Source: Sycon ciliatum
Taxonomy: Eukaryota; Porifera; Calcarea; Leucosolenida; Sycettidae
DNA: 64,000 nucleotides
NCBI RefSeq assembly: GCF_964019385.1
Contig: NC_088654.1
Location: forward strand, 18,152,287 to 18,216,286
Direction of reading: 5' to 3'
The position numbers and the translations under genes were made by a program. Positions 1-64,000 of the stretch are shown in pieces. The notes below the pieces were generated by a model. The model ran no database searches and was not told where the DNA came from. It worked only from the letters and a program-made list of their open reading frames with translations. The stretch's first letter is position 1. The number at the start of each line of letters is the position of its first letter.

Positions 1-1466
1 GTGCTATTCTGGGCACCCTGAGAATTGTGCGGTCGGTGACTGGTCATGGATGGGAGAGTGGCATGGTCGGAACGGTCGGTTGACCTTATGTTAGCCTGCC
101 CGTAATGTCTCGTTGTGTCTCAGTCTGTGTGTTTTATGATTGTGGTGCATCATGTGCTGTGTGACGAGCCGAGAGGCGTGAATTTCTGCCATATGCCCCC
201 AGTCATGTATTGTCTTTCTCTGCATATGCCATTTTATCTCGTCTGAGTTTGTCTTGCTTGGAGTGTCCCATGTGCAGCATGCTTGGTGTTTACTACTTGA
301 GTAGTTCTGTTATACATGACTGTGATTTTATGTGAGTATCGAAGTTGGTATAGTTGAATTTTTCTCTCATGAAGTTTATCAAAATTTGGTTCAGGATTTT
401 CTTTTATCTTCATTGATTGGTGCTCCACCCTTGGGTCATATGGATCCCGGTGCTGTGCTTCATGCCTCCTTTCAAGCTTTCTTTTTCTGCTTTGGGAGTG
501 AATAAAGTCGTCATAATAATAATAATAATAGCAAAACATTGAACGTTTCAAGGGGAAAGATTATTCTTAGCACTCATACGTGGACTATTACCAAACAACT
601 GGAGGGACAACACATTTTCCTTGTGAACACGCAAATCAGGGGACGACTTACGAATGCACAATGCCTCTAAAAAGCCAAGTGTGACTCACTGTTAGCCGAT
701 TTTTGGAGGCGATAAAGAACAAGCAAGCAGATTATTTCCACAACATACGGACAATTTTAGAACTGATAAAACCTGGGCATCATAGACCCAAAAAGCGACT
801 GAACATCGTACGGCAAAGCGTTTGCTGGTGTACAATACAATAATACAGTGTTTTACCAGCAACAGCTTTCATGAACACGATGGACCGAAGGGGCACACTA
901 CCATTATGCCACCGTTGTCTGATCCGGACCGTGTTACCGTTTTCACCACCATAACGCAGAGCCATATACATGTATACAGCCTGACAGACAATAGCCATTA
1001 TCCTCCTAATAACATTGGATCCAATGGGTGTAACACTTAAAGAGGATGGTGAGGAAAAGTAGAGATAAGAAAAGAAAGGAAGAAAGTGGAAAACTCGGAT
1101 GTTGAGCCAATAGTCTGTATTAACAGCAAGAAGACCTGTATCGTTCCCTTTTGTTGGACTGTTAGTTATAACTCGTAACATATGTCCTTTTTTCTTTCTT
1201 AAAAAATAAAGTGAAGGTTGGTTTTATTAAACAGATATCAATCTAGTGAGTATGACGTCGACTCAATGAACAAAGCGGCTAAATCAAACTGAATTGCACC
1301 AATAGCACTAGCAGTCAGTGCTATACTAGCGCTTATTATACTAGAGATGGAAAAGCCAGTAGAGCAGATGGTGGTATTTTAAAGGCCATAAAATTTGAGC
1401 TAAAACTGTTATTTCGTAAGCTCCAAAATCCCGTTATTATCGTATTCATGGGCTGTCAATACTTAC
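1..1466. other. non-coding stretch at left edge
   Basis: No supported gene is seen. A 133-codon open frame on the minus strand (780-1181) lacks recognisable domain signatures and was not called. A short (TAA)n tract lies near 513-530. The minus-strand LRR gene that starts at 4816 may continue through this stretch and off the window, but no further 72-nt LRR exon or LRRCT exon was found here. Confidence 0.5.
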
Positions 1467-4400
1467 AGATCCTGTAGACTGGACAGGTTTTGAAATATTC
1501 CCCGTGGAAGCGAAGTCAGAGAGTTACGACTCAGCTCTCTGCAACCAAGAATAGCATACATAGTATAAATAGCTTTAGCATGTGGATAGCCTTTCAATTC
1601 GTTGTAGCAAATTAATAACCTGACGTGATGGAGTGGAATGTACACAACAAACACTGTGTACGCTCCTGTGGGACTACATCATGTATGTCAGTTTGAAGAC
1701 TATCAACTTATCAAGTATCATATTGGCGCGGAGTGAGTGGCTTGCTGGAGGCTATGATGGAAAAGATAGTGAGGCGATGCCGTGTTGATTCAACACATAC
1801 ATGTACCTGTTTTTATGGAGCCATTTTGAGACGAGTTCTGAACGTTTGTTCAGCAATGATATGGATCCTAGAGCGCATTGCTTCGCAATATTGGTGTAGG
1901 TTCATGTGGGATCTTTCACCTTGCACTGGATCTGATATTGCCTTAGGTTTCAAACACGTTTGCCAAATATTTCTTTTCGGTTCGAGTATATTTCCTGTTT
2001 CGCTGTGGGTATGTGATTGGTGTGTTGTGTTTTGCCACAGTTCCATGTGATTTTCCATACTGCGCAGATTTGAATGGGGATTTCCCACCATCCTGGCAAT
2101 TCTGCGACGTGGAACATTCCAAAATAGCACACGGAATCGCGGCAGTTTGCAAAGAAGTGAAGTTGATACGGATATCAGACGACTTTCGTAGGAATCTTGA
2201 CATTGCAACCAAGACGTTGGGTTGAGGCACTGTTTCTTTGACACTCGTGATACCGAGTGCTGGCCTAGTGTATTCCACTGGAGAAGATCTTTCCAGCAAG
2301 CCCAAGTTAGCCGAATTTGTTCAAAGGAGACTAATGCCAAGAGTCATGTCGTCACATGACCCGGAGAAATGTGAAATCTGAGATGACTTGAAAAAGCACA
2401 TTAACTACTAAAAGACAAGTTTTCAATTCTGGTGAAGAAATACTCACAAACTCGTCAGATTGGATAGATTTGCAAATATTCCCTGCGGCAGTGATGTCAG
2501 AGAATTGCCATCCAGCCGTCTGTGAGCATGAAACACATCCAGCGTATAGCAAAAGAAGAAGTACGTCTATGGGAGGTTTTTCTCGCCCTTGAGGTGATCC
2601 GTGACCATGCTGTGCTAAGCCATGGTCTTCTGTGTACAGTCATTCCTCCGTCATAACCCACATTCTTTGTTCCTATGAGGTTCAATTTTAGCTACTTGAA
2701 AAGTAGGAAAAGTATGAGTGCGGCAGATTATCACCACACAACATGACAATTTGTTCAAGGGCTTTAAAAGATTGTGTGTTTCCAGAATCGATTTTCAAGC
2801 TCCGATCATCAGTGGAAATGCGGAGCTAAAGTGATCAAGCGAAAAACAATGGTTAAAATCCAAGTAAATGTGACAAATGACGCGTAAGTATTACAAAAAG
2901 TGAGGCCTAAGAAAAAGATAAGTGTGACAAATGGGCATGAAAAGTGCAGAAACAACACATGAACACATGGGGTGTAGACTCACGAGAACAACCTATTAAA
3001 GTGCTACAACATGTTCTTTTTGCTTACAAAGATCAGGCTTATGCGTACGAACACAAACAGCTTCAAGGACCTTCAACTGCGGGGCATAACGGGCACGACA
3101 CAGTACAGAGAAGTACACCCAAACAATCGGGACGAGATAACAAATGCAAGTACACAGCTGACTTCTTACGAACTCCACCCTCATCATCTCCATCACCTTC
3201 CCTGCCACCTGACTCCCCATCGTCCGTTTTATCGCCATCACCACCAGCCGTCTCATCGTCATCCCCCTCGTGGTCATCCGCGTGCCACTGTCTGTAGCTT
3301 ATCAGAGTCTCCAAATTGTGTTTCGTTTAGCGTCTGGCTTCTGTTTCCCTCGCTGCTCCGCGTGGGCCTTGGCCATTTCCTGAATATATCTCCGTTGCGT
3401 AACTCACAGTCGACCTCCACGGTCTCTGGACCAACGCCTCAAGCGCTACAGTGTGCTGCGGTGCCCGCACAACCGGATACTGTGTCAAAGAGGTGAGTTC
3501 AATTCCGGTGATTGGCGATACTGTCGGTACTGTCGTTGTTGCTGACAACGATTCTGGAAACACACAACCTTACACACAATCCTTGCCGGGCTTGAACAAA
3601 TTGTCATGTTGCGTGGTGATGTCTGCGGCATTCAAACTTTTCATAGCTATTCTTAAACTTTTATCTCCACGACGGTGACGTAGATTATTTGCTATGAGGT
3701 TTGGATTGCTTTCATCTTGAGCGCGCGTACCTACCCCTCTAAGACGCTATTTATGGGACAAGAACCTGCCAGCCTGGGAGGTTGTTGTTTAGCGCACCCA
3801 TGACGTGACATAGTCAAATGTCTGGCCGTCAAAATGTTAATATCAAGGATCAGCATGGTGCCAAATATTGCGCATTCTATCCGAACAATAATATCTTGGC
3901 AAGGCCCCACAATTTTTCCCGCAAATCACCGCCGCTGGGATGATGACTACACGATAGCTCAGGGGCTATTCTTTTTGGCTTCCCATCTTTCCCATTATTT
4001 TTACCTCCATAAAACTTATGAATACTTTCCAGTGGGGCACAGCTGTGACTTGCGATGTCAAATATGACATAATAAAATACAATACAGCATGGCGTGGTGT
4101 GCATGATATACATGACGGACAAAGAATAACTACTCAGTCAACTTTGCGTATAACGACACTCGGCGGGGCATCAGAAAAGTGTCCTTATTCGCGAAGTGTC
4201 GTTATACCCGAAGTCTCACTATAATTATGTATTACCAAGAGTAGATAAACTGTTCATCTACTCTTGGCATTACAGTTAGATGGGACTTTGCTCTGGGCAT
4301 GCACATTCTGTCGTTATTCGCAAATTGTCGTTATGTCCACAGTCGTTACTAGCCAAGTTGACTGTATAGGTTTTCACATGTGTCTCGATGGTATACAGTC

Positions 4401-4816
4401 AACTTCGATTATAACGACACTCGGCGGGGCATCAAGAAAAGTGTCCTTATTCGCGAAGTGTCGTTATACCCGAAGTCTCATTACAACTATGTATCACAGT
4501 TGGATGGGACTTCGCTCTGGGTATGGGAATTCTGTCGTTATTCGCGAATTGTCGATATATCCGCAGTCGTTATTAGCAAAGTTGACTGTAACAAGTACAG
4601 ATACCCAACGTAGATCCCCCACAGGCACCATTATTGTGATACTTACAGCGATTTTGTGTGGGCAGGAAATGATATCGGCAGACTAGAGCACGTCACTAAC
4701 CCAGTCGCCGTCTCGCACGTGCACACTGGAGTTGGACATTGAGAGTTGGCCCAACAAGAAGAGACAATCAGCAAAAACAGCAGAATATTGTACATCTCCC
4801 GCCGCCCGATAGCCAT
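1467..4816 (-). CDS. Secreted or membrane LRR protein, 5' three exons (partial)
   Basis: Three minus-strand exons join in one frame. Exon 1 (4647-4816, 170 nt) starts at an ATG preceded by an in-frame stop. It encodes a hydrophobic signal peptide (about residues 10-24, ILLFLLIVSSCWA) followed by a cysteine cluster of LRRNT type (CPTPVCTC, then VTCSSLP). It ends at a GTAAGT donor in phase 2. Exons 2448-2519 and 1467-1538 are each exactly 72 nt, flanked by CAG acceptors and GTGAGT or GTAAGT donors in the same phase. Each encodes one 24-residue extracellular-type LRR (LxxNSLTSLPxGIFxNLSxL). One-repeat-per-72-nt-exon architecture is typical of LGR/Slit-like LRR genes. The joined protein would be exported and may bind ligands or other cells. 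Later repeats, the C-terminal cap and any membrane segment are not in view, so the exact family cannot be named. Confidence 0.8.
3928..3975 (+). repeat. 5' fragment of tRNA-derived SINE
   Basis: This stretch repeats the head of the SINE at 62170 (GGGATGATGACTAC, then TAGCTCAG, a box A-like motif), followed by a degenerate pyrimidine-rich tail. It lacks the box B part, so it is a deleted copy. Confidence 0.5.
4134..4364. mobile_element. MITE with TIR CAGTCAACTT, copy 1
   Basis: Inverted termini CAGTCAACTTTGCGTATAAC and ...GCCAAGTTGACTG enclose about 230 bp with internal short palindromes (TCGTTAT / ATAACGA). A TA dinucleotide follows the right end, as expected for Tc1/mariner/pogo-type MITEs. 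It has no coding capacity. Confidence 0.7.
4396..4588. mobile_element. MITE with TIR CAGTCAACTT, copy 2
   Basis: A second, better preserved copy of the preceding element lies only 31 bp away in the same orientation. Its termini are CAGTCAACTTCGATTATAAC and ...GCAAAGTTGACTG, with TA on both sides. Its right end lies 58 bp from the splice donor of the LRR gene's first exon, inside the first intron. Confidence 0.75.
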
Positions 4817-6614
4817 TCTTAGCGCTTGCTAAACTTCCGTGCGTGGCAAAATGAATAACTGTCGCCAGCTTGATAGACTATAGTACTTTTCCCAGTTCAA
4901 CTCTTTCCGTATATCCACTCTAAAGGTAGAATGTGTTACAGACCGATGCAGGACACTATGTTGGCTTACACAGCCAATTTAGTTGTTTGGTTTGCTTTTT
5001 GTGCGGACTCCTGCTACACTCGTATACATGTACATGACATACGCCACCTTCAGACCACTTTCTAATCTATGCTCATACATACATACATACATACATACAT
5101 ACATACATACATACATACATACATACATACATACATACATACATACACATACTTGTACTTGTACTTGTACTTGCTCACTGCCAAAACTGGTCACCTGGGT
5201 CTCCCCGGGAGAGGGGAGAGAGACTCAAAAGGTACACACACATACACATACACACACACACACATCTATCACAGCCCATATAACGTTGTGCACCCCCTAA
5301 CACCTCGCTTGCCTCCACTAGTAGCATATTAGGATAGCTTCCTCCATTTCTAATGCTGCCATTGTTGTCTATTGTGGCTGCCATCAGGTAATGACTGCTG
5401 GGGAACTCATGAACCCCTCCGCCGGTACAGTCAGTAGACGCCATCTGATAATATCGCATCCATCCTTCTGCTACCTTGTTCCCAACGTTGACTTGATTCG
5501 ATACAAGCCTGAGTCTCTGACTACATGTACATGTGCATAATATACATGTATGCATATTGTATGAATATTGTGGGTCAGTACGTTACATGGACGCCTGGCC
5601 TGGATTGCTCCAGTCCAGTGTTTGTACGATTTTTACATGTATGGACATACCGGTAAAGGAGCCATTAGCTTACCAGAAGCAAAGTTGCTGATGATAATAA
5701 TGATGACACCGCCATCATAAGTTACCAATTGCCACAACAATCACCACTGGTGGTACTGAAATACTTCAAAATTATCATCATCGTTATCATGAACATCATT
5801 ATGAACATCATCATGCATGCTGCAGTCTGACATTGTCAGGTACAGTGGACATTACGTCACTCCTCAGTGCGCTTTTTTTTCCTTTCTGTGAGAGTGCATG
5901 GTACTGTGGCATTGTCATTCTATGCCAGTACGCGCTTCATTGTATCCTGTGGCATTTGAGTAGGGTTCCAAGGTCAAACGCACTGGCCAGACTGACCATG
6001 CAACCAGGAGGTGCTGGGTGCTGTATGGAAATATGTCAATGTACGCACCGATCAGCCCGGAGACACCAGCTAGATTTGTTTTTCAAAACAACAAGTAACT
6101 CCGAAGCTCAAAAGAAGTGCACTAATGTCTGCAGCAGGCTTCACTTGTAAAGCTAATCACACCAAGAGCATGTGCATTAACATGTAGCACGAAATACTCG
6201 GTTTTTTGTTTGTTTTGTTTTTACGAGAAACCATGAACCTCGAGAGCAGAATACTGTATGATAGAGGTGGCTGCAGTCGCGGCTGTGGTGGTGGAACTGG
6301 AGCATCTCGGCCGACCTGAGGTCTCGGCTTCAGTGTACCAAAAGGTGGGGAGGAGTACATGTAGACACAGGGGTCGGGGAGCGGGGGGGGGGGGGGGGGG
6401 GGGGGAGTGTGTACAGGGTGAAAAATGGAAGGATGATACAAGTATAATTATGTACCAGAGCAAAATAGGGGAGCCAGGGTGCAATATTGGAGACGATTGC
6501 AGTCCTGGATCGTCGCGTGGGGGAACGGCCCTAATACGCCACACACTACTCGGCGCTCGTGAGCGTTAGGCACGCCAAGCTACTGGAGGTTCTGAATCAT
6601 TGGGTTTGACGCAG

Positions 6615-6645
<31 letters not shown>

Positions 6646-6812
6646 GCCCTCTCCGCTTCGTAGCTTCATAGGCTTTCTGAAATCTAATGTGCAGTAATGT
6701 CCAGATAGCATCGAGTTTGAACTTGTCCCACAAAAAAACAAAGGTTTGGGGCTCTGGACGTCACGCTCTCTGGCTTCCCGCTTTGCACACTATACGAAAG
6801 CAGTGTTTACAC
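4817..6812. other. non-coding, microsatellite-bearing stretch
   Basis: No supported gene. It holds a (CATA)n tract at 5074-5149, a short (CA)n near 5235-5265, a TCATCA-rich stretch near 5770-5815 and a run of about 28 G at 6380-6406. Open frames crossing these tracts are repeat artefacts. Confidence 0.6.
5074..5149. repeat. (CATA)n microsatellite
   Basis: About 18 uninterrupted CATA units are followed by a short (CTTGTA)n tract. Confidence 0.95.
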
Positions 6813-6897
6813 TACCAATCAGACTCATTCAGAGTGCGATGTCCTGCGGGGAGATGTCCTATCTAGGACATCGCACTCTGAATGAGTCTGATTGGTA
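6813..6897. repeat. Perfect 33-bp inverted repeat (hairpin)
   Basis: Arms 6813-6845 and 6865-6897 are exact reverse complements of 33 bp, separated by a 19-bp loop. The terminal TA on each side suggests a very small MITE or foldback relic. Confidence 0.85.
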
Positions 6898-7899
6898 ACC
6901 TGTCCAAGAGTTGTCATGGAAGCGTCGGTCGCGCACACGCGATGAAAAGAAGTGCTGCGTGAGCATTTCTGAATGTACATGTATGTGGAGGATGCACAAA
7001 TTGCTTCGCCAATCCTCTTGTGCACTTGCAATTTTCAATGCGACCAAAACGATTCGCTTGCCAGTTCCTTTGTCCAGGCGTACTCCACAACGAGGAAAAT
7101 AAAATTCGTGAAGGCAAGAGGCAAGAGACTCGCTTGAGGCAAGCCGCCAGGAGAACGACAACTAATTACTTTTGAGACGAAAGGCCTTCGTTGCGTTTGT
7201 TTTGAGCGCGACGTGTTCTGTTGTTCATCTATTCTTCCTCGGACGCGACACAAAGTTTTGAGTCACGTGTCACGATTACTATGGGAACAGCATAGTATGT
7301 ATGATGGGGCATGCTGGGTTCCGTGATGTCCAATCTACATGTGTAGGACATCACCAGGACTGGTACATAATCATTCATCATGCGCTATAGCCTGGCTGTG
7401 GTGATGACGTAACAGCAATGGTTTCTACTAGTACATGATGTACTCTTGAGTTGAAACCGTTACCGTTGACGTCATTGCAGCACACACTGTACATTGTATG
7501 CTGTAGAATACAGTGTACAGTGTATGCTGGTAGCAATCTGCAACAGTCACTAGTAATCTATACTACTACAGTGCATGGATTGCCATTTTTCTGATGCAGA
7601 ATTCAACCATTATCAGTGCTAAAATTAAAGCAGAATGCGAGCACATTGAAAAGCGGAATCCATCAAATTCTTGAGCATTATCCTCCGGGGCCAGGGGCCT
7701 ACGTGCAGCCCGGGTTGTGCCAGAACAACCAACACAGACGGCCGTTCGTTATGCACCGTTTGCAATTGCGGTCAGCAATTCAACAGTCCTGCTATTGCCC
7801 TTGCCGACTCCGAACCTGCTCGACGCCCCCCCCCCCCTCCCCATGGGATCTGCATAGGCAGATAATGGCAGCGTATCCAAGGTCAAGGTGTACGATATG

Positions 7900-8045
7900 T
7901 GCGTGTGTGTGTGTGTGTGTTTGGGTGTGCATGTGCGTGTGTGTGTGCGTGTGTGTGTGTGTGCGTGTGTGTGCATATGTGTCTGTACATATGTGTGCAC
8001 GTGTGTGTGTGTGTGTGCATATGTGTGCGCGTGTGGGTGTGTATG
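7900..8045. repeat. (TG)n-rich microsatellite
   Basis: Interrupted TG/GTGC repeat. It keeps several frames open and generates Cys/Val or His/Thr-rich false ORFs on both strands. Confidence 0.95.
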
Positions 8046-8697
8046 CATGCCTGAAGGCTATAATTATTTATCATTCAGCACCTGTCCAGCAGCGGATGAC
8101 CGTCACTGGGCAGTGCTACATGTACCAGTGAACTGTGTCAGCCCATGACTATGAGTCTATGTCACGTGACTAGAGGTCCATGTAAAGTACAACTACAACC
8201 ACTCGCGTAGGAGACCATGTGACTCTAGAGACCTCTCATCAGTGACAAAAGGACAATTCGGAAGGAGTGTGGCTTCCTGTACAGCCCCAATACGCATCAG
8301 TGCGGGTTGAGTTGGTTGACCAACTCACTGGCCGGTGGGCCAGCCCAGTCAATAATTTAACGCCAACACGACTTGCATTACAACTCATTGCACATCTGCG
8401 AATCTAACGGCGCAGCCTGGCCAGCCACGGGCATCCAGTGTGCTCTGGACCTGGTGTGCCAGTGGCCAGGCAAAGCTGTATACCTTGTAAACGTACAAGG
8501 ATTCTCAGTACATGTATTGTGTTATACATTCTCCAGTCTCCAGGCTTGCCAACAAGCAGGCTAGCCAGCCGAATGCCAGAACTCAGTACAGTATGCACAC
8601 AAACAGAAACCTCCTAGTGTATTCAAGATACATGAATGTGCTAACGCTGTCAGATGGTATAATTGTCTGTTAGAGACAGGAGACATCCTGCCTGTAC

Positions 8698-8960
8698 ACC
8701 CCCCCCCCCCCCCCCTATCTCCTCTAGACCAACTCAGGCTAGGGCTCTACATACAACAAGGGACAAGTATACATGTAGCAATACCCAGTGGCAGTCATCA
8801 GCTGCTTGACTCTACCTCCCCCCACCCCCCCCCCCCCCCACACACACACTACTCGTCCCCCCCCCCCCCCCCCACACACACACACTACTCGTCCCCCCCC
8901 CCCCCACACACACACACGCTCACACACTGCTCTACCCCCCCCCCCCCTAATATCATCGTT
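8698..8960. repeat. poly-C and (CA)n cluster
   Basis: Several runs of 10-17 C alternate with short CACACA stretches. Similar clusters occur at 26284-26440 and 34329-34437 in the corresponding flanks of NLR B and C, so the cluster is part of the duplicated unit. Confidence 0.9.
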
Positions 8961-10146
8961 CAGAACACCCCCCCCTCCCCGTCCCCCATACCCAATACAT
9001 GCACACCCCTGAACATTATCGTGACTCAGCATCAGACAATAATCGGCATACTGGACCTACGACCGGTTTGATATCCGGGGACGGAGGGGGGAGGGGTGGG
9101 GAGGTAGAACAATCCAAATACCCGAGACCGGGAAAGAGACATGCATGACTGTTATGGTAAGTGTTAACTATAGATAATGGTACATGTTGATTGACCATAG
9201 CACATGCACATTGCGGGTATCACTGGGAGATGGTTAACAGAATTTCAAAAAACACCTCAACTGAATTATTAAATTGAATTTTTGACCTGGGGTAAGCCGA
9301 TATTGTCAACTACGCCACGATTGCCGGTCATATTATTCATTCATCAAGATGAAATTATTGCAATCTTGCTGATACCATTGAGAGAAGTAGTGTGAAGAGG
9401 AAACAAAAAGGCGGATACAAACACCACGTAGCAAATAGCACTCAAATAAATCTAAATCTCATGAAAACAAGCTGCAAAAGGCAAAATTCAACAACGCGGA
9501 TAATAGTATGCATTCCTCACTAGGTAAATACCATGTTATGCGTGCCTGGAGAAGACAGTCATAATGATAGAGCATGACAATTGTTCTCTCAAGCTGCTCG
9601 GAAACCGGCGGCAACCAAATCAGTTGCTAAAATGTTCACAGCCATCCTCGTACATGGAATTCACACTCACTCACACACGCACACACTGCCCAAGCCTGCC
9701 CTAGGCTGGTACGCTGTGAAAGCCATGTGAAAGCAAGCAAACATGACGTGAGTGTTAAGTCCGCTTTTTAAGAAAGCTTACAGATATCATACCCTTGGTA
9801 GCAACAGAAGCCAGAATAATGTACAAGTACGAATCTAAACGATAAAACTGCTTGACACTTTGCGTGTGAACAAAGAACATCAATGACATGTTCCGATAGC
9901 CGTGGCCGGGCGTATTAATCATGCCAAGACTACTTTGCTAATAGTACAATGAACTCTGCCATTAATACTATGTCCAAAAGACAATGAAAGGCGGTTGTAC
10001 CTCGAAGACAATTCCATACGGTTATCTCTGTGTTCCTATGTATGATGCCTGTGCTGCCTGCACACGGTGACCTGTTCGGAACCAGTTCTCAATACCTACT
10101 TGGCATCAGTTAGACTATCGCTTCACAAGCCCAATGCTGGAATCCG

Positions 10147-10167
10147 CACGCGCACACACGCACACAC

Positions 10168-10241
<74 letters not shown>

Positions 10242-10252
10242 GCGCACACAGG
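10147..10252. repeat. (CA)n microsatellite 3' of NLR A
   Basis: A nearly pure CA tract lies only about 10 bp beyond the stop codon of NLR A. Shorter (CA)n tracts sit at the same place after copy B (27629-27668) and copy C (35718-35765). Confidence 0.95.
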
Positions 10253-10262
10253 TCCTGCTTGC

Positions 10263-13200
10263 TTATGTGTACCTAATGTACAATGATGTGGTCGCTGCTA
10301 CACTGTCAAGTAACTGTACTAGGTGATCATTGACCAGATCTCGATCAGGCATTTCAAGCATCCGTAGCTCTCTAGATCTCCGGACAGCACTGGCAAAATG
10401 TGCAGACGTCTCGTTCACTGACAATCTGAAGTCATTGTCATCAATTCGAAGAACCATGAGGGTAGAGCATGAAGCAAGAATCTCTGCAAGTATGGCAAGA
10501 GACTGAGACGTAAGACCTGTGAACCCGAGAACCAACGAACGCAAATTCCTACACTTCTTGAGGCCCGGAGCAATGATGGACAGGAACATGTCGGACAGAG
10601 AATTTGCGTCCAACTCAAGCCTTTGCAGATAGCCACTATGTACACTGAGAACATGCCTGACTAACGGAGCACTAGATACTGTCAATCCAGCCTGGCACAA
10701 TCCAAAGCCACGAAGGGGTCTGCGGATCAACAGTGGAAAGAGCCACACTAGTCCCTGATCGTCAATGTAGAAGTGGAACATGGGACTAAGTAGTGGTCTG
10801 CAGTATGCTAGTAGAAAAAGAGCAATGAGAACATTGGTTTTGACCACCTGACACTTTGAACCACCAATGCGGATCGTAATCAGAGCAGAACACTGAGCTA
10901 GGGATGGAACTAACCGAGCATAACCTGACGATGATAGATCAAGGCCAGCTGCATGGAATTTCCCCAAACTGGCATTGTTTGCTCTGATTGTGTTGATTAG
11001 AGGGGTGGTTTGATGATCAGTAATGGGATTATAAGATATATCAAGCGAACGCAATCGTTGACAATGGCGAAGACCAGGTAATAGCTGCTCATAGTTCTCA
11101 TCATTGATCTGGCAATTCTGCACAGCGATATAATCAATGTGTTTGTTATGATGCTCCAAAACAGATGAGAGGAGGTGACAATCTGTTACAGTAAGAATAA
11201 TATTGTAGAAATCGAAGCCGAAATGTTCCAGAGCTTCTCCCAGACTGGGGGATGGCGAGAAGATACATGCTCCCTCTACTGTTTCTGTGTCGGTGCTGGG
11301 TGCACTGGGCTGGGCATAGACGCGGCAAGCAAGCAGTAACAACCGACGGTGAACTAGCGTGAAATGTTCCCTGGTACCATCTCTGGAGCTCAAGACAACC
11401 GTACCCTGAGTCTGCAGTACTGATCGATCACCACTAGAGTCAGTGTAAGAAGAAGTGTTGCTGGCTGTGGAGGGAGGTGAATTCGATGTATTTGTAGAAC
11501 AGTAAACGGGAGAAGCCAAAGGCTCTGAACATTTTGATTGGACGTACTCAAGAACAGCTCGCGATGCTGGCGGATGAAACTTGTTCAAGGCACCAGCGAG
11601 CATCTTTACGCTGGCACGTGGAACCTTGCGCCGCCAAAGCTGCAACAGTGCTCGCACATAGTCTAGAAGACACGAGCTAAAGGCGTTGGGGAGGGCATCA
11701 TCCATGGCCTGAGTGACAGTCTCACCAGTGGGCAGTAGATCAGTGAGAAGACACCTGGCCAGTGTATCAACTGAACCTTGGTCAAGGTGATCACACAACA
11801 CCTCGGCTACATCCACAAGATCATCCTCAGAGGAGCGAAGGAAGTGAATCACGTCGCGACCAGCCGACAGTTTCTCTATGTCGTCCTCCATGGGTACGGG
11901 CTGCGTGAGGATAGCGGCAATCAAGGCTTCTTTGACGTCAGGTGCAAGTTGTGAAGCGAGCAAGCACCAAAACGTGCTCAAGTGTCCAGTCAGTGCTCCC
12001 ACCTGCCTGACCAGGAACTCAATGTCACCAGCATTGGGACTGCTACATGCAATGTAATGAGAAGCAAGACATTCCTGAATGGAAAGATGGCTGAACTGCC
12101 ATTGGTTTACGCTAGGATAAGACAGTGGCTCACATGCCACCAGAAGACCCAGTGAACGTGCCTCCCCTGACAGCTGCTGTCCTTCAAGATCAGCATCAGT
12201 GAACAAGATCTTCTTCTCCACTAACATCAGAAATGCAAAATGGCCTAACTCAAGAATCTGCTCTCTCAGAACACGTCCAACGGATGACCAGTCCTTGTGG
12301 ACACTACCCGTGTTTTGTCTAATCACACTCAAGATCAAGGCGGTGAAGATACCGAACAGCGACGATGGAACCGAGCCACAACTACGATACACGTCACACG
12401 TCGACTGCGTGAAAAACGGTGTCTGCATCAAAGCTAACAAACTCGGATCGCCATCGACCTGCTCTAGCAAACACTCGGCCTGCTCGCATGGAAGGACATT
12501 GTTCACGTACTCGCGCACATTCTCCTTGGTGAATCCGAGTACTTCCACACGCCGATCAAACGGACACGACGTCGACAGTTTCATCACCTCCGCTGAGTGG
12601 CGAGACGTGAGAAGAATGCGGACGCCTTTCAGCTTTTCACCGCAGATAATGCCACGAACAAAATCACTACAGTCGTCGAGTACAGTTTCATCGAGTCCGT
12701 CAAACACGATCAAAAGACGATGTGGATTAGCATGGATGAACGCAGCTATTTCCTTTTGTTCCTGTTTATCAACAATGCCATGTTCCTCTAGTCTCAAGAG
12801 GTCAATGATATTGCTGGCGTGTCGAACACTCCTGTCACGCAATACCAATGCACTCACAACATCAAACTCATGCCAGATTACACCTCGTGCCCAGTCCAGT
12901 GGACCTTTCAACAAGAAAACAGTGGTTTTGCCTGCGCCCGCACATGCAACAGCCAACACACGGACTGACTCGTCTTCTGCCATTTCACTCTCGTCAAAAT
13001 CGAACATGCTGGCGAGTTCAACATGTGTCACCCTGTCGGCTACGCGTGAGAAGACATGGCTTAACTTCTGCATGTCGCTTTGCGAACCAAAGAACGTTTG
13101 CTCATTCAACGACGAGAGTTCTTCGCGAGGAACGACAACAAGATTTACATAGATCTTATCTAGAGAATGTTTGTTAGGTTTAGCAGACATACCCCTCCCC

Positions 13201-13451
13201 AGCTGTACCTTTGCACTTGTGTACTGCCTTCTCAGCATATCTGCAAACTGCTTCACAGCTTCGGGCAGCGAACGTCCGCACTCTCCAGAGGTAGTCGATG
13301 TATGGCCACGTCTTCCTGGTAGCGGTGCTTGGCAATGCCTGCTGTTGGCTTGTTGAACGTGAGAAAGCCCTGGCGATGCATCGGTGTCACATGTACTCTC
13401 TCCATGGCTGGCGACCGCCGGGCTGATTTCTTTTGCATTTCTCTCCGCCAT
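10263..13451 (-). CDS. NACHT-LRR (NLR) protein, copy A, intact
   Basis: One long exon encodes 1062 residues. The N-terminal 165 residues show no recognisable CARD, PYD or DEATH domain. The NACHT NTPase follows: Walker A ACAGAGKTT at about 169-177, Walker B LLIVFDGLDE at about 246-255, and a sensor-type LLTSRHS at about 280-286. A helical/winged-helix region ends in QWQFSHLSIQECLASHY, a motif shared by animal NLRs. A Ser/Thr-rich linker precedes RNase-inhibitor-type LRRs from about residue 770 to the C-terminus. Animal NLRs are cytoplasmic ligand sensors that oligomerise through NACHT; that role is inferred from family. The start is placed at MAERNAKE because homology with copies B and C collapses upstream of it. 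Another exon could follow, since the last codons overlap a weak donor-like AG|GTAC. Confidence 0.9.
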   Translation of the reverse strand: MAERNAKEISPAVASHGESTCDTDASPGLSHVQQANSRHCQAPLPGRRGHTSTTSGECGRSLPEAVKQFADMLRRQYTSAKVQLGRGMSAKPNKHSLDKIYVNLVVVPREELSSLNEQTFFGSQSDMQKLSHVFSRVADRVTHVELASMFDFDESEMAEDESVRVLAVACAGAGKTTVFLLKGPLDWARGVIWHEFDVVSALVLRDRSVRHASNIIDLLRLEEHGIVDKQEQKEIAAFIHANPHRLLIVFDGLDETVLDDCSDFVRGIICGEKLKGVRILLTSRHSAEVMKLSTSCPFDRRVEVLGFTKENVREYVNNVLPCEQAECLLEQVDGDPSLLALMQTPFFTQSTCDVYRSCGSVPSSLFGIFTALILSVIRQNTGSVHKDWSSVGRVLREQILELGHFAFLMLVEKKILFTDADLEGQQLSGEARSLGLLVACEPLSYPSVNQWQFSHLSIQECLASHYIACSSPNAGDIEFLVRQVGALTGHLSTFWCLLASQLAPDVKEALIAAILTQPVPMEDDIEKLSAGRDVIHFLRSSEDDLVDVAEVLCDHLDQGSVDTLARCLLTDLLPTGETVTQAMDDALPNAFSSCLLDYVRALLQLWRRKVPRASVKMLAGALNKFHPPASRAVLEYVQSKCSEPLASPVYCSTNTSNSPPSTASNTSSYTDSSGDRSVLQTQGTVVLSSRDGTREHFTLVHRRLLLLACRVYAQPSAPSTDTETVEGACIFSPSPSLGEALEHFGFDFYNIILTVTDCHLLSSVLEHHNKHIDYIAVQNCQINDENYEQLLPGLRHCQRLRSLDISYNPITDHQTTPLINTIRANNASLGKFHAAGLDLSSSGYARLVPSLAQCSALITIRIGGSKCQVVKTNVLIALFLLAYCRPLLSPMFHFYIDDQGLVWLFPLLIRRPLRGFGLCQAGLTVSSAPLVRHVLSVHSGYLQRLELDANSLSDMFLSIIAPGLKKCRNLRSLVLGFTGLTSQSLAILAEILASCSTLMVLRIDDNDFRLSVNETSAHFASAVRRSRELRMLEMPDRDLVNDHLVQLLDSVAATTSLYIRYT

Positions 13452-13827
13452 TGAAAACTCACGTGAACGGGAGAATCTTGTTTGAGAAGTGACTTTTCGG
13501 ATATTACGTGGCTACCCCTAGCCCGATCAATCACCACAGCTTGTGGGCTAGGGCGATCAGTTACTCGTTGCTAGAACTCAATACAACTGCTCGCAAACAT
13601 GACCCTCACTCTCTTTGTTGAAACACCTTAGACTGTAGCGTAGGTCCGGCGCTGTGTCCAAAATTTCCTGTTCTCCGTTTTGTAATATGCTTGCAAATGA
13701 TTGCAAAGCCCAACGCACTGGACGCACAGTGCAGTCCATGCAACCAGGAGCTGGAACTGCATGGAAATCTCACTCTGTTCACTGTGGACCTACGACTACG
13801 ATTGCTACGAACCAACCCGCGATATTC
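13452..13827. promoter_or_regulatory. 5' flank of NLR copy A
   Basis: This stretch shares blocks with the 5' flanks of copies B (30878-31330) and C (38963-39310), for example CAGCTTGTGGGC and TCCAAAATTTCCTGTT. It presumably carries the promoter and 5' UTR, but no TATA box or initiator could be assigned. Only its position and cross-copy conservation support the call. Confidence 0.4.
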
Positions 13828-14582
13828 ATGTTAAAACAAAATGGCGTCACGATTTATTGAAAGTGGTATAGTTGGTGGGACGAGTGTTCAAAACCATTTG
13901 AACTTCATACTGTTCGTCTTCTTTTTGACATGCTCTCTTTCCATCGTCCTTTGCTTTTGTTTGTTGTGAGCTGTTTTGGCTTTCTCCTGTACCTCTGGGG
14001 GATGCCAAGTGATGGTTTTGAGAGGCTGGTGATGGCTGTGAGCGAGAGTTTGCCGATCGGCGTCGTCCTCGCTGTAGCGATGAAAATACTAGTTACTGCG
14101 CACCTGGCAGATATCACAACACGTCGGAGCGTCCAGGAGCAAAGGAATCTTGGGTTTTCACTGGAATCTAGTTCCTCCAGCATCGTGTAGCCCACCGTCG
14201 GCGAATGGCGGTCCAGAAAGGTCGAACCTGGTCTTCTGCAGCATCTCGCAGTCCTGCGAGGCACACTGAATACGCCTGTCATGTATTCTACAAATAAAAA
14301 TCACGAAGTAGTGGACTTTATAGTGATGAGTCTATCCTGTATGCTGCAAAAGACACAGGAAATGTGACTGGTGTCTGTACACTCAGTGACTGGACGCCAA
14401 CACCCCAGTCTTCTCCTGCAGGATCTGTTTGACATTGACATTATGCAGTAGGTCGGCATTGACCTGGTTTGGCAGCTATCGTAATAGTATCTGCCTGGTT
14501 GGATGTAGCAGGTTGGCGTTTGCTCGTCGTCCAGTCCGGAATTTTCTTGTAACTCACGGTGGAGTACGTGCAGGGTTTGTGA
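13828..14582 (+). repeat. Left arm of long inverted repeat (about 755 bp)
   Basis: This arm matches the reverse complement of 19508-20251 with only scattered differences and small indels. It starts at TGTTAAAACAAAATGGCG. The plus strand holds an 86-codon frame (13930-14190) and the minus strand a 125-codon frame (13905-14282). Both frames are also open in the other arm. Neither product is recognised; the plus-strand product begins with a hydrophobic stretch (LLLFVVSCFGFLLYLWG). Confidence 0.85.
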
Positions 14583-16163
14583 TCATCCCTGTTCACTTCA
14601 ATATTATACAAACACAACGTTCCCTTTGTCACTCATCTTATCCTGAGTACTGAATTTGCCGCGCGAGTGACAATATTGCACCACACTTGTCACAACCTAC
14701 CGCCACTGCTGGCGGTGGCGACTGGTTCGTCAATGGCGGTGACCAGGCTGACTGACTAGCTTCGAGACAGCGGCCTCGTTGTCAACCCCGCGGCAGCCTA
14801 AAGGTTGATTTTATCGATCCAGCCTCAGCGCCATGTTGACGATGCCTTAGTGACTGTGTGTCATGGATTACCTTGCCATCAGCGGTCATTGCCGTCCACC
14901 TTGGTGCAGCCCTCAACAACTGGCTGAGCCCATGGGAGTCTGAAGTGGACAAAGTTGTTGCCAAAGTAGCTCAGAAGATTGGTGCATCGTGGTGTAGGTG
15001 GGCACATAACTAGGACTTCCCAGCGCCTATTTGTCCAGGCTGCGATACTATGTGACATGCTGTACTGCACATTCTTTTCAGCACTGCAAGGCCGGCAGCT
15101 GGACCGACTGCAGGGGCCCCGCACATGCAGGCCGCCTGTTGCCAGTGCAGCATTCTGGAGCGTTCTTTCCTTCTGAGATCCGTGGAATAATAACTTTCTT
15201 TGCTCCAAAGCAAGTTGCTTACCTTTCTGCTGTGCTCCCAGTGTCCTTACAACAATAACCTACAGCAATGTTTTATTTTCCTTTCCATTCCCCAACCAAT
15301 GAATACTATAATGTCGATTCTATTTCTGAATACTTTACAGTGCGTTTTTTTATAACAGACCATTGTCGATTTTGATTTTTTAGTTTGTTCTCATTCCAAA
15401 TTTGAAATTTTTTCTTCACAGCTGCGTTTGTGTGGGTCTTGGATCGAAGAAAATTAAGTTTGGGAGTCGGAATAATAATAATTGTCAAAGTTAGATATTC
15501 GGCCGGGTTTCGGCTGGAAATCCGGTTTTAAATGGTTTTCAGTGGATTTTGATTTTTTAAACAGAAGTTTTAGCCAGGAAAGCTCATCACTTGCATGGTG
15601 CCCGGCATGAGTTCGAATCCAGTACAGTTCACCTTGATTCTTTTTTTTCTTTTCTTTTTCGGTATACTGTAGCACAGCGCATGCATGTACATGTACATGC
15701 ACATGGCCGGCTGTGCAGTTGTGCACTGCTGTCTGCAGTTCTCCTAACCTTTGTAGGAAATCAGTGAGTCGTGGCTTTTCACGACTTACTGTGGCAAACT
15801 GTACTGGATAATTCAAATCCTGTATTGCAATTAGCTCAATAAATCAAAACATTCCAGCATGCATGTAGGAAACTTCCCTCGATCCCTGAAAGAATGCAGT
15901 GAAAATTCAAACACCACAACAAATCACAAAGGCAATTCACACAGCTCCCATAAAGAGACTAACAAAAAGGAAGCATGAGCAGTTTTACAAACACACCAAC
16001 ACACACAATGCAAATAGGTCACAGTTGTGTCTGGTTCAACATCTGCGAATAGTAGAAGACCAGCGAGGAACGAAACGGCCCCAATAATTCCGTGTTTTGT
16101 GTTGCACTTGTGACGACAGTATTACACAGTGAACAGATGTGCTCGGACAGCCGACGACGTATA
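14583..16163. other. interior of inverted-repeat segment, no gene seen
   Basis: No coding sequence is supported. Short AT-rich stretches occur (15305-15500, 15636-15660). It may hold decayed transposon sequence, but nothing recognisable was found. Confidence 0.4.
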
Positions 16164-16859
16164 TCATCGTTGGCGCCGGCCTCCAGTCACGAACACATCG
16201 GCGCAGTTTTTCACGAATCTGTCCCGTCCACCAGTATGCAGAATAACGCGCTTGCCTTTACCTGATGGTGCTTCATTTGGTTGCTTGCCACTCCTGTCAC
16301 CATTGTCGTACCACCTCCTAGTACCTGTGTGATGCGCATTGACCCACGTCTCATCCAGGTATGTCTCACAGGTAGCGATGCCGCCATGACACAATCCTGT
16401 GCTGTTCCATCATTATTTGTGTGATACCTCTGGTCTTGCCACACTGGAATCCCATGGAACAACCATTTCCAAGAGCTAGTTTTGCTCATGTCTGGAAAAT
16501 CGTCGATGGTTTCTCTGCAGCGAGCAGGAACTTTGTCCAGTGTTGGGTCCTCCTTCGCAGCATAGAATCCGTAAATTATTTCTTATACAGTCCAAAGCAA
16601 ATCCGTCAGGGTTGAGTGGTTTCATGGCACGAGTCTCACATCGGGGATTGTCACTCTCGTTGCCTTCATCACTGGAGACAGACAAGGCCAACGCAGCACG
16701 CTGATTTTCGCCGTCAGCATCCCTGGTACATCTGTTCATGGTGGAAATGCTGACGCCACACGCAACAGCAGCATGACGAATGGAATACTTGGGGCCAATT
16801 CGATGCCCAGCCATTGTTCTCCTCGTCTTCGCAACAAATTGTAAAACAGACACCACCAT
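16164..16859 (-). pseudogene. Broken IS630/Tc1-type transposase remnant
   Basis: Two minus-strand frames together resemble a eukaryotic IS630-Tc1-mariner transposase. Upstream (16476-16859) is a helix-turn-helix-like start (GPKYSIRHAAVACGVSISTM). Downstream in another frame (16164-16394) is the catalytic signature YLDETWVNAHHT, then W-D and PSGKGKRVILHTGG, matching the D-E-T-W-V-N and GKG-R-I-H-G pattern of the DDE core. Later catalytic motifs (second D and the final D/E) were not found. A frame change and the loss of the C-terminal half make it non-functional. It lies inside the 13.8-20.25 kb inverted-repeat segment and could have been its transposase, or an older nested insertion. Confidence 0.65.
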
Positions 16860-16989
16860 GTACCATGGCCCGTTCGCGTTTTGTTATAATTATGTGGCAT
16901 GTCGAGAGAACAAGTTGCCACGAACGAAAAGACACTCGAGAAAAAGCAAAATAGGGCCACAGAGCAGTCAGCAACAAAATGATTCCTCA

Positions 16990-17351
16990 GGCCACGAGGC
17001 AAGGAGCTCGAAGGACACTCTGAACAAGATGGCGAAATGCCACGAGTCACACCTGGTTTTTCGAATTTCGCGCGCAGATTTTCGTGACGCAACTCGCATG
17101 ACATTTTCTCAAAAGTGTCCTTGAGTACGTTCTCAAGGTTTTCAGAGTCTATTATAAAAAAACGCACTGTAGTGTGTGCCCGCACACGCACGTGTGTGTG
17201 TGTATGACTCACCCGCCACTCGAAGTTCTGTTCCCCATTACTGGAACACTGCCTGTCCTTTCAGGACCTGCCATCATCTGCGGATGGGCATTCAATGATT
17301 GTATTGTGTGTGTGTTTCGTTCAGAATCAGATCCGCTATCGTTGCTATAAG
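16990..17351 (-). other. Exon-like coding fragments, unassigned
   Basis: Two minus-strand pieces look like exons. One runs from a TCTTATAG acceptor to a GTGAGTC donor (about 17213-17351; SNDSGSDSERN...RTSSGG). The other begins after a pyrimidine-rich acceptor ending ATAATAG near 17150 (DSENLENVLKDTFEKM...). Their phases do not join directly, and no family is recognised. They may be upstream exons of the decayed transposon gene next door. Confidence 0.3.
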
Positions 17352-18150
17352 AGAAAATCTGTGGGTTCACATCCACTGCATTTGTAGATTTGCGTGCTTT
17401 TCTCGCCACGGGCGCATACATGGGACATTGTGTGTGTGTGTGCGTGCGTCTGTGTGTATGGGGATATTGTCTGTATCGGCTTTTGGTACTAATGTTCAGG
17501 TCTGTGCTTGCATGTGTGAACATGAAATTGTTCGGTTCTGTGCATGCTATTGCTATGTTGTATATTATTGTATGCATGTGTGCATTTCCACGAACAGTGT
17601 AGATGAGCGTGGAGAGTGCATTCATCCCTCATCAACCACTTCCCCTTGTGCTTACGAGAGTTTTTTCTGCGTACCTCTCATTTTTGTTTGTTTCTCTCTG
17701 ATACTGTATTGATGCCGGTACCTGTACCTCGATGTGTTCCTCTATCTGCAGTCGCCTTTATCCTTCAGTCAAGTTAACGTTTATTGTGCTCTATTTATCG
17801 TGCGAATCAAAATAAACGAAAATAACACAAGTCATGCTAGAGTGACGACATGTGCGTGTAGTAGGGTTGATGCGATGGGACGTTATAATTAGGTGGAACA
17901 GAACACACATTGGGCAGATTGATTGGGCATCAGTGATTGTGCTCAGTCCAAACAGTGAACATAATAATTATCTCCAGTGACAGACTGTAGCGGCTAGCCT
18001 CCAATAGGTAGCTGGCACTAGTCGCTACTGCTTGTTTGACAGGTGCCGCCAGAACCCCTGTTGTGTCATGCTATAGATGCACATGCCCTATTCTGGGGCA
18101 TACTGAGGTACTTTGATTTTGTTGACTGCATGTAGACAGCATCCAATAGT

Positions 18151-19189
18151 AGTACTTCCTCCGCGTCATCGAAATTGTCGCAGTTTGACTAGTGACTTGT
18201 CACTTGTTACTGACAACTTCATAAGCTAAGCCATTGAAAACTTATTGCACAGTATGATAGTCTGAAGACTAGAGTAACGTTCCAGGACAGTGGGACTGAG
18301 AGTTTTCATGCAGAGATGAAGTCCTCGTCGTCGCTGATGTCAATGGACGCAAAAATATCGTTCCGAAATATTTCAAGGAAGGTTGAAAGTTGGTCGCGCC
18401 TCATCTCAAACGTTTTGACTTTCTCCGCAGGACAAGAGCTGCTATGCTTGTCGTCTGCTAGCTCTGGATGATTTCTACTTCACCACCAACGACGCCTAGT
18501 AAGAATACACGATCGTTGCGAGGTCCGTTGATTACCGTCGGCGGATTCACCTCGATCTTGAAATGACCTTTTTTTAGCCGTGGCATGCCCATTTATTTTA
18601 GCTGTGTGGTCACAGCTCATGCAGGTAAGTGTACTATCACGTCCAGCGCGCCCTCTTTTTCAGCATCACTGCCCGGCTGTGATTCACTGGTATACCTAGG
18701 TACGGCACCTGCGCGTGCATCGCTAGCACTACGTGTAGAGTCTACACGGCTCTTGCAGGTACAATCATGTACTGAGTGTCTCGGCCAGAGCGACAAATTT
18801 TATCGCTGTTGCAGGCATTTAGTTTGCTGTCCCCTCGATGTTTCTCCAAGCTCTGCCACTTGTTCCACGAAGTCATTCTCACCCCAGCTAAGGTAAAACA
18901 GTGATGAGGCTTGAGTGAATGGCCATAAGCACGAGAAATGTGCAGGCTGCAACGCTTGACTGATCTCAGCGAGTCGAAATTACCATCGCAGCGACATCAG
19001 CGAAGAAATTGCGTCTAGTTCAAAAATTCCAGCTTCCAATAACAGAAAATAGAACTTTGCCGTCACCCTATACTGATGACCATCGCCTATGTCCGATTCC
19101 TTGCCTCTGGTACGAGTGCTGGTGAGTAAATACCCCGTTTTATATCAAAAGTCAAACTGCGACAATTTCGATGACGCGGAGGAAGTACT
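18151..19189. mobile_element. 1.04-kb element with 40-bp terminal inverted repeats
   Basis: 18151-18190 and 19150-19189 are exact 40-bp reverse complements (AGTACTTCCTCCGCGTCATC...). Between them are coding-like minus-strand pieces described separately. It is nested within the larger inverted-repeat segment. No transposase motif was recognised, so it is probably a non-autonomous DNA transposon that captured or retains part of a gene. Confidence 0.7.
18311..18605 (-). pseudogene. Unknown coding remnant inside TIR element, frameshifted
   Basis: A 42-codon frame starts at an ATG near 18590 (MPRLKKGHFKIEVNPPTVIN...) and ends within 40 bp of a second frame (+1 relative) that continues ...PAEKVKTFEMRRDQLSTFLE...DISDDEDFISA and stops near 18312. 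The mixed hydrophobic/charged composition of both looks like real protein, and the overlap suggests one reading frame split by an indel. Just upstream (about 18620-18760) is another coding-like piece rich in Ser/Asp/Glu. No family is recognised. Confidence 0.35.
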
Positions 19190-19507
19190 CGTAGACCTTG
19201 GCTCTTTGTAGGTCAACCACCATCGCATGGATCGATCGGTGACTACGCACTTGGAGGTTGGAATAGCCCACGCTGAACAGATCTTGCCATGGCCCAGGGA
19301 GTGAACTCGCTTACTCGACTATCCCGGTTTTAGTTAACGAGCATGAGTGGCGCAATTTGTCCATACCATGTTGCGAGCTCACAGTTGTTTGGGCAGGTTT
19401 TGAGCTGCACCACGAAACAAAGCGAAATAACGGCGTGACTGTAGAGCAAGGAAGCGGCGAGACGGCACTTTCAGGACGAGACAGGCAGTAGAGATGTGTT
19501 CACAGCA

Positions 19508-20251
19508 CGAGCAAACCCTGCCGGTACTCCGCAGTTACAAGAAAATGTCGGACTGGACGACGCGCCAATGCAAACCTGCTACATCCAACCAGGCAGATAG
19601 CTGCCAAACCAGGCCAATGTCGACCCACTGCATACCGGTATGTCAATGTCAAACAGATCCTGCAGGAGAAGACTGGGATGATATTGGCGTCCAGTGTACG
19701 GACACCAGTCACATTTCCTGTGTCTTTTGCAGCATACAGGATAGACTCATCACTATAAAGTCCACTACTTCGTGATTTTTATTTGTGGAATACATGACAG
19801 GCGTATTCAGTGTGCCTCGCAGGACTGCGAGATGCTGCAGAAGACCAGGTTCGACCTTTCTGGACGGCCATTCACCGACGGTGGGCTACACGATGCTGGA
19901 GGAACTAGATTCCAGTGAAAACCCAAGATTCCTTTGCTCCTGGACGCTCCGACGTGTTGTGATATCTGCCAGGTGCGCAGTAACTAGTATTTTCATCGCT
20001 ATAGCGAGGACGACGCCGATCGGCAAACTCTCGCTCACAGCCATCACTAGCCTCTCAAAACCATCACTTGGCATCCCCCAGAGGTATAGGAGAAAGCCAA
20101 AACAGCTCTCAACAAACAAAAGCTAAGGACGATGGAAAGAGAGCATGTCAAAAAGAAGACGAACAGTATGAAGTTCAAATGGGTTTGAACACTCGTACCA
20201 CCAACTATACCACTTTCAATAAATCGTGACGCCATTTTGTTTTAACACGCA
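19508..20251 (-). repeat. Right arm of long inverted repeat (about 745 bp)
   Basis: Reverse complement of 13828-14582. It ends at ...CGCCATTTTGTTTTAACA. The hydrophobic-start frame is present here as 19886-20119 on the minus strand (77 codons) and the antisense frame as 19785-20126 on the plus strand. Confidence 0.85.
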
Positions 20252-21842
20252 TACGGTCCACTCCTACTACTACTGGCCCTAGCCAGACACAAGGATGGGC
20301 GGCTAGATCGGACTACATGTAGTACAGAGTATGCTGTAGCACGAATTGCACAGATTGCGACACATTAGTTTCTGCTGTAGAGATTTCCTTCAGCCTTTTT
20401 CAGGCTCAGCCGGGAGTATGCATGATCTACGTGGATGGGCTAGTGCTGAACCGCAAAGTGACAGCACATTCCACGACTGATAGCAGCATGCTAGCGCTAA
20501 CGACTTCTTTGCTGTGCGCGACAGAACTAGTCGACTGTAGACTTTCGCCATCACTTATAAGCTTAGTGTCAGTGATAAGTTTTTGCGCTGCTACATTTCA
20601 TTCAAACTCATCCAGTTGATTCCATACCTGGTCGAACGGACTTGTTTTTGTTCATGCAGTGCTGTTCCAATCGTGTGGCCATAGAAGATACTGATTCAAT
20701 GACACAGGTACAGTATTGAAGATTCAATGACTAAAAGCAAAAGCAAACTACATGTACTAGACTGAGCCAGTTTTGACATTTTTGTTTGGGATATTCTCAT
20801 TTCGCTGTATGATGGCCACATACACGTGCTGCCATTTGGAATGATGATAGCAAAGATTACAAGTATGATGGAGCCTCCCCTACCCGTGACTTTCACAACC
20901 ATGTAACGTGTCTGTACTTGGTAAGCGTGTTATCAAGATGTACACCGATGGAATCGTGGCTGATGCAACAAAGGCAATGAGTGTTCTCTCGCAAGGATAT
21001 TGAAGATTTCAATGTTGAGGACAGTAGATGTCCTGTGTCTTGCCATTTTTCTATCAACATACTCAAACATCCATTGCTGTGTGAGGGTCTTGCGTGTTCG
21101 CAAGTACAAGTACAAGTACAAGTACGTGTCATGATCGACATGACTGTAGTTAGTTGCATTCCAATCCCTACTAGACCCTAGCTACATCCGCAGTGCCATA
21201 CTGTCATCCCATAGCTCTGCTGTGTGCCACGTGCTGGTCTCCTACTTACCGGCGTAGGGTCTTTGGCAAATAAATTACTTGGAGTTTGACAGCCCCGAAG
21301 TAAATGAAAAAAATAATAGTGTATTATAGGAGACACCGCGTTCCCTAGTGTCGTCTCAGACGAACTGAGCAAAGCAGGACTGTGGCACTAAGATTTCAGG
21401 TGGTCCGGCTAAATGGGATGCAATCATCATGTGCAGTCGTGATCAAAGAAATCAGACTCAGCAGCCAAAAGCATCACCTCATTTTCATTTCAATAAACAC
21501 ATGTAATATCGAGAAAACAACAAGCAAGGGTGGCAGGGGCCGCTTTCAACTTGCACAGCAACACAAGAACTACTGGCGCTGGATAAAGAGACAATCTGCC
21601 GTTACATACCTATCCTCAGTGACAAAGTCAAAGGTACAGTACGGGAGGAATGCATCATGCATATCCCGTCTTGACCCTCATGCATTGTACAAGTATGCAC
21701 ATCATGACTGTACATCCGCAGCACGCATGCATCACTCCAGCTTGATTTGGTCGAACACCTCAGTCCTCAGTGACTGATGGGCTAGCAGCGTGCATCTGAA
21801 ATCCCTGGCAACTGGCAACTATGCAAACAAGACTGACAACTA

Positions 21843-24800
21843 CAGTAAAACCTGTGACTAACGACCACCCCTTGGGGCCAGAGAAAGCGGTCTTTGCTGG
21901 CAGGTGGTCCTTAGTCAGAGGTTTGCACCGCACAACCATAATGAATGTGAGACCGTCCGTGTCTGACGAACTGGTCTGTAGTACCAGGCTGGTCGCTAGT
22001 CACGGTGGTCTGTAGTATCAGGCTGGTCGCTAGTCACGGTGGTCTGTAGTATCAGGCTGGTCGCTAGTCACGGTGGTCTGTAGTATCAGGCTGGTCGCTA
22101 GTCACCGTGGTCTGTAGTATCAGGCTGGTCGCTAGTCACGGTGGTCTGTAGTATCAGGCTGGTCGCTAGTCACGGTGGTCTGTAGTATCAGGCCGGTCGC
22201 TAGTCACGGTGGTCTGTAGTATCAGGCTGGTCGCTAGTCACGGTGGTCTGTAGTACCAGGCTGGTCGCTAGTCACGGTGGTCTGTAGTATCAGGCTGGTC
22301 GCTAGTCACGGTGGTCTGTAGTATCAGGCTGGTCGCTAGTCACGGTGGTCTGTAGTACCAGGCTGGTCGCTAGTCACGGTGGTCTGTAGTACCAGGCTGG
22401 TCGCTAGTCACGGTGGTCTGTAGTACCAGGCTGGTCGCTAGTCACGGTGGTCTGTAGTACCAGGCTGGTCGCTAGTCACGGTGGTCTGTAGTACCAGGCT
22501 GGTCGCTAGTCACGGTGGTCTGTAGTACCAGGCTGGTCGCTAGTCACGGTGGTCTGTAGTACCAGGCTGGTCGCTAGTCACGGTGGTCTGTAGTACCAGG
22601 CTGGTCGCTAGTCACGGTGGTCTGTAGTACCAGGCTGGTCGCTAGTCACGGTGGTCTGTAGTACCAGGCTGGTCGCTAGTCACGGTGGTCTGTAGTACCA
22701 GGCTGGTCGCTAGTCACGGTGGTCTGTAGTACCAGGCTGGTCGCTAGTCACGGTGGTCTGTAGTACCAGGCTGGTCGCTAGTCACGGTGGTCTGTAGTAC
22801 CAGGCTGGTCGCTAGTCACGGTGGTCTGTAGTACCAGGCTGGTCGCTAGTCACGGTGGTCTGTAGTACCAGGCTGGTCGCTAGTCACGGTGGTCTGTAGT
22901 ACCAGGCTGGTCGCTAGTCACGGTGGTCTGTAGTATCAGGCTGGTCGCTAGTCACGGTGGTCTGTAGTACCAGGCTGGTCGCTAGTCACGGTGGTCTGTA
23001 GTACCAGGCTGGTCGCTAGTCACGGTGGTCTGTAGTACCAGGCTGGTCGCTAGTCACGGTGGTCTGTAGTATCAGGCTGGTCGCTAGTCATGGTGGTCTG
23101 TAGTACCAGGCTGGTCGCTAGTCACGGTGGTCTGTAGTATCAGGCTGGTCGCTAGTCACGGTGGTCTGTAGTATCAGGCTGGTCGCTAGTCACGGTGGTC
23201 TGTAGTATCAGGCTGGTCGCTAGTCACGGTGGTCTGTAGTATCAGGCTGGTCGCTAGTCACGGTGGTCTGTAGTATCAGGCCGGTCGCTAGTCACGGTGG
23301 TCTGTAGTACCAGGCTGGTCGCTAGTCACGGTGGTCTGTAGTACCAGGCTGGTCGCTAGTCACGGTGGTCTGTAGTACCAGGCTGGTCGCTAGTCACGGT
23401 GGTCTGTAGTATCAGGCTGGTCGCTAGTCACGGTGGTCTGTAGTACCAGGCTGGTCGCTAGTCACGGTGGTCTGTAGTACCAGGCTGGTCGCTAGTCACG
23501 GTGGTCTGTAGTACCAGGCTGGTCGCTAGTCACGGTGGTCTGTAGTATCAGGCTGGTCGCTAGTCACGGTGGTCTGTAGTACCAGGCTGGTCGCTAGTCA
23601 CGGTGGTCTGTAGTATCAGGCTGGTCGCTAGTCACGGTGGTCTGTAGTATCAGGCTGGTCGCTAGTCACGGTGGTCTGTAGTACCAGGCTGGTCGCTAGT
23701 CACGGTGGTCTGTAGTACCAGGCTGGTCGCTAGTCACGGTGGTCTGTAGTACCAGGCTGGTCGCTAGTCACGGTGGTCTGTAGTATCAGGCTGGTCGCTA
23801 GTCACGGTGGTCTGTAGTACCAGGCTGGTCGCTAGTCACGGTGGTCTGTAGTATCAGGCTGGTCGCTAGTCACGGTGGTCTGTAGTATCAGGCCGGTCGC
23901 TAGTCACGGTGGTCTGTAGTACCAGGCTGGTCGCTAGTCACGGTGGTCTGTAGTACCAGGCTGGTCGCTAGTCACGGTGGTCTGTAGTACCAGGCTGGTC
24001 GCTAGTCACGGTGGTCTGTAGTATCAGGCTGGTCGCTAGTCACGGTGGTCTGTAGTACCAGGCTGGTCGCTAGTCACGGTGGTCTGTAGTACCAGGCTGG
24101 TCGCTAGTCACGGTGGTCTGTAGTACCAGGCTGGTCGCTAGTCACGGTGGTCTGTAGTATCAGGCTGGTCGCTAGTCACGGTGGTCTGTAGTACCAGGCT
24201 GGTCGCTAGTCACGGTGGTCTGTAGTATCAGGCTGGTCGCTAGTCACGGTGGTCTGTAGTATCAGGCTGGTCGCTAGTCACGGTGGTCTGTAGTACCAGG
24301 CTGGTCGCTAGTCACGGTGGTCTGTAGTACCAGGCTGGTCGCTAGTCACGGTGGTCTGTAGTACCAGGCTGGTCGCTAGTCACGGTGGTCTGTAGTGTCA
24401 GGCTGGTGGCTAGTCACGGTGGTCTGTAGTACCAGGCTGGTCGCTAGTCACGGTGGTCTGTAGTATCAGGCTGGTCGCTAGTCACGGTGGTCTGTAGTAT
24501 CAGGCTGGTCGCTAGTCACGGTGGTCTGTAGTATCAGGCCGGTCGCTAGTCATGGTGGTCTGTAGTACCAGGCTGGTCGCTAGTCACGGTGGTCTGTAGT
24601 ACCAGGCTGGTCGCTAGTCACGGTGGTCTGTAGTACCAGGCTGGTCGCTAGTCACGGTGGTCTGTAGTATCAGGCTGGTCGCTAGTCACGGTGGTCTGTA
24701 GTACCAGGCTGGTCGCTAGTCACGGTGGTCTGTAGTACCAGGCTGGTCGCTAGTCACGGTGGTCTGTAGTACCAGGCTGGTCGCTAGTCACGGTGGTCTG

Positions 24801-25566
24801 TAGTACCAGGCTGGTCGCTAGTCACGGTGGTCTGTAGTACCAGGCTGGTCGCTAGTCACGGTGGTCTGTAGTACCAGGCTGGTCGCTAGTCACGGTGGTC
24901 TGTAGTACCAGGCTGGTCGCTAGTCACGGTGGTCTGTAGTACCAGGCTGGTCGCTAGTCACGGTGGTCTGTAGTACCAGGCTGGTCGCTAGTCACGGTGG
25001 TCTGTAGTACCAGGCTGGTCGCTAGTCACGGTGGTCTGTAGTACCAGGCTGGTCGCTAGTCACGGTGGTCTGTAGTACCAGGCTGGTCGCTAGTCACGGT
25101 GGTCTGTAGTACCAGGCTGGTCGCTAGTCACGGTGGTCTGTAGTACCAGGCTGGTCGCTAGTCACGGTGGTCTGTAGTACCAGGCTGGTCGCTAGTCACG
25201 GTGGTCTGTAGTACCAGGCTGGTCGCTAGTCACGGTGGTCTGTAGTACCAGGCTGGTCGCTAGTCACGGTGGTCTGTAGTACCAGGCTGGTCGCTAGTCA
25301 CGGTGGTCTGTAGTACCAGGCTGGTCGCTAGTCACGGTGGTCTGTAGTACCAGGCTGGTCGCTAGTCACGGTGGTCTGTAGTACCAGGCTGGTCGCTAGT
25401 CACGGTGGTCTGTAGTACCAGGCTGGTCGCTAGTCACGGTGGTCTGTAGTACCAGGCTGGTCGCTAGTCACGGTGGTCTGTAGTACCAGGCTGGTCGCTA
25501 GTCACGGTGGTCTGTAGTACCAGGCTGGTCGCTAGTCACGGTGGTCTTTAGTAACAGGTTTTACTG
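21843..25566 (+). mobile_element. TA-flanked MITE carrying a 105-unit satellite
   Basis: Termini CAGTAAAACCTGTGACTAAC and ...GTAACAGGTTTTACTG are inverted and flanked by TA on both sides, as for Tc1/mariner/pogo-type MITEs. The total is 3724 bp, which equals the 188-bp single-unit copy at 33128-33315 plus exactly 104 x 34 bp. It has no coding capacity. Transposition would need an outside transposase. Confidence 0.9.
21973..25542 (+). repeat. 34-bp satellite array, 105 units
   Basis: The unit GGTCTGTAGTAYCAGGCTGG + TCGCTAGTCACGGT repeats 105 times with no length change (3570 bp = 105 x 34). The main variant is a C/T at one position; rarer variants are GGCCGG, CATGG and GTGTC. Units after about 24.7 kb are almost all of the C type, while earlier ones mix C and T in recurring blocks. 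Confidence 0.97.
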
Positions 25567-25569
25567 TAC

Positions 25570-25785
25570 TGTAGACCGGGTAATTTTAGCGACGTAAAAA
25601 CCCTAGCGAATTTAGCGATCTACTCATTTTCGCTAAAGTTTCAAGTCGCTAATCCGTTGAGAAGTTAGTAGTGCACTGGCGATCCGTGAGTAAAATCGCT
25701 GCAAATTGCTAAAATAAAACGTCCCTAACCGGTTGACAATGAGAAAACGCTAAAATTAATAGTCGCTAAAATTACCCGTTCTACA
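25570..25785. mobile_element. MITE with TIR TGTAGACCGGGTAATTTTAG, copy 1
   Basis: About 216 bp with 24-bp inverted termini (TGTAGACCGGGTAATTTTAG... / ...CTAAAATTACCCGTTCTACA) and several internal CGCTAAA/TTTAGCG motifs. It abuts the satellite MITE with only a few bases between. The other duplicate carries the same pair of elements at 33319-33534, so both inserted before the segmental duplication. Confidence 0.8.
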
Positions 25786-26283
25786 CTATTGTGGGTGGCT
25801 ACAGTGGAGTATGTGCGTCTCCATAACTATAACGAATGACTATTAACCGTGAATGTATTTTAAGGCTACAGTGGAGTCTGAGCATATTGAGAAACGACTG
25901 ACAACTCATTGCACATTTGCAAGTCTTCAGGCCCAGCCTGCCTGCAATGACATCTATCGTGCTCTGCACCCAATCAGTACAGTGTGCAAGAGCAAGTCAA
26001 CAGGCAAAGCTGTGTGACGTCTAACCGTACAAGCATTTTCAGTATTTGTGCACACAAATGGAAAGTTTCTTATGCGATAAAGCATGCCAACCATACTAAC
26101 CCTGTCATATGCAGGATATAGGGGTGATGGAGGCTGGGTACATCCTGCCTGTACAGGCTGTCAGCGTACCTCCACACCTGACCAGGCTACAGGATAGGGC
26201 TCTACATACAACAAGGGACAAGTGTAATGACTAATGTACATGTAGCAATACCCAGTGGCAGTCATCAGCTGCTTGACTCTACC

Positions 26284-26440
26284 TCCCCCCACCCCCCCCC
26301 CCCCACACACACACTGCTCCACACCCCCCCCCCTTCCCATACACACACTGCTTCACCCCCCCCCCCCCCCTCACACACACACACTGCTCTACCCCACTAA
26401 TACCATCGTTCGGAACAACTCCCCCCCCCCCCCCCCTTTC
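26284..26440. repeat. poly-C and (CA)n cluster in NLR B flank
   Basis: Equivalent to 8810-8970 and 34329-34437. Confidence 0.9.
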
Positions 26441-27629
26441 GCCCATACCCCATATTCCCAATACATGCGCACCCGTCAACATAATCGTGGCTCAGCATCC
26501 AGCACTGATAATCGGCATACTGGACCTACGACCGGTTTGATATCCCGGGGCGGGCTTGGGGAGGGGGGGGGGGGGAGGGTTGAACTACTTCGAAGTATCC
26601 AAATACCCGAGACCGGGAAAGAGACATGCATGACTGTAATGGTAAGTGTTAACTATAGATAATGGTACATGTTGATTGACCATAGCACATGCACATTGCG
26701 GGTATCACTGGGAAATAGTTATGTACATCAAGCAACATACCGGTAACCATCTCAACTGAAATTCTACCACTGTTGCACACAGGTAATCCCAAGAGTGCAT
26801 AACCCCAAGTGAGTGTGCAACTGGGGTCTGGCTGCTGTAGCCTTCAGCAGTGGAATTCCAGTATAACGTCATGCCGCTGAAGCACAGCTGTACAAAACTC
26901 CGCATTCCGCGGTGCTTGCAGATAGTACTACAAGCGCAACGAGTGTGTACGTTATTTTTGACGTAATGTTGGAATTCCGCCTCACGGATCCCCATGTACA
27001 GAGTTGCACACTCTTGGGGTTATGGAGTGTTGGTAATACCACATTGCCAACTACATCACGATGCACGTCTTCATTCATCAAGATGAAATTATAGCCAACT
27101 TGCTGATACAATTGAGAGAAGTAGTGTGAACAGAAAACAAGATGCCGAATACAGACCCCGCATAGCAAATAGCAATGAAACAAATTTAAATCCCAGGAAA
27201 ACAAGCTGCAAAAGGCAGAATTCAACAGCGCGGATAATGGCATGCATTCACCACTAGCTAAATACCATGTCATGTGTGCCTGGAGAAATTATAACGATAG
27301 AGCATGACGAGTGTTCTCTCAAGCTGCTCAGCGGAGGCACTCAAGCTGCGGAAAATGGCGGCAATAAAATCAGCTGCTAAAATGTTCACAGCTGTCCTCG
27401 TACACACATTCATACTCACGCACACACTGCCCAAGCCTGCCCCAGGCTGGTACGCTATGAAAGCCGCGTGAAAGGGAAAGCGATCAAACACGACATAAGA
27501 GTTGATTAAGTTAAGTGTGTTTCGAGGAACGTTTACAGATTTCATAGCCTTGGTAGCAACGGAAGCCAGAGGCCACCGCTCTCAAGGCGCACAAGGCAAA
27601 AGTTAGACTGTTGTTTCGCGCATGCGTGC

Positions 27630-27668
<39 letters not shown>

Positions 27669-27680
27669 GGTGCCGCTTGG

Positions 27681-30600
27681 TCATACGTACCTAATGTACA
27701 ATGATGTGGTCGCTGCTACACTGTCAAGTAACCATACTAGGCGATCATTGACCAGATCTCGATCAGGCATGTCAAGAATGTGTAGCTCTCTGCATTCCTG
27801 GACAGCAATGACAAACTGTGCAGACATCTCGTTCGCTGACAATCTGAAGTCGTTGCCTTGAATACGAAGGGCATCTAAGACAGGGCATGAAGCAAGAATC
27901 TCTGCAAGTATGGCAAGAGACTGAGACGTAAGGCCTGTGAACGGAAGGCTCAACACACTCAGACTCCTACTCTTCTCGAGGCCTGGGGCAATGATGGACA
28001 GGAACATGTCGGACAGAGAATTTCCGCCCAACTCAAGCGCTTGCAGATAGTCACTATGTACACTCAGAACATCCCTGACTAACGGAGCACTTGAGACTGT
28101 CAATCCAGCCAGCGACAATCCAAAGCCACCGATGGGTCTGCGGATCAACAGTGGAAAGAGCCACACTAGTCCCTGATCACCAATGTAGAAGTGGAACATG
28201 GGACTATGTAGTGCTCTGCAGTATGCTAACAGAACCAGAGCAATGAGAACATTGGTTTTGACCACCTGACACTTTGAACCACCAATGCGGATAACAGTCA
28301 GAGCAGAACACTGAGCTAGGGATGGAACTAACCGTGCATACCCTGGCGAAGATAGGTCAAGGTCAACTGCAAGGAATTGCCCCAAACTGGCATTGTTTGC
28401 TCTGATTGTGTTGATTAGAAGGGTGGTTTGATGATCAGTAATGGGATTATAAGATATATCAACCACACGCAATCGTTGACAATGGCGAAGACCAGGTAAT
28501 AGCTGCTCATAGTTCTCATCATTGATCTGGCAATTCTGCACAGCGATATAATCAATGTGTTTGTTATGATGCTCCAAAACAGATGAGAGGAGGTGACAAT
28601 CTGTTACAGTAAGAATAATATTGTGGAAATCGAAGCCGAAATGTTCCAGCGCTTCTCCCAGACTGGGGGATGGCGAGAAGATACATACTCCCTCTACTGT
28701 TTCTGTGTCGGTGCTGGGTGCACTGGGCTGGGCATAGACGCGGCAAGCAAGCAGCAACAACCGACGGTGAACTAGCGTTAAATGTTCCCTGGTACCATCT
28801 CTGGAGGCCGAGCCATCCTTACCCTGAGTCTGCAGTACTGATCGATCACCACTAGAGTCAGTGTAAGAAGAAGTGTTGCTGGCTGTGGAGGGAGGTGAAT
28901 TCGATGTATTTGTAGAACAGTAAACGGGAGAAGCCAAAGGCTCTGAACAATTTGACTGGACGTACTCAAGAACAGCTCGCGATGCCGGCGGATGAAACTT
29001 GTTCAAGGCGCCAGCGAGCATCTTTACGCTGGCACGTGGAACCTTGCGCCGCCAAAGCTGCAACAGTGCTCGCACATAGTCTAGAAGACACGTGCTAAAG
29101 GCGTTGGGAAGAACCTGGTCCATGGCCTGAGTGACAGTCTCACTGGTGGGCAGTAGATCAGTGAGGAGACACCTGGCCAGTGTATCAACTGAACCTTGGT
29201 CAAGATGATCGCACAACACCTCGGCTACATCCACAAGTTCATCCTCAGACGAGCAAAGGAAGTGAATCACGTCGCCACCAGCCGACAGTTTCTCTATGTC
29301 CTCCTCCATGGGTACGGGCTGCGTGAGGATAGCAGCAATCAAGGCTTCTTTGACGTCAGGTGCCAGTTGTGAAGCCAGCAAGCACCAAAACGTGCTCAAG
29401 TGTCCAGTCAGTGCTCCCACCTGCCTGACCAGGAACTCAATGTCACCAGCATTGGGACTGCTACATGCAATGTAATGAGAAGCAAGACATTCCTGAATGG
29501 AAAGATGGCTGAACTGCCATTGGTTTACGCTAGGATAAGACAGTGGCTCACATGCCACCAGAAGACCCAGTGAACGTGCCTCCCCTGACAGCTGCTGTCC
29601 TTCAAGATCAGCATCAGTGAACAAGATCTTCTTCTCAACTAACATCAAAAATGCAAAATGGCTTAACTCAAGAATCTGCTCTCTCAGAACACGTCCAACG
29701 GATGACCAGTCCTTGTGGACACTACCCGTGTTTTGTCTAATCACACTCAAGATCAATGCGGTAAAGATACCGAACAGCGACGATGGAACCGAGCCACAAC
29801 TACGATACACGTCACACGTCGACTGCGTGAAAAACGGTGTCTGCATCAAAGCTAACAAACTCGGATCGCCATCGACCTGCTCTAGCAGACGCTCGGCCTG
29901 CTCGCACGGAAGGACATTGTTCACGTACTCGCGCACATTCCCCTTGGTGAATCCGAGTACTTCCACGCGCCGGTCAAACGGACACGATGTCGACAGTTTC
30001 ATCACCTCCGCTGAATGGCGAGATGTGAGAAGAACGCGAACGCCTTTCAGCTTTTCACCGCAGATAATGCCACGAACAAAATCACTACAGTCGTCGAGTA
30101 CAGTTTCATCGAGTCCATCGAACAGGATCAAAAGACGATATGGATTAGCATGGATGAACGCAGCTACTTCCTTTTGTTCCTGTTTATCAACAATGCCATG
30201 TTCCTCTAGTCTCAAGAGGTCAATGATATTGCTGGCGTGTCGAACACTCCTGTCACGCAATGCCAATGCACTCACAACATCAAACTCATGCCAGATTACA
30301 CCTCGTGCCCAGTCCAGTGGACCTTTCAACAAGAAAACAGTGGTTTTGCCTGCGCCCGCACACGCAACAGCCAATACACGGACTGACTCGTCTTCTGCCA
30401 TTTCGCTCTCGTCAAAATCAAACATACTAGCGAGTTCAACGTGTGTCACCCTGTCGGCTATGCGTGAGAAGACATGGCTCAACTAACTTACTTCTGCATG
30501 TCGCTTTGCGAACCAAAGAACGTTTGCTCATTCAACGACGAGAGCTCTTCGCGAGGAACGACAACAAGATTCACATAGATCTTATCTAGAGAATGTTTGT

Positions 30601-30877
30601 TAGGTTTAGCAGACATACCCCTCCCCAGCTGTACCTTTGCACTTGTGTACTGCCTTCTCAGCATATCCGCAAACTGATTCACAGCATCGGGCAGCGAACG
30701 TCCGCACTCTCCAGAGGAAGTCGATGTGTGGCCACGTCTTCCTGGTAGCGGTGCTTGGCAATGCCTGCTGTTGGCTTGTTGAACGTGAGAAAGCCCTGGC
30801 GATGCATCGGTGTTACATGTACTCTCTCCATGGCTGGCGACCGCCGGGCTGATTTCTTTTGCATTTCTCTCCGCCAT
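27681..30877 (-). pseudogene. NACHT-LRR copy B, broken by 8-nt insertion
   Basis: Same layout as copies A and C: N-terminal region, NACHT with Walker A AGAGKTT and Walker B FDGLDE, winged-helix-like motif FSHLSIQECLASHY, linker and LRRs ending ...SLYIRYV. The first 130 codons read from 30877 (MAERNAKE) to DMQK. An insertion of GTAAGTTA-like sequence at about 30483-30490, absent from A and C, then creates an immediate stop and a frameshift. A second open frame restarts at 30482 (933 residues) with NACHT and LRRs intact. It is therefore either a recent pseudogene or a form lacking the N-terminal 130 residues. It is closest to copy C in sequence and flanks. Confidence 0.8.
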
Positions 30878-31919
30878 TGAATGAAACCTCGGATGGATAG
30901 GAGAATCTTGTTTGAGAGGGACTAATGGGGCACTGAATAAGTGGCAACCCCTAGCCCGACAAATCACTACAGCTTGTGGGCCAGGGCGATCAGTTACTCG
31001 GTGTGAGAACTCAACTGCTTAATATAAATATTTCAATCGCTCTCTTTGTAGAAACACCCTAGCCTAGATCCGTCGCTTTGTCCAGAATGTTTTGTTCCCA
31101 GTTTTTTATGCTTTTACTTGTGGCTGCATACAATCGAATACAAGGCGCTACAGGCCAAGGCCAGGGCCAACACACTACGGCCCAGTCCATGCAACACTGC
31201 ATGCCACCACTGCCAACACTGCAACGCCAACAGGGAACACTGCAACAGGCCACAGCTTGAACAGGCCAGTACTACAGCCTAGGGTCAGTACTAGCTGGAC
31301 TGGTACTGCATGGAAATCTGTCACAGCCTACGAACCGACTTCTCGCCAGTGACAAGGGTAGTGGCTAGATCGAACTACACTCTACACTACAGACAGTGCT
31401 GGCAACTGAAATCCGACCACTGAGTGGTGCGCGGGCTAATTACATCGCAAAGACCCAACACGGGATGGTAAAACTATGAAATTGGGGACCGCTAGAATGT
31501 GAACCCACCGCTCAGGGGTCGGATTTCAGTTGCCAGCACTGTACAACGACATGTATACTGTAATGCACGCGACATGTTTTTGCTGTGGAGTTTTCCTTCA
31601 CTTCAGTTCAGGCTCAGCCAGGAGTATGAATGATCTACGGGGATGTGCCAGTGCTGAACCTCGGCAAAGTGCCAGCACAGACTCGTCCAACACTGCGACT
31701 TCTTTGCTGTGCGGGACACGACTACTACGAGTACTAGTAGTAGTGTACTACATTTTGTGTTACATGTAGTAGATGTCTACGAGTACTAGTACCTGTAGGT
31801 CTACTCGACTGACTGTAGACTTTTGTCACCACAGTCACCATGGTCACAGACTCAGTGTCGGTACAGGGATAAGGTTTCGCGCTACCACATTTCATTCAAA
31901 CTAATTCCATACCTGGTCG
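30878..31919. promoter_or_regulatory. 5' flank of NLR B and spacer to duplicate 2
   Basis: The first about 450 bp share blocks with the 5' flanks of A and C. The rest contains a short inverted pair (GCTGGCAACTGAAATCCGAC near 31402, and its complement near 31520) and TACTAGTAGTAG-type repeats near 31726-31792. No gene is seen. Confidence 0.4.
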
Positions 31920-33127
31920 AACGGACTTGTTTTTGTTCATATAAAGGATTAAGGTGTTGTTCCAATCGTGTGGCCATAGAAGATACTGATTCAATGACAC
32001 AGGTACAGTATTGAAGATTCAATGAATAAATGCAAACTACATGTACTAGTCTAGACTGAGCCAGTTTTGACATTTTTGTTCAGGATATTCTCATTTTGCT
32101 GTATGATGGACACATACACGTGCTGTAATTATTTGGAATGATGATAGCAAAGATTACAAGTATGATGGAGCCTCCCCTACCCGTGACTCTCACAACCATG
32201 TAACGTGTCTGTACTTGGTAAGCGTGTTATCAAGATGTACACCGATGGAATCGTGGCTGATCCAACAAAGGCAATGAGTGTTCTCTCGCAAGGATATTGA
32301 AGATTTCAATGTTGAGGACAGTAGATGTCCTGTGTCTTGCCATTTTTCTATCAACATACTCAAACATCCACTGCTGTGTGAGGGTCTTGGACTTGGGTGT
32401 TCGCAAGTACAAGTACGTGTCATGATCGACATGACAGTCTGTAGTTGCATTCCAATCCCTAGCTACATCCGCAGTGCCATACTGTCATCCCATAGCTCTG
32501 CTGTGTGCCACGTGCTGGTCTCCTACTTTACCGGCGTACTCGTAGGGTCTTTGGCAAATAAATTACTTGGAGTTTGACAGCCCCGAAGTAAAAAAACAAA
32601 ATAATAGTGTATACTACTATTATAGGAGACACAGTCCCCTAGTGTAGTATAGTGTCGTCTCAGACGAACTGAGCAAAGCAAGACTGTGGCACTGAGATTT
32701 CAGGTGGTCCGGCTAAAATGGGATGCAATCATCATGTGCAGTCGTGATCAAAGAAATCAGACTAAGCAGCCAAAAGCATCACCTCATTTTCATTTCAATA
32801 AACACATGCAATATCGAGAAAACAACAAGCAAGGGTGGCAGGGGCCGCTTTCAACTTGCACAGCAACACAAGAACTACCGGCGCTGGATAAAGAGGCAAT
32901 TTGCCGTTAGATACCTATCCTCAGTGACAAAGGTACAGTACGGGAGGGATGCATCATGTATGTCCCGTCTTGACCCTCATTTTACAACATGACTGTACAT
33001 CCGCAGCATGCATGCATCACTCCAGCTTGATTTGGTCGAACACCTCAGTCCTCAGTGACTGATGGGCTAGCAGCGTGCATGTGAAATCCCTGGCAACTGG
33101 CAACTATGCAAACAAGACTGACAACTA

Positions 33128-33315
33128 CAGTAAAACCTGTGACTAACGACCACCCCTTGGGGCCAGAGAAAGCGGTCTTTGCTGGCAGGTGGTCCTTAGT
33201 CAGAGGTTTGCACCGCACAACCATAATGAATGTGAGACCGTCCGTGTCTGACGAACTGGTCTGTAGTACCAGGCTGGTCGCTAGTCACGGTGGTCTTTAG
33301 TTACACGTTTTACTG
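33128..33315 (+). mobile_element. Satellite MITE, single-unit (188-bp) form
   Basis: Termini CAGTAAAACCTGTGACTAAC and ...GTTACACGTTTTACTG, with TA on both sides. It contains just one 34-bp unit (33258-33291). It occupies the same site as the 3724-bp element in duplicate 1, so it shows the unexpanded (or fully collapsed) state. Confidence 0.9.
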
Positions 33316-33318
33316 TAC

Positions 33319-33534
33319 TGTAGACCGGGTAATTTTAGCGACGTAAAAACCCTAGCGAATTTAGCGATCTACTCATTTTCGCTAAAGTTTCAAGTCGCTA
33401 ATCCGTTGAGAAGTTAGTAGTGCACTGGCGATCCGTGAGTAAAATCGCTGCAAATCGCTAAAATAAAACGTCCCTAACCGGTTGACAATGGGAAAACGCT
33501 AAAATTAATAGTCGCTAAAATTATCCGTTCTACA
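33319..33534. mobile_element. MITE with TIR TGTAGACCGGGTAATTTTAG, copy 2
   Basis: Paralogous copy of the element at 25570-25785, with the same adjacency to the satellite MITE. Confidence 0.8.
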
Positions 33535-33948
33535 GTATAGTGGATGGCTACAGTGGAGTATGTGCGTCTCCGTAACTATAACGGATGACTATAACCGCGA
33601 ATGTATTTTAAGGCTACAGTGGAGTCTGAGCATATTGAGAAACGACTGACAACTCATTGCACATTTGCAAGTCTTTTTAGGCCCAGCCTGCCTGCAATGA
33701 CATCTATCGTGCTCTGCACCCAATCAGTGTGCAAGTGCAAGTCACCAGGCAAAGCTGTATGACGTCTAACCGCACAAGCATTTTCAGTATTTGTGCACAC
33801 AAAATTTAGGAAGGTTGTCATGCGACAAAGCATGCCAACCATGCTAACCCTGTCACATGCAGGATATAGGGGTGATGGAGGCTGGGTACATCCTGCCTGT
33901 ACAGCGTACCTCCACACCTGACCAGGCTACAGGCTAGGGCTCTACATA

Positions 33949-34262
33949 CCGTATTATCTCTAATATAAGCACAGTCTCCCATCATAGCACGTCTCCAATA
34001 ATAGAACACCTTGGGGCGGCATTCAAAAAAATAAAGTGCTCACTCTCCATTACAAGCACACTGTGTAAATTCATTATCAGTACTGGCGAAATAACCCTGA
34101 AATGTGTGTGTCTGACATGAATTTGGCATGGCAACATGCCTCTGAAATGAGGTTGAAATAATAATGGAACAGTCTCCAATAAAGGAACGTCTCCATTAAC
34201 AGCACGGGGCGGAGGTAAATTGAAAAAATAAAGGACCGTGCTTATATTTAGAGATAATACGG
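33949..34262. mobile_element. 314-bp MITE with TIR CCGTATTATCTCTAATATAA
   Basis: Inverted termini CCGTATTATCTCTA... and ...TAGAGATAATACGG are flanked by TA. Duplicate 1 has the uninterrupted site (CTCTACATACAACAAGG near 26205), so this is a proven insertion with TA target duplication, younger than the segmental duplication. No coding capacity. Confidence 0.9.
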
Positions 34263-34328
34263 TACAACAAGGGACAAGTGTACACGTACAAGTAGCAATC
34301 AGTGGCAGTCATCAGCTGCTTGACTCTA

Positions 34329-34360
<32 letters not shown>

Positions 34361-34437
34361 GCTCCCCCTCCCCCAGACGCACACACTGCTCCACCCCACT
34401 AATACCATCGTTCGGAACAACTCCCCCCCCCCCCCCC
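34329..34437. repeat. poly-C and (CA)n cluster in NLR C flank
   Basis: Equivalent to 26284-26440. Confidence 0.9.
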
Positions 34438-35340
34438 TTCGCCCATAACCCATATTCCCAATACATGCGCACCCGTCAACATAATCGTGGCTCAGCATCC
34501 AGCACTGATAATCGGCATACTGGACCTACGACCGGTTTGATATCCCGGGGCGGGCTTGGGGAGGGGGGGGGGGGTGGAACTACTTCGAAGTATCCAAATA
34601 CCCGAGACCGGTAAAGAGACATGCATGACTGTAATGGTAAGTGTTAACTATAGATAATGGTACATGTTGATTGACCATAGCACATGCACATTGCGGGTAT
34701 CACTGGGAAATAGTTATGTACATCAAGTAAAAAACCGGTAACCATCTCAACTGAAATTCTACCAATGTTGCATATGGATAATACCAAGAGTGCATAACCC
34801 CTTCGCGAGTGTCCAACTGGGGTCTGGCTGCTGTAGGCCCACTGAGCGGCGGACTTCGAACATTACATCATGCCGCTGACAGAGGACAAAACTCCGCATT
34901 TCGCGGTGCTTGGAACCAGATAGTACTACAAGCGCAAAGAGGCGTGTACGTTAATTTTGACGTAATGTTGCAATTCCGCCGCGCGGATCCCCATGAACAG
35001 AGTTGCACACCCTTGGGGTTATGGAGTCTTGGTAATACCACATTGCCAACTACATCACGATTCACGTCTTCATTCATCAAGATGAAATTATTGCCAACTT
35101 GCTGATACAATTGAGAGAAGTAGTGTGAACAGAGAACAAGATGCCGAATACAGACCCCACGTAGCAAATAGCAATCAAACAAATTTAAATCCCATGAAAA
35201 CAAGCTGCAAAAGGCAGAATTCAACAGCGCGGATAATGGCATGCATACACCACTAGCTAAGTACCATGTAACGTGTGCCTGGAGAAGAGAATAACGATAG
35301 AGCATGACGAGTGTTCTCTCAAGCTGCTCAACGGAGGCAC

Positions 35341-35414
35341 TAAAAAAGTAAAGTAAATTATCGTATCCGTTCCCGAAGGGAACTCACGACGGCCGCTAAC
35401 ACCCGATAAACCCC
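35341..35414 (-). mobile_element. Short SINE-like insertion with 12-bp target duplication
   Basis: CAACGGAGGCAC occurs at both 35329-35340 and 35415-35426, and duplicate 1 has it once. The insert carries GTTCCCGAAGGGAAC, also present in the relative at 47640-47690, and ends in a low-complexity A/T tail. This is the signature of retroposition of a truncated short element. Confidence 0.75.
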
Positions 35415-35717
35415 CAACGGAGGCACTCAAGCTGCGGAAAACGGCGGCAATTAAATCAGTTGCTAAATTGTTCACAGCTGTCCTCGTACACCTATTCATA
35501 CTAACGCACACTGCTCAAGCCTGCCCCAGGCTGGTACGCTATGAAAGCCGCGTGAAAGGGAAAGCAATCAAACACGACATAAGAGTTGATTAAGTTAAGT
35601 GTGTTTCGAGGAACGTTTACAGATTTCATAGCCTTGGTGGCAACGGAAGCCAGAGGCCACCGCTCTCAAGGCGCACAAGGCAAAAGTTAGACTGTTGTTT
35701 CGCGCATGCGTGCGCAA

Positions 35718-35749
<32 letters not shown>

Positions 35750-35776
35750 ACACACACACGCACAGGTGCCGCTTGG

Positions 35777-38700
35777 TCATACGTACCTAATGTACAATGA
35801 TCTGGTCGCTGCTACACTGTCAAGTAACCGTACTAGGTGATCATTGACCAGATCTCGAGTAGGCATTTCAAGAAAGAGTAGCTCTCTGCATTCCCTGACA
35901 GCAATGACAAACTGTGCAGACATCTCATTCGCTGACAATCTGAAGTCGTTGTCATGAATACGAAGGGCATTGAGGACAGGGCATGAAGCAAGAATCTCTG
36001 CAAGTATGGCAAGAGACTGAGACGTAAGGCCTGTGAACGAAAGGCTCAACAGACACAGACTCCTACTCTTCTCGAGGCCTGGGGCAATGATGGACAGGAA
36101 CATGTCGGACAGAGAATTTGCGTCCAACTCGAGCAATTGCAGATAGTCACTATGTACACTGAGAACATCCCTGACTAACGGAGCACTAGATACTGTCAAT
36201 CCAGCCTGCGACAATCCAAAGCCATCAAGGGGTCTGCGGATCAACAGTGGAAAGAGCCACACTAGTCCCTGATCACCAATGTAGAACTGGAACATGGGAG
36301 TATATAGTGCTCTGCAGTATGCTAGTAGAACCAGAGCAATGAGAACATTGGTTTTGACCACCTGACACTTTGAACCACCAATCTGGATCACATTCAGAGC
36401 AGAACACTGAGCTAGGGATGGAACTAGCCATGCATACCGAGATGATGACAGATCAAGGCCAACTGCATGGAATTTCTCCAAACTGGCATTGTTTGCTCTG
36501 ATTGTGTTGATTAGAGGGGTGGTTTGATGATCAGTGATGAGATTATAAGATATATTAAGCACACGCAATCGTTGACAATGGCGAAGACCAGGTAATAGCT
36601 GCTCATAGTTCTCATCATTGATCTGGCAATTCTGCAGATTGATAAAATCAATGTGTTTGTTATGATACTCCAAAACAGATGAGAGGAGGTGACAATCTGC
36701 TACAGTAAGAATAATATTGCTGAAATCAAAGCCAAAATGTACCAGCGCTTCTCCCAGACTGGGGGATGGCGAGAAGATACATGCTCCCTCTACTGTTTCT
36801 GTGTCGGTGCTGGCTGCACGGGGCTGGGCATAGACACGACAAGCAAGCAGCAACAGCCGACGGTGAACCGGCATCAATGATTCCCTAACACCATCTCTGG
36901 AGCCCGAGCCAACCTTACCCTGAGTCTGCAGTACCGATCGATCACCACTAGAGCCAGTGTGAGAAGAAGTGTTGCTAGCTGTGGAGGTAGGTGACTTCGA
37001 TGTATTTGTAGAACAGTAAACGGGAGAAGCCAAAGGCTCTGAATATTTTGACTGGACATCCTCAAGAACAGCTCGCGATGCCGGCGGATGAAACTTGTTC
37101 AAGGCACCAGCGAGCATCTTTACGCTGGCGCGTGGCACCTTGCGCCGCCAAAGCTGCAACAGTGCTCGCACATAGTCTACAAGACACGTGCTAAAGGCGT
37201 TGGGAAGAACCTGGTCCATGGCCTGAGCGACAGTCTCACCAGTGGGCAGTAGATCAGTGAGAAGGCACCTGGCCAGTGTATCAACTGAACCTTGGTCAAG
37301 ATGATCGCACAACACCTCGGCTACGTCCACAAGATCATCCTCAGAGGAGCGAAGAAAGTGAATCACGTCGCGACCAGCCGACAGTTTCTCTATGTCGTCC
37401 TCCAAAGGTACGGGCTGCGTGAGGATAGCGGCAATCAAGGCTTCTTTGACGTCAGGTGCAAGTTGTGAAGCGAGCAAGCACCAAAACGTGCTCAAGTGTC
37501 CAGTCAGTGCTCCCACCTGCCTGACCAGGAACTCAATGTCACCAGCATTGGGACTGCTACATGCAATGTAATGAGAAGCAAGACATTCCTGAATGGAAAG
37601 ATGGCTGAACTGCCATTGGTTCACGCTAGGATAAAACAGTGGCTCACATGCCACCAGAAGACCCAGTGAACGTGCCTCCCCTGACAGCTGCTGTCCTTCA
37701 AGATCAGCATCAGTGAACAAGATCTTCTTCTCAACTAACATCAAAAATGCAAAATGGCCTAACTCAAGAATCTGCTCTCTCAGAACACGTCCAACGGATG
37801 ACCAGTCCTTGTGGACACTACCCGTGTTTTGTCTAATCACACTCAAAATCAAAGCCGTGAAGATACCGAACAGCGACGATGGAACCGAGCCACAACTACG
37901 ATACACGTCACACGTCGACTGCGTGAAAAACGGTGTCTGCATCAAAGCTAACAAACTCGGATCGCCATCGACCTGCTCTAGCAAACGCTCGGCCTGCTCG
38001 CATGGAAGGACATTGTTCACGTACTCGCGCACATTCTTCTTGGTGAATCCGAGTACTTCCACTCGCCGATCAAACGGACACGACGTCGACAGTTTCATCA
38101 CCTCCGCTGAATGGCGAGACGTGAGAAGAACGCGGACGCCTTTCAGCTTTTCACCGCAGATTATGCCACGAACAAAATCACTACAGTCGTCGAGTACAGT
38201 TTCATCGAGTCCATCAAACACGATCAAAAGACGATGTGGATTAGCATGGATGAACGCAGCTATTTCCTTTTGTTCCTGTTTATCAACAATGCCATGTTCC
38301 TCTAGTCTCAAGAGGTCAATGATATTGCTGGCGTGTCGAACACTCCTGTCACGCAATGCCAATGCACTCACAACATCAAACTCATGCCAGATTACACCTC
38401 GTGCCCAGTCCAGTGGACCTTTCAACAAGAAAACAGTGGTTTTGCCTGCGCCCGCACATGCAACAGCCAACACACGGACTGACTCGTCTTCCGCCATTTC
38501 ACTCTCGTCAAAATCAAACATACTGGCGAGTTCAACATGTGTCACCCTGTCGGCTACGCGTGAGAAGACATGGCTTAACTTCTGCATGTCATTCTGTGAA
38601 CCAAAGAACGTTTGCTCATTCAACGACGAGAGTTCTTCGCGAGGAACGACAACAAGATTCACATAGATCTTATCTAGAGAATGTTTGTTAGGTTTAGCAG

Positions 38701-38962
38701 ACATACCCCTCCCCAGCTGTACCTTTGCACTTGTGTACTGCCTTCTCAGCATATCCGCAAACTGCTTCACGGCTTCGGGCAGCGAACGTCCGCACTTTCC
38801 AGTGGTCGTCGATGTGTGGCCACGTCTTCCTGGTAGCGGTGCTTGGCAATGCCTGCTGTTGGCTTGTTGAACCTGAGAAAGCCCTGGCGATGCATCGTTA
38901 CATGTACTCTCTCCATGGCTGGCAACCGCCGGGCTGATTTCTTTTGCATTTCTCTCCGCCAT
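35777..38962 (-). CDS. NACHT-LRR (NLR) protein, copy C, intact
   Basis: Single-exon frame of 1061 residues from MAERNAKE. The frame stays open 21 codons further upstream, but those codons are not conserved in A or B. The order of domains is as in copy A: an uncharacterised N-terminus of about 165 residues, NACHT (ACAGAGKTT, LLIVFDGLDE, LLTSRHS), winged-helix region with QFSHLSIQECLASHY, Ser/Thr linker, and RNase-inhibitor-type LRRs to the end (SLYIRYV). Relative to A the NACHT region is almost unchanged, whereas LRR strand residues differ (for example LCLLSLSF against LRSLVLGF). It stops seven bases inside a good donor-like AG|GTACGT, so a further coding exon is possible. Probable cytoplasmic sensor; ligand and partner unknown. 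Confidence 0.9.
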   Translation of the reverse strand: MAERNAKEISPAVASHGESTCNDASPGLSQVQQANSRHCQAPLPGRRGHTSTTTGKCGRSLPEAVKQFADMLRRQYTSAKVQLGRGMSAKPNKHSLDKIYVNLVVVPREELSSLNEQTFFGSQNDMQKLSHVFSRVADRVTHVELASMFDFDESEMAEDESVRVLAVACAGAGKTTVFLLKGPLDWARGVIWHEFDVVSALALRDRSVRHASNIIDLLRLEEHGIVDKQEQKEIAAFIHANPHRLLIVFDGLDETVLDDCSDFVRGIICGEKLKGVRVLLTSRHSAEVMKLSTSCPFDRRVEVLGFTKKNVREYVNNVLPCEQAERLLEQVDGDPSLLALMQTPFFTQSTCDVYRSCGSVPSSLFGIFTALILSVIRQNTGSVHKDWSSVGRVLREQILELGHFAFLMLVEKKILFTDADLEGQQLSGEARSLGLLVACEPLFYPSVNQWQFSHLSIQECLASHYIACSSPNAGDIEFLVRQVGALTGHLSTFWCLLASQLAPDVKEALIAAILTQPVPLEDDIEKLSAGRDVIHFLRSSEDDLVDVAEVLCDHLDQGSVDTLARCLLTDLLPTGETVAQAMDQVLPNAFSTCLVDYVRALLQLWRRKVPRASVKMLAGALNKFHPPASRAVLEDVQSKYSEPLASPVYCSTNTSKSPTSTASNTSSHTGSSGDRSVLQTQGKVGSGSRDGVRESLMPVHRRLLLLACRVYAQPRAASTDTETVEGACIFSPSPSLGEALVHFGFDFSNIILTVADCHLLSSVLEYHNKHIDFINLQNCQINDENYEQLLPGLRHCQRLRVLNISYNLITDHQTTPLINTIRANNASLEKFHAVGLDLSSSRYAWLVPSLAQCSALNVIQIGGSKCQVVKTNVLIALVLLAYCRALYTPMFQFYIGDQGLVWLFPLLIRRPLDGFGLSQAGLTVSSAPLVRDVLSVHSDYLQLLELDANSLSDMFLSIIAPGLEKSRSLCLLSLSFTGLTSQSLAILAEILASCPVLNALRIHDNDFRLSANEMSAQFVIAVRECRELLFLEMPTRDLVNDHLVRLLDSVAATRSLYIRYV

Positions 38963-39991
38963 TGAAACCCCGGATTGAAGGGAGAATCTAGTTTGAGAAG
39001 CGACTTTTCGGACAATTCGTGGCAACCCCTAGCCCAACAAATCACCACAGCTTGTGGGCTAGGGCGATCATTTAATTGTTGCTAGAATTCAATACAACTG
39101 CTTGCAAACACGAGTCGACCCCCACTCTTTGACTTTGGTGTAATACCTTAGCCTTACATTGTACAATGCAGGTGCAGCGCTTTGTCCAAAATTTCCTGTT
39201 GCCCGTTTTTGATCATGCTTCATGCTTGTAGCTGCATGCAGTCGAATGCAAGGCGCTAGGCAGAGACCCAAGGCACTGGACATTGAAATCAGTCAGTCTG
39301 TAGATCTACGAACCGACCTCTAGCCAGACAAAGGTCACGGCTTCAGGCTCAGCCAGGATTATGCATGATCTACGTGAATGTGCCAGTGCTGAACCGCAAA
39401 GTGACAGCACATTCCACGACGCTAGCACTCATGTCATGACATCTTTGCCGTACGGGATCGTGGGACACGAATAGACTTTCGTCATCACATAAGATGATAA
39501 GTGTTTGTCACAATGTGCTACATTCAAACTCAGCCAGCAGACTGCATACATACTACTGAAGTACATGGCGAGCTAGTTCTTTCTCTCTGCTGCCCCTCCA
39601 GTCCAGGCCCCATGTCACCCTATACTTATGGCCTAGGCCAGGGTACCGGGTAGTGAGTCTAGTATACTGTAGGACTGGACAGGTCTGTGTGTGCCTGCGT
39701 GCCTGCGTGCGTGTGTGTGGTGTGCGTGCGTGTGTGTGGTGTGCGTGTGGGTGTGTGTGCGCGCGCGTGTGTGGGTCTTCCAGTTCCAGATGTAGGCGTG
39801 CGAGCTCGGCGCGGCCGAGCAGCACTGATACGAAGCTTGATGCGAACCAAGAAATGATCGGTGAAACAATTGGCACCGCGCATAACGGAAACATCCTGAC
39901 AATGCCAATGCTGAGACTGCCGCATGAGCACCATGTCGATAAGATGTGGGAGCCTGGTGTGTGGGTGTAAAGAAGGCCTATTGAATAGATG
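38963..39991. promoter_or_regulatory. 5' flank of NLR C and spacer
   Basis: The first about 350 bp share blocks with the flanks of A and B and presumably hold the promoter. The rest has a (TG)n-rich tract (39686-39775) and no gene. Confidence 0.4.
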
Positions 39992-40376
39992 ACTGTATAA
40001 ACGAATTGCTCATCTGTTGGCTGAGAAGAGGGGTGAGCACTACTCTCATGTTATGGCATTTGTTAGATGCAGGATTTCCTTCAGCCTTCTGAAATCCTGT
40101 ATCATGTGCATTCGCGGTTGTAGGCGTTTAAATTTTAGTTTGAAATTTGCACCCAGCTGCGGAGCCCACGCTGCTTTGGCAGTGGCGGAGGCTCGCTTAC
40201 CGACGTAACCGTCAGAGATCATCATGAACAATGGATTGACTAATTATTCACTTATCCTGTCTTTCTAAATAACATGTTATTGCACATGTTCTTGGTTTAG
40301 TTTTTGGCCTTTTCGTGCTTTGGAGTTATTTGTTGTTGGAAAAACTTTACTCTTATTCTGCTTACCTTGCGTATTT

Positions 40377-40377
<1 letters not shown>
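39992..40377 (+). mobile_element. 5'-truncated R2-like retrotransposon end, inverted relative
   Basis: The plus strand repeats the last about 70 codons and the 3' UTR of the full ORF at 40573-44292 (LLAEKRGEHYSHVMAFVRCR...), so this copy faces it tail to tail. The two 3' UTRs match closely except the last about 50 nt. The copy ends against the poly-T run that is the other element's poly-A tail. Confidence 0.85.

Positions 40378-40408
<31 letters not shown>
40378..40408 (-). other. poly(A) tail of the retrotransposon (poly-T on plus)
   Basis: 31 T on the plus strand, directly after the 3' UTR of the minus-strand element. It marks the 3' end of a reverse-transcribed RNA. Confidence 0.85.
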
Positions 40409-43400
40409 CTACGTAAGGTGCTCGGTATAGATCTTGTGAGGAAAATGTTATCAACTCCAAAGCACGAAAAAGGCCAAAAACTAAACCAAGAACATATGCA
40501 ATAACATGTTATTTATAAAGACAGGACAAGTGAATAATTAGTCAGTCCATTGTTCATGATGATCTCCGACGGTTACGTCGGCAAGCGAGCCTCCGCCACT
40601 GCCAAAGCAGCGTGGGCTCCGCAGGAGGGTGCAAATTTCAAACCAAAATTTAAACGCCTACAACCGCGAATGCACATGATACAGGATTTCAGAAGGCTGA
40701 AGGAAATCCTGCATCTAACAAATGCCATAACATGAGAGTAATGCTCACCCCTCTTCTCCGCCAACAGATGAGCAATTCGTTTGTACAGTGCTGTTGATGC
40801 TGGACCCATTCCGCCACTGGCTGACATGACCGCCGGAACAAAGGAGGCTTGCTCAACCTGCCTCACCCGCTCCTCATAGTGCCTTCTCTTTTCTTTTTCA
40901 TGTCGCTGATACACAATAGTATGTGGTGCAGATCGATTTGAGCGTGAGTGAGGATTAAAAACCCGTATATCAATAAGTGTACGCTCAAAACGACTGCCCC
41001 ACAAACCATTGGCAGCGACATCCAACCGGGCACGGTCTTCCACATTTGCGGTCCGGTAGCGAAGACGCTCCCCCGTCAACGGTTGCAGCAAGGGCTCGAT
41101 GGACACACTGGTGCACACCTCGTCCAGCAGCCGGGCCGTGACGTCCCGAATACCATTGTGTCTAATGGAGGGAAACCCTCCATAGGGGCACGACAGGGAA
41201 TGCGCGACAGTTGCCTCTTGGCCGCAAGAGCAGTGTGACGGTACCCTGGCCGGTGTCCATCCGTAACGGAGGCAGAGTCCGTCCCAAAACTCTCCCTTTG
41301 TTAAATTAAAATGATATTTCTTAAGTGGACGGCACGTCAGCCAGCTCGACGACCCTTTCTCCTTCGCGACGTCTATGACATGTCGTAGCGACTCCGACGC
41401 ACTGCCCGATATCGCGTCGAATTCCAGTTTCTGATGACGTCGAGAAGATGCCTTGGCGTCTCTCTTGGCCGATCTGATTAACACTACCGAGTCACCGATG
41501 GAGCCATCCCCTGACAAGATTCTCCGAGACAAAGGGTTGGTCATCCGAACCGACGAGTCGTATTGTTGGCATAGGGACACAGGGTTAATCAAACCGAGCC
41601 CACCCAGACGACACGGCAAAGCCATAAGCCGTCGGAGGGTGTCGCCTGGGGGTGCACGGCAAGTTAAGGCGGGAATCAGTTCAGACTTCACAATGTCCTC
41701 CAGCGGTTGGAACATGGGTTCGGGTACCTTCATGGTACGACAGAGGAACGCCCATCTACCCCTGAGGCCCGTCACATACGCAGAATACGCAGCCTGCGGC
41801 TGGGTTTGTGCAAATACTGCTAGCTTCTTCAGTTCCCCCATCCATTCGTCCACCTTTGTTTTGATATAGCTTTGAAGAAAGCTGTCCCTTCCGATTGCTG
41901 CGCCAAGATATCGTGATCCCTCGTCCGTTATCATTACACCAGTGTCTCGAAACAATTCAGTCGCCTCCTGGTAACACCTTTCCTTGACGACAAGGACCGA
42001 TTTCTTTGGGTTTACGTAATATCCATATGCCGGTCCTCTCTTGTCCATTATGTCCCACCATAGACGGAGTCTGCGAAGACGAGCAGCAGCGGATGAATCG
42101 TCCGCGAACCATGACTGCACCGCACCCGCCTCATCCGCCAAACGTATCAAGGGCATTATTCCCAACGCGTACATGTACATTGCAAGGGGATCACCCTGTG
42201 TTGTCCCTTCTTGCGACAGGATACTTTCACCGTCCACGTAGAGATGAGCTGGATCACGGTAGGTATTAATAAGAACGGTAGCAAGTGATGGACACAAGTG
42301 CCGAACATTTCTTAAGCAAGTCTGTCGATTTAGTCTGTTGAACGCATTACTTGCATCCGCCATCAGAATTCCTTCGGTGTCATCCAGCTCAAAGGCCTGC
42401 TGCATCGCATGTATTCCCGCCTCTATACCGCAATCCTGGCCAGCGCATAGCTGTATACACCCAACCGCCTCCTGAACGGCTTGGCCTACGACGGAGAGGA
42501 TGGCCTTGCTTATAATGCGTCGAGCGACCTCACCTATTCCAATCGGCCGGACACCGGGTTGCTTGTCCAACGCTATCAATCTGCACGCAGTGAAAGCCGA
42601 CAAAGATGCTGGGTGCACGTACGTGGAGGCTAAACGCCTTGCACACGATGCTAGTGCATCGCAAAGGCCCTGGGAGGCGTCAGAGAAACTAGCGCAAAAA
42701 TGCCTCCAGTTCTCGGCGTCAACACCACTCGGCCCCGCAGCACCCTGCGTACCGAGCGCTGCACTCTTAATCGACTGACGTCCAAGGCTGCTGAAATAGA
42801 TCGGATGAGGTGGAGCAGGTGGATCACCACCAATAACGGCGTCCTCGCTCATCGGCTCTGCGGGTGGATGTTTGTCTTTCAGGATATCCCGGACAGTGCG
42901 TCCGTCAACCTCGTCGTCCAACTGATGCACGCCTCCATCATCACCGCTTGTCAAGCCACGGAGCGCCTTGCCCACTTTGCCCGCGGTGACATAATCTGCA
43001 AAACGCCTAGCAGGGTCAACCGACGGACCCACTGAATCACGTTTATGTTTGTTCTTGGACGATAGAAGAGAGGTCTGTATGGTGTCCGCTTCCCGTTGCA
43101 GCTCTGCAAAATCTCCCTTCGACCACTGGTCCATGCGGCGCTCAAGTATTTTACCATATTTATTATTGTCACAGTCCGGCTTCTGCAGCATTAGCATCTG
43201 GTAGACGGCTGCAATCTTGAGTGCGATCATTTCATACGATCCCCCATCTCCGAAGCAGGAATAGAACGATGTCAAGGTAGTGATAAATCGTCTTCCAATA
43301 TTTCCAGACGGCACAGAGAAAGCATTCGGGCGAAAGTGAACACATTTGTTATATGCAGCCTCTATGGCTCCAGCTGTCTCCGCTGCAGACAAATCACCAA

Positions 43401-44292
43401 GCCTGAACGACGGGTCGGAGCTAGCTATGGGTTCCGGCTGGGGCAGATCCAAGCCGGTCCGGACATCAGCTGAGCCCTGCACACGCAAGGTCGACATAGC
43501 GGTATTCACTTCAACAGCATCCCCGGACGTGTGCCCCCTGGTCTCCCGGGAAGCAGAGTGTAAGTCACTTGTGGCTGGTACCGAATTACCACGCACAGGT
43601 CCCCCAGGCAAGGACCCGGTGTCATACACGCCCGGCGAGCATACCGGAGCAAAAGTGTCGACAGCGGAATGCGGATCAACCGCTTCCTGTCCATCAGGTA
43701 AGTTGGTATCAGCTCCGGTTTTAAAGGGTTCAATTTGTTTGTCATTTCTAGTATTGTCCATTTCACCATTGTCAGCTACAGGTAAAGACCGTGCATCGAG
43801 GCTCCTATCCAGCCGGCCAGCAGAAGAGAGAATGAGATCACCCGACACTGGTTCATGTCCAGGTAGAACCGGCACTGGGCAAGCAGGAATACCCCGCCGC
43901 TGTGCCAAGCTGGAGTCAGCACCTCCCAAGGAACCATGAACCACTGTGGTACAGTCGCCTGGTACATTGGCATTGGAGTGCGCCGCCATCGGCACAAGAC
44001 CTCTATCATCAGCTCGAGGTGGATGCGGATTGCGACATTTCCCATCCATCATTGGCCTGCAGTTTGTACAGGGCTGCTTGAGGCCGCAGCATCTACAGTC
44101 TCTGCACAGGTCACCGTTTGCAGCGCAGCGACAGCACCCCACCTGTCCGCTGTGGCCCCTCGCTCGCTCCCGCTGGCGTACACGGCTGCGCAGCGCGTCT
44201 GCTTCACGTCTTGACGCTTCCTGCGCCCATACAGATTGGATATCGACATCGTCTTCCATCACGCGTGTACGGTCTGGACACCGCCGTGGCAC
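40409..44292 (-). mobile_element. Non-LTR retrotransposon, RLE type
   Basis: Consists of the intact ORF (40573-44292), a 3' UTR (40409-40572) and the adjoining poly-A tail. The 5' end could not be set and may lie a little beyond 44292. No LTRs or target-site duplications were identified. Confidence 0.8.
40573..44292 (-). CDS. Reverse transcriptase / restriction-like endonuclease polyprotein
   Basis: 1239 residues, uninterrupted. A Cys-rich cluster lies at about 53-86 (CCRCAANGDLCRDCRCCG...). The reverse-transcriptase core follows: AGPSGVD (about 519), GVRPIGIGEVARRI (580-593), motif A MADASNAFNRLN (644-655), motif B TTQGDPLAM (697-705), motif C WFADD (728-732), motif D GYYVNPKKS (757-765) and motif E RYLGAAIG. 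The C-terminal part has a CCHC knuckle (C1021, C1023, H1031, C1035), RHN (1044-1046) and a PD-(D/E)XK-like block (RLDVAANG..., LIDIRVF), as in R2-type elements that nick target DNA and prime reverse transcription there. All visible catalytic residues are present, so it may be active or recently active. Clade assignment beyond 'RLE-bearing' is inference. Confidence 0.88.
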   Translation of the reverse strand: MPRRCPDRTRVMEDDVDIQSVWAQEASRREADALRSRVRQRERARGHSGQVGCCRCAANGDLCRDCRCCGLKQPCTNCRPMMDGKCRNPHPPRADDRGLVPMAAHSNANVPGDCTTVVHGSLGGADSSLAQRRGIPACPVPVLPGHEPVSGDLILSSAGRLDRSLDARSLPVADNGEMDNTRNDKQIEPFKTGADTNLPDGQEAVDPHSAVDTFAPVCSPGVYDTGSLPGGPVRGNSVPATSDLHSASRETRGHTSGDAVEVNTAMSTLRVQGSADVRTGLDLPQPEPIASSDPSFRLGDLSAAETAGAIEAAYNKCVHFRPNAFSVPSGNIGRRFITTLTSFYSCFGDGGSYEMIALKIAAVYQMLMLQKPDCDNNKYGKILERRMDQWSKGDFAELQREADTIQTSLLSSKNKHKRDSVGPSVDPARRFADYVTAGKVGKALRGLTSGDDGGVHQLDDEVDGRTVRDILKDKHPPAEPMSEDAVIGGDPPAPPHPIYFSSLGRQSIKSAALGTQGAAGPSGVDAENWRHFCASFSDASQGLCDALASCARRLASTYVHPASLSAFTACRLIALDKQPGVRPIGIGEVARRIISKAILSVVGQAVQEAVGCIQLCAGQDCGIEAGIHAMQQAFELDDTEGILMADASNAFNRLNRQTCLRNVRHLCPSLATVLINTYRDPAHLYVDGESILSQEGTTQGDPLAMYMYALGIMPLIRLADEAGAVQSWFADDSSAAARLRRLRLWWDIMDKRGPAYGYYVNPKKSVLVVKERCYQEATELFRDTGVMITDEGSRYLGAAIGRDSFLQSYIKTKVDEWMGELKKLAVFAQTQPQAAYSAYVTGLRGRWAFLCRTMKVPEPMFQPLEDIVKSELIPALTCRAPPGDTLRRLMALPCRLGGLGLINPVSLCQQYDSSVRMTNPLSRRILSGDGSIGDSVVLIRSAKRDAKASSRRHQKLEFDAISGSASESLRHVIDVAKEKGSSSWLTCRPLKKYHFNLTKGEFWDGLCLRYGWTPARVPSHCSCGQEATVAHSLSCPYGGFPSIRHNGIRDVTARLLDEVCTSVSIEPLLQPLTGERLRYRTANVEDRARLDVAANGLWGSRFERTLIDIRVFNPHSRSNRSAPHTIVYQRHEKEKRRHYEERVRQVEQASFVPAVMSASGGMGPASTALYKRIAHLLAEKRGEHYSHVMAFVRCRISFSLLKSCIMCIRGCRRLNFGLKFAPSCGAHAALAVAEARLPT

Positions 44293-45162
44293 CTGTGACC
44301 ATTACACGGTACGGGCTGAATCCGAATGCAGAGTCACAACTCCATGGTGCTTCGAGAGGGAAAGTGATTCCGTAAAAAGAAATATCGAGGAAAACAACGA
44401 GATTCCAAGACCTCCAGCAAGTCCTTCAGGCTATGGGAGAGTAAACTCCCCGAACAACTCCGTTCGTAGGCGCAGTATGCCCTAGTGCACTGGAAAAGTC
44501 GAAAACTCGAAGAAATTCCTCCAAGAAATTCCTCCAATATCAGAGCCCAGAAACGCTCAACCGCCAATTTTGTCCCTGCTGAAACAGCCCGTGGTGGAAC
44601 TAAACTAAACCATAAAAAGGCGGCTACACAATCATGGTCTAGGATTATGTACAATGACTATGTACATGATTCATTGATGATTATGTCATGATGAGTTCTC
44701 ACCTAAAATTTGTAGACTGTGAGAACTCATGACAATCAGGACTGTACTTGTGTACATGACATTTATTCTGGATAAATAATAGGAAACCGAACAAGTCCTG
44801 GACTAGGTAAAACATAATCGGATTGTATGAGAATGAATGACTCGAATAAGGCCGCGTGATGCGCCACGCAGTCTTGAGATGACCCGTGTCCCCTCGGCTT
44901 CCTCAGTGAGATCCTAGATGATCCTACACTGAGCCTTTTGGAGAGTGGATGTGACTGAGCCAGAGCTGGTTTCCTGTTGAGCAAGATTTCCTTGCTCACG
45001 CCCTACACGGCTACTTCCCCTTGTCCCTTGCCGACTGGCCGAAACGAGAGAGCTTGGAAGCTCAGGGCCCTACGCTATGCTTTTTTGCCTTGATGACCTA
45101 GGCAAAAAACGCATAGGGATGTTATAAATTTTTCAATTCTTCTACTTTTTTTAAGGCACTAC
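44293..45162. other. non-coding spacer with two small hairpins
   Basis: No gene is supported. Hairpins occur at 44692-44731 (GATGAGTTCTCAC / GTGAGAACTCATG) and 45075-45116 (CTATGCTTTTTTGCCT / AGGCAAAAAACGCATAG). Confidence 0.5.
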
Positions 45163-45863
45163 GGGAGGTTCTGCTCTACGTTATGGGAACGCGACGCAAA
45201 GAATCACGCGAACTCTCTTCGCGTTCCCGTAACGTAAAGAAATCCTGTTCTGCTCTACGTTTCACGTAGAGAAGTCACGTGGAATGTGTACTGGGAATTC
45301 CCCCTTCCATATTTGGCAGTTTTCTGCCTGCACTCGAATGATACCCAGCAGATCCGCACGCATTTTCTCTGCGTGTGCCACAACGTGGTAGAGAACCTCA
45401 TCTCCGCGTAGAAATCTGGAGCCAAAACACGCGAAGCCGTAGACTCTATCTAACCCAGACACCTGCTCTCTACGTGATTTCTCTACGTTTCACGTATAGC
45501 AAAACCTCCACACTAGGGAGGTTCTGCTATACGTGAAACGTAGAGAAATCACGTAGAGAGCAGGTGTCTGGGTTAGAGTCTACGGCTTCGCGTGTTTTGG
45601 CTCCAGATTTCTACGCGGAGATGGGGTTCTCTACGTTGTGGCACACGCAGAGAAAATGCGTACGGATTTGCTGGGTATCGATCAACTGCATGCAGAAAAT
45701 TGCCAAATATGGAAGGGGAAATTCCCAGTACACATTCCACGTGACTTCTCTACGTGAAACGTAGAGCAGAACAGGATTTCTTTACAATGTACGTTACGGG
45801 AACGCGAAGAAAGTTCGCGTGATTCTTTGCGTCGCGTTCCCAAAACGTAGAGCAGAACCTCCC
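45163..45863. mobile_element. Foldback element, about 348-bp arms
   Basis: Arms 45163-45509 and 45515-45863 are near-perfect reverse complements with only about 5 bp between, starting GGGAGGTTCTGCTCTACGTT and ending in its complement. TAC/CTAC at both borders may be a target duplication. Internal TACGTGAAACGTA motifs recur. A transcript would form a very long hairpin. No coding function is seen. Confidence 0.9.
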
Positions 45864-46542
45864 TACTACCTGGGATTCGAACCCGCACTATCGCCCTACA
45901 TGCATTCCCCCATACACTTCGCATTCATACTCATTCTTCCAAGTACAGTAACACAGTTAGTTGCTTCACGTTATGATCTTGCGCATGCGTTTGAAAGCCC
46001 TATTTTGTTGAATATTGCGGCCAGCTGTGTTTGATTGTACGGTACGGTACGGGACATATACGGGATAGCGCCAGGCGTGACACAAACAAACACCAAATTA
46101 ATTAAAGCTGTGTGGACACTGGCTAGCGCCAGACGTTACTGAAGTAACGTCTTCTGCATAGCTACGGGAATTAAAACAAAATAAAGTAAAGAGAACGGAC
46201 CTATTATTTAAGTATATTAAAAGGGGCCGTCCGTAAATATCGATATTTTTCTCAAGACGATGTATTTTGTTCGTGTCTCCCCGGACCCCCTCCCTCCCCC
46301 CTCAAAACGAACATACACACGTTCATGCAGAGAATCGATTTCTTTTAAAAGGACGAGACGAACAGGGACCAAACCCCCTCTAGCTCTCCCCCCAAACGAA
46401 CGAACATCTTCTCTAAAAAAAATGTTGGTATTTGTGGACGACAACTACTTGAAGTTACTAGTTATGACTAACAGTCCACCAAGGTAACGAGATCTTGTAC
46501 TTATACAGTCAGATAGTGCGACAACAAGGCACACAACTGACC

Positions 46543-46769
46543 GAGGGATATTGAGACATTCGACGACCTGAAACCTAGTTCCTACGCGAGGGGTATTGAG
46601 ACATTCGACGACCTGAAACCTAGTTCCTACGCGAGGGGTATTGAGACATTCGACGACCTGAAACCTAGTTCCTACGCGAGGGGTATTGAGACATTCGACG
46701 ACCTGAAACCTAGTTCCTACGCGAGGGGTATTGAGACATTCGACGACCTGAAACCTAGTTCCTACACAG
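46543..46769. repeat. 45-bp tandem repeat, 5 units
   Basis: The unit GGGGTATTGAGACATTCGAC... is repeated about five times with near identity. Its length is a multiple of three, which keeps a minus-strand frame open; that frame is not considered a gene. Confidence 0.95.
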
Positions 46770-46952
46770 ATTTCTACGAAGCGCAAACCAACAACCTTCC
46801 AACTTGGAAGGCTCGGGTGCGGAAAGTTCCAATGAGGGGAAGGGATGCGCCACGAAGATGTGCACAAGCTATGTCCCTCAGCACTGCTATTGTCGAACGT
46901 TACAGGATTACCTAAAGGCTGGCGCCTATCGGGATCGGGGGGATATCCTACC

Positions 46953-47318
46953 TTGTCTGTCCCCGGGGAAAATTAGGATTCCGCGGCGGCGTTTTTTCCC
47001 CGCGCTTTCCGCGATTTTCCCGCGTTTTTTGAACTTTTCTGTTGCACTACACGTACACAAAGTGCACTGTTCGGTCAGCAACGTCTCATCCGGTGGCGGC
47101 TTTGTACTCAAATATGACGAGCGCTTACACCAGAGACTTGTAACTGATTGATTTCACTACATACTCACTGAAAATTGCCTCATATCAACTGCAAACTTGC
47201 CGCCGCGAGATGATATCAATAATATTCACCGCATATTTACCGCAAATTCACCGCAAATTATGCCATATTATGCCGCGTTTTTTTGCGATTTTTTCCGCAT
47301 TTTCCCCGGGGACAGACT
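46953..47318. mobile_element. MITE with TIR TCTGTCCCCGGGGAAAAT
   Basis: 18-bp inverted termini at 46955-46972 and 47299-47316 enclose about 365 bp with CCGC/GCGG- and TTTT-rich subterminal stretches. Non-coding. Confidence 0.75.
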
Positions 47319-47475
47319 TGTGTATATACAATGAAAATTGGAGTTGGGAAAAGAGAAAGTGTGCAAAAGGAGTTCGGAAAAAGCCAGATGCTGTACAAAG
47401 ATACACGGTGAAAGAACAAGCAGTGTAAATCAATGATTGCACATCAAAAATGATGAATTTACACCGTGTGCTTTT

Positions 47476-47552
47476 AATGGAGACTGAGCACTTTATTTTT
47501 TGAATGCCGCCCCAAGGTGTTCTATTATTGGAGACGTGCTATTACGGTATTA
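47476..47552 (-). mobile_element. Partial copy of the CCGTATTATC MITE
   Basis: Matches the reverse complement of about 33955-34040 (GAATGCCGCCCCAAGGTGTT and the surrounding bases). One end only, truncated. Confidence 0.7.
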
Positions 47553-47599
47553 ATTTTCTTCGGACTCCACAGATTTCCTGGACCAAAGGGAGACTTACC

Positions 47600-47705
47600 C
47601 ACTCACCCCCACCGTTAGGCGCTGCATCTGCCGCTAGGGTTTAACAGCGGCCGTTGTGAGTTCCCTTCGGGAACGGACACGATAAAAAAAGAAAAGAAAA
47701 AAAGT
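47600..47705 (+). mobile_element. SINE-like element with A-rich tail
   Basis: Shares GTTCCCTTCGGGAAC and flanking bases with the insertion at 35341-35414 and ends in an A-rich tract (AAAAAAAGAAAAGAAAAAAAG). Confidence 0.55.
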
Positions 47706-47838
47706 TTTTTTCCAGAACATAGCTAGCTGCAGATCAGGGAGTTGCAAAAATTAATACCGGTATGGGTGCATATGCATGTAGCGCAGAACACCAAAATACC
47801 GGGAGTGCAACACACACTTCACCCCAGCCAGTTCTGTA

Positions 47839-47915
47839 TACCCCCCCCCCCCCACACACACACACATACACACATTCCTGGTTCTCCCCTCCCCCCCCCC
47901 CCCCCTCCCCCTTTT
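47839..47915. repeat. poly-C and (CA)n tracts
   Basis: C-runs flank short CACACA tracts. Confidence 0.9.
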
Positions 47916-48065
47916 CCCCTTCGAAGATATGCTCCACAACAGTGAGTGACCAACACAACGCAGGATTGATTAAAAAACACACCACACAAAATCTTATTAA
48001 TAAAACACCATAAAAAAATAAATCAAGTGTCGTGAGACTAAAACCAAAGTCAAGAAAAGAGTAGG

Positions 48066-48067
<2 letters not shown>

Positions 48068-48111
<44 letters not shown>
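48068..48111. repeat. (GA)n microsatellite
   Basis: About 20 AG/GA units. Confidence 0.95.
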
Positions 48112-48113
<2 letters not shown>

Positions 48114-48675
48114 AAGATAACTGTAGTAGAGAATGAAGAAAAAGCAGAAATTAGACCTATGATCAAAAGAACCAGAACAGACGCGAGGCAAATCAGTGGA
48201 CAGAGAAGAAGAGAATCGAGAATGAGAGAGATACCTTTGGCCCCAGACAAAAAGAAAGTAGTTTTTGTTGTGTGATGTGCAGTGAAAAGTCACGTCGTGG
48301 AAGGGAGGGGAGGTGTGTCGGCTATGGCTCACACGAACAACAGATTTTGCAACGAAAGTGAGTATTACGCTAGGATAATGAAAACCAGGGAATTGGTATT
48401 TTACAACTCCGTGATGAAAGCCATGCGCAGCAGCGGTATAAAGATTACTTTAAAAAAAATGATGTCAGATCTGAATTGTTGATGTCGCCACTCGCCGCCG
48501 CCGCCGCAGCAGCAGCATGCATGCAACATAAACACACGCACATACGGCAACGGTCCAGGGTGTACAGAGTGGCCAAACATACTGATGATCTACATGAATG
48601 CCCGGAATTGCGAGTATTCCAGGCATCAATTTCCCTTACGGTGCACAGGCATAAGTAGATGCGGAGAGATTCGAT

Positions 48676-49146
48676 CGACAACTCCACGACATCGGTAACG
48701 AAACAAGTCCATCGGCAACTCGACATCGGTAACGAAACAAGTCCATCGACAACTTGACATCGGCAACAAGACAGTCCATCAATAACTCGACATCGGTAAC
48801 GAAACAAGTCCATCGACAACTCGACATCGGTAACGAAACAAGTCCATCGGCAACTCGACATCGGTAACGAAACAAGTCCATCGGCAACTCGACATCGGTA
48901 ACGAAACAAGTCCATCGACAACTTGACATCGGCAACAAGACAGTCCATCAATAACTCGACATCGGTAACGAAACAAGTCCATCGACAACTCGACATCGGT
49001 AACGAAACAAGTCCATCGGCAACTCGACATCGGTAACGAAACAAGTCCATCGGCAACTCGACATCGGTAACGAAACAAGTCCATCGACAACTCGACATCG
49101 GCCATAAGACAGCCCATCGATAACTCGACATCGGCAACAAGACATT
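48676..49146. repeat. 34-bp minisatellite, about 14 units
   Basis: The unit CGACATCGGTAACGAAACAA + GTCCATCGGCAACT is repeated with minor variants (CAATAACT, GGCAACAAGACA). Because 34 is not a multiple of 3 and the unit lacks minus-strand stops in all frames, a 298-codon false ORF arises. It is unrelated in sequence to the satellite MITE despite the equal period. Confidence 0.95.
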
Positions 49147-49965
49147 CCTAAAGACGAAGACAAGACGGATTGCATGCACGAGCATGTCACGCGCACGCAT
49201 GCCGCTGTGCTGCGTTTCCTGTGTGCACGCTGACCGACACTGGCTCGGAGCTGATGACACACGGCGAGACATAACGTGTTCTGTCGGGCAACACAGCTGC
49301 TCCACACCAGAGCGTGTGTGCACACGCGTACACACACACACACACTCACTCTTGAGAATTTACCGGGCCGTTGAAGCACCACCACTGATGCTGTGTACAC
49401 TGCAGCAGGCTATATCGAAACACAACGCAATTCGCAACGGTTCAGTAGGTGCGGGCCAGCTATTGATCACGACGAGCTTTCATGTTTCTCTGATAATAAG
49501 TTCCATTTCAAGTTCTGATGATATTGTGCGCACGTCACCTGGAATCAGCTATGCACAAAATTACTATACGAGGCTTGCACGCATTCAAGCCAGCCAAAGT
49601 AGATGATGAAGACGGTTGCCGACGCTGAATACACGCTAGAAGACACAGTTGTTGTTGTTGTTGCCGGGGCTCATACGATGTAGATGGCGTTGCTAAACCG
49701 CAGCAACGGCGATGAACTAGACAGGGAAGCGGCAGCAGCAGCAGCAGGGGAGATAGCACTAAGCAGTGGTCGAAGAAAGCACCAGCGCACAGCGGCGTGC
49801 ACTTCCAGACTTACGAGCGTCTCAGAGCACGCTCACAAGCGCGCGCTCACTAACTATACACATGCCGTGACGAGGTATGTACACATCTGCTCAAGAGACA
49901 GAGGGGGACGACGGGACGAGAGAAGGTAAAATAACTGGACGCCGACGTCCTGCACGGCGCAATGC

Positions 49966-52088
49966 TCACTTGACGAATGCCTCCGGTGGAATCTGCTTCT
50001 GCGACTGCACAGCACACAAAGCAAGCACACGAAAACCAAACCAAATTATGTTCATGTGCTTGGTTAAGAACTGTAATACAGTAAAACCTGTAACTAAAGA
50101 CCACCGTGACTAGCGACCAGCCTGCTACTAAAGACCACCGTGACTAGTGACCAGCCTGCTACTAAAGACCACCGTGACTAGCGACCAGCCTGCTACTAAA
50201 GACCACCGTGACTAGCGACCAGCCTGCTACTAAAGACCAACGTGACTAGCGACCAGCCTGCTACTAAAGACCAACGTGACTAGCGACCAGCCTGCTACTA
50301 AAGACCACCGTGACTAGCGACCAGCCTGCTACTAAAGACCACCGTGACTAGCGACCAGCCTGCTACTAAAGACCACCGTGACTAGCGACCAGCCTGCTAC
50401 TAAAGACCACCGTGACTAGCGACCAGCCTGCTACTAAAGACCACCGTGACTAGCGACCAGCCTGGTACTAAAGACCACCGTGGCTACGAACCAGCCTGGT
50501 ACTAAAGACCACCGTGACTAGCGACCAGCCTGCTACTAAAGACCACCGTGACTAACGACAAGCCAGCTAATAAAGACCACCGTGACTAGCGACCAGCCTG
50601 GTACTAAAGACCACCGTGGCTACGAACCAGCCTGGTACTAAAGACCACCGTGACTAGCGACCAGCCTGCTACTAAAGACCACCGTGACTAGCGACCAGCC
50701 AGCTACTAAAGACCACCGTGACTAGCGACCAGCCTGGTACTAAAGACCACCGTGTCTAGCGACCAGCCTGCTACTAAAGACCACCGTGACTAGCGACCAG
50801 CCTGCTACTAAAGACCACCGTGACTAGCGATCAGCCTGCTACTAAAGACCACCGTGACTAGCGACCAGCCTGGTACTAAAGACCACCGTGACTAGCGACC
50901 AGCCTGCTACTAAAGACCACCGTGACTAGCGACCAGCCTGCTACTAAAGACCACCGTGACTAGCGACCAGCCTGATACTAAAGACCACCGTGACTAGCGA
51001 CCAGCCTGCTACTAAAGACCACCGTGACTAGCGACCAGCCTGGTACTAAAGACCACCGTGACTAGCGACCAGCCTGCTACTAAAGACCACCGTGACTAGC
51101 GACAAGCCTGGTACTAAAGACCACCGTGACTAGCGACCAGCCTGGTACTAAAGACCGCTTCGCCAGGCACGGACGGTCTCACATTCATATTAGGTGGTTA
51201 TGCTGTGCAAACCTCTAAGGACCACCTGCCACTAAAGACCACTTACTCTGGCCCCAACGGGTGGTCGTTGGTCACAGGTTTTACTGTAGTTGATATGGAC
51301 CTACAAGATTGTACATAGGCATGTGTGCAATGGACTCAAAGCCACCGCAACCACAGTACAGCTGACCAACATAAGGCAACAGGCCAACGCATTGCTGCAT
51401 ATGCTCATAGCACGGCACACGGCAGTGTGTTGCAAATTCAATATGATAACACCTGCAGCGTTTTCTACACATTTATAACACTCATGCATGAACACACGCA
51501 CGTACACGCACGCACGCACACACACATGCACGCACACACAATCCCGAGTTGCCTCACTTACTTGTAGCCGCGTGAACATTTGCCCAGCGACTTCATAATT
51601 CCAGCTATTCTCCGCTAAACACCTGTACACAGAGCGGGGCGAAAAATCAAAGTTCATAACCAAGAACCAAACAGGCTTCTCCACAACCATTCGCATGTCA
51701 CTACCTGCCTGTTGGCAGCAAGAGAACAATGTCAGGGGAATGTCTTGCAGACGAACATGGAAAACAAAGACAATCAGTACAATGGCAAGGTTGAACGAAA
51801 AGAAGCACATTCAACGCATAGCTTTGTGCGACTAAAGGGATTTGGTGTCACGCACAACACCGCAAGAAGTACAGCAGTTGCCTAAGTACTGGAAGAAGTC
51901 AACACTGAGAGGTTAGGACTCACTTTTCAGACCATTCGCGGTTCATGCCAGACTGCGTGGAGAACTGCTCAATCATTCCCTGACGTTGTTGCTGCACAAT
52001 AGAACAAGATGATGAGAAGACAAAGTGAGCATACAAGACTATATAATCATACAACAGAAAATGGAGAGAGTGGGAGGGGAGGGAGAGG

Positions 52089-52142
<54 letters not shown>

Positions 52143-52155
52143 GAGAGAGAGAGAG

Positions 52156-52208
<53 letters not shown>

Positions 52209-53128
52209 GGGGGGGGAGGGAGAGACAGAGAGATAGAGAGAGAGAGACAGCAAGACAGACAGAGAGACAGATAGAGAGAGCAAGTCAAAACAGAGAGAAA
52301 TGACCTGCCCAGGAAGAAGCTATGCTATAACCGGGATTACCGGCTACAAGCACGAGAAGATTACCTGCTCTGGAGACAGTGCCAACGGACTGGTAATGGA
52401 CGCCTGTGCTGGTGCTACTACAGCAGCTGGCACTGCAGCAATGACACTGGCTGCGGCCACACCGGCCTGCGAAGGTTCTTGCACCGGAGGAGCTGTAGGG
52501 TTCTGCGCATGGCAAGAATCAACAAGGAGAAGGACTAATAAGTATCTCAATTATAGGAGTCGATGTATTGCGACTTCAACTGACGGCAGCTTTGGTCAGC
52601 CAGGAGTCAAATAGAACGATGGTTAAAAAATATAGTTTTCTTCAGACTTTTCCCGTTTGAACTTTCCTTCAAACTAAAAAGAAAGAAATACCAATAAAAA
52701 GCACAGATAGAAGAACGAGCAGTTGTTTTTCGTAACTCTGAGTTTCACGAACTGAATCGACCATCAGACGAAAATAGTTTCCGCTCTTTCCTTTCGACAA
52801 ATTGAGCCCTCTACGGACGGTGGATGAGCTTCACAATCATGGTAAAAAAAAGCACAGTTCGCATCAGTATGAATGAGATAGACATGTGTGCATCTGTATG
52901 AATACGCTATCAAGAGTAATGTTAGATTGCAGTTGAACATGACTAAAAAGTAGTACTGATTGAGGACAGGGCAAGAAACCTCACCTGTAGCTGAGCCGGG
53001 GACGGGTTGCGCAGTTGCAGTTCATCATTTGCTATCCGTATACTGCAACGACAGAGCAGACAAACACACGCACGCACACACACACATGTGCAAGCACGTA
53101 TGCACACAGACACGCACGAACAGACACG

Positions 53129-53167
<39 letters not shown>

Positions 53168-53185
53168 CGTACACACGCACGCACA

Positions 53186-53244
<59 letters not shown>

Positions 53245-53990
53245 GCACAGCGCACACACAGACAAGCAATGACCTCAGTCGCCTGACCTCTTGCATGGCT
53301 GGCAAGATGATATCATTACAGTTCAACACAAGCCAGGACCTTCGCTGCCATACTCAATTTGTTCATGCATGGAGCTGTCAGTGGAGAGGAAGCAATGTTA
53401 CTGAAGTGCAAGACTTCAAGTTCAAGTTATGATCAAATGCTGTCCCGCTAACTGGAGCTTAATGGACAATTGGTGGCACTACACAACCAGAAGTAGAGGG
53501 AGCAAGGCCAGAGCTCATCAAATTACCACAGCTCCAAAACCATTGCTACTGCAGCCATGGTCAAAGAAATCGGACCCACGAGTAAAACGTAGCGCAGCGT
53601 TTCCATTTCAATTACATCATGCACGTTCCAAAAAAAACCGACCTGAGGGCCGCAGGAGCCTTAGGGCTGCTTTCCGCATGTGGCTAGGATTTCTCTGGCC
53701 ACGACTGTACTGTACTTCAGAAGTAGATATACTCCGCTCGAGCCATGCACAACAGCATGCTAACTTCTGGCTTCGGACACAGTGAGGATATTTGTTTGAG
53801 CAGCGTTACAACTAATGTCAGCGAGGTATTCATTTGAGTACTAGTAGACACAAACACATGGAATTTACCTGTCACCGCCAGGACCGGCAATGAGAATGAA
53901 TGTCCGTGTGAACGCACGCATCACCGCCTGTTGAGTGAGCGCTGCAGGATACGGAACAGACGGACAGGTGCGTAGGCAGACAGACAGATG

Positions 53991-54021
<31 letters not shown>

Positions 54022-57000
54022 ACACACACACATGCACAGGCACACACACACAGGCACACAAACACGCAGACAGACACACAGACACAAAGAAAGAGCGGAC
54101 TATGTCATAGACTGATTGCATACTTCGAAGTACGTCCAGCAAGCAGCAACGTGACAGAGACATGAAACCTATACGAGTAGTGACAGCAGCCGGCACAGCA
54201 GCAAGAAGAAATAACGAAGGTAGCCCTGGGATGCTTGTCAGCGAAATGAGAGATTCAGGACTTGTGCAGTCAGTTTTCTTGCACTCACAAAGCAAGGCAT
54301 TCGCCGCCACAGCACACAAGTACATCATCACATGAGTGAATCACGTCACATCAGTACAGCACACCAGTACATCACATGAGTGAATCACGTCACATCAGTA
54401 CAGCACACCAGTACATCACATGAGTGAATCACGTCACATCAGTACATCACTACACAGTGTAGTGATGTACTGATGATATGTGAAATTCATTTTGCCCATG
54501 CAAGAGGCTTTAACTACACACACTCAGTGTGGTACAGTATACAGCGTCTACAGACTGAGGGCCAGCCCAGCACAGTGCAGTACAGTACAGCGTCTACAGA
54601 CTGAGGGTCAGCCCAGCACAGTGTGGTACAGTACAGCGTCTACAGACTGAGGTTCAGCCCAGCACAGTGTGGTACAGTACAGCGTCTACAGACTGAGGTT
54701 CAGCCCAGCACAGTGTGGTACAGTACAGCGTCTACAGACTGAGGTTCAGCCCAGCACAGTGTGGTACAGTACAGCGTCTACAGACTGAGGTTCAGCCCAG
54801 CACAGTGTGGTACAGTACAGCGTCTACAGACTGAGGGCCAGCCCAGCACAGTGCAGCGCAGTTCAGCGCAACACACCAGCCCACACTCTTGCAGCAAGAG
54901 ATGCAAGATCAAGTACCGGTACTCGAAGACCAGCAGAGCTCACTCAACCGACGCCAATTCAGAAAGGCAGCCACACACCGCGACGTGTAGCACAAGGAGG
55001 CGCTAGAAATCAGACCTCTCCAGTACTGCCCAACAACACGCTATCAAATCCAGTCTTACTTTCTTCAAAGATACCGGATACGGCAATGATCACGTTGGAC
55101 GCCTGTAAGCAAAGCACCATCACAACACAGCACATACCAACAACACACATTCAGAAGCAGCCAACCTTATCCCCAGACCTCAGACCTGCCCATCGCGGAA
55201 GCGATGATAGCGAACAGCTATGTTAGATACAGCAACTTGTGCTGGGATTACACCATTCAACAGCTTGCCAGGCTGATGAATTGACCGCCGCTAATTTTAG
55301 CCTGCTCTACACAACACAGCTGGGGCTGAACCTTACCCATACCCTCACACCACAGCCTATCATGGTTACACTGAAACTGCTCAGTACAAAGTACTGCGGA
55401 AATAACGCACTATGGGATACAACGTACTTCGGTGAGACATCAGTACGAAGTGCTGTGAACCGGGGAAACCTTCGCCATCTGGAAACTTTGGCGGTTTTGT
55501 GACGGGTGCAAAATCGCGAAAGTAAGCCAGAGCGAAACATGAAACTACAGTTTAAAAAAATAAGTTGACTCTAGTCAAAACTATGGCCAGGTGCAAATTG
55601 GTCTGTGCTCGCAAATCGGGAACTGACAGCGGCTCAAAATTTCCCGGTATATTACAATAACAGAAGGACACGACGGACAACTGTGCTCCAAGGAGTGTGT
55701 CCAGACCCCAACAGAGTGCATGAACTTCACTTTCCACTTACTGATGAACTGAGTAGGTCGACTGTGAATGACTCCAGCATGTGCTTGGTGGGTGGCAGGT
55801 CGATCAGCATGGCAGCGATCTGTAAGCGACGATAGCGCAACATTGTCATGCGCTTGCCTGCACAAATACGCAGCAACACACGCACACACACGCACGCACA
55901 CACACACACGCAAACCATATATATATTGTGCTGTACATGTAAGCCCTGCTTGATCAGGGGTGTCGCACACGGTACGGTCACCACGTTATTGATCGTACCA
56001 CTATTTGCCCCAAGTACTCCATGAATCAATAAAATGCACTGAATTGGGGTCTAAATTGCCAAATTTTTCGGCTCACCCACCCTCCCCCACGAGCAAAGTG
56101 TACTTCAGATGGCTGACCGTACCACAATAAATTACCTTCCGACGCCCCTGTAGATAGTTAAACAAGTTTCGCAATGACAGCATGTTACGACACTCTACCA
56201 ACCGGTTTATGGCTGGAGTCAGGAACACTGTTTTCCATACACCTTGTAACATACTGTCATCGTAAAACAAGAAAAAAGATATTGTAAGCATGACCAGTCT
56301 GACTCGAAGCGTTCATGATCTATACAACCTGATCATCTTGACTTTACGAAAAATGGGGCAGTTTGAGGGACAGAAATCCCGGAAAGCCAAGGGTTTTTCG
56401 GGTTACCAGAAGGGCTGATTGTACGCATGGCGGCTTTCGCCATCTCACCATCACCATTATCGGTCAGTCGGTTAGAACGACGTGCAAACATCAGAGCATA
56501 ACCGAAATATCGAAGCACTTGGCAGCCCTGAGGGTGTATGCATGACTGGAGCAAACTCACAATTGAGGTCGTAACAATTTGAAAAACACCAAGCAGACAG
56601 CTACAGCATTTTCCCGATTATAAGTCACACCCCCATTGTCAGGCTTGAGCAATATTGTTTCGATATATTTCACTCAGTTGTAAGTCATGCTCGATTGTAA
56701 GTCGCCCCCCTCCCTCCCTTGTTTACAATTGATTTTCAATGCAAAAAGGTGTGTGTGTGACTTCTACTCGGGGAAACACAGTACTCACCGTTATCCTTGA
56801 CACGGACAAAGTTGCGACTGTTGGAAAAGTACGGGTGTAGGCCTTGACCATTCCTGTGGGTAGGATGACAACAAGTACACATATTGGCATGGAGAAAAGA
56901 AAAAAATGAGAAGAGTGATGCTGATAAACCAGCAAAAAAAAACACCACCAACAACAGAGATATATACAGTCAGACCTCGCTTAACCGCACGCATCCGTTC

Positions 57001-57981
57001 TCCACAAAATATCCGAATAGGCGAGGGAACCGCATAATCGAACACACATACTGTATGTATGCATGGCATATGCTGTAAATCGGTAACCGACGATTTTCTT
57101 CCGGATGGCGAGGGATCCAGATAAAAGAGGACAGGATAAGCGAGGTCTGACTGCACCAGTATGCACTGATTACACAGCCTCGATTTCAAATCCACTTCTT
57201 GATCGCACTGTGCACCGTACTGCAAAACCCCACCATCAGCCTGTGATCACCGGGTGACTACCCTAATTCCTAAAGCATACGCACTGAATGCATTCCCTGC
57301 CGCTGCTCATTCATTTCAAGAACTGCTCCCAGCAAGAGTTGAGTCACTGCATGCATTCCCTGCCGCTGCTCATTAGTTTCCAGAACTGCTCCCAGCAAGA
57401 GTTGAGTCACTGCATACCAGCGATTACTGCCGCCTCACCTACATGTACCTGAAGTGTGGAACAACTTCAACTTACAAGCTAACCGAGCCAGCCATACACA
57501 CGCACACACACACGCGTGCGCGCACGATCATGCCCGACAAGAGTACCAACGTCTGCCACTAACCGACAGCAACGGTGCTAGTAAGGCAGTGTGGCAATTC
57601 TACAAGCAAACATTACTTTACGTACTTGAATGGACTCGGACGGAGAGCCAAGGATAAATTTATAGAAGAGAAAAAGGCGATAGCATGAGCTGATTGTTTA
57701 GTAACTAGTGGTGTTAGTGGACATTATAGCGTAACTTGTAGTTCCTTGGTCCTTTTTCTTTTCTATAACTTAATGTTCTTGAAGTATTTGTGAGAAGGCA
57801 GAATTGCCTGTGCTCTAAACGAATTCAAATAAAACAAACAAACAAACAATTCTTCTAGCACCATGCTTAACATGTGTATGTGCACGGTCCCCAAGCTCAT
57901 ACTGACTTCCGGAAACAAACGATCTAGCAAACAACACGCTTACCGTGCATACGCATTGCCGACTTGCAATGAGAAGAATGC
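49966..57981 (-). CDS. NXF1: Nuclear RNA export factor 1-like, 3' eleven exons
   Basis: Eleven minus-strand exons join in one frame with GT-AG borders: 57944-57981, 56789-56853, 56136-56212, 55742-55819, 55060-55102, 53869-53941, 52985-53042, 52365-52502, 51924-51991, 51562-51622, 49966-50004 (stop at 49966-49968). They encode about 245 residues. The NTF2-like domain shows [75 protein letters not shown] and [11 protein letters not shown]. After a Pro/Ala linker comes the TAP-C (UBA-like) domain: [35 protein letters not shown], and the terminal [11 protein letters not shown]1 with NXT1 carries mRNP through the nuclear pore; NTF2-like binds NXT1 and TAP-C binds FG-nucleoporins. The RRM, LRR and first NTF2-like exons are missing, probably in or beyond the gap at 58801. 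The acceptor of 56136-56212 is the least certain. Confidence 0.92.
50079..51286 (-). mobile_element. TA-flanked satellite MITE in last NXF1 intron, 31 units
   Basis: Termini CAGTAAAACCTGTAACTAAA and ...GTTGGTCACAGGTTTTACTG, with TA on both sides. It is in the opposite orientation to the copies at 21.8 and 33.1 kb. Its length, 1208 bp, equals the 188-bp core plus 30 x 34. It lies between the last two exons of NXF1, in the same transcriptional sense as a unique non-array part located at its 3' (51153-51286) plus-strand end. Confidence 0.9.
50099..51152 (-). repeat. 34-bp satellite array, 31 units
   Basis: The unit on the plus strand is GACCACCGTGACTAGCGACC + AGCCTGCTACTAAA, the reverse complement of the 21.97-kb array unit with a few fixed changes (CTGCTACTAAA for CTGGTACTACA). 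1054 bp = 31 x 34. Variants include GGCTACGAACC, GATCAGCC and CCAGCTA. Confidence 0.97.
52092..52275. repeat. (GA)n-rich microsatellite in NXF1 intron
   Basis: Long AG tracts interrupted by AAA and G-runs. They give false Arg/Glu and Ser/Leu ORFs. Confidence 0.95.
52636..52682 (+). repeat. 3' tail fragment of tRNA-derived SINE
   Basis: TTCAGACTTTTCCCGTTTG followed by TTTCCTTCAAAC closely matches the tail of the SINE at 62170-62310. The tRNA-like head is missing. Confidence 0.55.
53065..53265. repeat. (CA)n microsatellite in NXF1 intron
   Basis: Two long CA tracts with CACG interruptions. Confidence 0.95.
53990..54085. repeat. (CA)n / CAGACA microsatellite in NXF1 intron
   Basis: CA tract followed by CAGACA repeats, about 50 bp upstream (in transcription) of the exon 53869-53941 acceptor. 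Confidence 0.9.
54322..54452. repeat. about 44-bp direct repeat, 3 copies
   Basis: CATGAGTGAATCACGTCACA + TCAGTACAGCACACCAGTACAT is repeated. The third copy runs into a short palindrome (GTACATCACTACACAGTGTAGTGATGTAC). Confidence 0.85.
54527..54863. repeat. 46-bp tandem repeat, 7 units
   Basis: The marker CAGCGTCTACAGACTGAGG recurs at 54542, 54588, 54634, 54680, 54726, 54772 and 54818, exactly 46 bp apart. It lies in the NXF1 intron upstream of exon 53869-53941. Confidence 0.95.
56967..57153. mobile_element. MITE with TIR CAGTCAGACCTCGCTTA
   Basis: Inverted ends CAGTCAGACCTCGCTTAACC and ...GATAAGCGAGGTCTGACTG enclose 187 bp; TA precedes the left end. Tc1/mariner/pogo-like termini, inside an NXF1 intron. 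Confidence 0.8.
57285..57416. repeat. about 66-bp direct duplication
   Basis: CATTCCCTGCCGCTGCTCAT ... CAAGAGTTGAGTCACTGCAT occurs twice in tandem with few differences. Confidence 0.85.
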
Positions 57982-58800
57982 CTAGGAGACAAAGAGAGTG
58001 GGAACAAACACAAACCGCATTTTACCTCAAAACTGGGGCGTCGATTTACCGGTTTAAAGGCAGTTATAGTCCGGTTGTAAGTCGACTTCCACTTTTTAGG
58101 TCAATAAAAGGTCGGCTTATAAACATCGCAAGGACAAGGGCATACATCAACAAGCTGCTGGAGTTTATTCGCCAAAACGTGAGTTGCTCTTATCCGCGTC
58201 TTCTGCAAGAAACAAGGCGACAGACCTTCAAGCACTGGTTCTTCTAAAGAGGTTTGTCTCATCTGTACTACATTAGTACTCTTTCTAAAGAGGTTCTTCC
58301 ACTCACTGTAGTGTAAACTAATTGTTGGGTGTATCCGGTGCAGTCGCCACGGAAACGACCTCACCGAGCAGCAGTATCCATGTATGCCGTCTCAACACTA
58401 CGGCGTGTGTATTAAATCAACAATACTACTACTCCAATTTCACAAATTTTAATACGTGATCAATTTTTCCGGTATGCGGGCAAAAGGCCAGGTTAGGCGA
58501 ACAGAAAATTTAGGTACAGAGAAGCAGTTCCCTATTGGATTATGCGTGTTAGTGTTTGTTCGGTGTATTGAAATTGTACTTGTAGGTATGAACAAGACGC
58601 ACCGAAAGTACCGAAAATAAAAGTACGCCGACAATTTGTGAAATTGCAGTACATGATTTATAGGTAAGCCAGCCTTGGCAATACATCAACACTCCAGACA
58701 TGATGAGGTCATCACCCAATCCCGAGCATTCAAGTAACGGACGATACTAGATTTACTAGGAGACTAGTAGCTAGCAGTGAGAATAGGATTGGACTTACCT

Positions 58801-59000
58801 NNNNNNNNNNNNNNNNNNNNNNNNNNNNNNNNNNNNNNNNNNNNNNNNNNNNNNNNNNNNNNNNNNNNNNNNNNNNNNNNNNNNNNNNNNNNNNNNNNNN
58901 NNNNNNNNNNNNNNNNNNNNNNNNNNNNNNNNNNNNNNNNNNNNNNNNNNNNNNNNNNNNNNNNNNNNNNNNNNNNNNNNNNNNNNNNNNNNNNNNNNNN
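58801..59000. other. Assembly gap (200 N)
   Basis: Exactly 200 undetermined bases, a conventional scaffold-gap size, so its true length is unknown. A minus-strand splice donor (AG|GTAAGTCC) ends directly at its left edge, suggesting that an NXF1 exon lies in the gap. The right edge is a (CCTACCT)n-like tract. Confidence 0.99.
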
Positions 59001-59357
59001 GGGGGGGATGTAGGTAGGAAGGGAGGTAGGTAGGGAGGGAGGGAGAGAGGGGAGACGAGAGAGTACATTTCCAGTACAACACACACTGAGTCTCAAACTC
59101 CACACAGCAACATGAGCTGGTTGGCGTCCCACGCCGCAGGGAGGTGCAGAACGAATGCTGAGGGCCGTACAAATGTGGGCGGCGTTTACAGCATCATCAC
59201 CTCTGAACCGGCCACAATTCTGTAAACTCGCCGACTCACGTCACCTTCAAGGGTCAGCGATGTCCCTCAGCCTAGGAGCCATGAGCTGGCGCAGTGCCAT
59301 GTCTGTCCCCATGGAAAAGGCAGTGAGAAATATGTAGATGCCAGTACAAGCACTGTC

Positions 59358-60205
59358 CTGTTGTTGTTGTTGTTGCTGTTGTTGTTGAAATTTATTTAAC
59401 GTCGCACCACAAACAGGCGATTTCGCCTCCTTTGATACATGTGGACGACAGAAGGAATGAGAGAGAGGGGGGGGGGGACAGAAGTACGGAGAGAGGAAGG
59501 GTAGAAATAAATACTTGTAAGCAAAGTAAGCAAATCAACCTCAGGGCTACACCAAAGCAAAAACGGAATGGGAACATAATACAAAATAGCTTCATACATA
59601 TAATATAATATGCAAAATACGTTTACTATTTATTCTTCAGTCCGCTATACCATAGAAAAACACTAGCCGAAAAGCATTTAAACGGAGCCATGATGCGCTT
59701 TTAGCAGGGCACAGAACTGAAGGTGGCTGGGCTCGGAACGGAGATCAGGCGGGAGCTGGTTCCACAGGACTGCGCCGATGAACTGCATGGTCGCTCGACC
59801 CGCAGGACCGGGCCAAAATGGTGCTCGAACGAGGTGATGTGCTGCTCTCTGAGTGCGGTCACCAGTAACTCTCACCAAGAAGCTGGTGAAGAGGGAGCTA
59901 GCTCGGGAGAACAGACAACGACGGACAAATATGAGGAGCTTAATGTTAAACATGTCCTCCAGGGTGGTGAGGCGGAGCTGTTCAAAGATCGGGCTCGTGC
60001 GCGACCACGGTGGCAGACCGAAGAAGCCGCGGATAGCGCACTTCGTTAGACGTGTGAGGGGCTTCATGTTGCCAATTTGAAGTGACGGATAAAAGGCGTT
60101 GGAAGCGTACGACAACCTACCCTGGATCATCGACCTGTAAAACAGGATCTTTGACGCCAGGGTGAGGCTTCGGCGGCTCCGCCACAGCGCACCTACTGAC
60201 AATGA
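59358..60205 (-). mobile_element. 5'-truncated LINE, 3' end
   Basis: A 174-codon frame (59678-60202) encodes the region after the catalytic core of a CR1/L2/Jockey-like reverse transcriptase (SLTLASKILFYRSMIQGRLS..., then LWNQLPPDLR). It is followed by about 290 bp of 3' UTR, an AATAAA-like signal and a (CAA)n tail (59358-59390). The 5' truncation near 60205 is typical of LINE insertion. It differs from the R2-like element at 40-44 kb and is not functional alone. Confidence 0.8.
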
Positions 60206-60611
60206 AATCTAGTCGCGGCACTCAAGTTTGCGTCTTGCACCATTTCGAAGACCAGTGTTCGCAGGTCTAGGGCTGCGCAACACCCTGCGTGTACGACTGT
60301 ACGTACGTGAGTGCATCGACTGGATTTCATAGAGTAGCACTGTATGTGCATATGTCATTGGCTCATGGAATGTTCGCTCTGTTGTGTTGTGGAGAGTGAT
60401 GGACCCGTTCAAGCGGCAGCCGTGAGAGGAATCGTTTCCGATGATAAGCCAGATCCGTAGCTGCCAGAGATGGCTCTCTCGAACATGGTCCCCGAGTCCC
60501 TGACCTAGTACCTCTCTCTCAGCGGACTGCCGCCGCTCCTCGTTCCATATTGTCGGCCCCGCAAGGGGACATGTGACCGTAATGGCAATGTTTACCAGGA
60601 CCAGGACACGT

Positions 60612-60613
60612 GT

Positions 60614-60644
<31 letters not shown>

Positions 60645-60661
60645 CGTGCATGCATGGATGC

Positions 60662-60700
<39 letters not shown>
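60612..60700. repeat. (TG)n microsatellite
   Basis: It lies just upstream of the splice acceptor of the GTPase-like exon and opens a false Cys/Val N-terminal extension in the same frame. Confidence 0.95.
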
Positions 60701-60722
60701 CACGCATGTGTGCTCCTTGCAG

Positions 60723-61220
60723 GTCAAGCTGACTTGTCTAGACGATAAGTATGGTACATCGACACGAAGCCAATATGACAGTGTGAACGGAGTCACAATT
60801 GTCCTGGTACGCGATACACCTGGCTCTCTCAGTCAGGCGGATACGGCGCTTTCACTGGCCGATAAGCATGCACATACACCAGGCTGTATGAAGTTTTTAC
60901 TCTGCACAAGACGTGATCCAGACTCCGCCATGCAAGTGACTCGTGACACTATTGAAGACCATTTCCGGAGCAGGAAGTCCTTAAGTGATAGATATTACAT
61001 AACAGCAGATGTGCTAGAAGACCTGGAGGATGCACTGCGGAGGATTGCCGAACAGCTGCATCATCAATTCAATGAAGGACGGTCAACCCAGCCGCCGGGG
61101 GAGAAAACTCCTCTTTTTCATGGACAGGACACACTCGGACCAACCAGCAGGGATGACCCGCCGCATCCGGCGCCTGCTGGAAAGTGCTGCAAATGTTGCC
61201 CGTACTGTCTCATTCTGTAA
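60723..61220 (+). CDS. Degenerate Ras/Rab-like GTPase, last exon, with CaaX box
   Basis: After a clear acceptor (CTCCTTGCAG) a phase-0 exon encodes 165 residues to a stop. QYDSVNGVTIVLVRDT aligns with the post-switch-II strand of Ras proteins. LLCTRRDP sits where the NKxD (G4) motif belongs. YYITADVLEDLEDALRRIAE sits at the SAK (G5) region and last helix. Both guanine-specificity motifs deviate (TRRD, TAD), so nucleotide binding may be weak or lost. The C-terminus CCKCCPYCLIL carries a CaaX box (CLIL, geranylgeranylation type by the terminal Leu) plus upstream cysteines suitable for palmitoylation, so the product is probably membrane-anchored. Exons with G1-G3 were not found upstream and may lie in the gap or beyond. 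It is probably a real gene, since the frame, acceptor and lipid-anchor signal agree. Confidence 0.7.
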   Translation, partial: VKLTCLDDKYGTSTRSQYDSVNGVTIVLVRDTPGSLSQADTALSLADKHAHTPGCMKFLLCTRRDPDSAMQVTRDTIEDHFRSRKSLSDRYYITADVLEDLEDALRRIAEQLHHQFNEGRSTQPPGEKTPLFHGQDTLGPTSRDDPPHPAPAGKCCKCCPYCLIL

Positions 61221-62169
61221 GGACGAGCCGCGCGATGGCTGATTCGTACGCCTGCCAGGCAGTAGTCTGGGGAGGGGGGGGGGGGGGGGCACTCCAGGGC
61301 TTACTCTGCTGGACACCTGGACGGTCATAACGAGGAGCGTGGTTCATGATGAAACTTGCCCTGCCCAAAGTCGTTCTCCAGAGACCATGGCCACTTACAA
61401 CTACGTTTTTTTGTGTTTGTTTTTCAGTCGTTTTGCTGTGTGTCACATTGGCTACAGACAATGGAAAGGTGTGACGTCCGGTCATAGCTATCTTAAATCT
61501 GCACGTCAGCGCTGCTTCTAGAGCAAGGGCAAGTAATTAGTTCCAAACGGCACCCGGGAAGACGTGATCGATCCGCGAGAGAAAACGCCTGTGAACGGCC
61601 GTGCGCCGTGCCGATGCAGGCTTGCCGCGTCTTCCATCCTATCTCCCCCAGTTGCAGATGATGACCTGCTCTTGCTTCCAGCAATATATTGGTCAACATG
61701 CTGGGTGACATGATATGACAGACATTGGCGTTCTGCAAACTCTTGAGAGACTTTGCTTTTAAAGAATACCTGCAACCTGACCGCAACTTTCCCTGGAACT
61801 GATGTACCTGACCTATTTATGTTTTATGACCTTGATGCCAGTGCTGTAGGGTGAATGCCTTCAGTGCAGTGCACTAGTCTAGATCTGTACAGTATTTTAG
61901 GCCAGCCTGGATTGCCTTCCAAAGTGAAATTAAAACGTTTCACTCATCGGGGGCGTGCATTTTGACTTCACATAGGGCTAGTTCTCCATTGTCTGGGCCG
62001 CTGTCTGTTTAGATTCGTTGCCTGTGCTACATATATGTACATGTAGCTTGATGCAATCTATTAAGTACTATACCTGGCTAAAATGATGGTATGATCGAGA
62101 TGAAGCCTCACTTCACATGATTCAGTATTGTGTGAGTTACGAAGTCTGAAGGAAATGTTGAACGGTCTC
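61221..62169. other. 3' flank of GTPase-like gene, no further gene seen
   Basis: Contains a G-run (61269-61288) and anonymous sequence. Short open frames lack domain signals. No polyadenylation signal could be assigned. Confidence 0.5.
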
Positions 62170-62312
62170 TGCTGGGATGACGACTACACCATAGCTCAGT
62201 GGTTAGAGCATGGCTAGCGACACGCGAGGGTCCCTTGTTCGAGTCCTGGTGGTGACAGTCAATTTTTTCTTCTGACTTTTCCCGTTTGTGTCTTTCCCTC
62301 AAACAAGTGATG
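62170..62312 (+). mobile_element. tRNA-derived SINE
   Basis: A tRNA-like head carries a box A (TAGCTCAGTGGTTAGAGCA) and a box B-like TTGTTCGAGTCCTGG about 45 bp apart. The acceptor stem pairs only partly (CACCA/TGGTG) and the anticodon stem is imperfect, so it is not a working tRNA. A conserved tail follows (TTCTGACTTTTCCCGTTTG, TTTCCCTCAAAC) that is also found at 52636. RNA polymerase III promoter elements are therefore present by descent. Confidence 0.75.
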
Positions 62313-62648
62313 ATTCAGTATTAAGTAGTGGTTGCGACACGATTCAGTATTGTTTTCTTTATAGGTATTTTCGGCACACTGGGAGCTGTGTCGTCAGTTT
62401 TGGTGGGAGTCGGAGAACCGTCTCTCCGATCAGAGGGCAGTGTTACCTGCACCCTACACAGTACAAGTAAGAGAATACTGACAGAATACAACGACACGTT
62501 GAAGTAGCGTCACGGATTGTGGGTGAAAGAGGCTGAAGATCTCATTTATATTTTAATAGGTGTTTTTTAATAGCCTTGGTGGTCACCATGGTCACGGTTT
62601 CAGATGCTAGTTACATGTACATGTATGTACTTTAGAATAGTAGATCTA

Positions 62649-62822
62649 CAGTAAAACCTGATTTAAGCGACCACCCCACGGCGCAAGGAAAAGCGTCGTT
62701 AAAGCCAGGTGGTCTTTAGAACCAGGTACCACAGTGTCTGTGTAGAACTGTCCGTGCATGGAAAACGGTCGTTAAGAGCAGGTGGTCGCTAAAACGAGAG
62801 GTCGCTTACACCAGGTTTACTG
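62649..62822. mobile_element. Relative of the satellite MITE, no array
   Basis: Ends CAGTAAAACCTGATTTAAGC and ...TTACACCAGGTTTACTG are inverted; TA is present only on the left. The interior repeats GGTGGTCNNTA-type motifs (AGGTGGTCTTTAGAACCAGG, AGGTGGTCGCTAAAACGAG), the same motif class from which the 34-bp unit is built. Confidence 0.75.
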
Positions 62823-62918
62823 GACATGATTGTACATAAATAATATGCCTACCGTGTGGAGCTGTTGCACATCTATCACATGGCCATCAGTGACAGGGCA
62901 GCCATGTTTGGACCGAAC

Positions 62919-62958
62919 CAGGGAGTCGTCATAATTATGCCATTTTGACGACTCCCTG
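62919..62958. repeat. 12-bp perfect hairpin
   Basis: CAGGGAGTCGTC at 62919-62930 pairs with GACGACTCCCTG at 62947-62958. Confidence 0.6.
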
Positions 62959-63674
62959 CTATGCACCCAACCCCCGATTCTACAACAACTTAGTACTTGA
63001 AGTAGATCTACCCGAGTTTTGTCACAGGCTCACAGTCATGATGTCCGTCATGTTGGCTCCACAGTCCACATGCTATGCTCACGTTCCGAGTACAGTGTAC
63101 CAGGGACTCCCTGCTTTCTGCACATGACAAAGATGCGAAATCACACTCGCCAGGCCCCTGCACTGACCTGGCTTGCAAGTCCTCAAGACTCCAAACTGAG
63201 TGATTTTCGCAAGCATGTCATTATCATCGGACACTCAGTCCCATTATGTCCTATTTCATGCACACCTCTATCCAGACTCCAGCATTATACTTGTCGTGAA
63301 TTGGTCGCATGCATGGTCGCACCCTGCATGCATACGGACTGTGAGAGGTGTGCTCTGCATAGCCCAGGTCAGGCAACTAAGTTACTTGAAGAGACAAGTG
63401 ACTTGCTCTACCCCTCTCCTATCGTGTTTTGCACGGCCCTCAGGCAGCCAACACAAAATCTCTCGGCATTTTCTGTATCTCCATTTTACTGATGATTGTA
63501 GCCGTTTGCGGTCAGCAGCCTGAGTCTTCTTAAAATAAGTATTAATAATAATGATATTCATTTCTACCGAATGGAATGATACCGTGAATACCACCAAAGC
63601 TGGACAGAACTCTGAATACCGCGATACACTGTTGACAAACTTCTGGCAAACAGTATACAGTGTAGTATGACATA
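62959..63674. other. non-coding, nothing recognised
   Basis: Open frames on the plus strand (63019-63492 and others) have no domain signature, no splice context and low-information composition. No repeat was recognised. Confidence 0.45.
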
Positions 63675-63886
63675 CCGTAAAGTCTTGTATAAAAGCCGCG
63701 GCTTCTATGACTTTCTTGGTGAAATTCTGCAGGGTTCTATATGAGACAGGCTTCTATACAAGACAGGTATTTCTATGTATGTCGACACTAAAACCAGGCG
63801 TATGTGTGATTTGATGGGCCCAAAATTGCGGCTTCTATTCGAGCGCGGCTTCTATTCAAGTGCGGCCTTTATACAAGACTTTACGG
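63675..63886. mobile_element. MITE with TIR CCGTAAAGTCTTGTATAAA
   Basis: Inverted ends CCGTAAAGTCTTGTATAAAA and ...TTTATACAAGACTTTACGG, with internal GCGGCTTCTAT repeats. TA precedes the left end. 212 bp, non-coding. Confidence 0.8.
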
Positions 63887-64000
63887 CATGCATGCGTGTA
63901 CATAAGATTGATGCACAGCATGGGCGTGAGCCATGCCGCCGTGTGGTGACGCACTGCTGCTAGCGGAGGACAATGCCAGCTGGCCGGGTACTACGACAGT

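Follow-up and report, generated by a model that had tools for sequence, protein, structure and literature searches.

One MITE-like insertion with 1 and 105 internal units in duplicated segments of a calcareous sponge genome

How can mobile elements built on one plan come to hold 1, 31 or 105 copies of the same internal unit? The question is raised by a window of 64,000 nucleotides on contig NC_088654.1 of the calcareous sponge Sycon ciliatum. An earlier note on this DNA had described three TA-flanked elements with these numbers of a 34-bp unit, and their presence is confirmed. Their coordinates, lengths and flanks all hold on rechecking the sequence, a TA dinucleotide stands on both sides of all three, and the proposed length rule, 188 + 34 x (n-1), is exact, yielding 188, 1208 and 3724 bp for n = 1, 31 and 105. 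These elements and a divergent relative are as follows.

Element A, 21843-25566, plus strand: MITE-like and TA-flanked, 3724 bp, 105 units; delimited by TRF, unit listing and ends
Element S, 33128-33315, plus strand: the insertion of A in the other duplicated segment, 188 bp, 1 unit; delimited by sequence and flank homology to A
Element C, 50079-51286, minus strand: an independent insertion, 1208 bp, 31 units; delimited by TRF, ends and flanks
Element D, 62649-62822, plus strand: a divergent relative of the same plan, 174 bp, one 33-bp unit

Plan of the elements and source of the unit

Elements A, S and C begin and end with CAGTAA...TTACTG between TA dinucleotides, and their 27-bp terminal inverted repeats are matched at 25/27, 24/27 and 24/27 positions, respectively. 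The TA on either side is that of Tc1/mariner-type MITEs, and the sizes of S (188 bp) and D (174 bp) fall in the MITE range, with A and C longer only through their arrays. No stop-to-stop open reading frame of 150 or more amino acids overlaps any of the four. In A, S and C alike the 34-bp units stand between a 129-bp head and a 25-bp right end; those of A occupy 21972-25541, and the single unit of S lies at 33257-33290. In both A and C the array occupies only the right side of the element. The termini and unique parts had been called identical in all three, which is true of the left parts of A and S (head plus first unit, 163/163) but not of C, whose head agrees with the head and first unit of A at 144/159 positions, with 4-bp indels that cancel in length by chance. 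Nor is it true of the right ends, since A and S disagree at two bases of their final 25 bp, each having one private base relative to C near its right TA.

The unit has a recognizable source within the element. It is a dimer (18 + 16 bases) of a 17-bp motif that recurs in the terminal repeats, where it makes up their inner part. In the left repeat this part, read inward on the other strand, is TGGTCGTTAGTCACAGG, and in the right repeat of C it is TGGTCTTTAGTTACAGG. When aligned without gaps, the left-repeat motif agrees with the unit at 14/17 positions at best, in both A and C, a figure equalled by 1 of 20,000 base-shuffled units of A and 3 of 20,000 of C. With this motif in common, unit and right end already amount to short direct repeats.

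Element D has its parts in the same order: left end, two 17-bp motifs, a spacer bearing the shared GTCCGTG, one 33-bp motif dimer (62766-62798) and right end. It is identical to S at 110/171 aligned positions; against C, cut down to a single unit, the figure is 114/169. Its left flank is TA and its right flank GA, the right TA having been lost; with this flank and ends matched at only 13/27 positions (ungapped), D is evidently old. The one-unit plan is likely the ancestral state, judged from D as a single distant outgroup that is ~64% identical.

The CENP-B box has been linked to pogo ends (PMC6947457). A scan for the box, allowing up to 1 mismatch, found no box in the unit and 6 matches in the whole window, against 6.96 expected. 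In each of A and S, one such match lies close to the first unit, on its left. The reading as a pogo/Tigger element with a CENP-B box in its unit was rejected, as no box was found there.

One insertion in two duplicated segments

Elements A and S lie in a direct duplication that carries NACHT-domain genes, with the following parts.

20570-31150, unstranded: duplicated segment with A and a broken NACHT-gene copy (break at ~30482-30488), from self-comparison, open reading frames and the NACHT domain
31864-39258, unstranded: sister duplicated segment with S and a NACHT-gene copy, from self-comparison, alignment and the NACHT domain
10263-13511, 27681-31018 and 35777-39028, minus strand: three tandem NACHT-domain gene copies, recognized by the NACHT domain, the middle one being the broken copy

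The 20 bases on each side of the element are the same in A and S, the left flanks are identical at 1151/1223 aligned positions and the right flanks at 606/629, and the homology runs on into the NACHT genes. Since both flanks are homologous, A and S are one insertion that was copied together with its host segment, and separate transposition of the two is ruled out. The flanks of C are unrelated to those of A and S. The subfamily is therefore represented in the window by two insertions (A/S and C), along with D, and not by three dispersed seeds. This alters the suggestion of the earlier note that an element with a seed unit able to amplify in place would spread such seeds: unit number does change inside intact ends, but A and S became siblings by segmental duplication and not by transposition. 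A history in which each of the three moved independently, bringing its array with it, is extremely improbable. The unrelated flanks of C are in keeping with it, and C may have arrived either bearing its array or lacking it, but A and S have more than 1.2 kb of common flank to their left and 0.6 kb to their right, and the likeness extends into the NACHT genes.

The same genes bear on whether the assembly can be trusted here. Elements A and S might represent both haplotypes of a single locus, put in tandem by the assembly, or the lengths of the arrays, which are given throughout as assembled, might be wrong; the window does contain a 200-N gap, at 58801-59000. However, the three NACHT paralogues are about equidistant (3068/3248 between the first copy and that beside A, 3054/3246 between the first and that beside S, 3078/3251 between the latter two), unlike two alleles and one paralogue. 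We consider an artefact very unlikely, and in the two-allele case the contrast of 1 and 105 units at one site would still stand. The counts of shared sites among the three paralogues (86, 75 and 93) look mosaic, as though the copies had exchanged sequence. The paralogue at 10263-13511, viewed as a possible empty site, has no element and no clean junction; it matches the flanks weakly, at three places (68-80% over 40-143 columns).

Several other features of the window were recorded. A search with the first NACHT protein gave at least 173 matches at E <=0.001 among 7991 candidates scored; among the matches listed, the best is 91% identical, and the best of those bearing a species name are from Sycon ciliatum, at 58%. 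Directly right of A (25567-25796) and of S (33316-33545), and so in both duplicates, is a palindromic MITE-like stretch (GACCGGGTAATTTTAGCGAC ... GTCGCTAAAATTAYCCGTTCTACA). The stretch that separates the first NACHT copy from the second is flanked by an inverted repeat of ~750 bp (13823-14579 / 19512-20253, 92.5%), and a 1242-aa open reading frame at 40573-44301 on the minus strand has a borderline match to reverse transcriptase (PF00078, at the cut-off). A 34-bp period (13.4 copies) occurs in an unrelated array at 48687-49138 too, where a higher-order period of 169 bp overlies it. The window is rich in tandem repeats, and further minisatellites lie at 46542-46765, 54309-54450, 54525-54853 and 57282-57415, with periods of 45, 44, 46 and 63 bp. 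Within 400 bp of these five other arrays (45, 34, 44, 46 and 63 bp), no convincing inverted-repeat frame was found, the best being 9-12 bp, and a MITE frame is thus no common property of the tandem arrays here.

Probable growth of the arrays and its direction

By TRF, the array of A spans 21972-25558 (105.5 copies, 98% matches) and that of C 50093-51156 (31.3 copies, 95% matches), and both are far from chance expectation. Mean pairwise identity between units is 98.2% in A and 94.9% in C, so that each is a homogeneous head-to-tail array of the satellite kind, and the 3.6-kb array of A, within a gene cluster, is of minisatellite size. There are 7 unit types in A, where 73 of the 105 units have one sequence, and 12 in C, where one sequence accounts for 14 of 31. 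The two arrays have different private variants: at unit base 7, a G stands in 105/105 units of A and in that of S but in 0/31 units of C, and at base 13 a G stands in 21/31 units of C and 0/105 of A. With no private variant common to A and C, the arrays must have grown, or been homogenised, separately after the insertions parted. A pattern of 16 units in A returns 18 units further on, with a score reached by 3 of 300 random orderings, as expected from multi-unit duplication; the same test on C was not significant, 259 of 1000 orderings being as good.

The history that we think probable starts with a one-unit TA-type MITE whose unit was amplified in place, in C and, after the duplication, in A. 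A non-autonomous Tc1/mariner-type element with terminal inverted repeats and a TA target would have carried one 34-bp motif-dimer unit beside its right terminal repeat, and the unit and right end, acting as short direct repeats, would have made this stretch prone to slippage and unequal exchange. Unit number would have risen to 31 within the C insertion; the A/S insertion would have been copied with the NACHT-gene segment, after which one duplicate would have reached 105 units, the other having one. The elements would presumably have been mobilised by a transposase encoded elsewhere in the genome, and the autonomous partner is predicted to end in CAGTAAAACCTGT and to have TA targets. No transposase, clean empty site or further copy was seen within the 64,000-nt window.

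The direction from one unit to many is favoured because D has one unit and because the diversity of the A array is low. The opposite course, in which the ancestral A/S insertion had a long array and S was reduced to one unit by a direct-repeat deletion after the duplication, is possible but clearly the less probable. Such a deletion would leave S exactly as it is, with a unit that matches both the first and the commonest unit of A letter for letter, and the private bases in the right ends of A and S make neither obviously the older. The single unit of D and the low diversity of the A array speak against contraction, but neither is decisive.

For amplification in place, the flanks provide a timescale. 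Divergence between the duplicated segments amounts to 4.8% (314 of 6585 aligned positions), and units of A differ by a mean of 1.8% per site, or 0.5% without one C/T site, so the array reads as young, although homogenisation by exchange also gives old arrays a young appearance. The element and its near flanks are the least diverged 374 columns of the A-S alignment, with 2 differences; so few were found anywhere in only 0.02% of 5000 shuffles (p 0.0002), a test that presumes an even rate along a segment in which other conserved stretches are present. The pattern suggests that A and S exchanged sequence over the element not long ago, by gene conversion or a similar process. The diversity of the A array (1.8%) exceeds the A-S difference over the element (2/374), and at face value the array would predate that exchange. 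We read the data to mean that A grew once this exchange had taken place, which fits only if the single C/T site was spread by amplification.

The 188-bp element folds better than 200/200 shuffles (z -4.07), but the hairpin is confined to its left 82 bases and the array stretches are unremarkable (z -1.54, -0.26 and 0.32), so that hairpin-driven amplification was rejected. A further, doubtful idea is that the satellite is an amplified transposase-binding site, the 17-bp inner motif having been doubled to 34 bp and then multiplied next to one end. A long array would then be a row of predicted sites for a transposase, perhaps a domesticated one, and jumps in unit number would be driven by exchange that takes place between paralogous insertions and centres on the element.

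Relation to known satellite-bearing elements

Arguments for transposon-born satellites mostly compare insertions at different places. Here one insertion in two duplicates has 1 and 105 units, and unit number has therefore changed where the element stands, with no transposition involved. At ~4.8% divergence, the flanks serve as a clock, the one-unit relative D suggests the direction of change, and the derivation of the unit from the terminal motif of the element itself accounts for the presence of a seed for amplification. The first steps of array growth would thus become datable at one locus.

Searches for earlier records of this element returned little. The terminal pattern had 0 matches in prokaryote genome contigs and viral contigs, which says little for an animal element, and a literature search with the terminal letters brought up papers that, judged by title or the start of the abstract, are unrelated. 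Among sponge papers no such case was apparent from title or the start of the abstract, which is a weak kind of absence.

The principle is already known from Xenopus miDNA4 and Xstir and from Drosophila Tetris, and the new merit of this locus is the clean contrast at one insertion. According to a review, miDNA4 (Scalvenzi and Pollet, via PMC12628747) is a Tc1/mariner MITE whose internal satellite monomer is single or arrayed, much as the internal unit of the present TA-type MITE is single in S and arrayed in A and C. The miDNA4 monomer is proposed there to have been captured, with AT-rich microhomology around it, whereas the present unit comes from the element's own terminal motif, a comparison made by description. 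Xstir, in the same review, is a MITE/satellite case of MITE-derived tandem repeats (PMC12628747), for which terminal inverted repeats are listed as source in another (PMC9659126); the latter gives terminal repeats as a common source of such repeat units. Two neighbouring elements are the proposed origin of Xstir, and nothing here requires that. The BrickBuilt elements of Porphyromonas gingivalis are described as having (PMC4596501) a 23-bp minisatellite between MITE leader and tail, and so resemble the present ones, by description, in having a minisatellite inside a MITE, although they are bacterial. In the Tetris/TIR-220 system of Drosophila virilis (PMC4079207), alleles of one copy were reported to differ in repeat number (3 and 4), and arrays reach 66 units. 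As in Tetris, the unit here derives from a terminal repeat and unit number differs at one insertion. Tetris is of the foldback type, its repeats lying in both of its ends and its target duplications measuring 8-10 bp, and the sponge element does not belong to such a foldback class, as its tandem repeats are on the right side only; its unit is 34 bp, its target is TA and the contrast at its one insertion is between 1 and 105 units.
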